DNA from: Candidatus Bathyarchaeota archaeon A05DMB-2
Lineage (GTDB): Archaea > Thermoproteota > Bathyarchaeia > Bathyarchaeales > Bathycorpusculaceae
Length of the DNA stretch: 52,379 nucleotides
Assembly: GCA_018475625.1 (NCBI GenBank)
Contig: JAAKEZ010000014.1
Location: forward strand, 1 to 52,379
Direction of reading: 5' to 3'
In this document: piece after piece, positions 1-52,379 of the stretch
Position numbering within the stretch: position 1 is the first letter of the stretch
Layout: every line of letters starts with the position of its first letter
Notes under the pieces: model-generated
What the model was told of the DNA's origin: nothing
What the model saw: the letters and a program-made list of their open reading frames with translations, nothing else
Database searches by the model: none
Translations under genes and position numbers: made by a program

Positions 1-12
1 TAGCAGAGGTAG

Positions 13-265
13 CCCTCTATCGTTTTTTCTGGTGTTCGGCGGAGTCTATAGCCCCCTTATTTAAAGGGTCAGCGCCATGGTGCTGTTTCAAGGGCTCGGT
101 GATGCGGAAGCTGCTTCTTTCGGTGCTCTTTGAGTCCTTCCTTCAAAAGATGCTCCATGAAGGTGCTTCGCTTTTCTCTTCCTCTGAGCTCTTCTATTTC
201 TTGGAAGAGTCGGCTATCTATGGTGATGCTGATGTTGTGTTTCAGACCCTACCCCTCTATCGTTT
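13..265. repeat. Pair of 13-bp direct repeats (ccctctatcgttt) acting as gene leaders
   Basis: The 13-mer occurs at 13-25 and 253-265. Read on the minus strand it is AAACGATAGAGGG, which contains an AGAGGG Shine-Dalgarno-like core. The copy at 253-265 lies just upstream of the RHH gene at 69-245. The copy at 13-25 would be the leader of the next minus-strand gene, which starts outside the window. A duplicated gene plus leader, or a shared regulatory leader, would explain it. Confidence 0.5.
69..245 (-). CDS. Ribbon-helix-helix (Arc/CopG-like) small DNA-binding protein, non-ATG start
   Basis: A 58-residue frame begins KHNISITID and continues with SRLFQEIEELRG, then a second helix STFMEHLLKEGL: the strand-helix-helix pattern of a dimeric RHH regulator. 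No ATG, GTG or TTG precedes this motif in frame. The first usable codon after the upstream in-frame stop is CTG at 245, about 6 nt after a purine-rich AGAGGGG, so CTG initiation is inferred. The gene belongs to a minus-strand run of small genes of the left integrated element, where RHH proteins usually regulate copy number or transcription. The C-terminal 20 residues are basic and look unstructured. Function is inferred from the fold only. Confidence 0.55.
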   Translation of the reverse strand: MKHNISITIDSRLFQEIEELRGREKRSTFMEHLLKEGLKEHRKKQLPHHRALETAPWR

Positions 266-301
266 CTGCATTGAACCGCTATTAGGCTCCAAATATGCAG
301 G

Positions 302-523
302 CTACTTTTTCAAGCGGTCCATGATAGCCTGCAGCTTCCCCTTTTCCTTCGGCCAGACTCTGTCGGCGGTGCGGAATTTCTTCTCGCAGTTGGGGCACTT
401 CCAGAGGCTGATGAAAACTTTGACTTCTCCAGCTTTGGCTCTGGGTGTGCAGTCCCATGTTTTGATGAGGTCGGCTTTGGTTATTAGGGTTCCGCAGTCT
501 CGGCATTTTGCAAGTGGCTTCAT
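302..523 (-). CDS. Small zinc-ribbon protein (73 aa)
   Basis: The protein has a CxxC pair near the N-terminus (KCRDCG, C7/C10) and a second CxxC pair in WKCPNCEKKF (C43/C46), a two-knuckle zinc ribbon with a basic C-terminal helix. Such proteins are frequent in archaeal plasmids and viruses, but I do not recognise a specific family. It sits between two RHH genes on the same strand, 57 bp from the RHH gene at 69-245, and is probably part of the same mobile-element transcription unit. An overlapping 74-aa frame at 282-506 is a shadow. Nucleic-acid binding is inferred from the ribbon alone. Confidence 0.6.
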   Translation of the reverse strand: MKPLAKCRDCGTLITKADLIKTWDCTPRAKAGEVKVFISLWKCPNCEKKFRTADRVWPKEKGKLQAIMDRLKK

Positions 524-622
524 GCTTTACCTCCGAGAATCTTTTATGCCTGAAACGGATTTAGCCTTTACCCTGATAATTGAGGCTTTTCTGTCAAAAG
601 GGAGTAGAAAAAAGCGGGATTT

Positions 623-904
623 TTAATGTATTCTGGTGCTGCCTCTGAAGCCTCGATAGTCTTCTGGCGGCTGCTCCTCTTCAAATGTGTAGTCGTCTTC
701 CGCTCGTTTTTTCCGTTTCCAGTGGCGTCGTCTTCGGTCTAGTGGTTCAGAGAAAACTCCCAGGTCCTTGTAGAGTGCTGCCTTAGCGTATTCGCTGGGC
801 GTCATGTTGAAGAGCGCGGCGTGCTGTTTGAGGCGGTCTTTGGCGATCTCGGTGATGCGGAAGCTGATTTGATGCCGTTTTTCATGGAATTTCAGGTTGC
901 CCAT
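623..904 (-). CDS. Ribbon-helix-helix protein resembling mobilisation/plasmid RHH factors (93 aa)
   Basis: Residues about 8-45 read HEKRHQISFRITEIAKDRL followed by helix ALFNMTPSEYAKAALYKDLG. This is an RHH domain of the kind seen in MobC-like and plasmid-encoded regulators: a basic beta strand, then two helices with the turn NMTPSEY. The second half is a highly charged tail (RRRRHWKRKKR, then an acidic stretch), likely disordered. It lies 18 bp downstream of the next minus-strand gene, consistent with one operon ending in integrase. Whether it is a relaxosome accessory factor or an autoregulator cannot be told; no relaxase is in the window. Confidence 0.6.
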   Translation of the reverse strand: MGNLKFHEKRHQISFRITEIAKDRLKQHAALFNMTPSEYAKAALYKDLGVFSEPLDRRRRHWKRKKRAEDDYTFEEEQPPEDYRGFRGSTRIH

Positions 905-921
905 TTTTCCGTCACTTCCTT

Positions 922-1191
922 CTACCGCCGTCTTTTTCCATCATAGTTAAGGCTGTCTGCGAGGTTTACGGGTTTCGTGTGTTCTGCATGGGCTTCTGCT
1001 ACAGTGCTTTTCAAGGGAGCTTTCAGTGGTAGCGAATGATGCTTGGTAGCGTTAGCTGCGAGTGTAGATGCTTTGGCGTCTGTTTTCCGTTTCGTTGCTA
1101 TTTTGAGGCAGCCGAGTGCTTCGTCGTAGGCGCTGCAGTTGGGGCAGTCTTTTGGGACGCGGCGCGATTGGTAGTAGAGGCAGCGTATCAT
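922..1191 (-). CDS. Small Cys-containing protein co-translated with the integrase
   Basis: The start chosen is the ATG at 1191, which overlaps the integrase stop as ATGA (1188-1191), the usual sign of translational coupling. An ATG three codons upstream is possible. The 89-aa product has an N-terminal cluster C4, C16, C19, C28 (YQSRRVPKDCPNCSAYDEAL), suggesting metal binding, followed by a long Ala/Lys/His-rich low-complexity tail. I do not recognise the family. The coupling suggests a role with the recombinase, for example as a directionality or accessory factor, but that is inference. Confidence 0.55.
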   Translation of the reverse strand: MIRCLYYQSRRVPKDCPNCSAYDEALGCLKIATKRKTDAKASTLAANATKHHSLPLKAPLKSTVAEAHAEHTKPVNLADSLNYDGKRRR

Positions 1192-2348
1192 GGTACCCAC
1201 CTTGGGCGTTTGAAATAGATTTCCTGGGGGGTTTGGACGGCGAGTTCCCAGCCTTCCGCGATGTGTTGGGCTATACCTTCTTTGTCGCTGATTTCAAGTC
1301 TCAGGACGTCGTAGCGTTTGATTTGGTCGGGCTGCAGGTGGATGTATATCATGGTGTCCTCGATGTGGCGGTGTCCTAGGCTGCGTTGGACGAGAACCAA
1401 ATCTCTGGTGGCGGCGTATTGGCGGGTTGCGAAGGCATGTCGGTAAACGTAGAGGTTCAAGCCTCTGACGTTATACCCTGCTTGGGATAACTGCTTTCGG
1501 ACGCGAGTCATGACGTCTTGGGCGTCTTTGTAGTCTACGTGCTTCCATGGGATGAAGGGTTTGGTGAAAACGTAGTCTGTTGGTGCTTTCCCCGCGGTCA
1601 GCGTTTTCAAGAGTTCGCAGCATAATGGGCTGATGGGGAGTTCTCGTTCTTGGGTGTCGCCGCTTCCTTTCAGGGTCTTGTACCGGACGAGTTGGCGGTC
1701 GAAATTGATGTCTTGCACTCGCATGTAGAAGGGCTCGCTTGGTCTAGGCCCAGTCTCGTATCTGAGTCTGAAATACGCCGTCCAGCGTAGCTGCATCGGG
1801 ATGGCGAGGCTTGCTTGAAGCGTGTTTTCTGGCGTCAAAATTGGGAGCGGCCGACGCCTGTCTATCTTGATGTCGAGTTCAGCTTTGATGTCGTTGACTT
1901 TTCGGTAATGGTTGTAGGCACTCCGGATTTGTCGGGCTTGTCCCTTCCAAGGTGCTTCTACCATAATTCGGCTTACTGCATTAGGGCTGTCCAAGTCTTT
2001 GAGAACCGCGGCTAGACGATAGAGATAGTTGATGAAGTCGCTAGCTGTCCGCTCTTTCATGCGGCGCTTATCGACTTTGGCTTGTAGGTAGGTTGCGGTC
2101 GCCATGATTTTCTCTAGGGTTGTTATTGGAATCTGCTGTTTGATTAGAAGCCAGTAGTCCTGTTTTCTTTGTTGGGCGACTTCTCTACCTCTTTCTGCCC
2201 ACTCCTGCACTTGCTGCTTTATGGGGTGAACCTTCATGGGACATCGGCGATGCTGCACTCTGGGAACTGGGCAATCTTCTATGGGGCATTCGGCTCTAGG
2301 AAAACACTCAACTGCTGAAGACCCGGGTCCGAATCTCGAGTTTTCCAT
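1188..2348 (-). CDS. Tyrosine recombinase/integrase of the left integrated element
   Basis: This is a phage-type (tyrosine recombinase) integrase. Visible catalytic elements are the first arginine in YETGPRPSEP, the beta-hairpin lysine in KTLKGSGDTQ, box II as YVYRHAF (Tyr where His of HxxR is usual, Arg kept), LGHRH, and the nucleophile Tyr in TMIYIHL. An N-terminal SAM-like helical domain precedes them. The ATG at 2348 is used; a TTG at 2363 and an ATG at 2237 are alternatives. The segment between them encodes a Cys-rich stretch (CPIEDCPVPRVQHRRCP) that looks genuinely coding. Its 5' end lies 26 bp from the encoded 3' end of tRNA-Glu, the expected position for an integrase using that tRNA as target, so the element extends left out of the window. 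The 5' coding region also contains a tRNA-like T-arm segment, as in SSV-type integrases whose attP lies inside int. Confidence 0.85.
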   Translation of the reverse strand: MENSRFGPGSSAVECFPRAECPIEDCPVPRVQHRRCPMKVHPIKQQVQEWAERGREVAQQRKQDYWLLIKQQIPITTLEKIMATATYLQAKVDKRRMKERTASDFINYLYRLAAVLKDLDSPNAVSRIMVEAPWKGQARQIRSAYNHYRKVNDIKAELDIKIDRRRPLPILTPENTLQASLAIPMQLRWTAYFRLRYETGPRPSEPFYMRVQDINFDRQLVRYKTLKGSGDTQERELPISPLCCELLKTLTAGKAPTDYVFTKPFIPWKHVDYKDAQDVMTRVRKQLSQAGYNVRGLNLYVYRHAFATRQYAATRDLVLVQRSLGHRHIEDTMIYIHLQPDQIKRYDVLRLEISDKEGIAQHIAEGWELAVQTPQEIYFKRPRWVP

Positions 2349-2407
2349 AAAAGGGGGGTGCAATCCATGTAGGTGGTGCTCCGGCCGGGATTCGGACCCG
2401 GGTCTTC
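2317..2407. repeat. 19-bp inverted repeat of the tRNA-Glu variable/T-arm region
   Basis: The sequence gaagacccgggtccgaatc at 2317-2335 is the exact reverse complement of 2389-2407, which is the variable loop and T-arm of the tRNA-Glu gene. Similarity continues a few bases beyond with mismatches. The first arm lies in the 5' coding part of the integrase, the second inside the tRNA. It may be an attachment-site remnant derived from a tRNA 3' half, present in opposite orientation to the intact tRNA. Confidence 0.75.
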
Positions 2408-2451
2408 GGCTCGAAAGGCCGGAATACTTGACCGGACTATACTACCGGAGC
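2374..2451 (-). tRNA. tRNA-Glu (anticodon UUC), CCA encoded
   Basis: Read on the minus strand, the acceptor arms GCTCCGG (2445-2451) and CCGGAGC (2378-2384) pair over 7 bp. The anticodon loop is CTTTCGA (2411-2417) with TTC at 34-36. The T-arm is CCGGG/TCCGAAT/CCCGG, the discriminator is A, and CCA is encoded at 2374-2376. The anticodon stem has one C-A mismatch at its outer pair (27-43). No intron is apparent. A TATA-like box on the minus strand (GGTTTATTCG, 2491-2500) lies at a suitable distance upstream. It is the probable integration target of the element on its 3' side. Confidence 0.9.
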
Positions 2452-2642
2452 GCGTTTCAGGCTGAAGCATCATGCAAGTGTTATTACAATCGAATAAACC
2501 TTACCCTTCTCTCATGTCCCTAAGCCCTTGCGCGTTTGTGTTTTGGAGACGGGCAGTCTCAACCCTGCGTGTTGTGTGGTTCAGATTTAGACTTACACAC
2601 GTTAAATAGTGGCTGCAAGCTACAATAGTGGGCTGAACGCTG

Positions 2643-3074
2643 ATGACGAGCGAAGAAAGCATTGAAAGCGTCCTGAAAGGAAACACATTGCGTGTTTACT
2701 GGTTTCTGCTGCGGTCACCCACTGGCATTGTTGGCGCGAGGGAAACCCAGCGGGCGCTCAAATTTTCCAGTCCAGCCTTAGCCGTGTATCACTTGGACAA
2801 GTTAACTGAGTTGGGTTTGGCAGAGAAAACGAACGGCGAATACCGCCTGGTTAAAGCCGTAAACGTGGGTGTTTTGAAACAGTTCGTGCGCTTCGGCGCG
2901 TTCATGCTTCCAAGGCATTTCTTGTATGCCACTATGTTCACGACACTTCTGATTTTCTTTTTAACCCGGTTCAATCGCGTAGATTTCTACAGCACCTTCG
3001 CCCTATTATTGGGCTTGCTGGCTACAGGAATAATGTGGTATGAAACATTCAATGCTTGGAGACAGAAACCGTGA
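2643..3074 (+). CDS. Winged-helix regulator with two membrane helices
   Basis: Residues about 1-70 form a winged helix-turn-helix (ETQRALKFSSPALAVYHLDK is the recognition region, followed by a wing ending in NGEYRLV). Residues 85-143 hold two hydrophobic segments around LYATMFTTLLIFFLTRF and FALLLGLLATGIMWYETF. This architecture, a DNA-binding head with a C-terminal membrane hairpin, recurs in archaea as membrane-tethered ArsR/MarR-like regulators. A TATA-like gttaaatagt (2599-2608) lies about 35 bp upstream of the ATG. Its 3' end overlaps the convergent gene at 3049-3480 by 26 bp. Ligand and targets are unknown. Confidence 0.7.
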   Translation: MTSEESIESVLKGNTLRVYWFLLRSPTGIVGARETQRALKFSSPALAVYHLDKLTELGLAEKTNGEYRLVKAVNVGVLKQFVRFGAFMLPRHFLYATMFTTLLIFFLTRFNRVDFYSTFALLLGLLATGIMWYETFNAWRQKP

Positions 3075-3480
3075 AAACCGACAAAAAAGAAAGGGTGCAC
3101 GGTTGGCTTTCAACAGTCCGTTGCGGGGCGTTTCTTAGATAGCTTTGCTTAGCTGCGTCTACATATTTGATGAATTCAAATTCGCTTCTCTTCATCACTA
3201 ACGAATTCCCAGTCATAACGTGCAAGTTTTTTATAATTTGCACCTCTATTAAACGCGCGCCTGCTCCGAAGATTTTTTCAAGCGCTTCTTGAAATGCTTG
3301 AAGATTTTCCGGGATTTGTGTTCTGTTTATACCGAATGTGTTCTCGATGTGGAAGTAAATCGCTTGCCCCACTGATTTCCCCAGAGAATTCAGAGCCTCA
3401 TCAATAGCGCGAAGCAGGAGTCCATCGAAGGCTGCCGGTTCCGTTGCCAACGTTTTAAGCCCCCTTCTGCCTTTTTTCAC
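3049..3480 (-). CDS. NitrOD5-like small archaeal domain protein (143 aa)
   Basis: The core (about residues 15-90: FDGLLLRAIDEALNSLG, then QAIYFHIENTFGINRTQIP, then EALEKIFGAGARLIEVQII) resembles a helical domain common in Thaumarchaeota and Bathyarchaeia and often annotated NitrOD5, an output domain of unknown biochemical role. The C-terminal 50 residues do not match it and may extend past the domain. The gene is convergent with, and overlaps, the winged-helix gene. It lies 11 bp downstream of the DUF4382 gene on the same strand, so the two may be co-transcribed. Family assignment is from memory of the motif. Confidence 0.55.
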   Translation of the reverse strand: MKKGRRGLKTLATEPAAFDGLLLRAIDEALNSLGKSVGQAIYFHIENTFGINRTQIPENLQAFQEALEKIFGAGARLIEVQIIKNLHVMTGNSLVMKRSEFEFIKYVDAAKQSYLRNAPQRTVESQPCTLSFLSVFTVSVSKH

Positions 3481-3491
3481 TGCTGGTCGGA

Positions 3492-4049
3492 CTAAGGCAC
3501 CACCGCTTTAATCACGGGACGCAGGTTCAGGTTGTGGCTTATCGCTATCGAATTGAGGTCGTCAGGTTGTAGGTCGATGAGCACCGTCACTTGGCTGCCG
3601 TCTTCTAAGTTAAGCTGAGGTTTCAAGAGAACTTTGATAACGTCGCTGGGCACGTTTAGGTCAGCGGTGCTATCGTCCAAGTAAGTCGCGTTAGCAGTGA
3701 GCACATGCATTGATATCATCGTGTAATTACCTGCGGGAATCTCGGTTTCAGAGAGAGTTTCAGAGATGTTCTGCAACGATAACAAGTCGAAATAGAATGG
3801 ATCCTCCTTCAGAGTCAAATTAATCCAATTTCCGTCTTGATCCTGCACTCTAGCCCAATCGATAGTTACGTTCAGGTTCTTGAGTTCCACCGGTTTGTCC
3901 ATTACCTGGATGGTCAGCGTGCCCTTGCCTGAAACTTGAAAAACATTGTTTGCAACGATAAATCCCGCTATTATAACAACAGCAATAAGAACGCCTGTAA
4001 CTCCGAACAAGCCTATTCTTCGAGTTTCATTTGACAAATAGGTTTTCAC
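3492..4049 (-). CDS. DUF4382-type membrane-anchored extracytoplasmic protein
   Basis: An N-terminal hydrophobic helix (IGLFGVTGVLIAVVIIAGFI, about residues 12-31) acts as signal anchor. The rest is a beta-rich domain beginning GTLTIQVMDKPV, with the alternating pattern of DUF4382 proteins (LNVTIDWARVQ, then a conserved IPAGNYTMISMHV segment, then LNLRPVIKAVVP at the end). Such proteins face the outside of the cell and probably bind carbohydrate or protein; no catalytic residues are evident. It is 185 aa, near the usual one-domain length. It precedes the NitrOD5-like gene by 11 bp on the same strand. Confidence 0.7.
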   Translation of the reverse strand: MKTYLSNETRRIGLFGVTGVLIAVVIIAGFIVANNVFQVSGKGTLTIQVMDKPVELKNLNVTIDWARVQDQDGNWINLTLKEDPFYFDLLSLQNISETLSETEIPAGNYTMISMHVLTANATYLDDSTADLNVPSDVIKVLLKPQLNLEDGSQVTVLIDLQPDDLNSIAISHNLNLRPVIKAVVP

Positions 4050-4114
4050 CTGTCACAAAACAATTGCTATGCCTGAATTTAATTCATCACTTTTGAACAG
4101 CATGGTTCAAAAAC

Positions 4115-4297
4115 TTGAACACACCGTTCAAAAACATTGCTCTATATTCCCGGCCCACCAAGATATTATTGGTGGAAAGGCATGTGAGAGAAAATTCTGC
4201 TTCAATCAAAGAGGCTTTGAAAAAAAGCGGGTACTCGGAGAAAACCATAAGAGAAATTCTCGCATGGTATCTTCCATCGAAAAAGAAAGCCTCTTAG
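4115..4297 (+). CDS. Small protein with a helix-turn-helix-like C-terminus
   Basis: The last 40 residues (SIKEALKKSGYSEKTIREI, then LAWYLPSKKKAS) look like real protein, with a helix-turn-helix flavour. The first 18 residues after the ATG at 4115 do not. A start at TTG 4169 or GTG 4172 would give a product of about 42 aa. It lies between two minus-strand genes, with its stop 8 bp before the convergent end of the gene at 4305-4889. No family is recognised, and it may be a short regulator or a remnant. Confidence 0.4.
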   Translation: MNTPFKNIALYSRPTKILLVERHVRENSASIKEALKKSGYSEKTIREILAWYLPSKKKAS

Positions 4298-4304
4298 CTG
4301 AGGC

Positions 4305-4889
4305 TTATGCTTTTCTTATGCGTTCTGCTTCCTTCTCCTTGAACAGAAACCCGGTTATCTGCTCCACAAGCTTGCCCTGTGTTTTAGCGGTTTTCTCCAG
4401 TTCTTCAACTCGCCTTTCCAGGTCGTTTGAGATGATTTTGCCTTCTATCCTGTTCGCTGAACGGAACATAAGCAGCATCTTGAACGTCTCTGCGACTGCT
4501 TTTTCCTGTTCTTCCGCCGTGGCGGGCTTAATGCCAGCGCATATAGACAACAAGTCAATGTAATGCTCTTTAATCTTCAGCTCCGCGTTCACCGACGGGT
4601 CGGTTGGAAACGCTATCGCCAGTGGAGTCTTCTTGGCAAGTTCAGCTGCTGTTGGGAAACGGATGGTGATGTCTCCTCTTATCCATGATGCGACGAACTC
4701 GGTGACGAAGCGTCTGATGTCCTTCTGCGAGAACAGCGCCGCCGATGGCTCCTGTTTCTTTTTGTGAACCCTTACTTTGATGATTTTCTGGTCTTCTGTG
4801 GTGGCTTTAGCGCCTTTTTCCACGTAATCCTCCTCCAGGTCTGCACTTCTCGCTTTTATCCATCTGCATTCGCCTATTTTAACAATCAC
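4305..4889 (-). CDS. Conserved archaeal protein of unknown function with C-terminal coiled coil
   Basis: The 194-aa protein starts with a short beta segment (MIVKIGECRWIKAR), has a charged linker, then a helical middle (LFSQKDIRRFVTEFVASWI), and ends in a predicted coiled coil (residues about 155-194, ISNDLERRVEELEKTAKTQG). There is no signal peptide and no recognisable catalytic motif. It lies 11 bp downstream of the HD phosphohydrolase gene on the same strand, so it is probably co-transcribed with it. I do not recognise the family. Confidence 0.55.
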   Translation of the reverse strand: MIVKIGECRWIKARSADLEEDYVEKGAKATTEDQKIIKVRVHKKKQEPSAALFSQKDIRRFVTEFVASWIRGDITIRFPTAAELAKKTPLAIAFPTDPSVNAELKIKEHYIDLLSICAGIKPATAEEQEKAVAETFKMLLMFRSANRIEGKIISNDLERRVEELEKTAKTQGKLVEQITGFLFKEKEAERIRKA

Positions 4890-4900
4890 TTAGAGCGCGG

Positions 4901-6181
4901 TTAAAAAGAGATTTTGGCTGCTGACGGAATCTTGCCCAGAATCTTGGCGGTTGCCTTCTCCACGCGTTCCCTGTCAACCTCACGTGTGTAAACTCGCAGT
5001 ATGTTCATGAAGCCCTTCAAAGTCTCAAAAATCTTCGAGATGTCGCTGAGCCGTTGCACCTCTTTGCCGCCTGCCGGCGTCCTAGTGAACACGGGAACCT
5101 CCATGCTCTCCATCAGCACTGCATGGTGATACGGCACCGACGGCACTGTGGGCACGTCAATCACAACTGCCTCAGCGTCCACACCTGCTTCCTTCGCAAT
5201 TTCAGCCTGCATCTGGCGCCTGTACGCCTCGCGCCCAAAAATGTTCGAAACCACCGTGTCCTTCTGGTAGAAAGTCCGCTCGTACGCGCACTTCAGCATC
5301 CGCCGTCGCTCCAAATCCGCAATTATCCCCTTCGACTTTTCGCAGTGCTTCAGTGCCGACCATACGGTGTAGTCATCCATCTCCATGTATTCCTCAGGCG
5401 TCTTGAACGCCGTCAACCCGAGTTCCTCATTCGCCTTCTCCATAGCCATCGCAAGCATTATCTGCGCCGCCCGTCCAACGCGATGGAAGTAGATGCTCTT
5501 AAACGACTCAATCCGCGCAATCATAAACGCTTCCAACGCGGAGAGCGCCCCGACCTCCACGGCTAAATCCTCGCCCAGCACATCCAAAGCGTGGATTAAC
5601 CGAAACACGTCGATGAAGCCGTACTCGGCGCCCGTGTGAAATGTGTCTCTGACGATAAAGTCCTGCTTGTCCACGTCCACAGCGCTACTTATTATCTGGT
5701 CCAAGAAAGCTTTGCCTGGCTTGTGAAGTTTGCCCACCGCGAGTTTACCCATCTCCTCAGGCGTGTATCCCATCTTCGCCACCTTGTCGCCTAACTCGCT
5801 TTTCTCGATAATCCACGAAGTGATGTCTTCATGCGTCCTGTCCAAATCGCGTATAAGCAGCTGCTCAAAAACATGCGAAAACGGGCCGTGCCCAACGTCA
5901 TGCAGCAACCCTGCAACCCGTGCCATATCCATCTCCTCGTCGCTCACTACACCCGAGATGTTTGGGTTCTCAACAACCTTCCCAGCCAAGTACATGACGC
6001 CGAGGCAGTGCTCGAACCTAGTGTGGTTGGCGCCTGGATAAACATACTCTGACCCCGCCAGCTGCCGCAGTCTCCGCAACCGCTGCACAGGATACGCATC
6101 TATGATTGCTTTCTCTGAGTCAGTGATGTACACGTAGCCGTGTACTGGATCCTTTATCTCGCCCCAATACGCTTTCGGCAT
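4901..6181 (-). CDS. HD-domain phosphohydrolase (dNTPase/SAMHD1-like family)
   Basis: The N-terminus WGEIKDPVHGYVYIT, followed by RLRRLRQLAGSEYVYPGANH and TRFEHCLG, is typical of the YdhJ/SAMHD1-like branch of HD phosphohydrolases. The metal-binding residues are the His of RFEHCLG, the HD pair in GLLHDVGHGPFSH, and a later Asp in SAVDVDKQDFIVRD. Family members hydrolyse nucleotides, often dNTPs; the substrate here is unknown. The ATG at 6181 is preferred because GGAGG (6190-6194) sits 8 nt upstream. A GTG five codons earlier would itself overlap this ribosome-binding site. It is divergent from thymidylate kinase, a suggestive pairing for nucleotide-pool control. Confidence 0.85.
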   Translation of the reverse strand: MPKAYWGEIKDPVHGYVYITDSEKAIIDAYPVQRLRRLRQLAGSEYVYPGANHTRFEHCLGVMYLAGKVVENPNISGVVSDEEMDMARVAGLLHDVGHGPFSHVFEQLLIRDLDRTHEDITSWIIEKSELGDKVAKMGYTPEEMGKLAVGKLHKPGKAFLDQIISSAVDVDKQDFIVRDTFHTGAEYGFIDVFRLIHALDVLGEDLAVEVGALSALEAFMIARIESFKSIYFHRVGRAAQIMLAMAMEKANEELGLTAFKTPEEYMEMDDYTVWSALKHCEKSKGIIADLERRRMLKCAYERTFYQKDTVVSNIFGREAYRRQMQAEIAKEAGVDAEAVVIDVPTVPSVPYHHAVLMESMEVPVFTRTPAGGKEVQRLSDISKIFETLKGFMNILRVYTREVDRERVEKATAKILGKIPSAAKISF

Positions 6182-6268
6182 TCCACAAGCCTCCACGCTT
6201 CGCCAAGTTATATTTATGTGCCTCCCTATAATGATTAACGCTACGGTACCGCGCGAGGTTTAGAAAGA

Positions 6269-6868
6269 ATGGACAGGAAAGGCGTCTTCATCTGCATCGA
6301 AGGATTAGACGGTTGCGGAAAAACCACCCAAGCCAAACTGCTTGCAGGAAAGCTGCAGAAAAGCCACAGCGCCATCTACACGGCGGAGCCCAGCCGCGGC
6401 AGCATCGGCACCTTCATAAGAAAAAGCATCCTTTACCGTGAAAAACGCCTCCCAAGCGTCGTCGAGGCGCTGCTCTTCGCAGCCGACCGCGTCGAGCACG
6501 TTCAAAACGAGGTTCTCCCCGCTCTGCGACAAGGGAAACTGGTGATTTCCGACCGATACGTCTACTCCTCGCTGGCTTACCAAGGCGCCGCTGGACTCAG
6601 CTTAGAATGGATACAGAAAATAAATGAACACGCTCTTCGCCCAGACTTAGCCATCTTCATCGATGTCAATCCAGAAACCGTTATGCAGCGGCTGAAGGCT
6701 AACAGATCTGTGATGGAGAATTTGGAGACGCAGCGGAAAGTGCGGGAGATTTACCTGCAGTTCGTGGAAAAAGGCGACTTAATCAGAATCGACGGCAACA
6801 AACCAAAAAACGCTGTTGCCCAAGCGCTGCACACGGCTGTGTTGAAGTTTTTGAACGCTAATCACTGA
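6269..6868 (+). CDS. tmk: Thymidylate kinase (dTMP kinase)
   Basis: The protein phosphorylates dTMP to dTDP with ATP. The P-loop EGLDGCGKTTQ (residues about 11-21), the DR motif with its LID neighbourhood (ISDRYVYSSLAYQGA), and the substrate-site TAEPSRG are all present. At 199 aa it has normal length, and the start ATG is preceded by an AGAAAG-type purine stretch. The gene is divergent from the HD phosphohydrolase with a shared promoter region (6197-6268) containing TATA-like elements. Its end overlaps the convergent gene at 6862-7374 by 7 bp. This is a chromosomal housekeeping gene. Confidence 0.93.
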   Translation: MDRKGVFICIEGLDGCGKTTQAKLLAGKLQKSHSAIYTAEPSRGSIGTFIRKSILYREKRLPSVVEALLFAADRVEHVQNEVLPALRQGKLVISDRYVYSSLAYQGAAGLSLEWIQKINEHALRPDLAIFIDVNPETVMQRLKANRSVMENLETQRKVREIYLQFVEKGDLIRIDGNKPKNAVAQALHTAVLKFLNANH

Positions 6869-7374
6869 GAAGACTCAACCGTTCTCAGAATTCTCCGCGC
6901 TGAAGTGCTGTTTACCTCCCTAACCAGGAAGGCGACGAGGTCTTCGGGCGACAAATATCTTGGACCGCGTTCGTGAAAAACCTGAAGCTCCATCGAGCCC
7001 TCGCCGAAGACGGCGCGGAGCATGTAATAATCGAATTTTAGGGGCTTCTTCTTTTCCGCTGTGCCCTTGTAGTAGCGCACGGCGCAGAACAGGTCCATCC
7101 TATCGAAAGATGCTTTCCTCAACAAGCTGAGGGCTTTCTTTGTCTCTTCATCATCGATGAAGCTGAAGTCTGCACCCTCAGCTATCCCTGCTTCCAAGAT
7201 TACGGTGCAGTCGTGTAGCGCTGGCTGTGCAACTTGGTCGAAGCTGAATGTTTTGCGGTTTACTTCTCGGAGAACCTGTATGAGTCTCTCCTGAAGCTTC
7301 CTGCTTGAAAGCGGCGACGCAAAGGTTTCTACGAGGTGGATGTTTGCAGGGAAATTCTCGTAGGTTCCAAGCAT
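6862..7374 (-). CDS. Conserved archaeal protein of unknown function (170 aa)
   Basis: A soluble mixed alpha/beta protein: it begins MLGTYENFPANIHLVETF, has a central acidic turn (DFSFIDDEETKKALSLL), and then beta segments DLFCAVRYYKG and FDYYMLRAVF, ending in EDLVAFLVREVN. No catalytic or metal-binding signature is visible. It lies 15 bp upstream of, and on the opposite side from, the p27-like zinc-ribbon gene's end, with both on the minus strand, so these genes may share a transcript. The family is not recognised. Confidence 0.55.
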   Translation of the reverse strand: MLGTYENFPANIHLVETFASPLSSRKLQERLIQVLREVNRKTFSFDQVAQPALHDCTVILEAGIAEGADFSFIDDEETKKALSLLRKASFDRMDLFCAVRYYKGTAEKKKPLKFDYYMLRAVFGEGSMELQVFHERGPRYLSPEDLVAFLVREVNSTSARRILRTVESSQ

Positions 7375-7389
7375 TCAGGCGTTTCTCGC

Positions 7390-7746
7390 TTAGGGTTTTT
7401 TCATTTTCTTTACTCGTTCAAGAGTGCTGAGCAGCTCGGAGAGCGCGGCGCTTAGCTTCTGCAGTTCATCCACGTCCTCGGTGCTCTGGATTTTGTCCTG
7501 TATCTGCTGCACCTTAGACAGGATGGTGGCTTCAAGCTTGTCGTAGGCTGTGCTGCTGGCTTTCGGTTCTTCTCCTTCCTTTACCACGATGACTTTCTTC
7601 TCGTCTTTGGCGCACCATAATGTGCCGTCTTGCAGCCTGAAGAGCGGCGACGCGCAGACCGGGCATGACAGCTCGGTTAAGGTGGCGCCTTGGCGGAGCA
7701 GGTCAGCCATGCGTTTGATGGGTTGATCTTCTGTCTTCCCTTCCAT
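7390..7746 (-). CDS. SSSCA1/autoantigen p27-like zinc-ribbon protein
   Basis: The 118-aa product from the ATG at 7746 contains KRMADLLRQGATLTELSCPV followed by CASPLFRLQDGTLWCAKDEK. This is the conserved N-terminal pattern of archaeal proteins related to the Sjogren syndrome/scleroderma autoantigen 1 family. CPVC forms one zinc knuckle; the second is degenerate (WCAKDEK, with one Cys). The C-terminal half is a coiled coil (LEATILSKVQQIQDKIQ). The open frame extends upstream to 8037, but that part is antisense to the UPF0147 gene and is not coding. It is divergent from UPF0147 across a 70-bp promoter region. Confidence 0.75.
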   Translation of the reverse strand: MEGKTEDQPIKRMADLLRQGATLTELSCPVCASPLFRLQDGTLWCAKDEKKVIVVKEGEEPKASSTAYDKLEATILSKVQQIQDKIQSTEDVDELQKLSAALSELLSTLERVKKMKKP

Positions 7747-7816
7747 TTGAGAACCCCAAAGTAAATACGTGCCAAAGCTTATATAATTTGACTGCTGCGA
7801 ATGATTTAGGTGGTTC

Positions 7817-8101
7817 ATGCTTATGGTGCGGAAGAAAAAGACAGCGGAATACGAGGAAAAGATTAAGCAAGCGTTGGCTGTGCTTGGGGTGGTTTCAGAA
7901 GACAGCACGACTCCGAGAAACATCCGACGCGCGGCAAAAGATGCCATGGACGCGCTGCAAAGTCCAGAGTTCACGCCCGCTGTGAGAGCTTCGAACGCGG
8001 TTTCGCTTTTGGATGAGATTCTGCAGGACCCGAACATGCCGCCTTACACGCGGGTGAAACTGTGGAACGTGATGAGCCTCATTGAAGCCATAAAAGATTA
8101 A
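7817..8101 (+). CDS. UPF0147 family protein; 3' end is the element integration site
   Basis: The 94-aa helical protein (KQALAVLGVVSEDSTTPRN, IRRAAKDAMDALQ, SLLDEILQDPNMPPYTR) matches the archaeal UPF0147 family of unknown function at its usual length. AGGTGG upstream fits better with the second ATG (7823). The last codons, GAA GCC ATA AAA GA(T), are the left attachment core (8084-8097). After integration the element supplies the final base of the Asp codon and a TAA stop. The right chromosomal junction at 43124 shows that the original end was GAC TAG. The encoded C-terminus EAIKD is therefore unchanged by integration. Confidence 0.85.
   Translation: MLMVRKKKTAEYEEKIKQALAVLGVVSEDSTTPRNIRRAAKDAMDALQSPEFTPAVRASNAVSLLDEILQDPNMPPYTRVKLWNVMSLIEAIKD
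8084..8097 (+). other. attL core of the 17.5-kb element
   Basis: The 14-bp core gaagccataaaaga is shared exactly with 25597-25610 and 43110-43123. The base to its left is T here but A in the other two. The bases to its right (ttaactgggag) match the middle site but differ from the right site (ctagctggcgc). Crossover therefore happened inside these 14 bp. Confidence 0.88.
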
Positions 8102-8117
8102 CTGGGAGCATATAAGA

Positions 8118-9401
8118 CTACTTTCGCTTTCTGAAGACCCTGGCTCCATCTATTTCTGCAATGTATTCAAAGCCTACTTCGAGCAGTTTGCAAGCTTCAT
8201 CTAGGTTGTGAGCAACTTTTACGTGGAATTCGTCATCTGCGTTCTGAAATAATGCTTTTTCGAGGTTGATGTAGATCAGTGTGTTTCTGAGGTCTCTGTG
8301 GCCGAGGACTTGCTGGACGTGCAGGATGTCTTTGGTTTTGTGGTATTCCATGGTTGCTTTCCAGTGGCGAAATGTGTGCAAGCCGATTTCTTTTAGGCGT
8401 GGATTTTGCAGTTTGAACGCTATACTTTTTCGTGTTTTGTAGAAGTTGGATTTGAGGCTGTAGAGTGTTGCGAAGACTTTTTCTGTTTGTCTTGAGTGGT
8501 TGCTTAGCATGTCTATTAGCTTGCGGCTGATTGGTAATACGCGTGCTCTGCTTCCTTTTTCTGGGGTTATGCGTACTATTTTTCGTTCGAAGTCTATGTC
8601 GCTCCATTTTAGCTTTGCCACTTCTCCGCATCTTGCGCCTGTTTCTTTTAGGAATTGGAGAAAAGTTGCGAGTATTCTGCCGCTTCCTGAGATAAGCTGG
8701 TCGATGTCGGCTTCTGTTGGTATGAAAGGTGCTTTGTCTACGGGCTTGTATTTTGGCGGTTGCCATGAGAGGTTGTTGAATTTTAGAAAACTGCCGTAGA
8801 CGATGACTGCCATGGCTTTTGTGGCTTCGTTCCACTCTTTGTCTTTGGCTAAGTATTCTTTCACTGCTTCAGGGGTTAAGTCGGTGTTTTTTGCTAGTTT
8901 CCTAAGAACTGCGCCATAACTTCCAAGGGTGTTGCTTTGGACTCCGTTTTGGCTCAGGTTCCAGAGGAATTCGACGATTTTTCCTGTTTTATCAGTTAAC
9001 TGCGTTGTGCCCTCCCGCTGGGCTGTTTCCTGTCGGGTTCCGCTTGTGACCAAGTTTAATCCTCCTATCTGGAGGGTCCGTGCTCCTCGCATGTGCGATT
9101 CACTGCGTTCTTGGTGCTCTAGAGAAAAGTTGGAGGCTGTAATTAAATTCCATTCTGAAGATTTTTGTGATGGTTTGTTTTGTTTTTGAGTTTGGCTGAA
9201 TCGGTAATTGCAGTCACGGCAAAGCCACCTTTGAACGCTTTCTCCATTTGTCAAATATCGCATTCCGTCTCGGTATATGCGGTTTGAGCCGCATCGTGGG
9301 CATAGGGGGCTGGTGCCAGTGTCCTCTTTTGTGGGCAACTTACCATCGTTTGAACTGGCTTTATCGCCAAATGCCCCGTTTTCTGGTGTAGGTTCAGCCA
9401 T
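8118..9401 (-). CDS. Zinc-ribbon tyrosine recombinase (element integrase), copy A
   Basis: The 427-aa integrase catalyses site-specific recombination at the adjacent att core, 20 bp from its stop codon. An N-terminal zinc ribbon (C34, C37, C61, C64; CPRCGSN and WLCRDCNYRF) resembles those of transposases and archaeal integrases. A SAM-like core-binding domain spans about 140-215. The catalytic set is complete: R257 in ETGARCGEVAKL, K282, H342-x-x-R345 in HTFRHWK, H368 in LGHRD, and Y377 in TLIYINL. A strong ribosome-binding site (GGGAGGA) precedes the ATG. The gene is uninterrupted, so att is not within int. It lies 20 bp downstream of the primase gene and is likely co-transcribed with it. 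Confidence 0.9.
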   Translation of the reverse strand: MAEPTPENGAFGDKASSNDGKLPTKEDTGTSPLCPRCGSNRIYRDGMRYLTNGESVQRWLCRDCNYRFSQTQKQNKPSQKSSEWNLITASNFSLEHQERSESHMRGARTLQIGGLNLVTSGTRQETAQREGTTQLTDKTGKIVEFLWNLSQNGVQSNTLGSYGAVLRKLAKNTDLTPEAVKEYLAKDKEWNEATKAMAVIVYGSFLKFNNLSWQPPKYKPVDKAPFIPTEADIDQLISGSGRILATFLQFLKETGARCGEVAKLKWSDIDFERKIVRITPEKGSRARVLPISRKLIDMLSNHSRQTEKVFATLYSLKSNFYKTRKSIAFKLQNPRLKEIGLHTFRHWKATMEYHKTKDILHVQQVLGHRDLRNTLIYINLEKALFQNADDEFHVKVAHNLDEACKLLEVGFEYIAEIDGARVFRKRK

Positions 9402-9421
9402 TTCCTCCCGCCCGCTTAGTC

Positions 9422-11983
9422 TTAGTTGTTCAGTTTTTCAGAAAGACGCAGTCCGCATGGTCCACAGAGGTGCCCCCAAGCATCATCAAACAGAGTGACC
9501 AGCCAATCCAACCTATCCTTGACCCCGCAGGCTACACATGTTTCAATTTCAACATCCGCCGTTAACCTTGTTAACTCCTTGGTCTTGGATGCGAGAAACT
9601 CGATTTCCGAGCTTGGAGAAGTGGACTTTTCGGTTTTGTCCAAGTAATCATGTTCTGTTTGGCAATCTAAGCCTGAATTTGCCGTAGATGGCATCTGGAC
9701 ATCAGGACACGATGAGACATCGTGTGGGCTAAGCGAAGTATAGCTCTGCAAAACTTGATCAACCGCTACTGGTTTGGCGTTTCCTATACTAAAGCTCACA
9801 GGTATGCCTTTCGCTTGTCCAGTTGTCCAGACAGTTTTCAGCCAGTTTCTGAGACTTTCCGTATGAAAGGAGCTGATTGATCGGATATTTTTGAGAAGGT
9901 CCAGATGATTAGGCTCCTTTTGCAGCAGCGAATAATGGTTTGTTTTTCCCTGCGCCTCTTCCTTCAGATAACCAGCTTGAGCAAGAGTTTTTAGCACACG
10001 TGTGGCGGTCTTTGTGGAAATCTTAAGCTTAGACGCAACATCATTCTTGTTCAAAGACACATCTGCGTTAACGAAGAGCGCCAAGGCTTCCTGTTGCCGC
10101 TTCTCAATCCGAGAAACCGTTTCTATAATGGATGCTCGAAGTATTTCCAGCGCCTTAAGAAAATCCGAAGGCTCAGCAACAACGTACTCAAGCTTGTCCA
10201 CTACCACACGCAGGCGCTGTCTCTGGTTGAGCAACGCAAGTGTCTTGGTGAAGTTAATGATTTTCTTCACATGCGTTCTAAGCGCCACTTCCTGCTCACG
10301 TTTAACAGCCAAACCCAAAATCCCCAAAAGCTGCGAAGGAGCAAAAACAATAACCTCGAGCTTCCAATCCAGCATCCGCAGCGCATTCTGGAAATCCTCT
10401 TCTTTGAAAGGCAGCTCTTTCTGCAAACCAAGCGTGTTTCTCAGCGAATCTGGATAGCTGGCGTCTCGAAGCTCCTTAGCCATAACCCGCTTAGTAAGCG
10501 CCGTGGAATGGTTCATCGAGTGCTTCAAAACGCGCCGGTACAGGTCTGGATTTACGTCTATGTCGCTGCTGGTTGTGATAAAGTTCTTGGCGTTAGTTTT
10601 GGCTTTGCCCATCTCCATCTTGCCCGTTAGCTCGTTACGCATGGGATAGATGGTTTCGATGCTTTCGCCTTCGCCTATGGCGCGTAGGCTGAGGCTTCCG
10701 CTGTCGCCTCGTACGCCAACCGCCTCGTAGATGAGCAGTGTGCCGTCGAAGTCTTCGGGCAAATACTTTATGGCTTCAGGCGTGCTGGTGGTGAATTCGA
10801 AGTACCATTCTTTGGGAATTAAAGGTTTGATGGCTCTGATGCTCTCGTTTTTGCCGCTACCACTAAAACCGCTGATCATGCCCGACACGGGGTAGCGTGT
10901 TCTTCCACTGCAAAACATTATGAAGTTGGATTTTATGGCTTCATCTTCACCGATTAATCGGCGTCTCCCATACGCGAGAGCGTAGTCTAAGAGTTCACCT
11001 TGATTTAGCAGTCTTTCTGCTCTTTCAGTTTCTTCTTTGCTGAGCATCTTGGGGACGCTGGATGGAGCGATTGGGCAGTCGTCTTTGCGGCAGTTGCTTT
11101 TGAGAAAGGCGTCTTGACAGCCGTAGACGTATCCGCCGTTGACCGCGCTTTTCACAATGCCCTGTAGCTCTTGATCTTCCAATGGCGGGTCGTTTAGCCT
11201 GTTGATTTTACGCATTTGCTCAAGGACCTTGTCTGGTCGCAGCTTGCGGAAGTTAACCAAAAAAGATGCAAGGCGTATGGCGTGTTCGTTTCTCTCCCCC
11301 TCTTTGGCGCCTCTGTATAGCGCTTCTATACATGGCGGAGTTTTGCCAGTAAACCGTTTTCCTGACAGATCCTTGCGGTTAAACCATGATTCGGCTTGGT
11401 TTGGTTCTTTTTGGGGTTTGAAACCCGCATGGTACATGGCTTCGAACAATTCTGTCTCAAGATCGCTTACGATGCTGGGCTGGTTATCATTTAATCGAAT
11501 GTACCCGTGACTTGGCGCCATAATGCACAATTTGCCTTCACCAAGCAACTCTAAACCGCATTCACTGTGAAAGCTGCTAATCGTCTTGGGTTTAGCATGT
11601 GTCTGATAGATCCAGTGTTGTCCTCCGCTGGGCGACTGCTCGATTTGCGTTATGAGCAGTTGTTTGAGGATTTGCTTGCCTTTGGCTTGTGCTTCTTCGC
11701 CGACCTTTTTTACGTCAAAATCCACTGCAGCAATGTAGAGCCCGTTTTTCTGTTTTGTCCCGCATAGGACGCTAAAGCCATCCGCGTTTTGCCAGGGCTG
11801 ATTTTTGAATTCTTCTTTTGTTTGCTGGCGGGTTTGCCATTGAGCCCATTCCGTTAAGGGTTTCTTTTGCTTGACAGCAACAACTGCTATGCCTCTTTCA
11901 AAGTACGCCTTAGCTGTTATTAGCAGTTGGTCAGTTGCTTTTTGTTCTCCATTCGGAATGGTGCGAGTTTTCTGTTCAGCCAT
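9422..11983 (-). CDS. Primase-polymerase / P-loop helicase-like replication protein, copy A
   Basis: The 853-aa protein is built like archaeal plasmid replication proteins (pRN1 ORF904 type). An N-terminal prim-pol domain (about 20-190) carries the metal-binding D88-F-D90 and H123 in SGGQHWIY. A PriCT-like helical segment follows (about 230-285, RNEHAIRLASFLVNFRKLR), then a Cys cluster (C289, C298, C303). Next comes a P-loop domain with Walker A GFSGSGKN (372-379) and Walker B GTLLIYEAV. After that are a winged helix (NKNDVASKLKISTKTATRVL, about 640-700) and a C-terminal zinc knuckle pair (CVAC and CGPC). It probably primes and unwinds element DNA. The helicase class is uncertain, as the arrangement is not a textbook SF3 core. 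Confidence 0.85.
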   Translation of the reverse strand: MAEQKTRTIPNGEQKATDQLLITAKAYFERGIAVVAVKQKKPLTEWAQWQTRQQTKEEFKNQPWQNADGFSVLCGTKQKNGLYIAAVDFDVKKVGEEAQAKGKQILKQLLITQIEQSPSGGQHWIYQTHAKPKTISSFHSECGLELLGEGKLCIMAPSHGYIRLNDNQPSIVSDLETELFEAMYHAGFKPQKEPNQAESWFNRKDLSGKRFTGKTPPCIEALYRGAKEGERNEHAIRLASFLVNFRKLRPDKVLEQMRKINRLNDPPLEDQELQGIVKSAVNGGYVYGCQDAFLKSNCRKDDCPIAPSSVPKMLSKEETERAERLLNQGELLDYALAYGRRRLIGEDEAIKSNFIMFCSGRTRYPVSGMISGFSGSGKNESIRAIKPLIPKEWYFEFTTSTPEAIKYLPEDFDGTLLIYEAVGVRGDSGSLSLRAIGEGESIETIYPMRNELTGKMEMGKAKTNAKNFITTSSDIDVNPDLYRRVLKHSMNHSTALTKRVMAKELRDASYPDSLRNTLGLQKELPFKEEDFQNALRMLDWKLEVIVFAPSQLLGILGLAVKREQEVALRTHVKKIINFTKTLALLNQRQRLRVVVDKLEYVVAEPSDFLKALEILRASIIETVSRIEKRQQEALALFVNADVSLNKNDVASKLKISTKTATRVLKTLAQAGYLKEEAQGKTNHYSLLQKEPNHLDLLKNIRSISSFHTESLRNWLKTVWTTGQAKGIPVSFSIGNAKPVAVDQVLQSYTSLSPHDVSSCPDVQMPSTANSGLDCQTEHDYLDKTEKSTSPSSEIEFLASKTKELTRLTADVEIETCVACGVKDRLDWLVTLFDDAWGHLCGPCGLRLSEKLNN

Positions 11984-11993
11984 CGAGTCACCT

Positions 11994-12317
11994 TTAGAGG
12001 AAAAATTCCAATTGGTTTATGCCGCAGCTTTGGATGTATTTTCTGCGGACAGGCAAACCAACCTGCAAAATTTCTTTTTGGATAGCTTCTTTTGTTGCGC
12101 CGCTTTGCTGGCTTAACTTTTCAAGTACAGCCTGCTGCTGCCAGTCGGCAAGTGCTTTCCAGTCCACCGTGAAGACTGACTCGATGTCTTTTATGCCCTC
12201 AAGCTTGGCCCGCTGTGTCGCTATGCTCTGTATGGGTACTTTGCCGTCTGGGAAGACGTCGCCCCATTCTCGTTTGCCTTCAAAGTTCAAACGCGCCCAT
12301 GCTCGATGGTTGGTCAA
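11994..12317 (-). CDS. Small element protein (107 aa), copy A
   Basis: Starts at a TTG (12315-12317). The body is helical: AIATQRAKL-type region, then TVDWKALADWQQQAVLEKLS and GATKEAIQKEILQVGL. No catalytic motif is seen. It ends 10 bp before the replication protein's ATG and follows the 121-aa gene, so it is part of the minus-strand replication operon. Comparable small proteins accompany prim-pol genes in archaeal plasmids, but I do not recognise this one. Confidence 0.6.
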   Translation of the reverse strand: MTNHRAWARLNFEGKREWGDVFPDGKVPIQSIATQRAKLEGIKDIESVFTVDWKALADWQQQAVLEKLSQQSGATKEAIQKEILQVGLPVRRKYIQSCGINQLEFFL

Positions 12318-12338
12318 AATAGAATCCCTCGTGTAGCG

Positions 12339-12704
12339 TTAGGTTTTGGGTTTGAGTTTTTGGCGGTAAATCTTGTCTTCCCCGTATAGCCAATACGAGT
12401 GCTGGTAGCCATCGCCATGGTAGCGGTCTTTTATGGTTGCGTTGCTGTTCCGCAGTATGCTGTAGGCGCTGCTCCATTTGTCGGCTAAGTTGTTTTGTCT
12501 GTAGGCAACTTCGAAATCGCCGAGTTTAGCGCCCTGCTGAGGCTCAAACCGCAGCGTGGTGAATGTTACTTCTTGGACGGCGGTAGCTTGCTTTTTCTCT
12601 TTTACTTCAGGCGGCGCCAAAGAATCAAGGTACTCGTTTGCTGCGTCAGCAATCATCAGGCATCCGTCACGAAGTTTTATAAGGAATTCGATTTGTTTGT
12701 CCAT
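12339..12704 (-). CDS. Small element protein (121 aa), copy A
   Basis: An N-terminal amphipathic helix (IEFLIKLRDGCLMIADAANE) is followed by a beta-rich region (EVTFTTLRFEPQQGAKLGDF) and an aromatic C-terminus (YHGDGYQHSYWLYGEDKIYR). The family is unknown. Its ATG at 12704 lies 2 bp downstream of the stop of the 49-aa gene, indicating translational coupling within the replication operon. Confidence 0.6.
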   Translation of the reverse strand: MDKQIEFLIKLRDGCLMIADAANEYLDSLAPPEVKEKKQATAVQEVTFTTLRFEPQQGAKLGDFEVAYRQNNLADKWSSAYSILRNSNATIKDRYHGDGYQHSYWLYGEDKIYRQKLKPKT

Positions 12705-12706
12705 GT

Positions 12707-12856
12707 TTAACTCTCCAGTTCAGCTGAGTTTGGCGTCTTTGGCTTGTGCTCGTAATCTTCTATGTGTTCGTCGAGGACTTCGTAGGCTACTTCTCGGGCT
12801 ATGGAACGCATCAGTCTTGTCAGCTCAGTTTTTTCGTTGTCGTGTGGCTGGGTCAT
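12707..12856 (-). CDS. Very small element protein (49 aa), copy A
   Basis: The frame reads MTQPHDNEKTELTRLMRSIA and then a helix REVAYEVLDEHIEDYE. It starts with ATG at 12856, 5 bp after the stop of the RHH gene. GGAGG, at the end of that RHH gene, lies about 9 nt upstream as ribosome-binding site. Tight packing with both neighbours supports a real gene. The charged helical sequence suggests a partner-binding or dimeric protein; the function is unknown. Confidence 0.6.
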   Translation of the reverse strand: MTQPHDNEKTELTRLMRSIAREVAYEVLDEHIEDYEHKPKTPNSAELES

Positions 12857-12861
12857 GGCTT

Positions 12862-13032
12862 TTAGCCTCCGCTTGTTTTGCTGTTTAGCTCGGGTTTGTT
12901 GAGAAATTCGGTTATGGCTGCTCGGATGGCTTGGCTGAGATTTTTGAATTTACGTTCAAAAATCAGCTTCTCTAGGCGGGTTCTTTCAGGTGCTTCTAAA
13001 CTTATGGCAATTCTGGACTTGTAGCGTTTCAA
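12862..13032 (-). CDS. 56-aa RHH (CopG-like) regulator, copy A
   Basis: The frame from the TTG at 13032 reads KRYKSRIAISLEAPERTRLE, then helix EKLIFERKFKNLSQAIRAAI, then TEFLNKPEL. This is a complete ribbon-helix-helix domain: basic beta strand, helix, turn KNLSQ, second helix. At 56 aa it equals the size of CopG of pRN1-type plasmids, which represses the replication operon. It is the first gene of the minus-strand replication operon and overlooks a divergent promoter with an inverted repeat (13047-13074) that could be its operator. Autoregulation and copy control are inferred. Confidence 0.75.
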   Translation of the reverse strand: MKRYKSRIAISLEAPERTRLEKLIFERKFKNLSQAIRAAITEFLNKPELNSKTSGG

Positions 13033-13046
13033 GTTTTACACCTTCG

Positions 13047-13074
13047 TTTGTCATACGCTTAAATTAATGGCAAA
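13047..13074. promoter_or_regulatory. Divergent promoter with imperfect inverted repeat, possible RHH operator, copy A
   Basis: TTTGTCAT (13047-13054) and ATGGCAAA (13067-13074) form an inverted repeat with one mismatch around an AT-rich centre (cttaaattaa). It lies between the RHH gene (minus) and the 285-aa gene (plus). The AT-rich centre may also serve as TATA element. Operator function is inferred from position. Confidence 0.4.
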
Positions 13075-13089
13075 CAGATACGGGGTATT

Positions 13090-13947
13090 TTGTGGTCAAA
13101 AGTGCCTTCTCAGGTGGTTTACCAGACAAACGCAGATTGGCATACAACATACGAAGCCTTAGTTAATAATTCGCTTGTGATAGCTGATACTACGCAGAAG
13201 GGTTTGATACAGTTCTGGTTCAGGGATAGCCCGACGCTTTTTATGTTGGCGCCAACGGGTAAGTTGCAGGTGAAATGGAACAATTATGATGAGAAGAAAA
13301 TCCTGTTCAAGTTAGTAAAGAACCTGCTGGTTGCTGGCGATGGCGAGAAGCTTGTTGTGAAACCTTTGAGGCAACAGGTATGGATAGAGTATCCGGTGCC
13401 GCAGTCGTTTAAGCTCTATTGGTGCAGTGACGCAACAGAGTATGTTCTAAAAAAGACTGCAATTGAACAGTCTAAGCGATGTTCTGAAATTGGGGCGAAA
13501 AAAATTAGTGCAGAAGTCAAAGCTGAGTTTTTCAAAGTTAAAAATGCTGTTACCGAGTTGAGGCGTGAGTTTAGGTTTTTCAGGGAGCCAACGTTTAATG
13601 AGGTTGCGTTAAAATCTGGGTGTTTGAATGCTCAGCGTCTGAGGAATTATTTGGTTCTGACCTACTGGAAAGATGATTCAGAGGGGGCGGAACTGACGGC
13701 GAAGCAGGCGATTAACTTGGCTGCTTGGCTTCGCTTTAAGCAGAGTAGTCAGCTGGATCCGCAGTTGATAGCCCTGTGTAAAAAAGCGATTGATTCAGCG
13801 ACTATGGATGCGCTTGTGAGAGCAAGACTTATCCTTAAGACCTATCCTGAATTGGTTCCCACAATTAACTCAGGTAAGCTGGAGTGGCCTGACGAGACAA
13901 AGAACAAGTGGATACAGGTGTTTGGCAGCGAACCTCCAGCACCTTAG
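13090..13947 (+). CDS. Element protein of unknown function (285 aa), copy A
   Basis: Starts with TTG at 13090. The N-terminal half is beta-rich with many aromatic residues (GLIQFWFRDSPTLFMLAPTG, LRQQVWIEYPVPQSFKLYWC). The C-terminal half is helical with a possible helix-turn-helix (FNEVALKSGCLNAQRLRNYL) and long helices to the end. It is divergent from the replication operon and the first plus-strand gene, 645 bp upstream of the Cmr operon. No known family is recognised; a DNA-binding or regulatory role is possible but unproven. Confidence 0.6.
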   Translation: MWSKVPSQVVYQTNADWHTTYEALVNNSLVIADTTQKGLIQFWFRDSPTLFMLAPTGKLQVKWNNYDEKKILFKLVKNLLVAGDGEKLVVKPLRQQVWIEYPVPQSFKLYWCSDATEYVLKKTAIEQSKRCSEIGAKKISAEVKAEFFKVKNAVTELRREFRFFREPTFNEVALKSGCLNAQRLRNYLVLTYWKDDSEGAELTAKQAINLAAWLRFKQSSQLDPQLIALCKKAIDSATMDALVRARLILKTYPELVPTINSGKLEWPDETKNKWIQVFGSEPPAP

Positions 13948-14106
13948 TGCTGTTCTGGACGCCTTGAGTCGGCTGGGCTACCTAAATGTGCAAGGTAAGC
14001 CGTCTGACTTTGGATTAGCTAAAGTAAAATATTTTTTTCTTGCATGCTAGGTCTTTTTAAGTTGCCCATCTTTTTGACCTACGAGCATCAGCAACACTTT
14101 CTTGAG

Positions 14107-14157
14107 AAGAAGAAAAAATAGATTTTTTTCTCTAAAATGTCAATTTTTTTCTTCTTT
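14107..14157. terminator. A/T-rich inverted repeat with poly-T runs, copy A
   Basis: The purine run aagaagaaaaaat (14107-14119) pairs with attttttt-cttctt (14143-14157) with one extra T. The loop contains another T7 run. It follows the 285-aa gene and could end its transcript. Confidence 0.4.
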
Positions 14158-14303
14158 TGCTAAGTCCGACTCAAAAAGCACGTCTTAGTGGTAAAAGAAG
14201 CGCCTCTGCGGCAACCTTCTTCTCTTATTGCTTTAATCGAAAGTACAACAAACCATTTTTCCCGCGATTGTTGTTTTACCCAACTGCTTAAAGCCATCTT
14301 TGG

Positions 14304-14450
14304 CTATATTAGGTCTGCAAACATGGAGTCGGATTCTTCTGTCAACTGGTTGTCCCAGCATTCCCAGCACATGCCATCGTAGTCGATGTATTCTTGTTAG
14401 GTGATTTCTTTGCCGCATACTTCGCAAAAATGCTTTTTTGAGTTGACAAT
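14304..14450 (-). pseudogene. Decayed small zinc-ribbon gene, copy A
   Basis: On the minus strand the frame reads NSKKHFCEVCGKEIT, stop (TAA, 14397-14399), QEYIDYDGMCWECWDNQ and a tail ending at 14304. Two CxxC knuckles of one ribbon lie on either side of the stop, so the frame was once coding. AAAGGAG lies just upstream, but no ATG, GTG or TTG follows it in frame. Both start and middle appear mutated. Confidence 0.5.
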
Positions 14451-14545
14451 GCTCCTTTATTGTGTTCTTGGGTGGGTGTAGTTTTATGCTTTTGGGGTTT
14501 ACTTACCTGGAGAAGAAAACCAAAAAAACAATCAATCGTGTGTGC

Positions 14546-14559
14546 AAATATTTAAATTA
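14546..14559 (+). promoter_or_regulatory. TATA-like element of the Cmr operon, copy A
   Basis: aaatatttaaatta lies 33-46 bp before the TTG start of cmr1, the expected spacing for an archaeal TATA box with a short leader. A second AT-rich stretch (14565-14574) is too close to the start. Confidence 0.5.
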
Positions 14560-14592
14560 AAAACATAAATATAGAATGAGGCAAGCCAGCGT

Positions 14593-15642
14593 TTGATAGA
14601 AGTCAAGCTTAGAACTCTTACTCCTATCTGGACAGGCAACGTAGACCGCGACAGCCCAAGTTTAAAGGACACAGGGCTTCTTGGGTCATTGAGATTTTGG
14701 TACGAAGCGTGGGTACGCGCCCTTGGCGGTTCTGCGTGTGACCCAACATCTAAAGATAAATGCGAGTATAAAGGAAAAAAAATCAGTATTTGTCATGCTT
14801 GCCAACTTTTTGGCTGCGCCGGTTGGGCGAGAAAATTCAGGATCGAATGTACAGGTCTTGAGACCAGCCCGCTGTTTTTGGTGACATCTTCTAAGATCAA
14901 TCAAGGCTGGTTGAAAAGAATATTCGAGAAGCAACACAACGCCCTCTTTGGGCAAGCAAGCCTAAAGATAACAGCTGATGACAAAGACAACGAAGATGTC
15001 TTATTGGCAACACTTTCGCTAATTTCTAAATATGGTGGTTTAGGAGCTAAAACACAACACGGATTTGGCCAATTCCTTATTGAAAACCTCGACACAAAAA
15101 GAGTGGAAAATGGGCTGTCAACAATCCGAAGTTCGATAAGTGAGAAAACAGAGAACGCCTCCAAGCCTAGCCTGTCTAACTTTTTTATTTCGAAGTTCAA
15201 GATAGATGAAAATAGTGTAATCGTTGATTACTATTTGACAAATCCGTTAACTATTGGGACGTCCTCTAGTGGATATGGAAAGTATATTCCTTGCAGTTTT
15301 GACATTCGATATAAAGGAGAAATTCAAGGGCGCAGCTTTGGATTGCGAAATTACTTCCGAGAGATATATGGAACGCAAGTTACGGAAAGAATATTTGGAT
15401 ATGGCAAGGGCGAGAGTAGGCAGGGAAGCAAACTATTTGTAAGCCATTTATACAAGGAAAACAATTTTGACAAATTCTATTACTTCAAAGTTTGGGGTTT
15501 CATTTCTCCGAAACTGTCGACGAAACCTAACTTTTCTATAGATCTTCGCGAAGAAATCATCAAGCATATGCAGAGCAGGTTTAAGCCCGCTCAAGCGGTA
15601 TTTGATAAAGCTGGTTATGAATTAGAGGAGGTATCAAAATAA
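14593..15642 (+). CDS. cmr1: Cmr1, type III CRISPR effector RAMP protein, copy A
   Basis: A Cas7-group RAMP subunit of the Cmr crRNA-guided complex, positioned near the target-RNA end. The N-terminus LRTLTPIWTGNVDRDSPSLK, then TGLLGSLRFWYEAWVRALGG, is the Cmr1 signature. A Cys cluster follows (SACDPTSKDKCEYKG, ICHACQLFGCAGWARKF), and the glycine-rich loop is YGGLGAKTQHGFGQF (about 147-161). It starts with TTG at 14593. Its TAA stop overlaps the next gene's ATA codon (ATAA, 15639-15642). First gene of the operon, it is 349 aa, normal for Cmr1, and visibly A-rich in codon use compared with the replication genes. Confidence 0.88.
   Translation: MIEVKLRTLTPIWTGNVDRDSPSLKDTGLLGSLRFWYEAWVRALGGSACDPTSKDKCEYKGKKISICHACQLFGCAGWARKFRIECTGLETSPLFLVTSSKINQGWLKRIFEKQHNALFGQASLKITADDKDNEDVLLATLSLISKYGGLGAKTQHGFGQFLIENLDTKRVENGLSTIRSSISEKTENASKPSLSNFFISKFKIDENSVIVDYYLTNPLTIGTSSSGYGKYIPCSFDIRYKGEIQGRSFGLRNYFREIYGTQVTERIFGYGKGESRQGSKLFVSHLYKENNFDKFYYFKVWGFISPKLSTKPNFSIDLREEIIKHMQSRFKPAQAVFDKAGYELEEVSK
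15625..15642 (+). promoter_or_regulatory. Ribosome-binding site and ATA/TAA start-stop overlap, copy A
   Basis: GAGGAGGT (15625-15632) sits 7 nt before ATA (15639-15641), which overlaps the cmr1 stop TAA (15640-15642). In a normal ATGA overlap the third base would be G; a single G-to-A change at 15641 would turn both ATG into ATA and TGA into TAA. This site decides the start of the following gene. Confidence 0.55.
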
Positions 15643-16913
15643 CAATAAGCGACTTCTATGCTAATGTCAATAGAGACTACAACGACCTTTTTCAGGATTT
15701 AGAAAATTGGGTAACGAGCGAATGGAGAAGAATAAAAGAAAATCGGCAAATCAGATGGGAAAACAAAGTCAAAGAACTTAGACAACATATAGAACGAGAG
15801 ATAACAACAAGGGTTCTTGCTGAAAAAGAATCCTCTTGTATAACTCATTACGCAAAAGAGCAATTACTCTTGCAGCATATCCTCCAGAGAAGAATGGCAG
15901 CACTGAAAGGTCATGTCCACTCAATCCTACAACAGGATATCAGGGGTTATGATGGGAAAGAGATCAATAAACTTGACTTAAGCGCAATTCCAAAGCAAGC
16001 ATACGAGCGGTTAATGCATCCAACTCCCAAAGATTGGTTCCACTTTCCAACAGAACTTACTGCTCTATCAAACATGTTTACACTGTCTCCCGTACAATTA
16101 GCCGGTGTTTCCCACTTAATACGGATAACTTTTACACTCAAGAAGCCCTACATCAGCTTGGACGATGACGCTTTCTACGTTATAGACAATCCGGTGATTA
16201 AAGACACTGTCTTAAAGGTTCCAATAATACGCCCTACAACCTTGAAAGGTGCCTTAAGGTACGTAGCGATGAAAATGAGGTTAATAGATTCCACTTCAAC
16301 TGATGTCGAGTTCTACGTTGATGAAAGGATAAAGCTCGTCAAGTTGTTTGGGAGTGAAAAAGACACTGTTGAGGCGTTTTTGGGCAACCAATTCAGACGT
16401 AAACTTGGAGAGGTAGAAGGAGAAAAAGGTACTCAAGTGTTTAAGGAAAGAATGAAGCCATATGTTTCAGAAAGCGGGAGTAGAGAAGGAAGACTAATTT
16501 TCTATCCAGTTTTCTTCGATTCATTAGGGTTGGATGTCATTTCTCCGCATAACAGAAAAACTAGAACGATTGCTGAAATGGGGCCTATCTTTTTTGAAAC
16601 TGTGCCTGTGGGTGCACGGGGGATTTTTTCACTTTTGTATTTTCCCTTTGACCTTCTTCCAACACTCAGAAGCGGAGGCAGTGCCGAGAGAGCAAAAGCC
16701 ATTAGTGAAATGAAAGAGGACTTAGAGGTGTTGAAGGAAGCCGTTCCGGCGATGCTTCTAACTTACGGCTTCGCAGCCAAAAAAACAAGCGGATACGGCG
16801 TTGTAGAAGACAAGATAGACTTTTGCATTGATTCTGTCGACATGAAGTTGTCGAACTTTGCAGCTTACAAAAATCAGATAAATCTCCTCATCAGAACATT
16901 GGTGAGCGGCTAA
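15639..16913 (+). CDS. Cmr6-like RAMP protein with apparent AUA start, copy A
   Basis: The Cas7-group core has VPIIRPTTLKGALRYVAMKM (insertion into the RAMP fold), then EGRLIFYPVFFDSLGLDVIS and PHNRKTRTIAEMGPIFFETV. These recall Cmr6 (a D-x-x-PH segment followed by a 'P-x-x-F' strand). The glycine-rich loop is LLTYGFAAKKTSGYGVVED. The first in-frame TTG is at 15870. The 77 codons before it (TISDFYANVNRDYNDLFQDL and so on) look coding and have a strong ribosome-binding site, so the real start is taken as ATA at 15639. Minus-one frameshifting from cmr1 at the A-run (15636-15639) is an alternative. The stop directly abuts the Cas10 ATG (TAAATG). Assignment to Cmr6 rather than another RAMP is moderately sure. 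Confidence 0.7.
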   Translation: MTISDFYANVNRDYNDLFQDLENWVTSEWRRIKENRQIRWENKVKELRQHIEREITTRVLAEKESSCITHYAKEQLLLQHILQRRMAALKGHVHSILQQDIRGYDGKEINKLDLSAIPKQAYERLMHPTPKDWFHFPTELTALSNMFTLSPVQLAGVSHLIRITFTLKKPYISLDDDAFYVIDNPVIKDTVLKVPIIRPTTLKGALRYVAMKMRLIDSTSTDVEFYVDERIKLVKLFGSEKDTVEAFLGNQFRRKLGEVEGEKGTQVFKERMKPYVSESGSREGRLIFYPVFFDSLGLDVISPHNRKTRTIAEMGPIFFETVPVGARGIFSLLYFPFDLLPTLRSGGSAERAKAISEMKEDLEVLKEAVPAMLLTYGFAAKKTSGYGVVEDKIDFCIDSVDMKLSNFAAYKNQINLLIRTLVSG

Positions 16914-19900
16914 ATGAACACTCAAAATTGTGAAGCACTCGAAAAACTCAAACAACACAGCAGTATAATAGCTATTCTGGAGATAGCAAGCCTTCTACAT
17001 GACATAGGAAAATGTAACAATAGATTCCCAAAGAAGCAAATGCAAGACGAAAAAGAAGAGTATGATCATCTCTCTATTCTAGAATATGACAAAAAATTGA
17101 TTGAAGGCACAAAACTGGGCGATTTATTTTTTAGCTATAACTTTGCAGAAATTTGCAAAGAACTGCCGCCAGTCAGCGGCATAGTTGATAAATGGGCGCT
17201 GAAAAGTTCAAGTATTGAGTCTTTTGTGAAAAAACACGAAAAAACAGAGGAAGAGAAGAAGGCCAAAAAAGAAAACCCAGAAACCATACTAATTGCTTTA
17301 CTTCGAATTTCCGACAAAAAAGATGCTTCTGACGATAGAAACATGCCTATTGCTAAACAAGCAAAAAAGACGTATTATTCCACTGTTTTCGGAAAGGAAA
17401 CAGAAATTGCAGATTTGGATAAGTTGCGAGAAGAATTTTACGGAAAACTATCTGAAGCCTGGCTGGAATACAAAAATCAGCATAACACTAAAAGGTTTAG
17501 AGAAAGGGTACTTTTCGCCTTCAAAAAAATGGGCGGCGTCCTAGCTGAAACGAGGAGAGCAGCCAACGATATTTCTTTATGGCATCATTCTTATGCAACA
17601 GCCTCAATTATGAAGACTTTGTTGTCGGGTGATGTTCTCACTGATTTCTCAACCAAACTTGAGAGCTTGCTTCCAACTGACAACCACTGGAATGTTGAAC
17701 TAAAAGTCATAGGTATAGGTTGGAATGCCAACAGATTTTTGGCTGAGTCTCAGTCATTATCAGGGCTTATAGGCAGAAAAAGACTAATTAGAAGATTCAA
17801 ACGAAGACTAAAAGTGTTATTGGAATATGAATACTCCGTTGGGAACGTAATATATGAGGATCAAGATTCGCTCTGTTTTCTAGTTTCAGATAAAATCGAT
17901 GAAACAATTAGATACTGCTTAACGGAGAAAGTAATTGAAGCTGCAAATCATGTAACCAAAGGCTCTATAATACCAATTGTTGAACTAAGCAAAGCTGACG
18001 CTTACCCAAACAAAATCATACCTCAAGTGATTAGGAATCTTAAGAAAAAGACAATGGTGCCAATTCAGGATAGAATACTGCCTCAATGGACTTCTTGCTG
18101 GGATAAGAATAAAGTCGACGGCGAAGTCTGTGCCCAATGCGGAAGACGACCTAAATCAAAAGGTGAAGAACTCTGCGAGTTTTGCATGGAAATAATTAGA
18201 GAGGGAGCGTCGAACCCCATAAAGAAGGCAATCGACTCACCCTCTATTTACGAAGAGACCGTTTGGATAGATGAGATTGCTGATGAAAACGGAAATTTGG
18301 CATTGATTTTTGGTTCGTTACCGCTACTAGAATGGCTTGATGGAACACGACTTAAGACCACGCGCATAAAGTCAATACAAGATATTAAGAACCATAAAGC
18401 CAAAGAGTTAGGATATACCTTAAGCGATGGGGCAAAGGTCGAATCCTATTTTGGTAATTATTCAGGTCTTCTAAAAGCAACCACAAAAATTGACCCAAGT
18501 TCGCTTAGAAACAACAAAGATACAGCAAAGATGCTTTATCCGTTTTTAAATTTTCCACCGCAAAGAGAATCTTTAATTGATATTTATGAAAGCATCTGCA
18601 ATAAGTCGGATAGCAAAGATCCAGCGCGGATTCTCGAAGTTTTGATGACAAAATCAGCGTCGCCTTCTCGTTTAAGAAAAATCTGGATGGAAACCCAAGC
18701 TTTCTTCAAAGATCTCTCCAATAAAACAGCAGAAAATGCTCGCACGCGCATAGGTGATTATTGTTTAAGATTGAAGCTCAAACTAAAACCCTTGAGCATA
18801 GACGGCGTATACCTTCTAAAATCAGAAAACTCGGGCATTCTTGAGGTTGAAAAGTTTAATCCTGAAACAAAACTTCCAAAAAGCGATCTTTTCTGGGATG
18901 GGGAATACGCTTACACAACAATAAGGCTTGAGCATTATGCACCAAGCAGCACTACAAAGAAAAAACCAAAAGAGGCACTGTTAAAAGAGAAACACGAATA
19001 CATCAAACGGGTCGTTGAGAAACTTCAAGCTTCAAACGAAGCATTTGTGACTGTAAAGGACAAGAAGAACAAACGAGAAAAAATCTCTTTAGCTGTAGAG
19101 TCCTACAGTTTTGAAAAATATATTCCAGTTAGAACGATCTTGGCGTCTCCTAACTTATTTGTGACCCTTGTACCCGCAGAACTAGCCCTCAGAATCGTAC
19201 AGAAAGAATACTTACCAAGTTATCAGGAGTGTTTTGGGAAGGTAGCTGATAGATTACCACTTAACGTGGGCATATTGTTTTTCAAAAGAAAATTCCCATT
19301 ATATATAGCAATGGATGTTATGGGAAGACTGGTTGATCACCTTTTGTCTTTATCATCTGAACGTCGAGTCTTCAAAGTTGCAGAACGTAATGCTTCAGAA
19401 TTGGTTTTGGAAGAATACAACGGAGACAAACAGCAACTGCTATGCACCAAAGACAGGTGGTTAGCAAAATACAAATGGAAAATTGATAATAAATTAGGCG
19501 ACAACGGTGAAGACCTGTATTACCCCAATTTCATCGTTTCAACAAATAATCCTGATGTTCAGAAAAAAGAGACTTACTTTGAGTTGGGCAACATCGGATC
19601 GATATTGAATATCAAAGATATCGAAGCAGGCATGTCCTTGCAGGTATATCCAGGTTTGTTTGATTTCCATTTCTTAGGCGCCACAGGCGAAAGGTTTCAT
19701 CTTTTCTCAGATAATAAAAAGAGGCGGCACCCGCTACTGGGAGCCTTTGGTATGAGACCTTACTTGTTAAAGGACATTGAAAAAATGAATGAACTCTGGA
19801 ATATCATAAGCCCAGAAAAAGGAAAACTCACAACGTCGCAAATTAAGAAACTCGAATATGCATGTATAACAAAAATTGAAGATTGGTTCCAAACTGGGCA

Positions 19901-20090
19901 GGATCTGACAACAAACCCTGCCGCTGACGAAACATACAGAGAACTTGTTGACTCTTCAATTACCAACATCTGTAAGAGCCGATTATCCCCTGATGAAAGA
20001 AACAAGTTAAAGGAAGCTGTTCTCTCAGGGATGTTTTTTGATGTTGTAGAGTTATTCCTAACTTTAAAGTCATACAATAAAGAGGTGTAA
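16914..20090 (+). CDS. csx11: Csx11-type Cas10 (large subunit, subtype III-C-like), copy A
   Basis: The 1058-aa large subunit of the type III effector. An N-terminal HD nuclease domain carries H29-D30 in ASLLHDIGK. A palm-like region around residues 290-330 ends in VIYEDQDSLCFLV. A zinc ribbon lies near 405-425 (CAQCGRRPKSKGEELCEFC). The second half contains VPAELALRIVQKEYLPSYQE, CFGKVADRLPLNVGILFFKR and FPLYIAMDVMGRLVDH, which I recognise as the Csx11 (MTH326-like) pattern. No GGDD motif is present, so cyclic oligoadenylate synthesis is unlikely, while HD-dependent DNA cleavage remains possible. The gene follows the cmr6-like gene without a gap and precedes cmr4 by 3 bp. Confidence 0.82.
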   Translation: MNTQNCEALEKLKQHSSIIAILEIASLLHDIGKCNNRFPKKQMQDEKEEYDHLSILEYDKKLIEGTKLGDLFFSYNFAEICKELPPVSGIVDKWALKSSSIESFVKKHEKTEEEKKAKKENPETILIALLRISDKKDASDDRNMPIAKQAKKTYYSTVFGKETEIADLDKLREEFYGKLSEAWLEYKNQHNTKRFRERVLFAFKKMGGVLAETRRAANDISLWHHSYATASIMKTLLSGDVLTDFSTKLESLLPTDNHWNVELKVIGIGWNANRFLAESQSLSGLIGRKRLIRRFKRRLKVLLEYEYSVGNVIYEDQDSLCFLVSDKIDETIRYCLTEKVIEAANHVTKGSIIPIVELSKADAYPNKIIPQVIRNLKKKTMVPIQDRILPQWTSCWDKNKVDGEVCAQCGRRPKSKGEELCEFCMEIIREGASNPIKKAIDSPSIYEETVWIDEIADENGNLALIFGSLPLLEWLDGTRLKTTRIKSIQDIKNHKAKELGYTLSDGAKVESYFGNYSGLLKATTKIDPSSLRNNKDTAKMLYPFLNFPPQRESLIDIYESICNKSDSKDPARILEVLMTKSASPSRLRKIWMETQAFFKDLSNKTAENARTRIGDYCLRLKLKLKPLSIDGVYLLKSENSGILEVEKFNPETKLPKSDLFWDGEYAYTTIRLEHYAPSSTTKKKPKEALLKEKHEYIKRVVEKLQASNEAFVTVKDKKNKREKISLAVESYSFEKYIPVRTILASPNLFVTLVPAELALRIVQKEYLPSYQECFGKVADRLPLNVGILFFKRKFPLYIAMDVMGRLVDHLLSLSSERRVFKVAERNASELVLEEYNGDKQQLLCTKDRWLAKYKWKIDNKLGDNGEDLYYPNFIVSTNNPDVQKKETYFELGNIGSILNIKDIEAGMSLQVYPGLFDFHFLGATGERFHLFSDNKKRRHPLLGAFGMRPYLLKDIEKMNELWNIISPEKGKLTTSQIKKLEYACITKIEDWFQTGQDLTTNPAADETYRELVDSSITNICKSRLSPDERNKLKEAVLSGMFFDVVELFLTLKSYNKEV

Positions 20091-20093
20091 TAA

Positions 20094-21239
20094 ATGAACG
20101 GATATGAAAGGAAAACGTACTTCGGCATGGCTGTCGACCCCATCCACGTTGGAACAGGCGGCTATACCCTTGGACGAGCAGACAACCCCATACTCCGAGA
20201 CTTTGACGGCATTCCCAAAATCCCCGGCACCAGCATCGAAGGCACAGCCCGAACATACGCCTACTTCCAAGGCTTGGGAAAAAACCAAGCGTGCGCTAAA
20301 GGCAAAAAAACAAAAGAAACCCAACCCTGTGGCAACTGCCCACTATGCGTTTCCTTTGGCTACGCCACCGATAACAATAGCAGACAAGGCATGGCAATTT
20401 TCTCAGACGCAAAGATACTGTTCTTTCCCGTAGCTTCCTTAGTGGGTCCAGTGTGGGTAACAAGCCCAAGTAAACTAAACGAACTAAACATACCCCCAGA
20501 AACAGCATGGCAGAACATGGACAAGAACGAAACAGCAATATTATCTAATTACCTCCTTAAACAGAAACTGAAAAATACAGATTACATAAACTTTGGATGG
20601 CTCTTGCTCTCGATAGAAAAAAGCAATAATGAGAAAATCAATCATAATATCTCGGTGGATACAGTCTTCGGAGAATACAAGTTCAACGCGCGCGGTTTTG
20701 ACAAACAAGACATCTTTGATAGGCTGGCAATAGTCAGTGATTCAGTTCTCCATCAAATAGTCAACTCAAACTTGGAAGTCAGAACGTCAGTTTCCATAAA
20801 CCCCGAAACAGGAGCAGCAGAAGAAGGCGCATTATTCACCTATGAAGCCATCCCACGAGGAACCATACTCTACTTCACCATGACCTACCAAAACCCAAAA
20901 CACTTCGGCGTTGAAAGCAAAAACCTTAATGATGTAGTGTCCACTGTTGAATCCAGTTTTGAACTATTCGAGTTCTTAGGCGTAGGTGGAATGGGAACCC
21001 GAGGCTTCGGCAAACTCAAAATGTTCGGATTAGACAAAAGATATGATCCAATAGCGATGGCACAGATAAGAGCCAACAATTTACAAGAACAAATCAAAGA
21101 AATAGATGAAAAACTAAAGACAACACCAGCAGAAGAACAAGCCAAGTTACAGCAAGAGAAAGAAAAGAAACTACAACTGATAAAGGAAACGGCGGAAGAA
21201 CACGCCAAAATCGCTGAAATATATAAAGCACTAAGGTGA
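20094..21239 (+). CDS. cmr4: Cmr4, backbone RAMP protein with target-RNA cleavage Asp, copy A
   Basis: The Cas7-type backbone subunit, which repeats along the crRNA. Diagnostic blocks are DPIHVGTGGYTLGRADNPIL (residues 15-34), IPKIPGTSIEGTART, and SRQGMAIFSDAKILFFPVAS followed by LVGPVWVTSP. D30 in the thumb segment RADNPI sits at the position of the catalytic Asp that cuts target RNA every 6 nt in Cmr4/Csm3. The glycine-rich loop is FLGVGGMGTRGFGKL. A four-Cys cluster (CAKGKKTKETQPCGNCPLC) may bind zinc. The C-terminal 60 residues form a charged coiled coil not typical of Cmr4. The DNA of this gene is richer in C than the surrounding cmr genes. Confidence 0.88.
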   Translation: MNGYERKTYFGMAVDPIHVGTGGYTLGRADNPILRDFDGIPKIPGTSIEGTARTYAYFQGLGKNQACAKGKKTKETQPCGNCPLCVSFGYATDNNSRQGMAIFSDAKILFFPVASLVGPVWVTSPSKLNELNIPPETAWQNMDKNETAILSNYLLKQKLKNTDYINFGWLLLSIEKSNNEKINHNISVDTVFGEYKFNARGFDKQDIFDRLAIVSDSVLHQIVNSNLEVRTSVSINPETGAAEEGALFTYEAIPRGTILYFTMTYQNPKHFGVESKNLNDVVSTVESSFELFEFLGVGGMGTRGFGKLKMFGLDKRYDPIAMAQIRANNLQEQIKEIDEKLKTTPAEEQAKLQQEKEKKLQLIKETAEEHAKIAEIYKALR

Positions 21240-21245
21240 GAAAAG

Positions 21246-21746
21246 ATGACAGACGCAAATATCGACAAGATTTGTGCTGAATTTGGCTTTAGCATTCCCC
21301 AAAAAAATATGGATAAATCAAAACAAGAAAACGTAATCCGAAAAGCATTAGGCGTTCTCTCAAGTGATGGCATTTTTGCCTATGTAATCTGGGCAGAGTC
21401 AAAAGCAGGCCAAATTAAGTGGAATAGAAACCGTCAAGAACTTTCAAAACTCGGTGAAGATGAGAAATGCAGCAGATGGATACTGGTCAACTCAATTTCA
21501 TTGCTAACGAAGATCCTGCCTGAATCTTTTGCATGTGAACTGAAAAATGATACACTGGGACAAATATTCATCGGCATAAAAGGAGAAAACCCTGATTCAA
21601 AATGGGACCAACAAAGAGAAAGCTTAAGACGTGAACTAACAAAAAATAATGGCGTCTTAGCTGACGTTTATAGAATGTTTTTTGTGAAACAGGTGCTGGA
21701 ACGGATGCTGACGTACGCGTTGTATCGAGCCAAATCACTTGAATGA
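21246..21746 (+). CDS. cmr5: Cmr5, small alpha-helical subunit, copy A
   Basis: A 166-aa helical protein; the first half (NVIRKALGVLSSDGIFAYVI, WAESKAGQIKWNR) resembles the Cmr5/Cas11 small subunit, which bridges the backbone and Cas10. It starts 6 bp after cmr4 with GTGAGAAAAG as ribosome-binding region, and ends 11 bp before the last RAMP gene. Cmr5 is commonly 120-160 aa, so the length fits. There are no catalytic residues. Confidence 0.78.
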   Translation: MTDANIDKICAEFGFSIPQKNMDKSKQENVIRKALGVLSSDGIFAYVIWAESKAGQIKWNRNRQELSKLGEDEKCSRWILVNSISLLTKILPESFACELKNDTLGQIFIGIKGENPDSKWDQQRESLRRELTKNNGVLADVYRMFFVKQVLERMLTYALYRAKSLE

Positions 21747-21757
21747 TAGTGGAATAA

Positions 21758-22648
21758 ATGGTCTGGAACTGTTATAAAGTCACGCTTGAAGCAAAAGCCC
21801 CGATTCACATAGGATACGGTGCAAAACTAGGCACAGTAGCCAAAACAAGGTATTACATTCTCGCCAAACATATGTGGGCTGCCTTAACAAATGTATTAGC
21901 CCAAAGACACAGCGAAGATTACAAGGCTATAGGAGACGCTTTGAAAGCGCATACCCGCTTTTCGTACTTCTACATAAAACTCAACGATAAAGTGTATGCC
22001 CCAAAATATGTCGCATCTGAAGGACTAAAATTTGGCGATTTAAGCGTTGAAGAATTTGAGCAAATATTCATATCGTCTTTTGCCTCAACATCGATGGATA
22101 AGAAGCATAAAAGCGCAGAAGACGGCTCACTTCACGAAATAGAATTCATAAAACCTATCGCACTGAATAAGCCTCTGCTATTTGAAGGGCACCTCTTTTT
22201 TGACAGCAAACAAATCCAAATAGGCTCCAAAAGTTTGGATGCACAACAGTTAGAGGGTTTAGAGATTCAGGTTGGCGGAGAAAGAACTTACGGCTTTGGA
22301 AAAGTTAAAATAAAAGAAATGATTGAAACCAACAACCTGTTTGAACATTTTGACATAGAGTTAAAACATGAACCAACACTAAGACCAAAGGAAAAAACAA
22401 ACAAATTCTACGCCTACGCTCACGTCTTAACTGAGAAAACCACTGATCTCATTAAAAATGTAAGCGGAGACCTTGAACCACTAGTCGGTAGGGAATGGTG
22501 CAGAAAAAAAGGGGCTGGGCGAAACATAACACCAGTGCAAATATGTTATGTCCCGGGAACCCAGATCGAAGTCACTCAACCTACAGAGTTAAAAATCGCT
22601 GAAGACGGCTTATGGATATTAACCCTGCCAAAGCAAGCTGCAATGTAA
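21758..22648 (+). CDS. RAMP protein, possibly Cmr3 (Cas5 group), copy A
   Basis: The N-terminus LEAKAPIHIGYGAKLGTVAK, followed by TRYYILAKHMWAALTNVLAQ, is a RAMP start. SLHEIEFI and the glycine-rich loop VGGERTYGFGKVKI (about 175-188) support membership. With Cmr1, Cmr4, Cmr5, a Cmr6-like protein and Cas10 accounted for, the Cas5-type Cmr3 that binds the crRNA 5' handle is the missing subunit, and 296 aa fits. The assignment is by elimination, and another Cas7-like role cannot be excluded. Last gene of the operon. Confidence 0.65.
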   Translation: MVWNCYKVTLEAKAPIHIGYGAKLGTVAKTRYYILAKHMWAALTNVLAQRHSEDYKAIGDALKAHTRFSYFYIKLNDKVYAPKYVASEGLKFGDLSVEEFEQIFISSFASTSMDKKHKSAEDGSLHEIEFIKPIALNKPLLFEGHLFFDSKQIQIGSKSLDAQQLEGLEIQVGGERTYGFGKVKIKEMIETNNLFEHFDIELKHEPTLRPKEKTNKFYAYAHVLTEKTTDLIKNVSGDLEPLVGREWCRKKGAGRNITPVQICYVPGTQIEVTQPTELKIAEDGLWILTLPKQAAM

Positions 22649-22728
22649 AATACAGTATTGAATTAAGATGACCATAATTTGCCAAATTAATCAGATAGTA
22701 ACGAATTTACAATAAACTCACAGGACAA

Positions 22729-22768
22729 AGAACCAAGGCTTGTTCTTAGCGCCTAAAGAATTGGTTCT
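22729..22768. terminator. Strong hairpin between convergent units, copy A
   Basis: AGAACCAA (22729-22736) pairs exactly with TTGGTTCT (22761-22768). Inside, TTCTTAG and CTAAAGAA pair with a one-base bulge, leaving a 6-nt bulge on the left arm and a 3-nt loop. It lies 80 bp after the Cmr operon and 3 bp from the end of the decayed minus-strand gene, a fitting place for a bidirectional terminator or processed RNA. Confidence 0.45.
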
Positions 22769-22771
22769 AAA

Positions 22772-23158
22772 TCAAGCGAACATGCTCTGACAACTAAACA
22801 GACCACGGTATATTGGCGCGTCGAAAGAATAAGTCTTCTGAGTCTCGATCGCCAGCATCGCCGACGTTAGAGTCTCTTGGTGTGTGCCACAGTTCTCGCA
22901 TACCAAGACATCCTCAGGGTTTTTATGTCCACAGTACTCACACGGCCACACGCTTATTTTCTCTTCAGGGCTAACCTCTATGAGATTGACAACTTCATTT
23001 TAGCTCTTGGTGAAAGAAGCTGAATTGTTTTTGCTGTTTCCGTTTACCTCAACATACAAGGCGGAAACGGCAGTTGCCTCTTCTGCTTCAATTTTGGCTT
23101 GACCAAGAAAGTCGCCCTTGCTAGCCCCAGTCTCTAGCAAATACAAGCCGGTAACCAT
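22772..23158 (-). pseudogene. Zinc-ribbon protein gene broken by one in-frame TAA, copy A
   Basis: From an ATG at 23158 the frame reads MVTGLYLLETGASKGDFLGQ, continues through an Ala/Glu region to SASFTKS, then TAA (23000-23002), then NEVVNLIEVSPEEKISVWPC, EYCGHKNPEDVLVCENCGTH and a tail to the TGA at 22772. Two CxxC knuckles (CEYC, CENC) after the stop form a zinc ribbon, so the downstream part was coding. The start of the upstream part is less certain. The family is not recognised. It lies between the Cmr operon and AbiEii. Confidence 0.5.
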
Positions 23159-23283
23159 GTTCAACTTCATTCTTTCCGAGCTTCAGCAAATCCCGTTTAA
23201 AATGAAGAAACGAGGTGGGTGGTCTCCAGAGAAGGCAACGTCTGCGTGGCAACGTATGCGACGCCCGATCAACTCTTTTCGAA

Positions 23284-24186
23284 TTAGCTCTTGGAATCAG
23301 GGGTGAGCGCTTCTAGGACCTCTGCCACTATTTTTGTCTCTTTATGAGCTTTAGAGTCATTGATTAGCCGCATAAGCGCATCATCCATATCCACTAGAAA
23401 AGCATAGGCTTTGAGGACTTTTCCAATAACCGCTTCTTGAGAAGGCAACTCCTCCCTTCTTACCAACCGTTCAAGGTCATTCCAGTCATGCTTGGTTTCG
23501 GCTATGCTATTGAGGAGCGCTTTTGGATTAAAGGGCTCTCTGACGCTCCAGCATTTGATAACCGCAAGCTTCTGCACCGTGCTTCTATCAAAATTTCTGT
23601 CCGCAAAAAGGTAGAGGTCATACAGATCGCGTGCTCGAAACCTCTGATAGGCAGCCCGCAGCTTCTCAGCCAGCAACTCCTCTTTACGGAGGCACCCCAC
23701 TGTGAAACGAGGAAACTCGACGTACTTGAAGTACATCTCATCTAAGAGCGGCAGCTTATCGAGGGGCAAGAGCGGCTTTTCGCGGAAGCTGACTTCAAAC
23801 AGGAACTCGCCACTGTTCCAAGCATGCGAATAGCCCACTACCGCTATGTAAGACTCCTCGCATTCACCTGCTCCCTGACGGATATTCTCTTCCAAAATCC
23901 TGAAGTCTATGCCGAAATGACTACGCTTATCAAGCAACTGCTTGAGCTGAGACTGCAAACTTTCTGAGGATGCGTTTAGGCTTGTAAAGTCAAGATCCAT
24001 CGAAAACCTTCCACTGCCGCCAAAATGCATCTTCTTTAAGCAAGTGCCACCCTTAAACGCCAAACTCTCCAGAACTCCGTCTGACAAAACTTTCAAAACG
24101 TAAGTTAGAACCACATCACGTTCCGCCACCACCAAAGGCACCCTACTAGAACGAGCATAAAATGTCACAAACTTCTGATCCAACAT
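23284..24186 (-). CDS. abiEii: AbiEii/AbiGii-type nucleotidyltransferase toxin, copy A
   Basis: The toxin of a type IV (AbiE) toxin-antitoxin/abortive-infection pair; relatives are nucleotidyltransferases, some of which modify tRNA. The DNA-polymerase-beta-like signature is intact: FKGGTCLKKMHFGGSGRFSM, with G46-G47-T48 followed by D64-L-D66. The C-terminal half has EELLAEKLRAAYQRFRARDL, then YDLYLFADR, typical of the family. At 300 aa it has normal length. It begins 7 bp after the antitoxin stop on the same strand, so the two are co-expressed. It would stabilise the element and may defend against competing phages or plasmids. Confidence 0.88.
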   Translation of the reverse strand: MLDQKFVTFYARSSRVPLVVAERDVVLTYVLKVLSDGVLESLAFKGGTCLKKMHFGGSGRFSMDLDFTSLNASSESLQSQLKQLLDKRSHFGIDFRILEENIRQGAGECEESYIAVVGYSHAWNSGEFLFEVSFREKPLLPLDKLPLLDEMYFKYVEFPRFTVGCLRKEELLAEKLRAAYQRFRARDLYDLYLFADRNFDRSTVQKLAVIKCWSVREPFNPKALLNSIAETKHDWNDLERLVRREELPSQEAVIGKVLKAYAFLVDMDDALMRLINDSKAHKETKIVAEVLEALTPDSKS

Positions 24187-24193
24187 GGCGTTC

Positions 24194-25408
24194 TCACTTC
24201 ACCTCAATCTCACTAAACAACTGATCATGGGGCACGTTATCGATAATTCTCCAATCCTTAGAAAACACGCCCTTCTTTGCTCTGGCGGAATCAAGATAGA
24301 TCGGCGCATTACCGACACATTTCAACAACATGCCCCTAAGATCAGCTGGCAACGGCTGAACCAGCCCCTCCTTCGACAAAGAATCAATCATGAAACCAAG
24401 CCTCTGAACCAAAGAATGCGACCCCATCCTCAATGCATAATCCACCAACTTTGCCAAATCGACCCTTACCAAACCTCGCCAAGTTATTCTTGCCAACTGC
24501 TCTACTCCGCCGGCATAACGCGGCTTATCAAAAGAGTCCACTATGGCCTTCTCAGGCTCAGCCATAAAAACCTCTGCACCAAACACCTGCTCAGGTCTAT
24601 AGCCAAAGAATTTACGCTTTGCCAAGGTTACAAACTTGAAGGTGACGCTTTGCCATTCAACTTTGGGCTTCTTCTTAGGGGTGGCAATAAATAGGGTGAA
24701 AGGCACCTGAGTAGTGAAACCATAATGGCTGTTGGCAGTGTAGTAACTGAAATAGTAAGGCTCAACCAAAGCAGCGCCCACCACCATAGCATTAGCGGGC
24801 GCAATCTTTTCTGGATAGCCATAGGCCGCAGGAATGAACTGGTAAAGCCCTGTGCTAATCCGTTCAAGCCAGTGTTTTCGCGCCAGTTTATGGAGCAACA
24901 CATAAGCATAGGGAGCTGAACAAAGAAGGTTGTCTATAACATCTTTTGCGCGAATTGCAGTCTTCTTCTTTGCCTCCCACATAGCCACCAACTTTGCCTC
25001 TTCTGGAGACAGCCGTCTATCCTGAAGCTGCTTCTGCTCCTCTCTAAGTGCTTCCAGCTTAGCAGGGGTTATTCCCAAATCATTTAAAGTAACAAACCGA
25101 ACAGGAAGCCCTTCCAGCGCCTTTCTGACTGAAACTTCAATCTCTGAGCCAACAACTATCAACTCGAACTTCTTAAGCGGAGGCTCCAAATTAGACAAGG
25201 CGGAATATAAATTGAGAATTTTGCTTAACATCCTTCTGCCTATTTTGCGTGTTGAAACCTCTACGAAGACATCGCCGCCGGACTTATCTTTGAAATGAAA
25301 ATCAACTCTAATTTGTCCAGGAAGCGCTTCATCTGTGGCAACAAGTTTGTCCTTGCCAAAGATTTCAACTAACTCTCTTGAAACAAACGCTTCTAGACCG
25401 CGCTCCAA
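24194..25408 (-). CDS. AbiEi-like antitoxin with N-terminal nuclease-like domain, copy A
   Basis: Residues about 150-404 match the AbiEi antitoxin: a winged helix (DVIDNLLCSAPYAYVLLHKL, ending in STGLYQFIP), then the core with SYYTANSHYGFTTQVPFTLF and VFMAEPEKAIVDSFDKPRYA. AbiEi represses its promoter and counteracts AbiEii. The first 135 residues are an additional domain: QIRVDFHFKDKSGGDVFVEV followed by STRK resembles a PD-(D/E)XK/NucS-like fold, with D36 and E50, but Ser52 where the catalytic Lys is expected. This may be an inactive DNA-binding nuclease fold. It is first in the minus-strand pair, with AT-rich promoter sequence at 25430-25490. Confidence 0.75.
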   Translation of the reverse strand: MERGLEAFVSRELVEIFGKDKLVATDEALPGQIRVDFHFKDKSGGDVFVEVSTRKIGRRMLSKILNLYSALSNLEPPLKKFELIVVGSEIEVSVRKALEGLPVRFVTLNDLGITPAKLEALREEQKQLQDRRLSPEEAKLVAMWEAKKKTAIRAKDVIDNLLCSAPYAYVLLHKLARKHWLERISTGLYQFIPAAYGYPEKIAPANAMVVGAALVEPYYFSYYTANSHYGFTTQVPFTLFIATPKKKPKVEWQSVTFKFVTLAKRKFFGYRPEQVFGAEVFMAEPEKAIVDSFDKPRYAGGVEQLARITWRGLVRVDLAKLVDYALRMGSHSLVQRLGFMIDSLSKEGLVQPLPADLRGMLLKCVGNAPIYLDSARAKKGVFSKDWRIIDNVPHDQLFSEIEVK

Positions 25409-25596
25409 CTTGGTTCACCGAATATAATGACTCAGTGTTCAGGTATTATAATTTTTTCCTTTTATCTTAGCATATTTACTTAATTTCATTAAGCTTAAGC
25501 GAAAAAAATAAGCACGACCACCAGAGACTTCAAGTTTTAGGTGCCGATAGTTAAAAAAAAGGGGAATGCGGGAGATTTCGTCATTCAGTTCTCATA
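25409..25596. other. AbiE promoter and right end of copy A
   Basis: AT-rich DNA upstream of the antitoxin (minus strand) includes an AATTATAATACC-type TATA-like box near 25445-25455 and AT-rich boxes to 25490. The last 100 bp lead to the att core and contain an A9 run. No gene is seen. Confidence 0.5.
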
Positions 25597-25610
25597 GAAG
25601 CCATAAAAGA
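25597..25610 (+). other. Central att core (attP-type junction between the copies)
   Basis: The same 14-bp core as at 8084 and 43110, flanked left by the element's right end (ctcata) and right by the element's left end (ttaactgggag). This is the sequence expected at attP of the circular form. Confidence 0.88.
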
Positions 25611-25630
25611 TTAACTGGGAGCATATAAGA

Positions 25631-26914
25631 CTACTTTCGCTTTCTGAAGACCCTGGCTCCATCTATTTCTGCAATGTATTCAAAGCCTACTTCGAGCAGT
25701 TTGCAAGCTTCATCTAGGTTGTGAGCAACTTTTACGTGGAATTCGTCATCTGCGTTCTGAAATAATGCTTTTTCGAGGTTGATGTAGATCAGTGTGTTTC
25801 TGAGGTCTCTGTGGCCGAGGACTTGCTGGACGTGCAGGATGTCTTTGGTTTTGTGGTATTCCATGGTTGCTTTCCAGTGGCGAAATGTGTGCAAGCCGAT
25901 TTCTTTTAGGCGTGGATTTTGCAGTTTGAACGCTATACTTTTTCGTGTTTTGTAGAAGTTGGATTTGAGGCTGTAGAGTGTTGCGAAGACTTTTTCTGTT
26001 TGTCTTGAGTGGTTGCTTAGCATGTCTATTAGCTTGCGGCTGATTGGTAATACGCGTGCTCTGCTTCCTTTTTCTGGGGTTATGCGTACTATTTTTCGTT
26101 CGAAGTCTATGTCGCTCCATTTTAGCTTTGCCACTTCTCCGCATCTTGCGCCTGTTTCTTTTAGGAATTGGAGAAAAGTTGCGAGTATTCTGCCGCTTCC
26201 TGAGATAAGCTGGTCGATGTCGGCTTCTGTTGGTATGAAAGGTGCTTTGTCTACGGGCTTGTATTTTGGCGGTTGCCATGAGAGGTTGTTGAATTTTAGA
26301 AAACTGCCGTAGACGATGACTGCCATGGCTTTTGTGGCTTCGTTCCACTCTTTGTCTTTGGCTAAGTATTCTTTCACTGCTTCAGGGGTTAAGTCGGTGT
26401 TTTTTGCTAGTTTCCTAAGAACTGCGCCATAACTTCCAAGGGTGTTGCTTTGGACTCCGTTTTGGCTCAGGTTCCAGAGGAATTCGACGATTTTTCCTGT
26501 TTTATCAGTTAACTGCGTTGTGCCCTCCCGCTGGGCTGTTTCCTGTCGGGTTCCGCTTGTGACCAAGTTTAATCCTCCTATCTGGAGGGTCCGTGCTCCT
26601 CGCATGTGCGATTCACTGCGTTCTTGGTGCTCTAGAGAAAAGTTGGAGGCTGTAATTAAATTCCATTCTGAAGATTTTTGTGATGGTTTGTTTTGTTTTT
26701 GAGTTTGGCTGAATCGGTAATTGCAGTCACGGCAAAGCCACCTTTGAACGCTTTCTCCATTTGTCAAATATCGCATTCCGTCTCGGTATATGCGGTTTGA
26801 GCCGCATCGTGGGCATAGGGGGCTGGTGCCAGTGTCCTCTTTTGTGGGCAACTTACCATCGTTTGAACTGGCTTTATCGCCAAATGCCCCGTTTTCTGGT
26901 GTAGGTTCAGCCAT
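25631..26914 (-). CDS. Zinc-ribbon tyrosine recombinase, copy B
   Basis: Identical to the integrase at 8118-9401, with the complete R-K-HxxR-H-Y set. Here it lies next to the central att core rather than next to the UPF0147 gene. Confidence 0.9.
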   Translation of the reverse strand: MAEPTPENGAFGDKASSNDGKLPTKEDTGTSPLCPRCGSNRIYRDGMRYLTNGESVQRWLCRDCNYRFSQTQKQNKPSQKSSEWNLITASNFSLEHQERSESHMRGARTLQIGGLNLVTSGTRQETAQREGTTQLTDKTGKIVEFLWNLSQNGVQSNTLGSYGAVLRKLAKNTDLTPEAVKEYLAKDKEWNEATKAMAVIVYGSFLKFNNLSWQPPKYKPVDKAPFIPTEADIDQLISGSGRILATFLQFLKETGARCGEVAKLKWSDIDFERKIVRITPEKGSRARVLPISRKLIDMLSNHSRQTEKVFATLYSLKSNFYKTRKSIAFKLQNPRLKEIGLHTFRHWKATMEYHKTKDILHVQQVLGHRDLRNTLIYINLEKALFQNADDEFHVKVAHNLDEACKLLEVGFEYIAEIDGARVFRKRK

Positions 26915-26934
26915 TTCCTCCCGCCCGCTTAGTC

Positions 26935-29496
26935 TTAGTTGTTCAGTTTTTCAGAAAGACGCAGTCCGCATGGTCCACAGAGGTGCCCCCAAGCATCATC
27001 AAACAGAGTGACCAGCCAATCCAACCTATCCTTGACCCCGCAGGCTACACATGTTTCAATTTCAACATCCGCCGTTAACCTTGTTAACTCCTTGGTCTTG
27101 GATGCGAGAAACTCGATTTCCGAGCTTGGAGAAGTGGACTTTTCGGTTTTGTCCAAGTAATCATGTTCTGTTTGGCAATCTAAGCCTGAATTTGCCGTAG
27201 ATGGCATCTGGACATCAGGACACGATGAGACATCGTGTGGGCTAAGCGAAGTATAGCTCTGCAAAACTTGATCAACCGCTACTGGTTTGGCGTTTCCTAT
27301 ACTAAAGCTCACAGGTATGCCTTTCGCTTGTCCAGTTGTCCAGACAGTTTTCAGCCAGTTTCTGAGACTTTCCGTATGAAAGGAGCTGATTGATCGGATA
27401 TTTTTGAGAAGGTCCAGATGATTAGGCTCCTTTTGCAGCAGCGAATAATGGTTTGTTTTTCCCTGCGCCTCTTCCTTCAGATAACCAGCTTGAGCAAGAG
27501 TTTTTAGCACACGTGTGGCGGTCTTTGTGGAAATCTTAAGCTTAGACGCAACATCATTCTTGTTCAAAGACACATCTGCGTTAACGAAGAGCGCCAAGGC
27601 TTCCTGTTGCCGCTTCTCAATCCGAGAAACCGTTTCTATAATGGATGCTCGAAGTATTTCCAGCGCCTTAAGAAAATCCGAAGGCTCAGCAACAACGTAC
27701 TCAAGCTTGTCCACTACCACACGCAGGCGCTGTCTCTGGTTGAGCAACGCAAGTGTCTTGGTGAAGTTAATGATTTTCTTCACATGCGTTCTAAGCGCCA
27801 CTTCCTGCTCACGTTTAACAGCCAAACCCAAAATCCCCAAAAGCTGCGAAGGAGCAAAAACAATAACCTCGAGCTTCCAATCCAGCATCCGCAGCGCATT
27901 CTGGAAATCCTCTTCTTTGAAAGGCAGCTCTTTCTGCAAACCAAGCGTGTTTCTCAGCGAATCTGGATAGCTGGCGTCTCGAAGCTCCTTAGCCATAACC
28001 CGCTTAGTAAGCGCCGTGGAATGGTTCATCGAGTGCTTCAAAACGCGCCGGTACAGGTCTGGATTTACGTCTATGTCGCTGCTGGTTGTGATAAAGTTCT
28101 TGGCGTTAGTTTTGGCTTTGCCCATCTCCATCTTGCCCGTTAGCTCGTTACGCATGGGATAGATGGTTTCGATGCTTTCGCCTTCGCCTATGGCGCGTAG
28201 GCTGAGGCTTCCGCTGTCGCCTCGTACGCCAACCGCCTCGTAGATGAGCAGTGTGCCGTCGAAGTCTTCGGGCAAATACTTTATGGCTTCAGGCGTGCTG
28301 GTGGTGAATTCGAAGTACCATTCTTTGGGAATTAAAGGTTTGATGGCTCTGATGCTCTCGTTTTTGCCGCTACCACTAAAACCGCTGATCATGCCCGACA
28401 CGGGGTAGCGTGTTCTTCCACTGCAAAACATTATGAAGTTGGATTTTATGGCTTCATCTTCACCGATTAATCGGCGTCTCCCATACGCGAGAGCGTAGTC
28501 TAAGAGTTCACCTTGATTTAGCAGTCTTTCTGCTCTTTCAGTTTCTTCTTTGCTGAGCATCTTGGGGACGCTGGATGGAGCGATTGGGCAGTCGTCTTTG
28601 CGGCAGTTGCTTTTGAGAAAGGCGTCTTGACAGCCGTAGACGTATCCGCCGTTGACCGCGCTTTTCACAATGCCCTGTAGCTCTTGATCTTCCAATGGCG
28701 GGTCGTTTAGCCTGTTGATTTTACGCATTTGCTCAAGGACCTTGTCTGGTCGCAGCTTGCGGAAGTTAACCAAAAAAGATGCAAGGCGTATGGCGTGTTC
28801 GTTTCTCTCCCCCTCTTTGGCGCCTCTGTATAGCGCTTCTATACATGGCGGAGTTTTGCCAGTAAACCGTTTTCCTGACAGATCCTTGCGGTTAAACCAT
28901 GATTCGGCTTGGTTTGGTTCTTTTTGGGGTTTGAAACCCGCATGGTACATGGCTTCGAACAATTCTGTCTCAAGATCGCTTACGATGCTGGGCTGGTTAT
29001 CATTTAATCGAATGTACCCGTGACTTGGCGCCATAATGCACAATTTGCCTTCACCAAGCAACTCTAAACCGCATTCACTGTGAAAGCTGCTAATCGTCTT
29101 GGGTTTAGCATGTGTCTGATAGATCCAGTGTTGTCCTCCGCTGGGCGACTGCTCGATTTGCGTTATGAGCAGTTGTTTGAGGATTTGCTTGCCTTTGGCT
29201 TGTGCTTCTTCGCCGACCTTTTTTACGTCAAAATCCACTGCAGCAATGTAGAGCCCGTTTTTCTGTTTTGTCCCGCATAGGACGCTAAAGCCATCCGCGT
29301 TTTGCCAGGGCTGATTTTTGAATTCTTCTTTTGTTTGCTGGCGGGTTTGCCATTGAGCCCATTCCGTTAAGGGTTTCTTTTGCTTGACAGCAACAACTGC
29401 TATGCCTCTTTCAAAGTACGCCTTAGCTGTTATTAGCAGTTGGTCAGTTGCTTTTTGTTCTCCATTCGGAATGGTGCGAGTTTTCTGTTCAGCCAT
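26935..29496 (-). CDS. Primase-polymerase/P-loop replication protein, copy B
   Basis: Identical to 9422-11983: prim-pol DFD and H, Walker A GFSGSGKN, winged helix and C-terminal zinc knuckles all intact, so both copies could support replication of an excised circle. Confidence 0.85.
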   Translation of the reverse strand: MAEQKTRTIPNGEQKATDQLLITAKAYFERGIAVVAVKQKKPLTEWAQWQTRQQTKEEFKNQPWQNADGFSVLCGTKQKNGLYIAAVDFDVKKVGEEAQAKGKQILKQLLITQIEQSPSGGQHWIYQTHAKPKTISSFHSECGLELLGEGKLCIMAPSHGYIRLNDNQPSIVSDLETELFEAMYHAGFKPQKEPNQAESWFNRKDLSGKRFTGKTPPCIEALYRGAKEGERNEHAIRLASFLVNFRKLRPDKVLEQMRKINRLNDPPLEDQELQGIVKSAVNGGYVYGCQDAFLKSNCRKDDCPIAPSSVPKMLSKEETERAERLLNQGELLDYALAYGRRRLIGEDEAIKSNFIMFCSGRTRYPVSGMISGFSGSGKNESIRAIKPLIPKEWYFEFTTSTPEAIKYLPEDFDGTLLIYEAVGVRGDSGSLSLRAIGEGESIETIYPMRNELTGKMEMGKAKTNAKNFITTSSDIDVNPDLYRRVLKHSMNHSTALTKRVMAKELRDASYPDSLRNTLGLQKELPFKEEDFQNALRMLDWKLEVIVFAPSQLLGILGLAVKREQEVALRTHVKKIINFTKTLALLNQRQRLRVVVDKLEYVVAEPSDFLKALEILRASIIETVSRIEKRQQEALALFVNADVSLNKNDVASKLKISTKTATRVLKTLAQAGYLKEEAQGKTNHYSLLQKEPNHLDLLKNIRSISSFHTESLRNWLKTVWTTGQAKGIPVSFSIGNAKPVAVDQVLQSYTSLSPHDVSSCPDVQMPSTANSGLDCQTEHDYLDKTEKSTSPSSEIEFLASKTKELTRLTADVEIETCVACGVKDRLDWLVTLFDDAWGHLCGPCGLRLSEKLNN

Positions 29497-29506
29497 CGAG
29501 TCACCT

Positions 29507-29830
29507 TTAGAGGAAAAATTCCAATTGGTTTATGCCGCAGCTTTGGATGTATTTTCTGCGGACAGGCAAACCAACCTGCAAAATTTCTTTTTGGATAGCT
29601 TCTTTTGTTGCGCCGCTTTGCTGGCTTAACTTTTCAAGTACAGCCTGCTGCTGCCAGTCGGCAAGTGCTTTCCAGTCCACCGTGAAGACTGACTCGATGT
29701 CTTTTATGCCCTCAAGCTTGGCCCGCTGTGTCGCTATGCTCTGTATGGGTACTTTGCCGTCTGGGAAGACGTCGCCCCATTCTCGTTTGCCTTCAAAGTT
29801 CAAACGCGCCCATGCTCGATGGTTGGTCAA
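29507..29830 (-). CDS. Small element protein (107 aa), copy B
   Basis: Identical to 11994-12317, with the same TTG start and operon position. Confidence 0.6.
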   Translation of the reverse strand: MTNHRAWARLNFEGKREWGDVFPDGKVPIQSIATQRAKLEGIKDIESVFTVDWKALADWQQQAVLEKLSQQSGATKEAIQKEILQVGLPVRRKYIQSCGINQLEFFL

Positions 29831-29851
29831 AATAGAATCCCTCGTGTAGCG

Positions 29852-30217
29852 TTAGGTTTTGGGTTTGAGTTTTTGGCGGTAAATCTTGTCTTCCCCGTAT
29901 AGCCAATACGAGTGCTGGTAGCCATCGCCATGGTAGCGGTCTTTTATGGTTGCGTTGCTGTTCCGCAGTATGCTGTAGGCGCTGCTCCATTTGTCGGCTA
30001 AGTTGTTTTGTCTGTAGGCAACTTCGAAATCGCCGAGTTTAGCGCCCTGCTGAGGCTCAAACCGCAGCGTGGTGAATGTTACTTCTTGGACGGCGGTAGC
30101 TTGCTTTTTCTCTTTTACTTCAGGCGGCGCCAAAGAATCAAGGTACTCGTTTGCTGCGTCAGCAATCATCAGGCATCCGTCACGAAGTTTTATAAGGAAT
30201 TCGATTTGTTTGTCCAT
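29852..30217 (-). CDS. Small element protein (121 aa), copy B
   Basis: Identical to 12339-12704; its ATG is 2 bp after the stop of the 49-aa gene. Confidence 0.6.
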   Translation of the reverse strand: MDKQIEFLIKLRDGCLMIADAANEYLDSLAPPEVKEKKQATAVQEVTFTTLRFEPQQGAKLGDFEVAYRQNNLADKWSSAYSILRNSNATIKDRYHGDGYQHSYWLYGEDKIYRQKLKPKT

Positions 30218-30219
30218 GT

Positions 30220-30369
30220 TTAACTCTCCAGTTCAGCTGAGTTTGGCGTCTTTGGCTTGTGCTCGTAATCTTCTATGTGTTCGTCGAGGACTTCGTAGGC
30301 TACTTCTCGGGCTATGGAACGCATCAGTCTTGTCAGCTCAGTTTTTTCGTTGTCGTGTGGCTGGGTCAT
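30220..30369 (-). CDS. Very small element protein (49 aa), copy B
   Basis: Identical to 12707-12856, tightly packed between the RHH and 121-aa genes. Confidence 0.6.
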   Translation of the reverse strand: MTQPHDNEKTELTRLMRSIAREVAYEVLDEHIEDYEHKPKTPNSAELES

Positions 30370-30374
30370 GGCTT

Positions 30375-30545
30375 TTAGCCTCCGCTTGTTTTGCTGTTTA
30401 GCTCGGGTTTGTTGAGAAATTCGGTTATGGCTGCTCGGATGGCTTGGCTGAGATTTTTGAATTTACGTTCAAAAATCAGCTTCTCTAGGCGGGTTCTTTC
30501 AGGTGCTTCTAAACTTATGGCAATTCTGGACTTGTAGCGTTTCAA
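30375..30545 (-). CDS. 56-aa RHH (CopG-like) regulator, copy B
   Basis: Identical to 12862-13032, TTG start. Since RHH regulators act in trans, two copies would raise repressor dose for both replication operons. Confidence 0.75.
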   Translation of the reverse strand: MKRYKSRIAISLEAPERTRLEKLIFERKFKNLSQAIRAAITEFLNKPELNSKTSGG

Positions 30546-30559
30546 GTTTTACACCTTCG

Positions 30560-30587
30560 TTTGTCATACGCTTAAATTAATGGCAAA
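30560..30587. promoter_or_regulatory. Divergent promoter with inverted repeat, copy B
   Basis: Same TTTGTCAT/ATGGCAAA inverted repeat as at 13047-13074, between the RHH gene and the 285-aa gene. Confidence 0.4.
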
Positions 30588-30602
30588 CAGATACGGGGTA
30601 TT

Positions 30603-31460
30603 TTGTGGTCAAAAGTGCCTTCTCAGGTGGTTTACCAGACAAACGCAGATTGGCATACAACATACGAAGCCTTAGTTAATAATTCGCTTGTGATAGCTGA
30701 TACTACGCAGAAGGGTTTGATACAGTTCTGGTTCAGGGATAGCCCGACGCTTTTTATGTTGGCGCCAACGGGTAAGTTGCAGGTGAAATGGAACAATTAT
30801 GATGAGAAGAAAATCCTGTTCAAGTTAGTAAAGAACCTGCTGGTTGCTGGCGATGGCGAGAAGCTTGTTGTGAAACCTTTGAGGCAACAGGTATGGATAG
30901 AGTATCCGGTGCCGCAGTCGTTTAAGCTCTATTGGTGCAGTGACGCAACAGAGTATGTTCTAAAAAAGACTGCAATTGAACAGTCTAAGCGATGTTCTGA
31001 AATTGGGGCGAAAAAAATTAGTGCAGAAGTCAAAGCTGAGTTTTTCAAAGTTAAAAATGCTGTTACCGAGTTGAGGCGTGAGTTTAGGTTTTTCAGGGAG
31101 CCAACGTTTAATGAGGTTGCGTTAAAATCTGGGTGTTTGAATGCTCAGCGTCTGAGGAATTATTTGGTTCTGACCTACTGGAAAGATGATTCAGAGGGGG
31201 CGGAACTGACGGCGAAGCAGGCGATTAACTTGGCTGCTTGGCTTCGCTTTAAGCAGAGTAGTCAGCTGGATCCGCAGTTGATAGCCCTGTGTAAAAAAGC
31301 GATTGATTCAGCGACTATGGATGCGCTTGTGAGAGCAAGACTTATCCTTAAGACCTATCCTGAATTGGTTCCCACAATTAACTCAGGTAAGCTGGAGTGG
31401 CCTGACGAGACAAAGAACAAGTGGATACAGGTGTTTGGCAGCGAACCTCCAGCACCTTAG
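30603..31460 (+). CDS. Element protein of unknown function (285 aa), copy B
   Basis: Identical to 13090-13947, TTG start, divergent from the replication operon. Confidence 0.6.
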   Translation: MWSKVPSQVVYQTNADWHTTYEALVNNSLVIADTTQKGLIQFWFRDSPTLFMLAPTGKLQVKWNNYDEKKILFKLVKNLLVAGDGEKLVVKPLRQQVWIEYPVPQSFKLYWCSDATEYVLKKTAIEQSKRCSEIGAKKISAEVKAEFFKVKNAVTELRREFRFFREPTFNEVALKSGCLNAQRLRNYLVLTYWKDDSEGAELTAKQAINLAAWLRFKQSSQLDPQLIALCKKAIDSATMDALVRARLILKTYPELVPTINSGKLEWPDETKNKWIQVFGSEPPAP

Positions 31461-32105
31461 TGCTGTTCTGGACGCCTTGAGTCGGCTGGGCTACCTAAAT
31501 GTGCAAGGTAAGCCGTCTGACTTTGGATTAGCTAAAGTAAAATATTTTTTTCTTGCATGCTAGGTCTTTTTAAGTTGCCCATCTTTTTGACCTACGAGCA
31601 TCAGCAACACTTTCTTGAGAAGAAGAAAAAATAGATTTTTTTCTCTAAAATGTCAATTTTTTTCTTCTTTTGCTAAGTCCGACTCAAAAAGCACGTCTTA
31701 GTGGTAAAAGAAGCGCCTCTGCGGCAACCTTCTTCTCTTATTGCTTTAATCGAAAGTACAACAAACCATTTTTCCCGCGATTGTTGTTTTACCCAACTGC
31801 TTAAAGCCATCTTTGGCTATATTAGGTCTGCAAACATGGAGTCGGATTCTTCTGTCAACTGGTTGTCCCAGCATTCCCAGCACATGCCATCGTAGTCGAT
31901 GTATTCTTGTTAGGTGATTTCTTTGCCGCATACTTCGCAAAAATGCTTTTTTGAGTTGACAATGCTCCTTTATTGTGTTCTTGGGTGGGTGTAGTTTTAT
32001 GCTTTTGGGGTTTACTTACCTGGAGAAGAAAACCAAAAAAACAATCAATCGTGTGTGCAAATATTTAAATTAAAAACATAAATATAGAATGAGGCAAGCC
32101 AGCGT
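31461..32105. other. Long intergenic region before the Cmr operon, copy B
   Basis: Same content as 13948-14592: poly-T inverted repeat at 31620-31670, decayed zinc-ribbon gene and Cmr promoter (TATA-like 32059-32072); no CRISPR repeats. Confidence 0.5.
31817..31963 (-). pseudogene. Decayed small zinc-ribbon gene, copy B
   Basis: Same frame as 14304-14450, with the same in-frame TAA between the two CxxC knuckles (31910-31912), so the lesion predates the duplication. Confidence 0.5.
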
Positions 32106-33155
32106 TTGATAGAAGTCAAGCTTAGAACTCTTACTCCTATCTGGACAGGCAACGTAGACCGCGACAGCCCAAGTTTAAAGGACACAGGGCTTCTTGGGTC
32201 ATTGAGATTTTGGTACGAAGCGTGGGTACGCGCCCTTGGCGGTTCTGCGTGTGACCCAACATCTAAAGATAAATGCGAGTATAAAGGAAAAAAAATCAGT
32301 ATTTGTCATGCTTGCCAACTTTTTGGCTGCGCCGGTTGGGCGAGAAAATTCAGGATCGAATGTACAGGTCTTGAGACCAGCCCGCTGTTTTTGGTGACAT
32401 CTTCTAAGATCAATCAAGGCTGGTTGAAAAGAATATTCGAGAAGCAACACAACGCCCTCTTTGGGCAAGCAAGCCTAAAGATAACAGCTGATGACAAAGA
32501 CAACGAAGATGTCTTATTGGCAACACTTTCGCTAATTTCTAAATATGGTGGTTTAGGAGCTAAAACACAACACGGATTTGGCCAATTCCTTATTGAAAAC
32601 CTCGACACAAAAAGAGTGGAAAATGGGCTGTCAACAATCCGAAGTTCGATAAGTGAGAAAACAGAGAACGCCTCCAAGCCTAGCCTGTCTAACTTTTTTA
32701 TTTCGAAGTTCAAGATAGATGAAAATAGTGTAATCGTTGATTACTATTTGACAAATCCGTTAACTATTGGGACGTCCTCTAGTGGATATGGAAAGTATAT
32801 TCCTTGCAGTTTTGACATTCGATATAAAGGAGAAATTCAAGGGCGCAGCTTTGGATTGCGAAATTACTTCCGAGAGATATATGGAACGCAAGTTACGGAA
32901 AGAATATTTGGATATGGCAAGGGCGAGAGTAGGCAGGGAAGCAAACTATTTGTAAGCCATTTATACAAGGAAAACAATTTTGACAAATTCTATTACTTCA
33001 AAGTTTGGGGTTTCATTTCTCCGAAACTGTCGACGAAACCTAACTTTTCTATAGATCTTCGCGAAGAAATCATCAAGCATATGCAGAGCAGGTTTAAGCC
33101 CGCTCAAGCGGTATTTGATAAAGCTGGTTATGAATTAGAGGAGGTATCAAAATAA
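32106..33155 (+). CDS. cmr1: Cmr1, copy B
   Basis: Identical to 14593-15642, TTG start, TAA stop overlapping the following ATA codon. Confidence 0.88.
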   Translation: MIEVKLRTLTPIWTGNVDRDSPSLKDTGLLGSLRFWYEAWVRALGGSACDPTSKDKCEYKGKKISICHACQLFGCAGWARKFRIECTGLETSPLFLVTSSKINQGWLKRIFEKQHNALFGQASLKITADDKDNEDVLLATLSLISKYGGLGAKTQHGFGQFLIENLDTKRVENGLSTIRSSISEKTENASKPSLSNFFISKFKIDENSVIVDYYLTNPLTIGTSSSGYGKYIPCSFDIRYKGEIQGRSFGLRNYFREIYGTQVTERIFGYGKGESRQGSKLFVSHLYKENNFDKFYYFKVWGFISPKLSTKPNFSIDLREEIIKHMQSRFKPAQAVFDKAGYELEEVSK

Positions 33156-34426
33156 CAATAAGCGACTTCTATGCTAATGTCAATAGAGACTACAACGACC
33201 TTTTTCAGGATTTAGAAAATTGGGTAACGAGCGAATGGAGAAGAATAAAAGAAAATCGGCAAATCAGATGGGAAAACAAAGTCAAAGAACTTAGACAACA
33301 TATAGAACGAGAGATAACAACAAGGGTTCTTGCTGAAAAAGAATCCTCTTGTATAACTCATTACGCAAAAGAGCAATTACTCTTGCAGCATATCCTCCAG
33401 AGAAGAATGGCAGCACTGAAAGGTCATGTCCACTCAATCCTACAACAGGATATCAGGGGTTATGATGGGAAAGAGATCAATAAACTTGACTTAAGCGCAA
33501 TTCCAAAGCAAGCATACGAGCGGTTAATGCATCCAACTCCCAAAGATTGGTTCCACTTTCCAACAGAACTTACTGCTCTATCAAACATGTTTACACTGTC
33601 TCCCGTACAATTAGCCGGTGTTTCCCACTTAATACGGATAACTTTTACACTCAAGAAGCCCTACATCAGCTTGGACGATGACGCTTTCTACGTTATAGAC
33701 AATCCGGTGATTAAAGACACTGTCTTAAAGGTTCCAATAATACGCCCTACAACCTTGAAAGGTGCCTTAAGGTACGTAGCGATGAAAATGAGGTTAATAG
33801 ATTCCACTTCAACTGATGTCGAGTTCTACGTTGATGAAAGGATAAAGCTCGTCAAGTTGTTTGGGAGTGAAAAAGACACTGTTGAGGCGTTTTTGGGCAA
33901 CCAATTCAGACGTAAACTTGGAGAGGTAGAAGGAGAAAAAGGTACTCAAGTGTTTAAGGAAAGAATGAAGCCATATGTTTCAGAAAGCGGGAGTAGAGAA
34001 GGAAGACTAATTTTCTATCCAGTTTTCTTCGATTCATTAGGGTTGGATGTCATTTCTCCGCATAACAGAAAAACTAGAACGATTGCTGAAATGGGGCCTA
34101 TCTTTTTTGAAACTGTGCCTGTGGGTGCACGGGGGATTTTTTCACTTTTGTATTTTCCCTTTGACCTTCTTCCAACACTCAGAAGCGGAGGCAGTGCCGA
34201 GAGAGCAAAAGCCATTAGTGAAATGAAAGAGGACTTAGAGGTGTTGAAGGAAGCCGTTCCGGCGATGCTTCTAACTTACGGCTTCGCAGCCAAAAAAACA
34301 AGCGGATACGGCGTTGTAGAAGACAAGATAGACTTTTGCATTGATTCTGTCGACATGAAGTTGTCGAACTTTGCAGCTTACAAAAATCAGATAAATCTCC
34401 TCATCAGAACATTGGTGAGCGGCTAA
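33152..34426 (+). CDS. Cmr6-like RAMP protein with apparent AUA start, copy B
   Basis: Identical to 15639-16913, including GAGGAGGT (33138-33145) and ATA at 33152. Presence of the same base in both copies argues against a random base-call error unless the copies were collapsed and duplicated in assembly. A conservative start would be TTG at 33383. Confidence 0.7.
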   Translation: MTISDFYANVNRDYNDLFQDLENWVTSEWRRIKENRQIRWENKVKELRQHIEREITTRVLAEKESSCITHYAKEQLLLQHILQRRMAALKGHVHSILQQDIRGYDGKEINKLDLSAIPKQAYERLMHPTPKDWFHFPTELTALSNMFTLSPVQLAGVSHLIRITFTLKKPYISLDDDAFYVIDNPVIKDTVLKVPIIRPTTLKGALRYVAMKMRLIDSTSTDVEFYVDERIKLVKLFGSEKDTVEAFLGNQFRRKLGEVEGEKGTQVFKERMKPYVSESGSREGRLIFYPVFFDSLGLDVISPHNRKTRTIAEMGPIFFETVPVGARGIFSLLYFPFDLLPTLRSGGSAERAKAISEMKEDLEVLKEAVPAMLLTYGFAAKKTSGYGVVEDKIDFCIDSVDMKLSNFAAYKNQINLLIRTLVSG

Positions 34427-37400
34427 ATGAACACTCAAAATTGTGAAGCACTCGAAAAACTCAAACAACACAGCAGTATAATAGCTATTCTGGAGATAGC
34501 AAGCCTTCTACATGACATAGGAAAATGTAACAATAGATTCCCAAAGAAGCAAATGCAAGACGAAAAAGAAGAGTATGATCATCTCTCTATTCTAGAATAT
34601 GACAAAAAATTGATTGAAGGCACAAAACTGGGCGATTTATTTTTTAGCTATAACTTTGCAGAAATTTGCAAAGAACTGCCGCCAGTCAGCGGCATAGTTG
34701 ATAAATGGGCGCTGAAAAGTTCAAGTATTGAGTCTTTTGTGAAAAAACACGAAAAAACAGAGGAAGAGAAGAAGGCCAAAAAAGAAAACCCAGAAACCAT
34801 ACTAATTGCTTTACTTCGAATTTCCGACAAAAAAGATGCTTCTGACGATAGAAACATGCCTATTGCTAAACAAGCAAAAAAGACGTATTATTCCACTGTT
34901 TTCGGAAAGGAAACAGAAATTGCAGATTTGGATAAGTTGCGAGAAGAATTTTACGGAAAACTATCTGAAGCCTGGCTGGAATACAAAAATCAGCATAACA
35001 CTAAAAGGTTTAGAGAAAGGGTACTTTTCGCCTTCAAAAAAATGGGCGGCGTCCTAGCTGAAACGAGGAGAGCAGCCAACGATATTTCTTTATGGCATCA
35101 TTCTTATGCAACAGCCTCAATTATGAAGACTTTGTTGTCGGGTGATGTTCTCACTGATTTCTCAACCAAACTTGAGAGCTTGCTTCCAACTGACAACCAC
35201 TGGAATGTTGAACTAAAAGTCATAGGTATAGGTTGGAATGCCAACAGATTTTTGGCTGAGTCTCAGTCATTATCAGGGCTTATAGGCAGAAAAAGACTAA
35301 TTAGAAGATTCAAACGAAGACTAAAAGTGTTATTGGAATATGAATACTCCGTTGGGAACGTAATATATGAGGATCAAGATTCGCTCTGTTTTCTAGTTTC
35401 AGATAAAATCGATGAAACAATTAGATACTGCTTAACGGAGAAAGTAATTGAAGCTGCAAATCATGTAACCAAAGGCTCTATAATACCAATTGTTGAACTA
35501 AGCAAAGCTGACGCTTACCCAAACAAAATCATACCTCAAGTGATTAGGAATCTTAAGAAAAAGACAATGGTGCCAATTCAGGATAGAATACTGCCTCAAT
35601 GGACTTCTTGCTGGGATAAGAATAAAGTCGACGGCGAAGTCTGTGCCCAATGCGGAAGACGACCTAAATCAAAAGGTGAAGAACTCTGCGAGTTTTGCAT
35701 GGAAATAATTAGAGAGGGAGCGTCGAACCCCATAAAGAAGGCAATCGACTCACCCTCTATTTACGAAGAGACCGTTTGGATAGATGAGATTGCTGATGAA
35801 AACGGAAATTTGGCATTGATTTTTGGTTCGTTACCGCTACTAGAATGGCTTGATGGAACACGACTTAAGACCACGCGCATAAAGTCAATACAAGATATTA
35901 AGAACCATAAAGCCAAAGAGTTAGGATATACCTTAAGCGATGGGGCAAAGGTCGAATCCTATTTTGGTAATTATTCAGGTCTTCTAAAAGCAACCACAAA
36001 AATTGACCCAAGTTCGCTTAGAAACAACAAAGATACAGCAAAGATGCTTTATCCGTTTTTAAATTTTCCACCGCAAAGAGAATCTTTAATTGATATTTAT
36101 GAAAGCATCTGCAATAAGTCGGATAGCAAAGATCCAGCGCGGATTCTCGAAGTTTTGATGACAAAATCAGCGTCGCCTTCTCGTTTAAGAAAAATCTGGA
36201 TGGAAACCCAAGCTTTCTTCAAAGATCTCTCCAATAAAACAGCAGAAAATGCTCGCACGCGCATAGGTGATTATTGTTTAAGATTGAAGCTCAAACTAAA
36301 ACCCTTGAGCATAGACGGCGTATACCTTCTAAAATCAGAAAACTCGGGCATTCTTGAGGTTGAAAAGTTTAATCCTGAAACAAAACTTCCAAAAAGCGAT
36401 CTTTTCTGGGATGGGGAATACGCTTACACAACAATAAGGCTTGAGCATTATGCACCAAGCAGCACTACAAAGAAAAAACCAAAAGAGGCACTGTTAAAAG
36501 AGAAACACGAATACATCAAACGGGTCGTTGAGAAACTTCAAGCTTCAAACGAAGCATTTGTGACTGTAAAGGACAAGAAGAACAAACGAGAAAAAATCTC
36601 TTTAGCTGTAGAGTCCTACAGTTTTGAAAAATATATTCCAGTTAGAACGATCTTGGCGTCTCCTAACTTATTTGTGACCCTTGTACCCGCAGAACTAGCC
36701 CTCAGAATCGTACAGAAAGAATACTTACCAAGTTATCAGGAGTGTTTTGGGAAGGTAGCTGATAGATTACCACTTAACGTGGGCATATTGTTTTTCAAAA
36801 GAAAATTCCCATTATATATAGCAATGGATGTTATGGGAAGACTGGTTGATCACCTTTTGTCTTTATCATCTGAACGTCGAGTCTTCAAAGTTGCAGAACG
36901 TAATGCTTCAGAATTGGTTTTGGAAGAATACAACGGAGACAAACAGCAACTGCTATGCACCAAAGACAGGTGGTTAGCAAAATACAAATGGAAAATTGAT
37001 AATAAATTAGGCGACAACGGTGAAGACCTGTATTACCCCAATTTCATCGTTTCAACAAATAATCCTGATGTTCAGAAAAAAGAGACTTACTTTGAGTTGG
37101 GCAACATCGGATCGATATTGAATATCAAAGATATCGAAGCAGGCATGTCCTTGCAGGTATATCCAGGTTTGTTTGATTTCCATTTCTTAGGCGCCACAGG
37201 CGAAAGGTTTCATCTTTTCTCAGATAATAAAAAGAGGCGGCACCCGCTACTGGGAGCCTTTGGTATGAGACCTTACTTGTTAAAGGACATTGAAAAAATG
37301 AATGAACTCTGGAATATCATAAGCCCAGAAAAAGGAAAACTCACAACGTCGCAAATTAAGAAACTCGAATATGCATGTATAACAAAAATTGAAGATTGGT

Positions 37401-37603
37401 TCCAAACTGGGCAGGATCTGACAACAAACCCTGCCGCTGACGAAACATACAGAGAACTTGTTGACTCTTCAATTACCAACATCTGTAAGAGCCGATTATC
37501 CCCTGATGAAAGAAACAAGTTAAAGGAAGCTGTTCTCTCAGGGATGTTTTTTGATGTTGTAGAGTTATTCCTAACTTTAAAGTCATACAATAAAGAGGTG
37601 TAA
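34427..37603 (+). CDS. csx11: Csx11-type Cas10, copy B
   Basis: Identical to 16914-20090: HD motif kept, zinc ribbon kept, GGDD absent. Confidence 0.82.
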   Translation: MNTQNCEALEKLKQHSSIIAILEIASLLHDIGKCNNRFPKKQMQDEKEEYDHLSILEYDKKLIEGTKLGDLFFSYNFAEICKELPPVSGIVDKWALKSSSIESFVKKHEKTEEEKKAKKENPETILIALLRISDKKDASDDRNMPIAKQAKKTYYSTVFGKETEIADLDKLREEFYGKLSEAWLEYKNQHNTKRFRERVLFAFKKMGGVLAETRRAANDISLWHHSYATASIMKTLLSGDVLTDFSTKLESLLPTDNHWNVELKVIGIGWNANRFLAESQSLSGLIGRKRLIRRFKRRLKVLLEYEYSVGNVIYEDQDSLCFLVSDKIDETIRYCLTEKVIEAANHVTKGSIIPIVELSKADAYPNKIIPQVIRNLKKKTMVPIQDRILPQWTSCWDKNKVDGEVCAQCGRRPKSKGEELCEFCMEIIREGASNPIKKAIDSPSIYEETVWIDEIADENGNLALIFGSLPLLEWLDGTRLKTTRIKSIQDIKNHKAKELGYTLSDGAKVESYFGNYSGLLKATTKIDPSSLRNNKDTAKMLYPFLNFPPQRESLIDIYESICNKSDSKDPARILEVLMTKSASPSRLRKIWMETQAFFKDLSNKTAENARTRIGDYCLRLKLKLKPLSIDGVYLLKSENSGILEVEKFNPETKLPKSDLFWDGEYAYTTIRLEHYAPSSTTKKKPKEALLKEKHEYIKRVVEKLQASNEAFVTVKDKKNKREKISLAVESYSFEKYIPVRTILASPNLFVTLVPAELALRIVQKEYLPSYQECFGKVADRLPLNVGILFFKRKFPLYIAMDVMGRLVDHLLSLSSERRVFKVAERNASELVLEEYNGDKQQLLCTKDRWLAKYKWKIDNKLGDNGEDLYYPNFIVSTNNPDVQKKETYFELGNIGSILNIKDIEAGMSLQVYPGLFDFHFLGATGERFHLFSDNKKRRHPLLGAFGMRPYLLKDIEKMNELWNIISPEKGKLTTSQIKKLEYACITKIEDWFQTGQDLTTNPAADETYRELVDSSITNICKSRLSPDERNKLKEAVLSGMFFDVVELFLTLKSYNKEV

Positions 37604-37606
37604 TAA

Positions 37607-38752
37607 ATGAACGGATATGAAAGGAAAACGTACTTCGGCATGGCTGTCGACCCCATCCACGTTGGAACAGGCGGCTATACCCTTGGACGAGCAGACAACC
37701 CCATACTCCGAGACTTTGACGGCATTCCCAAAATCCCCGGCACCAGCATCGAAGGCACAGCCCGAACATACGCCTACTTCCAAGGCTTGGGAAAAAACCA
37801 AGCGTGCGCTAAAGGCAAAAAAACAAAAGAAACCCAACCCTGTGGCAACTGCCCACTATGCGTTTCCTTTGGCTACGCCACCGATAACAATAGCAGACAA
37901 GGCATGGCAATTTTCTCAGACGCAAAGATACTGTTCTTTCCCGTAGCTTCCTTAGTGGGTCCAGTGTGGGTAACAAGCCCAAGTAAACTAAACGAACTAA
38001 ACATACCCCCAGAAACAGCATGGCAGAACATGGACAAGAACGAAACAGCAATATTATCTAATTACCTCCTTAAACAGAAACTGAAAAATACAGATTACAT
38101 AAACTTTGGATGGCTCTTGCTCTCGATAGAAAAAAGCAATAATGAGAAAATCAATCATAATATCTCGGTGGATACAGTCTTCGGAGAATACAAGTTCAAC
38201 GCGCGCGGTTTTGACAAACAAGACATCTTTGATAGGCTGGCAATAGTCAGTGATTCAGTTCTCCATCAAATAGTCAACTCAAACTTGGAAGTCAGAACGT
38301 CAGTTTCCATAAACCCCGAAACAGGAGCAGCAGAAGAAGGCGCATTATTCACCTATGAAGCCATCCCACGAGGAACCATACTCTACTTCACCATGACCTA
38401 CCAAAACCCAAAACACTTCGGCGTTGAAAGCAAAAACCTTAATGATGTAGTGTCCACTGTTGAATCCAGTTTTGAACTATTCGAGTTCTTAGGCGTAGGT
38501 GGAATGGGAACCCGAGGCTTCGGCAAACTCAAAATGTTCGGATTAGACAAAAGATATGATCCAATAGCGATGGCACAGATAAGAGCCAACAATTTACAAG
38601 AACAAATCAAAGAAATAGATGAAAAACTAAAGACAACACCAGCAGAAGAACAAGCCAAGTTACAGCAAGAGAAAGAAAAGAAACTACAACTGATAAAGGA
38701 AACGGCGGAAGAACACGCCAAAATCGCTGAAATATATAAAGCACTAAGGTGA
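37607..38752 (+). CDS. cmr4: Cmr4, copy B
   Basis: Identical to 20094-21239, with D30 of the cleavage site present. Confidence 0.88.
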   Translation: MNGYERKTYFGMAVDPIHVGTGGYTLGRADNPILRDFDGIPKIPGTSIEGTARTYAYFQGLGKNQACAKGKKTKETQPCGNCPLCVSFGYATDNNSRQGMAIFSDAKILFFPVASLVGPVWVTSPSKLNELNIPPETAWQNMDKNETAILSNYLLKQKLKNTDYINFGWLLLSIEKSNNEKINHNISVDTVFGEYKFNARGFDKQDIFDRLAIVSDSVLHQIVNSNLEVRTSVSINPETGAAEEGALFTYEAIPRGTILYFTMTYQNPKHFGVESKNLNDVVSTVESSFELFEFLGVGGMGTRGFGKLKMFGLDKRYDPIAMAQIRANNLQEQIKEIDEKLKTTPAEEQAKLQQEKEKKLQLIKETAEEHAKIAEIYKALR

Positions 38753-38758
38753 GAAAAG

Positions 38759-39259
38759 ATGACAGACGCAAATATCGACAAGATTTGTGCTGAATTTGGC
38801 TTTAGCATTCCCCAAAAAAATATGGATAAATCAAAACAAGAAAACGTAATCCGAAAAGCATTAGGCGTTCTCTCAAGTGATGGCATTTTTGCCTATGTAA
38901 TCTGGGCAGAGTCAAAAGCAGGCCAAATTAAGTGGAATAGAAACCGTCAAGAACTTTCAAAACTCGGTGAAGATGAGAAATGCAGCAGATGGATACTGGT
39001 CAACTCAATTTCATTGCTAACGAAGATCCTGCCTGAATCTTTTGCATGTGAACTGAAAAATGATACACTGGGACAAATATTCATCGGCATAAAAGGAGAA
39101 AACCCTGATTCAAAATGGGACCAACAAAGAGAAAGCTTAAGACGTGAACTAACAAAAAATAATGGCGTCTTAGCTGACGTTTATAGAATGTTTTTTGTGA
39201 AACAGGTGCTGGAACGGATGCTGACGTACGCGTTGTATCGAGCCAAATCACTTGAATGA
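38759..39259 (+). CDS. cmr5: Cmr5, copy B
   Basis: Identical to 21246-21746. Confidence 0.78.
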   Translation: MTDANIDKICAEFGFSIPQKNMDKSKQENVIRKALGVLSSDGIFAYVIWAESKAGQIKWNRNRQELSKLGEDEKCSRWILVNSISLLTKILPESFACELKNDTLGQIFIGIKGENPDSKWDQQRESLRRELTKNNGVLADVYRMFFVKQVLERMLTYALYRAKSLE

Positions 39260-39270
39260 TAGTGGAATAA

Positions 39271-40161
39271 ATGGTCTGGAACTGTTATAAAGTCACGCTT
39301 GAAGCAAAAGCCCCGATTCACATAGGATACGGTGCAAAACTAGGCACAGTAGCCAAAACAAGGTATTACATTCTCGCCAAACATATGTGGGCTGCCTTAA
39401 CAAATGTATTAGCCCAAAGACACAGCGAAGATTACAAGGCTATAGGAGACGCTTTGAAAGCGCATACCCGCTTTTCGTACTTCTACATAAAACTCAACGA
39501 TAAAGTGTATGCCCCAAAATATGTCGCATCTGAAGGACTAAAATTTGGCGATTTAAGCGTTGAAGAATTTGAGCAAATATTCATATCGTCTTTTGCCTCA
39601 ACATCGATGGATAAGAAGCATAAAAGCGCAGAAGACGGCTCACTTCACGAAATAGAATTCATAAAACCTATCGCACTGAATAAGCCTCTGCTATTTGAAG
39701 GGCACCTCTTTTTTGACAGCAAACAAATCCAAATAGGCTCCAAAAGTTTGGATGCACAACAGTTAGAGGGTTTAGAGATTCAGGTTGGCGGAGAAAGAAC
39801 TTACGGCTTTGGAAAAGTTAAAATAAAAGAAATGATTGAAACCAACAACCTGTTTGAACATTTTGACATAGAGTTAAAACATGAACCAACACTAAGACCA
39901 AAGGAAAAAACAAACAAATTCTACGCCTACGCTCACGTCTTAACTGAGAAAACCACTGATCTCATTAAAAATGTAAGCGGAGACCTTGAACCACTAGTCG
40001 GTAGGGAATGGTGCAGAAAAAAAGGGGCTGGGCGAAACATAACACCAGTGCAAATATGTTATGTCCCGGGAACCCAGATCGAAGTCACTCAACCTACAGA
40101 GTTAAAAATCGCTGAAGACGGCTTATGGATATTAACCCTGCCAAAGCAAGCTGCAATGTAA
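39271..40161 (+). CDS. RAMP protein, possibly Cmr3, copy B
   Basis: Identical to 21758-22648; last gene of the second Cmr operon. Confidence 0.65.
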   Translation: MVWNCYKVTLEAKAPIHIGYGAKLGTVAKTRYYILAKHMWAALTNVLAQRHSEDYKAIGDALKAHTRFSYFYIKLNDKVYAPKYVASEGLKFGDLSVEEFEQIFISSFASTSMDKKHKSAEDGSLHEIEFIKPIALNKPLLFEGHLFFDSKQIQIGSKSLDAQQLEGLEIQVGGERTYGFGKVKIKEMIETNNLFEHFDIELKHEPTLRPKEKTNKFYAYAHVLTEKTTDLIKNVSGDLEPLVGREWCRKKGAGRNITPVQICYVPGTQIEVTQPTELKIAEDGLWILTLPKQAAM

Positions 40162-40241
40162 AATACAGTATTGAATTAAGATGACCATAATTTGCCAAAT
40201 TAATCAGATAGTAACGAATTTACAATAAACTCACAGGACAA

Positions 40242-40281
40242 AGAACCAAGGCTTGTTCTTAGCGCCTAAAGAATTGGTTCT
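40242..40281. terminator. Hairpin between convergent units, copy B
   Basis: Same 8-bp outer stem and bulged inner stem as at 22729-22768. Confidence 0.45.
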
Positions 40282-40284
40282 AAA

Positions 40285-40671
40285 TCAAGCGAACATGCTC
40301 TGACAACTAAACAGACCACGGTATATTGGCGCGTCGAAAGAATAAGTCTTCTGAGTCTCGATCGCCAGCATCGCCGACGTTAGAGTCTCTTGGTGTGTGC
40401 CACAGTTCTCGCATACCAAGACATCCTCAGGGTTTTTATGTCCACAGTACTCACACGGCCACACGCTTATTTTCTCTTCAGGGCTAACCTCTATGAGATT
40501 GACAACTTCATTTTAGCTCTTGGTGAAAGAAGCTGAATTGTTTTTGCTGTTTCCGTTTACCTCAACATACAAGGCGGAAACGGCAGTTGCCTCTTCTGCT
40601 TCAATTTTGGCTTGACCAAGAAAGTCGCCCTTGCTAGCCCCAGTCTCTAGCAAATACAAGCCGGTAACCAT
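40285..40671 (-). pseudogene. Zinc-ribbon gene broken by in-frame TAA, copy B
   Basis: Same frame and same TAA (40513-40515) as the gene at 22772-23158. Confidence 0.5.
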
Positions 40672-40796
40672 GTTCAACTTCATTCTTTCCGAGCTTCAGC
40701 AAATCCCGTTTAAAATGAAGAAACGAGGTGGGTGGTCTCCAGAGAAGGCAACGTCTGCGTGGCAACGTATGCGACGCCCGATCAACTCTTTTCGAA

Positions 40797-41699
40797 TTAG
40801 CTCTTGGAATCAGGGGTGAGCGCTTCTAGGACCTCTGCCACTATTTTTGTCTCTTTATGAGCTTTAGAGTCATTGATTAGCCGCATAAGCGCATCATCCA
40901 TATCCACTAGAAAAGCATAGGCTTTGAGGACTTTTCCAATAACCGCTTCTTGAGAAGGCAACTCCTCCCTTCTTACCAACCGTTCAAGGTCATTCCAGTC
41001 ATGCTTGGTTTCGGCTATGCTATTGAGGAGCGCTTTTGGATTAAAGGGCTCTCTGACGCTCCAGCATTTGATAACCGCAAGCTTCTGCACCGTGCTTCTA
41101 TCAAAATTTCTGTCCGCAAAAAGGTAGAGGTCATACAGATCGCGTGCTCGAAACCTCTGATAGGCAGCCCGCAGCTTCTCAGCCAGCAACTCCTCTTTAC
41201 GGAGGCACCCCACTGTGAAACGAGGAAACTCGACGTACTTGAAGTACATCTCATCTAAGAGCGGCAGCTTATCGAGGGGCAAGAGCGGCTTTTCGCGGAA
41301 GCTGACTTCAAACAGGAACTCGCCACTGTTCCAAGCATGCGAATAGCCCACTACCGCTATGTAAGACTCCTCGCATTCACCTGCTCCCTGACGGATATTC
41401 TCTTCCAAAATCCTGAAGTCTATGCCGAAATGACTACGCTTATCAAGCAACTGCTTGAGCTGAGACTGCAAACTTTCTGAGGATGCGTTTAGGCTTGTAA
41501 AGTCAAGATCCATCGAAAACCTTCCACTGCCGCCAAAATGCATCTTCTTTAAGCAAGTGCCACCCTTAAACGCCAAACTCTCCAGAACTCCGTCTGACAA
41601 AACTTTCAAAACGTAAGTTAGAACCACATCACGTTCCGCCACCACCAAAGGCACCCTACTAGAACGAGCATAAAATGTCACAAACTTCTGATCCAACAT
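40797..41699 (-). CDS. abiEii: AbiEii-type nucleotidyltransferase toxin, copy B
   Basis: Identical to 23284-24186, with the nucleotidyltransferase motif intact. Confidence 0.88.
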   Translation of the reverse strand: MLDQKFVTFYARSSRVPLVVAERDVVLTYVLKVLSDGVLESLAFKGGTCLKKMHFGGSGRFSMDLDFTSLNASSESLQSQLKQLLDKRSHFGIDFRILEENIRQGAGECEESYIAVVGYSHAWNSGEFLFEVSFREKPLLPLDKLPLLDEMYFKYVEFPRFTVGCLRKEELLAEKLRAAYQRFRARDLYDLYLFADRNFDRSTVQKLAVIKCWSVREPFNPKALLNSIAETKHDWNDLERLVRREELPSQEAVIGKVLKAYAFLVDMDDALMRLINDSKAHKETKIVAEVLEALTPDSKS

Positions 41700-41706
41700 G
41701 GCGTTC

Positions 41707-42921
41707 TCACTTCACCTCAATCTCACTAAACAACTGATCATGGGGCACGTTATCGATAATTCTCCAATCCTTAGAAAACACGCCCTTCTTTGCTCTGGCG
41801 GAATCAAGATAGATCGGCGCATTACCGACACATTTCAACAACATGCCCCTAAGATCAGCTGGCAACGGCTGAACCAGCCCCTCCTTCGACAAAGAATCAA
41901 TCATGAAACCAAGCCTCTGAACCAAAGAATGCGACCCCATCCTCAATGCATAATCCACCAACTTTGCCAAATCGACCCTTACCAAACCTCGCCAAGTTAT
42001 TCTTGCCAACTGCTCTACTCCGCCGGCATAACGCGGCTTATCAAAAGAGTCCACTATGGCCTTCTCAGGCTCAGCCATAAAAACCTCTGCACCAAACACC
42101 TGCTCAGGTCTATAGCCAAAGAATTTACGCTTTGCCAAGGTTACAAACTTGAAGGTGACGCTTTGCCATTCAACTTTGGGCTTCTTCTTAGGGGTGGCAA
42201 TAAATAGGGTGAAAGGCACCTGAGTAGTGAAACCATAATGGCTGTTGGCAGTGTAGTAACTGAAATAGTAAGGCTCAACCAAAGCAGCGCCCACCACCAT
42301 AGCATTAGCGGGCGCAATCTTTTCTGGATAGCCATAGGCCGCAGGAATGAACTGGTAAAGCCCTGTGCTAATCCGTTCAAGCCAGTGTTTTCGCGCCAGT
42401 TTATGGAGCAACACATAAGCATAGGGAGCTGAACAAAGAAGGTTGTCTATAACATCTTTTGCGCGAATTGCAGTCTTCTTCTTTGCCTCCCACATAGCCA
42501 CCAACTTTGCCTCTTCTGGAGACAGCCGTCTATCCTGAAGCTGCTTCTGCTCCTCTCTAAGTGCTTCCAGCTTAGCAGGGGTTATTCCCAAATCATTTAA
42601 AGTAACAAACCGAACAGGAAGCCCTTCCAGCGCCTTTCTGACTGAAACTTCAATCTCTGAGCCAACAACTATCAACTCGAACTTCTTAAGCGGAGGCTCC
42701 AAATTAGACAAGGCGGAATATAAATTGAGAATTTTGCTTAACATCCTTCTGCCTATTTTGCGTGTTGAAACCTCTACGAAGACATCGCCGCCGGACTTAT
42801 CTTTGAAATGAAAATCAACTCTAATTTGTCCAGGAAGCGCTTCATCTGTGGCAACAAGTTTGTCCTTGCCAAAGATTTCAACTAACTCTCTTGAAACAAA
42901 CGCTTCTAGACCGCGCTCCAA
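41707..42921 (-). CDS. AbiEi-like antitoxin with nuclease-like N-terminus, copy B
   Basis: Identical to 24194-25408. In this copy the gene is next to the right chromosomal junction. Confidence 0.75.
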   Translation of the reverse strand: MERGLEAFVSRELVEIFGKDKLVATDEALPGQIRVDFHFKDKSGGDVFVEVSTRKIGRRMLSKILNLYSALSNLEPPLKKFELIVVGSEIEVSVRKALEGLPVRFVTLNDLGITPAKLEALREEQKQLQDRRLSPEEAKLVAMWEAKKKTAIRAKDVIDNLLCSAPYAYVLLHKLARKHWLERISTGLYQFIPAAYGYPEKIAPANAMVVGAALVEPYYFSYYTANSHYGFTTQVPFTLFIATPKKKPKVEWQSVTFKFVTLAKRKFFGYRPEQVFGAEVFMAEPEKAIVDSFDKPRYAGGVEQLARITWRGLVRVDLAKLVDYALRMGSHSLVQRLGFMIDSLSKEGLVQPLPADLRGMLLKCVGNAPIYLDSARAKKGVFSKDWRIIDNVPHDQLFSEIEVK

Positions 42922-43109
42922 CTTGGTTCACCGAATATAATGACTCAGTGTTCAGGTATTATAATTTTTTCCTTTTATCTTAGCATATTTACTTAATTTC
43001 ATTAAGCTTAAGCGAAAAAAATAAGCACGACCACCAGAGACTTCAAGTTTTAGGTGCCGATAGTTAAAAAAAAGGGGAATGCGGGAGATTTCGTCATTCA
43101 GTTCTCATA

Positions 43110-43123
43110 GAAGCCATAAAAGA
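43110..43123 (+). other. attR core of the tandem element
   Basis: Third copy of gaagccataaaaga, flanked left by the element's right end (ctcata) and right by chromosome (ctagctggcgc). Together with attL it reconstructs an original UPF0147 end of GAC TAG. Confidence 0.88.
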
Positions 43124-43161
43124 CTAGCTGGCGCTGTCAGCCTTTTGCACATTAATTTTAG

Positions 43162-43626
43162 TCAGGTTTCTGCTGATTTCTTTGCTAATTTTTTCGTTTC
43201 TTTGTAGGAGCGGGCGCAGTGCATGCAGCAGAAAGCGAGTTCTTTGCCGTCTATGACCTCACGGTAAGCGCCTTCGTAGACTTTGCAGCCGCAGTGGGCG
43301 CAGACGTAGAGGCTGGGTTCGATGGCGATGGAGATGAGTTCGGCGAAGCGCTTGAAGAGTTCCGTGCAGAGTTCTCTGCCTTCAGGGGTGAGTTCGAAGA
43401 CTTTCTTTTCCTTCTCGCCCACGGGCTTGATGGTGTGTGTCACTAAGCCCTTTTCTTCCAGCTGCTGCAGGAACGGGTAGACGAGGCTTGGGCTGACTTC
43501 TTTTTTGACGCGTTTTTTGAAGCGGCTGATTATTTGGTAGCCGTGGGCGGGTCCTTCGTAGAGTATGGTGAGTATGTAGAAGCGTGAGAAGTCTGAGATT
43601 AGTTCGTCTATGTTTTCGTTGGTCAT
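43162..43626 (-). CDS. PadR-like transcriptional regulator with C-terminal zinc (TRASH-like) domain
   Basis: Residues about 10-95 form a PadR winged helix: FYILTILYEGPAHGYQIISR, then VSPSLVYPFLQQLEEKGLVT and KKVFELTPEGRELC. The C-terminus has YVCAHCGCKVYEGAYREVID followed by FCCMHCARSY, two pairs of Cys that resemble a TRASH-like metal-sensing ribbon. A metal-responsive repressor is therefore plausible. A 10-bp palindrome AGATATATCT lies upstream at 43667-43676, between this gene and the divergent cupin. Before element insertion this gene was the convergent neighbour of UPF0147. Confidence 0.78.
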   Translation of the reverse strand: MTNENIDELISDFSRFYILTILYEGPAHGYQIISRFKKRVKKEVSPSLVYPFLQQLEEKGLVTHTIKPVGEKEKKVFELTPEGRELCTELFKRFAELISIAIEPSLYVCAHCGCKVYEGAYREVIDGKELAFCCMHCARSYKETKKLAKKSAET

Positions 43627-43666
43627 TACGGTATTTTCTGGTTCGGCGGGGATTTAAATGTTTTTG

Positions 43667-43676
43667 AGATATATCT
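43667..43676. promoter_or_regulatory. Palindrome in the PadR/cupin divergent promoter
   Basis: AGATATATCT is a perfect 10-bp palindrome located 41 bp upstream of the regulator and 67 bp upstream of the cupin. An ATTTAAAT box (43652-43659) may be the regulator's TATA element. PadR binding is inferred. Confidence 0.4.
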
Positions 43677-43742
43677 TTAAAAGACACATGTCACCGTTCA
43701 CCTTAAAACCCACACCAGAATAACACTACACGAGGCTAAAAC

Positions 43743-44084
43743 ATGAAAATATTCCACTACGACACTGTAAAAGCCCAAGACGCCGAAGGAGGCGCCGCCA
43801 AAACCACGATACGCTGGCTCATCACCAAGGAAATCGGAGCAGAAAACTTCGCCATGCGCCTCTTCGAAATGGAACCCAGCGGGCACAGTCCCCTGCACAC
43901 GCACCAATGGGAACACGAAGTCTTCATACTTGAAGGCAAAGGACAACTCTTCGACGGCGCAAAAAGCACGCCGTTCAGCGCTGGCGATGTAATTTTCATT
44001 CCAGGCAACGAGCAGCATCAGTTCAAGAACACTGGACAGAAGCTTCTGCGGTTCCTCTGTCTGGTACCCTACACGTGGGAATAA
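43743..44084 (+). CDS. Single-domain cupin protein
   Basis: A 113-aa cupin. Motif 1 is GHSPLHTHQWEHEVFILEGKG-like, shown here as two His, a Glu and the closing Gly (residues about 46-66). Motif 2 is FSAGDVIFIPGNEQHQFKN, with a His metal ligand. The metal site looks intact. Small cupins of this kind bind metal and may act as isomerases, dioxygenases or sensors; the substrate is not evident. It is divergent from the PadR-like gene and may be its target. Confidence 0.85.
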   Translation: MKIFHYDTVKAQDAEGGAAKTTIRWLITKEIGAENFAMRLFEMEPSGHSPLHTHQWEHEVFILEGKGQLFDGAKSTPFSAGDVIFIPGNEQHQFKNTGQKLLRFLCLVPYTWE

Positions 44085-44191
44085 CGCAATTCTTTTCCCC
44101 ATATAGTTAGGGAGTCTCTGTCCAACCGTTTTCGTTAAAAATATATGCTAGTGGCTACATCTAACTCTGGGTTCCCGGGAGATGATGCCCT

Positions 44192-45574
44192 TTGAAGTAC
44201 GACGTAATCATAGTCGGTGCGGGTCCAGCAGGAATTTTTTCAGCACTAGAGCTAACAGAAAAAAACAACCTCAGCGTCCTTATTCTCGACAGGGGTCCAG
44301 ATATAGACCAGCGTAAGTGCCCCTCAAGCCGCGGTTTTGAATGTCACCACTGCGAGCCGTGTTCGGTTCTCTCAGGCTGGGGCGGGGCAGGCGCCTACAG
44401 TGACGGCAAACTCACCCTGTCCACCGAGGTAGGCGGCTGGCTCAACCAGTACGTTTCAGAAAAAGAGCTCCGAGCACTAGTCAGCTACGTTGACAGCGTT
44501 TACCTGAAGTATGGTGCAAGCGAGCAGGTCTACGGCGGAGACGTCGAGAAAGTGGACGAAATCGAGCGCAAGGCTTCACTTGCAGGGTTGAAGCTTATCA
44601 GGCAAGAGATTCGACACATGGGCACCGAGAAATGCGCTGACACCCTCCGCAGGATGCGAAAAGAACTTAACAGCAAAATCACGTTCCAGCCCAGAACCGA
44701 CGTTAAGGGACTCATAATCGAGAACCACACGGTAAAGGGTGTTGAAACCGTAAAAGGCGAAAAAATCTATGGCAAATATGTGATAGTCGCGCCAGGCAGA
44801 AGCGGGGCTGAGTGGCTTCAAACTGAAGCACAAGTCCGCGGCTTACGCACGGTCAACAACCCCGTTGATGTGGGCGTAAGAGTTGAGGTTTTAGCCTCAG
44901 TCATGGAAGAGTTGACCACGGCGCTTTACGAGCCGAAACTTGTCTATTACTCGAAGCTTTTTGATGACCAAGTGCGAACCTTTTGCGTCTCACCATACGG
45001 GGAGGTCACCACCGAATCCTACGACGGAGTCCTAACCGTGAATGGGCAGAGCTACGCGGAGCGAAAAACCGAAAACACCAACTTCGCCATCCTCGTCAGC
45101 ACCTCGTTCACCGAACCCTTCAAGGAACCCATCGCCTACGGAAAATACGTTGCTCGACTCTCAAACCTCTTGAGCGGCGGCGTCATGGTGCAACGGTTAG
45201 GCGACTTAGTTTCTGGAAGACGCTCCACGCCTGAACGGCTCGCCCGAAGTGTGGTTGAGCCCACGTTGAAGAACGCCACGCCCGGCGACCTCAGCTTCGT
45301 GTTGCCTTACCGCTACTTATCCGACATAAGGGAGATGCTTCAAGCCCTAGACGTGATTGCGCCTGGAATCCATTCCAGAGACACGTTGCTCTACGGCATC
45401 GAAGTCAAGTTTTATTCTTCTCACCTGCAGCTGAACAACGTTTTGGAAACCAAAATCCAAAACTTGTTCACCATCGGCGACGGCGCAGGCGTCACCAGAG
45501 GCTTAGTTCAAGCCTCGGCTTCGGGCGTCATAGTAGCGCGGGAGATAGTTAAGAGGGAGAAACTGAAGGCATAG
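44192..45574 (+). CDS. FAD-dependent dehydrogenase (COG2509-like NAD(P)/FAD oxidoreductase)
   Basis: The N-terminal dinucleotide-binding motif is DVIIVGAGPAGIFSALELTE, with acidic ILDRGPDID after the second strand. A Cys-rich segment (GFECHHCEPCSVLSGWGGAG, followed by YSDGKL) and the C-terminal FAD motif FTIGDGAGVTRGLVQASASG are typical of the uncharacterised COG2509 family. It starts with TTG at 44192 after GGGAGATGATG. The 460-aa length is normal. It is 3 bp from the next gene, so the two are translationally linked. The physiological substrate is unknown. Confidence 0.85.
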   Translation: MKYDVIIVGAGPAGIFSALELTEKNNLSVLILDRGPDIDQRKCPSSRGFECHHCEPCSVLSGWGGAGAYSDGKLTLSTEVGGWLNQYVSEKELRALVSYVDSVYLKYGASEQVYGGDVEKVDEIERKASLAGLKLIRQEIRHMGTEKCADTLRRMRKELNSKITFQPRTDVKGLIIENHTVKGVETVKGEKIYGKYVIVAPGRSGAEWLQTEAQVRGLRTVNNPVDVGVRVEVLASVMEELTTALYEPKLVYYSKLFDDQVRTFCVSPYGEVTTESYDGVLTVNGQSYAERKTENTNFAILVSTSFTEPFKEPIAYGKYVARLSNLLSGGVMVQRLGDLVSGRRSTPERLARSVVEPTLKNATPGDLSFVLPYRYLSDIREMLQALDVIAPGIHSRDTLLYGIEVKFYSSHLQLNNVLETKIQNLFTIGDGAGVTRGLVQASASGVIVAREIVKREKLKA

Positions 45575-45577
45575 CGC

Positions 45578-46321
45578 ATGGTCGTGGCTCAGAAAATCAG
45601 GTGCTCCCATTGCGGTGCACCCGTCGAGTTTCAGCCCGGTGAGATAGTGGCCACCTGCAAGTACTGCGGTTTCACCACCGTCATCGAAACAGGGAAAGCC
45701 TTCAACTTTGAGCATTCGTTGTTGCTGAACAGGTTTGATGAGAAGCAAATTGAAGAGTCTATCCGCGACTGGATGCGTTCAGGTTTCCTGAAACCATCAG
45801 ACCTCGCCAAAAAATCAAAAATCAATGAGAAAAACCTGATTTACCTGCCCTTCTGGGTCGTCTCAGTCCAAGCCTCAAGCAGCTATAAGGGGATATTTGA
45901 ACGCATAGCTCCGCCCATCGTGAAGGAGGGCAAAATTGAGAAGGAGTATAACTGGCTGGTTTTGGCGCGAGAATCGGCAGGCTTCCCAACTCGCGAGTAT
46001 GATGTTCCGCTGGAGGGCAAGATTCCCTACGACTTCCGCCGCATTGAAGGCTTTGCAAGAGTCCTGAACAGCGAAATCGACAGGGACGAAGCCGTGGAAC
46101 TTGCTAAGCAGCAGATTGATGCGCATCACCACTTTCTCCTCAAGAAGGATGTGGACAGAATCGTCGAGATGCAAACCGCCTACAACGTGAAGCAGGTGGT
46201 TTATTTGCACGCGCCCATATGGTTCATCAAGTACGAGTATAAGGGCAACGCTTATCAGCTTATTATCGACGGCGCCACTGGTGCTGCCTTGAAAGGCGAT
46301 ATACCCACAACTAAGTTTTAG
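45578..46321 (+). CDS. Zinc-ribbon protein, likely partner of the SPFH module
   Basis: An N-terminal ribbon (CSHCGAP and CKYCGFT, residues about 9-31) is followed by a 200-aa beta-rich domain with LPFWVVSVQASSSYKGIFER and APIWFIKYEYKGNAYQLIID. This recalls proteins encoded beside SPFH/band-7 genes, with a ribbon plus a domain that sits at membranes or complexes. No transmembrane helix is evident. It lies directly after the dehydrogenase and before a coiled-coil gene. Confidence 0.65.
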   Translation: MVVAQKIRCSHCGAPVEFQPGEIVATCKYCGFTTVIETGKAFNFEHSLLLNRFDEKQIEESIRDWMRSGFLKPSDLAKKSKINEKNLIYLPFWVVSVQASSSYKGIFERIAPPIVKEGKIEKEYNWLVLARESAGFPTREYDVPLEGKIPYDFRRIEGFARVLNSEIDRDEAVELAKQQIDAHHHFLLKKDVDRIVEMQTAYNVKQVVYLHAPIWFIKYEYKGNAYQLIIDGATGAALKGDIPTTKF

Positions 46322-46383
46322 TCCGGTTTAAAAGAAACTTTAAAAGCCCCCTTAATTATAACCGCATGAAGAGGGAGCTTGAA

Positions 46384-46920
46384 ATGGACGAGAAAAAAGA
46401 CGTTTACGCGGAAGCAAAAAGTCAGATGCGCCTTGGTGAGCGCATAGTCGCGGCAATACCCGGGTTCAGGGGTTACAAGGAGAAGGAGTTGCGCCGCGAG
46501 TCGGACAAGCTTATCCGAAATCACCTGTACCGACAGCTTTCAGAATTGAAGACCGACCTGAAAATGGTCTTCCAGAAGCTGACTGATCGACGTTACTTTG
46601 ACGTTTTAACAGACATGGACCGCTTAATGGCGAAGATGGACCGCGTGGTCGAGAAGGTTAACCACGCATCTTACGGCTATTCGGGTTTCTTCGACGTGGT
46701 CAAGGTCAAAGAAGAAGCGTTAGACAGGATGATTGACTTCGACAACAAACTTGTCGATGAAATCAACGAGTTTGATGCTGCGGTGGAGGCTTTCAAATCC
46801 GAAATCGCGAGTGGAGACACCAAAAACGCGAAAGAGCGGATACAGAGCATAACGGACAAGTTGGAAGCGTTCGAGGAAACCTTTGATAAGAGAGGAGAAG
46901 TAATATTAGGAGTGACCTAA
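46384..46920 (+). CDS. Coiled-coil protein of the SPFH module
   Basis: The start used is the ATG at 46384, since GGGAGC lies 8 nt upstream; an ATG six codons earlier is possible. A TATA-like ttaattataa is at 46352-46361. The product is almost wholly helical (RQLSELKTDLKMVFQKLTDR, MDRVVEKVNHASYGYSGFFD, NEFDAAVEAFKSEIASGD), suggesting a cytoplasmic scaffold. Its TAA is 1 bp before the SPFH ATG, so coupling is tight. Confidence 0.65.
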   Translation: MDEKKDVYAEAKSQMRLGERIVAAIPGFRGYKEKELRRESDKLIRNHLYRQLSELKTDLKMVFQKLTDRRYFDVLTDMDRLMAKMDRVVEKVNHASYGYSGFFDVVKVKEEALDRMIDFDNKLVDEINEFDAAVEAFKSEIASGDTKNAKERIQSITDKLEAFEETFDKRGEVILGVT

Positions 46921-46921
46921 A

Positions 46922-47899
46922 ATGCCGCAGGTCATAGAATGGACGAACGTTGGCGCCGACGACATAGTTTGGCGATACCCGAACGAGGACATCACGTGGG
47001 GCGCCCAACTCATAGTGCATGAGTACGAGATGGCAGTGTTCTTCAGAGACGGCAAAGCCTACGATGTCTTCGGTCCTGGAAGGCATACGCTTACAACGTT
47101 GAATCTGCCGTTGCTGACTGGGATTCTCAGGCGCCTCGCTGGCTTCGGTCAGACACCGTTCAAGGCAACCGTTATCTTCATTTCCACAAAGGTTTTCCAG
47201 GGAAAATATGGCACCCGCGCACAGACAACAGAGCTTGCGCCACTTCAGGTGTTCGGCGGCTTCTGGTTCAAAATCGAGGATGCCACGCTGTTCGTGAACC
47301 AAGTCATCGGCGGACAAAAAATCTACACGAGCGCGGACGTAAACAATTTCCTGAGGGGCTTCCTGAACGAAAAACTCATCGACGAGCTTTCACACTACGA
47401 CTTAGTTACCGTTTTCACGAGGCTTGACGAGACTTCGGTGATAGTGAAGAACTCGGTAGCTGACTACTTCAAGCGTTTAGGCATAGAGCTGACTGACTTG
47501 CGCTTCGAAGGCATCGACACCACACCTGAATACCGCGAGAGGCTGTTCTGGCTGAAGACCGGAAGAACCGCGCCCGAAGAGGTTCTGCGCATGGAAACCG
47601 TGAAAAGCGCTGCTGAATCCCTCGGCAAATCAACCGGAGGCGGTGCGGCTTTAGGCACTGGCATGGTGCTCATACCACAGCTAATGACGCCCACCGGTCC
47701 AACGCAGGCGCCAGCAGCAGCACTGGTAATCTGCCCCAAGTGCGGTGCCAAGGTTCCAGCTACGTCGAAGTTCTGTCCTGAATGCGGAACAGCGCTCACG
47801 CCTCCGCCGGCTGGCGCGATTAACTGTCCGAAGTGCGGTAAGTCGATTCCTGCTGGGGCGAAGTTCTGTCCTGAGTGCGGAGCGCAACTTTCATCTTAA
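46922..47899 (+). CDS. SPFH/band-7-like protein with two C-terminal zinc ribbons
   Basis: The first 230 residues match SPFH-like (YdjI/'virion core') proteins: VWRYPNEDITWGAQLIVHEY, EMAVFFRDGKAYDVFGPGRH and TLTTLNLPLLTGILRRLAGF. The C-terminus holds two tandem ribbons, CPKCGAKVPATSKFCPECG and CPKCGKSIPAGAKFCPECG. Proteins of this type assemble on membranes and are often encoded with zinc-ribbon and coiled-coil partners, as here. AGGAGTGA provides the ribosome-binding site. Confidence 0.82.
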   Translation: MPQVIEWTNVGADDIVWRYPNEDITWGAQLIVHEYEMAVFFRDGKAYDVFGPGRHTLTTLNLPLLTGILRRLAGFGQTPFKATVIFISTKVFQGKYGTRAQTTELAPLQVFGGFWFKIEDATLFVNQVIGGQKIYTSADVNNFLRGFLNEKLIDELSHYDLVTVFTRLDETSVIVKNSVADYFKRLGIELTDLRFEGIDTTPEYRERLFWLKTGRTAPEEVLRMETVKSAAESLGKSTGGGAALGTGMVLIPQLMTPTGPTQAPAAALVICPKCGAKVPATSKFCPECGTALTPPPAGAINCPKCGKSIPAGAKFCPECGAQLSS

Positions 47900-47911
47900 G
47901 GAGGCGGATTC

Positions 47912-48253
47912 ATGGCTCAAAGCAGTCGAGAACTGCTTTCCATCGGCGCCTTTTTAATTATTGTCGTAGTGGCGATACTGCTTTTTGCCGCTAACCTTAT
48001 TAGTTTGGGTTTAGTTATCCCAGTGATTTTGGTGCTTTCCGGCTGCTGGGCACTGGTTTTGGCTGGCGTACGAGCTTCAAACCCTCAGAAGTACGAGCGC
48101 GGCGCCTTCAGCACCATGAGCTTAGGCTTGCTGTTGATAGCGGCAGGCGGCGGCTGGTACCTGTTTTCAGTTAACCTGGCACTGTACGCGCTGGCACTGA
48201 TACTGCTCGTGGTCGCCGCCATAGCGATAGCCGCGGCGGTAAGGCAAAAATAA
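47912..48253 (+). CDS. Small four-helix membrane protein
   Basis: Four hydrophobic segments span most of the 113 aa (LLSIGAFLIIVVVAILLFAA, SLGLVIPVILVLSGCWALVL, MSLGLLLIAAGGGWYLF, LALYALALILLVVAAIAIAA). AAGGAGG precedes the ATG, and the gene follows the SPFH gene by 12 bp. It is probably the membrane partner of that module; no family is recognised. Confidence 0.7.
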   Translation: MAQSSRELLSIGAFLIIVVVAILLFAANLISLGLVIPVILVLSGCWALVLAGVRASNPQKYERGAFSTMSLGLLLIAAGGGWYLFSVNLALYALALILLVVAAIAIAAAVRQK

Positions 48254-48319
48254 CCGTCGTTTCTTTCTAAACGTTTTTTTATTCCGTCTTGCAGTCATTG
48301 TTGCAGAGGCTAAACGTTA

Positions 48320-49921
48320 ATGGGCAAAACGGTCGTCGGGCACGGCACATGGTACGACATGATGGCGCAGAAAGTGGTCAAGCGAGAGCGGAAACTGGGC
48401 AGAAGCCTCGACAAAGTCAGGACTGAGATGGGTCTCGGCGCCTCCGGTTTCCCCCACATCGGCAGCCTCGGCGACGCCGCACGTTCCTACGCGGTGACGC
48501 TTGCGCTGAAGGAGATGGGCTTCAACTCAGAGTTGGTGGCTTTCTGCGACGACAAGGACGGTTTGCGGAAGGTCCCTGCTGGACTGCCGAAGTCTCTGGA
48601 GAAGTATTTGGGGTTTCCCGTGTCCAATATTCCCGACCCGTTCGGATGTCACGACAGCTATGGCAAGCACATGAGTTCGCTTCTGCTTGACGCCTTGGAC
48701 AAGTGCGGCATCGAGTACCGTTACATGTCGGCGAAGGAAGTTTACGAGAAAGGCTTGCTAAGAGATGAAATCCGCACACTACTGCTGAACGCGCAGCGGG
48801 TTGGCGAAATCGTCAAGGAAGAGGTGGGACAGGAGCGTTACACTGAAGTTCTGCCGTTCTTTCCTGTATGTGAGGACTGCGGGAGAATCTACACCACCAA
48901 GGCGCTGGAGTTTTTTCCAGAAACCGACAAAGTCACATATTCATGCGAAGGCTTGGAAATCCGGGGCAAACGAATCGAAGGATGCGGGCACAAAGGCGAA
49001 GCTAGTATCATCGGCGGCGGCAAGCTCAGCTGGAAAGGCGAGTTCGCGGCGCGGTGGAAAGCGTTAGACATACGGTTTGAAGCTTACGGAAAGGATATCG
49101 CCGACTCGGTGCGGATAAACGACCGCATATGCCGTGAAATCCTATGTTATGAGCCGCCATCTCACGCGAGGTACGAGATGTTCTTGGACAAGGGCGGACG
49201 CAAAATCTCAAAGTCTTCGGGCAACGTTTTCACACCGCAAGTGTGGTTCCAATACGGATCGCCACAGTCGCTGCTCCTGCTGATGCTAAAGAGGTTCGTG
49301 GGCACGCGCACGCTGGACGTTTCAGACATCCCCGTTTACATGAACGAACTGGACTCTCTGGAGGACGTGTACTTCGGCAAGAAAATCGTGAAAGACGAAC
49401 GAGAACACGTGAAGCTTTGCGGCTTGTACGAGTACTGCTGGGTCATGAAGCCGCCTGCCAAACCAAGCATCCACGTTCCATATAACTTGCTGGCGTTTCT
49501 GGTTAAAATGGCGCCGAAAGACCATGCAAACGAGTTCATCGCTGAGAAGCTGCAGAGCTACGGCTACCTGCAGAAAAACCAAGCTGTCGATGCGGACTTG
49601 GCGAAGCGGATTGAGTACGCTTTCAACTGGGTCAGAGACTTCGAAGAAATCAAAGAAACCCAGGTAAGCCTCTCGGACGAGGAGAGAAACGCTGTCGCAG
49701 CCTTGGTTACCGTTTTAGAAGCGGAAACTGACCCTGATAGGATTCAGAACGCCATCTTCAACGTCGCAAAAAACAACGGGTTGCAGCCTCGCGCCTTCTT
49801 CAAAACTCTCTACGAAATCCTCATAGGTGCGCCACAGGGCCCGAGACTGGGCCCGTACATGCTGGCTATGGGCAAACAGAACGTGGTTGCCGCCCTGAGA
49901 AGGACATTGGGTAAAAGTTAG
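48320..49921 (+). CDS. lysS: Class I lysyl-tRNA synthetase
   Basis: Ligates lysine to tRNA-Lys. As a class I enzyme it has the Rossmann-fold signatures GASGFPHIGSLGD (HIGH-like HIGS, residues about 36-48) and KISKSSG (KMSKS-like). A four-Cys zinc site is formed by VCEDCGRIYTT and a later pair in YSCEGLEIRGKRIEGCGHKG. The 533-aa length fits archaeal LysRS-I. GAGG lies 9 nt before the ATG. Class I LysRS is chiefly archaeal, which supports the taxonomic reading. Confidence 0.95.
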   Translation: MGKTVVGHGTWYDMMAQKVVKRERKLGRSLDKVRTEMGLGASGFPHIGSLGDAARSYAVTLALKEMGFNSELVAFCDDKDGLRKVPAGLPKSLEKYLGFPVSNIPDPFGCHDSYGKHMSSLLLDALDKCGIEYRYMSAKEVYEKGLLRDEIRTLLLNAQRVGEIVKEEVGQERYTEVLPFFPVCEDCGRIYTTKALEFFPETDKVTYSCEGLEIRGKRIEGCGHKGEASIIGGGKLSWKGEFAARWKALDIRFEAYGKDIADSVRINDRICREILCYEPPSHARYEMFLDKGGRKISKSSGNVFTPQVWFQYGSPQSLLLLMLKRFVGTRTLDVSDIPVYMNELDSLEDVYFGKKIVKDEREHVKLCGLYEYCWVMKPPAKPSIHVPYNLLAFLVKMAPKDHANEFIAEKLQSYGYLQKNQAVDADLAKRIEYAFNWVRDFEEIKETQVSLSDEERNAVAALVTVLEAETDPDRIQNAIFNVAKNNGLQPRAFFKTLYEILIGAPQGPRLGPYMLAMGKQNVVAALRRTLGKS

Positions 49922-50141
49922 CTGGATGATAGTTACCCGTTTTCCTAGACACTTAAAGTGCGATTAGCATCATTTAGGAAGAAGCTTGTTGAAAATCTTG
50001 TTTGGAAGGAAGAAAAACTCGGCAAAATCAGTCAATTATATGCAAAATGGTTGCAGTTTCAACTTTGTTTGGGAAAACTGCAAAATCTTATAAGCTTATC
50101 GCAACGAAATAGTGGTTCACCAAACTATAGGAGAATAGAGA

Positions 50142-51040
50142 ATGGCAATGCCAAAAAGTAATACAGCTGGCTACGATTGCAATGTTTTTGATAGCTGTTT
50201 TCGTTGTATCAATTGTTGCAATGCCAAATGCTAACGCACAGGCTATTTACAGAACTAAAAAACTTGCGCCATGTGTGGCCTCATGCCCAACCCTGTGGGT
50301 GTTGGCCAAGAAGTGCTGGTTTGGCTGGGAATTACCGACTATGTGCAAAATCAATCTTGTGGATGGGAAGGTCTGACAGTAACGGTCACGAAACCCGATG
50401 GTTCCACCAAAATACTCGACAACAATGGCAAGGGATTCAGGACCGCCGCTACTGGTTCAACAGGCACCGTATATGTCCCCGCTACTGTCGGTAATTACAC
50501 CTTCCAAACGCACTTCCCTCAGCAATGGTTCTCTCACATTCTATGGTCAAAACCGCTGGCGACTGGAGGTTTCTCTGGAGGGTTCCTTGGTGACCACTCA
50601 GCCGAATCTGGAGACGCGTATGAAGGCAAATTCGCAAACACCGTAATCATCAACGGCATACTTAGCATCTCGTTTTCCGAATGATGTTCCAGCCTGGCGT
50701 TGCAGTTACGTTGGACGCGATAGACCCTAACAACAACTTCATCCATATAGGGGACACTACAACCGACGCAAGCGGCTTCTTCAGTTTTCAGTGGAATCCG
50801 CTCTCGGATATTCCAGGCAAGTACACAATTATCGCCACCTTTGCCGGCTCCAAATCTTATTGGCCCTCATTCGCGGAAACCGCCATGTCACTTGACCCTG
50901 CCGCTGAAGCTACACCTGCTCCAACACCTGTACCTCAATCGATAGCTGACCTGTACTTTGTGCCCGCAACCGCAGGCATGATAGTTGCAATCGTTGTAGT
51001 TGGCGCTATTATGATGCTGATGCTCAGAAAACGGCCATAG
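50142..51040 (+). pseudogene. Decayed PQQ-like surface protein gene (frameshifts and internal deletion)
   Basis: Coding pieces lie in different frames. A start (MAMPK) and signal peptide (TIAMFLIAVFVVSIVAMPNA) are separated by an indel in an A5 run near 50152. An Ig-like domain (MPNPVGVGQEVLVWLGITDY, then GLTVTVTKPDGSTKI) follows a second shift in an A6 run near 50258. A short piece (GDAYEGKFANTVIINGI) then ends at 50684, and the C-terminal Ig-like domain plus membrane anchor (TAGMIVAIVVVGAIMMLMLR) is in another frame. A large beta-propeller middle, present in the downstream paralogue, is missing. The two A-run shifts could be sequencing errors; the missing middle cannot. Confidence 0.65.
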
Positions 51041-51265
51041 CGCGATCAACAGGAAACGCGCTTCACCCTCTGTATTTTTTTAAATCATTCTGATGGAAGG
51101 TAAAGTGTCAAAAAAGGCAGCCTATTCTTTCCTCCAAAGGAAAAATGCAAAAACTGGTTAAATCTTATATAAAAGAGTCGGATTCCATTCTGATAGAAAA
51201 TTTTCGCAAAGCTTATAAGAAAATTTCATTAAAATAACGAATCACCAAATACAGGAGAATAGAAA
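51041..51265 (+). promoter_or_regulatory. Promoter/leader region of the surface protein gene
   Basis: Holds a TATA-like gcttataaga (51211-51220) and a leader with AGGAGAATAGA next to the ATG. The upstream pseudogene has the same arrangement (cttataagc near 50090 and AGGAGAATAGA at 50129-50139), showing paralogy including the regulatory DNA. Confidence 0.5.
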
Positions 51266-52379
51266 ATGAACATTAGCAAATGCAAGACAAATTTAACAGC
51301 AACTTTCACTTTGATTCTCTTGATGGTAGTAGGAACATTCGCGGCTGTGCCTGTTAACGCTCAATACCTGAACATGCAAGAAGGCGGCTCTATCCCATTG
51401 CCTGCCGGCGTCACTCCTAATTATACAGTCAAAACCGAAGCACATCTAAGCTTTAACCCTAATCCGGTGGGCGTCGGACAAACTGTCACAGTTATCATGT
51501 GGCTGGCGCCTCCAACTCACGTAAGCAGATACTTCAGCAACTTCACCGCGATAATAACAGACCCAGACGGAACTCGCAAAGTTATCTCGAAACCAAGCTA
51601 CTACGGAGACGCAACTTCATGGCTACAGTTTGCACCTGACAAAACCGGCGTGTGGAAAATCGAATTTGAATTTCCAGGAGGCTACTTCCCAGCAGGAAAC
51701 TACACAGTTACAAGAGCAACGGCGACTGTTTCCGCAGGAGTCGTCAGCTTTGCTGAATCAGTCTATTACGCGCCAAGTCATGATGGACCATATAACCTTA
51801 CTGTGCAGGAGGAACCGGTAGCTTCTTGGCCTGCTTCGCCCCTTCCCACAGACTATTGGACACGTCCAGTCTCACCGGAAAACAGGGAATGGTGGCCCAT
51901 TCTAGGCTACTTTCCATCTACTGGTGTTGTGGGTGAAGAAGGCGCGTACTGGCCAGAGGAGACAAACACGTACATGAGCAACTACAGATACCTTCCATAC
52001 GTTCAAGGACCAAACTCAGCTCACGTTGTATGGAAGCGCGAGGGTGCCATAGGCGGCTTAATCGGTGGACCACTGGAAGACATATCATGGACTTCTGGTG
52101 GCGGTAATCCGTCGATAATTTATGCTGGAAGATGCTACCAAACTTTGACGAAAGTTGTGGACGGAGCGCCTACTAGTGTTTGGCAATGCTATGACCTGCG
52201 AACTGGAGAAGTGTACTGGGAACGGACAGGCGTTACACAAGCACCCACATTGGTAACCTATTGGGAAGGTTATTCAGAAACTCCTGGTGGCGCACCATAT
52301 TGGGGAAGAAACGTGTTTCTTACGTATGTAGGCGGTGGACGACTGATATACTATGACCCCTATACTGGTGCTGCAACCT
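51266..52379 (+). CDS. Secreted surface protein with PQQ-like beta-propeller, partial (runs off the window)
   Basis: The frame opens at ATG 51266 and is uninterrupted to the window end. The signal peptide is residues about 8-33 (LTATFTLILLMVVGTFAAVP, ending VNAQ). An Ig-like domain follows (LSFNPNPVGVGQTVTVIMWL, then FTAIITDPDGTRKVI), then LPTDYWTRPVSPENREWWPI and propeller-like repeats (YDLRTGEVYWERTG, IYYDPYTGA). Such proteins are large cell-surface proteins of Bathyarchaeia-type archaea, anchored by a C-terminal helix not seen here. The leader (caccaaatacaggagaatag) resembles that of the upstream pseudogene. Confidence 0.8.
   Translation, partial: MNISKCKTNLTATFTLILLMVVGTFAAVPVNAQYLNMQEGGSIPLPAGVTPNYTVKTEAHLSFNPNPVGVGQTVTVIMWLAPPTHVSRYFSNFTAIITDPDGTRKVISKPSYYGDATSWLQFAPDKTGVWKIEFEFPGGYFPAGNYTVTRATATVSAGVVSFAESVYYAPSHDGPYNLTVQEEPVASWPASPLPTDYWTRPVSPENREWWPILGYFPSTGVVGEEGAYWPEETNTYMSNYRYLPYVQGPNSAHVVWKREGAIGGLIGGPLEDISWTSGGGNPSIIYAGRCYQTLTKVVDGAPTSVWQCYDLRTGEVYWERTGVTQAPTLVTYWEGYSETPGGAPYWGRNVFLTYVGGGRLIYYDPYTGAAT

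Follow-up and report, generated by a model that had tools for sequence, protein, structure and literature searches.

A tyrosine recombinase gene of the PF00589 family (Phage_integrase) lies directly against a tRNA-Glu gene in Candidatus Bathyarchaeota archaeon A05DMB-2. We think it likely that an element carrying its attachment site (attP) within this integrase gene inserted at the tRNA and split the gene; an inverted partial copy of the tRNA inside the integrase frame may serve as a sequence recognized by the integrase. A wider comparison suggests that PF00589 integrases, too, evolved or acquired such self-disruption, and that it is common in elements of Bathyarchaeia. The stretch analyzed, called the window throughout, is the entire contig C68 (52,379 nucleotides) of a 2.48-Mb genome in 110 contigs. 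Its relevant features are the following.

302-523, minus strand: small ORF with weak zinc-ribbon matches under the Pfam cut-off (Pfam search)
623-904, minus strand: ORF with a weak NikA-like (ribbon-helix-helix) match under the Pfam cut-off (E 4e-4)
922-1200, minus strand: small Cys-containing ORF of the element, with no family in a Pfam search
1188-2441, minus strand: int(C), the catalytic part of the split integrase, whose start and first 32 codons lie on contig C93 from position 1280
2299-2305 and 2340-2346, strands not assigned: GGAAAAC and GTTTTCC, judged a chance inverted repeat
2314-2338, plus strand: inverted partial copy of tRNA-Glu (tRNA bases about 42-66), 23 of 25 bases identical, exact over the 19 bases 2317-2335
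2356-2363, minus strand: TTGCACCC, picked by eye as a candidate counterpart of a GAACCC-like motif, weak and at an offset unlike that of the family
2373-2397, minus strand: 25-bp att core, an exact match to the C93 border, with an empty site in genome G001
2374-2451, minus strand: tRNA-Glu(TTC), the intact target gene (ARAGORN), with the same sequence in G001

The integrase is encoded on the strand of tRNA-Glu, directly past the tRNA 3' end, in a frame that is stop-free for 417 codons from stop to stop (1191-2441) and open into the tRNA. The first start codons in the window are TTG at 2363 and ATG at 2348, 10 and 25 bases from the tRNA, and the window frame by itself has 391 codons counted from a TTG. 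At C93:1351-1375 stands an exact second copy of the final 25 bp of the tRNA-Glu region. On this contig, an ATG at 1280, preceded by AGGAG and an AT-rich promoter-like stretch (both seen by eye), opens a frame that passes through the att in the same phase as the window integrase. The joined C93-window leader translates without a stop. In G001, a genome of the same genus, the locus is one uninterrupted stretch, and its flanks match the C68 side at 90% over 598 bases and the C93 side at 88% over 202 bases, which indicates that the element was inserted. The locus thus combines an intact tRNA at one border, a tRNA fragment at the other and an empty site elsewhere, the arrangement sought for a suicidal integrase. 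The element ends are C68:1-2373 and C93:1-1375; because the middle is unassembled, the two contigs are linked by att, phase and empty site only. The earlier note had proposed a second integrated element beside tRNA-Glu, which the repeat and the empty site bear out, and the other att copy that it sought is present, on another contig.

A Xer-like recombinase would have brought the element into tRNA-Glu(TTC) by site-specific recombination. In the circular free form, the integrase frame would run from C93:1280 through the 25-bp tRNA 3' end into the window, for 426 codons. Integration would rebuild the tRNA and cut the gene, so that the promoter-like sequence and the N-terminal codons stay at the C93 border and the catalytic part comes to lie behind the intact tRNA. 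The att lies inside the reading frame (type I, SSV-type), and N- and C-terminal pieces stand in frame across it at the two borders. By this architecture the window integrase is a suicidal, SSV-type enzyme with a gene apparently cut by integration. Since the gene is cut, autonomous excision has probably been lost, and the integrated element could probably leave only if int(C) were expressed or a related integrase supplied, the routes given for SSV2 and pTN3 in section 30 of PMC8371274.

The same arrangement was found in related integrases. An eight-row integrase profile had matches in 131 of 256 genomes of the class at 1e-50. The 90 loci that we examined overlap in some cases and hold 92 integrase ORFs; the set is biased toward close matches of profiles that were built from its members. 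Integrases with an upstream tRNA on the same strand made up 24 rows, or 20 distinct loci after removal of four repeat fetches. The frame was open into the tRNA in all 20, and 16 had a distal att together with an N-terminal piece in frame, six of them found first (G000, G028, G031:C3, G001, G160 and G227) and ten in a later search. At the remaining four (L055, L061, L168 and L170), no distal att was found within the stretches examined. Spacing of the att copies puts 14 of the 16 elements at about 1.4 to 7.6 kb and one at about 20 kb; the sixteenth is the window element, with its unassembled middle. Many of the remaining integrases showed the classical layout, with an oppositely oriented tRNA at the 3' end of the gene, or were without a tRNA detected by ARAGORN. 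A second kind of integrase in these loci is mostly at least about 400 residues long, with its 3' end toward the tRNA 3' end (an unsplit layout) and, by eye, a zinc-ribbon-like N terminus in several cases. At one locus (L286, G137:C35), two att-like repeats (4879-4909 and 8236-8288) lie downstream of a single tRNA-Thr, which suggests two tandem elements in that gene; G227 (L092) likewise has two distal repeats.

The window frame matches PF00589 at E 4.6e-21, and its relatives in the PDB are XerD and a XerC/XerA-like enzyme. An R...YxxR...Y pattern is present by eye, with Y305 and R308 in the YxxR. The predicted structure has a mean pLDDT of 56, and no conclusion rests on it. Both the PF00589 domain and the YxxR motif are shared with pNOB8-type and XerA-XerD tyrosine recombinases, YxxR being the pNOB8-type motif in the passages of PMC8371274 that treat it. 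A classical pNOB8-type (type II) element, with an intact integrase beside the att and an accidental frame on C93, would account for this motif and for the 391 codons that the window offers by itself. We hold this to be very improbable, since the frame runs open into the tRNA at all 20 same-strand loci, and at 16 of them the distal att comes with a start codon and an N-terminal piece in frame. As described in PMC3293823, pNOB8-type genes stay intact on integration, whereas the window gene has left its start and 32 codons on C93. The two nearest relatives, from metagenome-assembled genomes of Candidatus Bathyarchaeota, show HxxR at this place, so YxxR is not a constant feature.

The split arrangement recalls SSV1 of the Fuselloviridae, in which attP also lies in the 5' part of the integrase gene, the gene is cut on integration and the tRNA is restored. 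The proteins, however, show no clear sequence similarity (BLASTP E 0.019 over a short stretch). The SSV1 integrase, used as a control, matched PF16795 (Phage_integr_3) at 1.5e-61, whereas all ten integrases scanned here, eight from the 20 loci plus two at which no tRNA was detected, matched PF00589 and none matched PF16795 at E 0.05. The family of the window integrase thus falls outside PF16795. Furthermore, SSV1 has a 44-bp att that is antisense to its integrase gene, whereas the att of the window is sense and 25 bp long. According to passages of PMC8371274, suicidal integrases carry PF16795 and have a single origin, and those of pTN3 and pT26-2 (Thermococcales) are assigned to it, which by that description sets them apart from the window integrase. 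The mention of Bathyarchaea found in those passages concerns topoisomerases. An SSV1-like integrase split by integration has also been mentioned for a thaumarchaeon (PMC6563490). The PF00589 suicidal integrases of Bathyarchaeia look like a second lineage, possibly of independent origin. If so, how and why self-disruption evolves could be compared between the two lineages. A literature search, mostly of papers outside subscription and including passages of PMC10848311, PMC13107129, PMC5495485, PMC6563490 and PMC3293823, turned up neither PF00589 suicidal integrases in Bathyarchaeia nor an inverted tRNA copy matched to its target. In viral contigs, the full integrase protein and the N-terminal profile A2 had no relative, and profile A1 had two weak integrase matches. 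In the 256 class genomes, profile A2 recovered its own two rows at 7e-47 and 7e-33, and 11 further matches at 0.004-0.05 were judged unconvincing.

The inverted copy starts 35 bases past the tRNA-Glu 3' end, on the int(C) side of attP, where it would form a second, target-matched, tRNA-derived segment, and it leaves the integrase frame open. Its local-alignment score of 40 was never reached in 500 shuffles of the flank (maximum, 33). Controls from the same genome scored at most 22 (3000 random 150-base windows) and at most 18 (flanks of 29 other tRNAs, with tRNA-His left out). Among the 48 tRNA hits of the genome, several of them partial, tRNA-Glu(TTC) was the best source, ahead of a partial tRNA at a contig end (35) and Glu-CTC (33). 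A different tRNA as the source was rejected on this ground.

The earlier note had described a 19-bp inverted copy of the tRNA T-arm region in the first codons of the integrase; this holds, with a match better than chance, and the copy proved longer. Its placing of an SSV-like attP within the integrase gene also stands, although the att used is the sense-oriented tRNA 3' end, through which the original, longer frame passed, and not the inverted segment. The two explanations that it offered for the orientation fell away: nothing points to a large inversion, the segment being a separate partial copy of tRNA-Glu, and a different tRNA-derived att gives way to tRNA-Glu(TTC) itself. The note had also read GGAAAAC and GTTTTCC as a tiny acceptor stem. 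An inverted repeat of equal size and spacing occurred in 115 of 2000 shuffles, so the pair is no evidence of such a stem; GGAAAAC lies where the note had put it, and GTTTTCC one base away from the 2341-2347 given there.

The copy might instead be a relic or an alternative of an SSV1-type antisense attP, permitting insertion in the opposite orientation. The SSV1 attP is indeed antisense to the integrase and likewise in its N-terminal coding part. However, the Glu copy has neither the acceptor stem nor the 3' end of the tRNA, so its use as attP would give a broken tRNA, and the two proteins, of different Pfam families, are not recognizably related. No inverted tRNA copy was found in SSV1 itself (score 11). 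We consider this origin decidedly improbable.

A second case was found in the same genome, on contig C103, past tRNA-His (104353-104427). An inverted copy of the 3' half of tRNA-His starts 38 bases past the tRNA, with 28 of 34 bases identical, and none of 500 shuffles was as good. After it, the frame running out of the tRNA encodes a piece resembling the N terminus of the window integrase (score 73, whereas 2000 shuffles did not exceed 46 and the five other frames did not exceed 22); against the full window protein, the match is weak (E 0.005). This integrase gene is decayed and ends at a TAG, and the gene that follows is presumably that of ribosomal protein eS30. A distal att was not found in about 80 kb around tRNA-His, and at the corresponding place G001 has tRNA-Leu, not tRNA-His, before an eS30-like gene. 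The Glu and His copies each match their own tRNA best among the 48 hits, and both take in variable-loop and anticodon-stem sequence beyond the extent of the 25-bp att. To the left of tRNA-His (L266, L041; about 95-104 kb of C103) lie, by eye, ParB-like, ArsR-like and arsenite-pump-like ORFs and then another integrase.

The inverted copy is rare, occurring at the window locus and its decayed tRNA-His relative. The other 19 same-strand integrase loci had none (scores of at most 18), so the integrase family does not need it. A pattern scan for inverted copies matched 16 of the 256 genomes of the class and 34 of 398 from the phylum, two overlapping sets; the pattern requires GGTTCRAATC and therefore misses the tRNA-Glu of the window. 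Among the 41 loci examined from both scans, which include part of the phylum matches, only that on C103 has an integrase of the window kind, and the other inverted matches were convergent tRNAs or short T-loop matches. In five phylum-sample genomes (L212-L214, L216 and L217), an inverse T-arm match of 12-17 bases lies 37-40 bases past tRNA-Asp, and an integrase of the window kind is absent there.

A shorter inverse motif, GAACCC-like, lies 8-10 bases past the tRNA in the integrase family (0 of 5000 control draws) and could be a right-hand half-site of the integrase. Its match to the tRNA of its own locus was not significant (322 to 1741 of 5000 permutations). A wider-window form of the test, before dereplication, gave 39 of 5000, and an earlier 17-base form showed nothing except Glu.

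The role that we tentatively assign to the long copy is that of an additional integrase-recognition sequence. In favor of this putative role are the similar place of the two copies, each matched to its own tRNA, and the likeness of the residues after the His copy to the window integrase. Against it, there are only two cases, in one genome, and one is a relic; in addition, a simple binding site leaves unexplained how retargeting came with both copies changed. A target-matched copy bears on how suicidal integrases change target while the att is coding sequence.

In quasipalindrome correction, a template switch extends an imperfect palindrome to a long one. The copy could be a by-product of such a switch in replication after integration, with the tRNA T-arm and a weak inverse match nearby in the integrase gene as the two templates. 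The copy holds tRNA sequence beyond the att, which adjoins the integrase gene only once the element is integrated; the GAACCC-like motif could seed the switch, and most relatives lack a long copy. However, two separate events would be needed at similar places in the same integrase subfamily, and the Glu copy preserves the open frame. We regard this origin as somewhat less probable than the recognition role, but as its chief competitor.

Control at the RNA level is another candidate explanation, in which a read-through transcript from the tRNA promoter would let the copy pair with the tRNA, and a long hairpin around the start of int(C) would silence it, the pairing being shorter in the free state. 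The tRNA with its trailer folds at -64.2 kcal/mol (z -4.47; none of 200 shuffles folded as well), and the free leader at -44.9, the latter being a different and longer sequence (179 versus 162 bases). Such a fold, however, is expected of any long inverted repeat, and the hairpin would trap an essential tRNA as well, which makes this control improbable in our view. A more far-reaching reading is also conceivable: in a second, independently evolved PF00589 suicidal lineage, widespread in mostly small elements of Bathyarchaeia, the target-matched inverted segment of one branch, including tRNA sequence that it meets only after integration, would be a built-in switch between the free and integrated states. 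We consider this reading unlikely.

Elsewhere in the window, 8084-25610 and 25597-43123 form an exact direct repeat of 17,527 bases (period 17,513; overlap, 14 bases) that encodes an integrase (PF00589), a Prim-Pol, a RAMP protein, AbiEii and a weak AbiEi match. A neighboring protein of 1058 residues has no Pfam match and may be Cas10-like. The repeat is either a tandem element or a circular element assembled twice.
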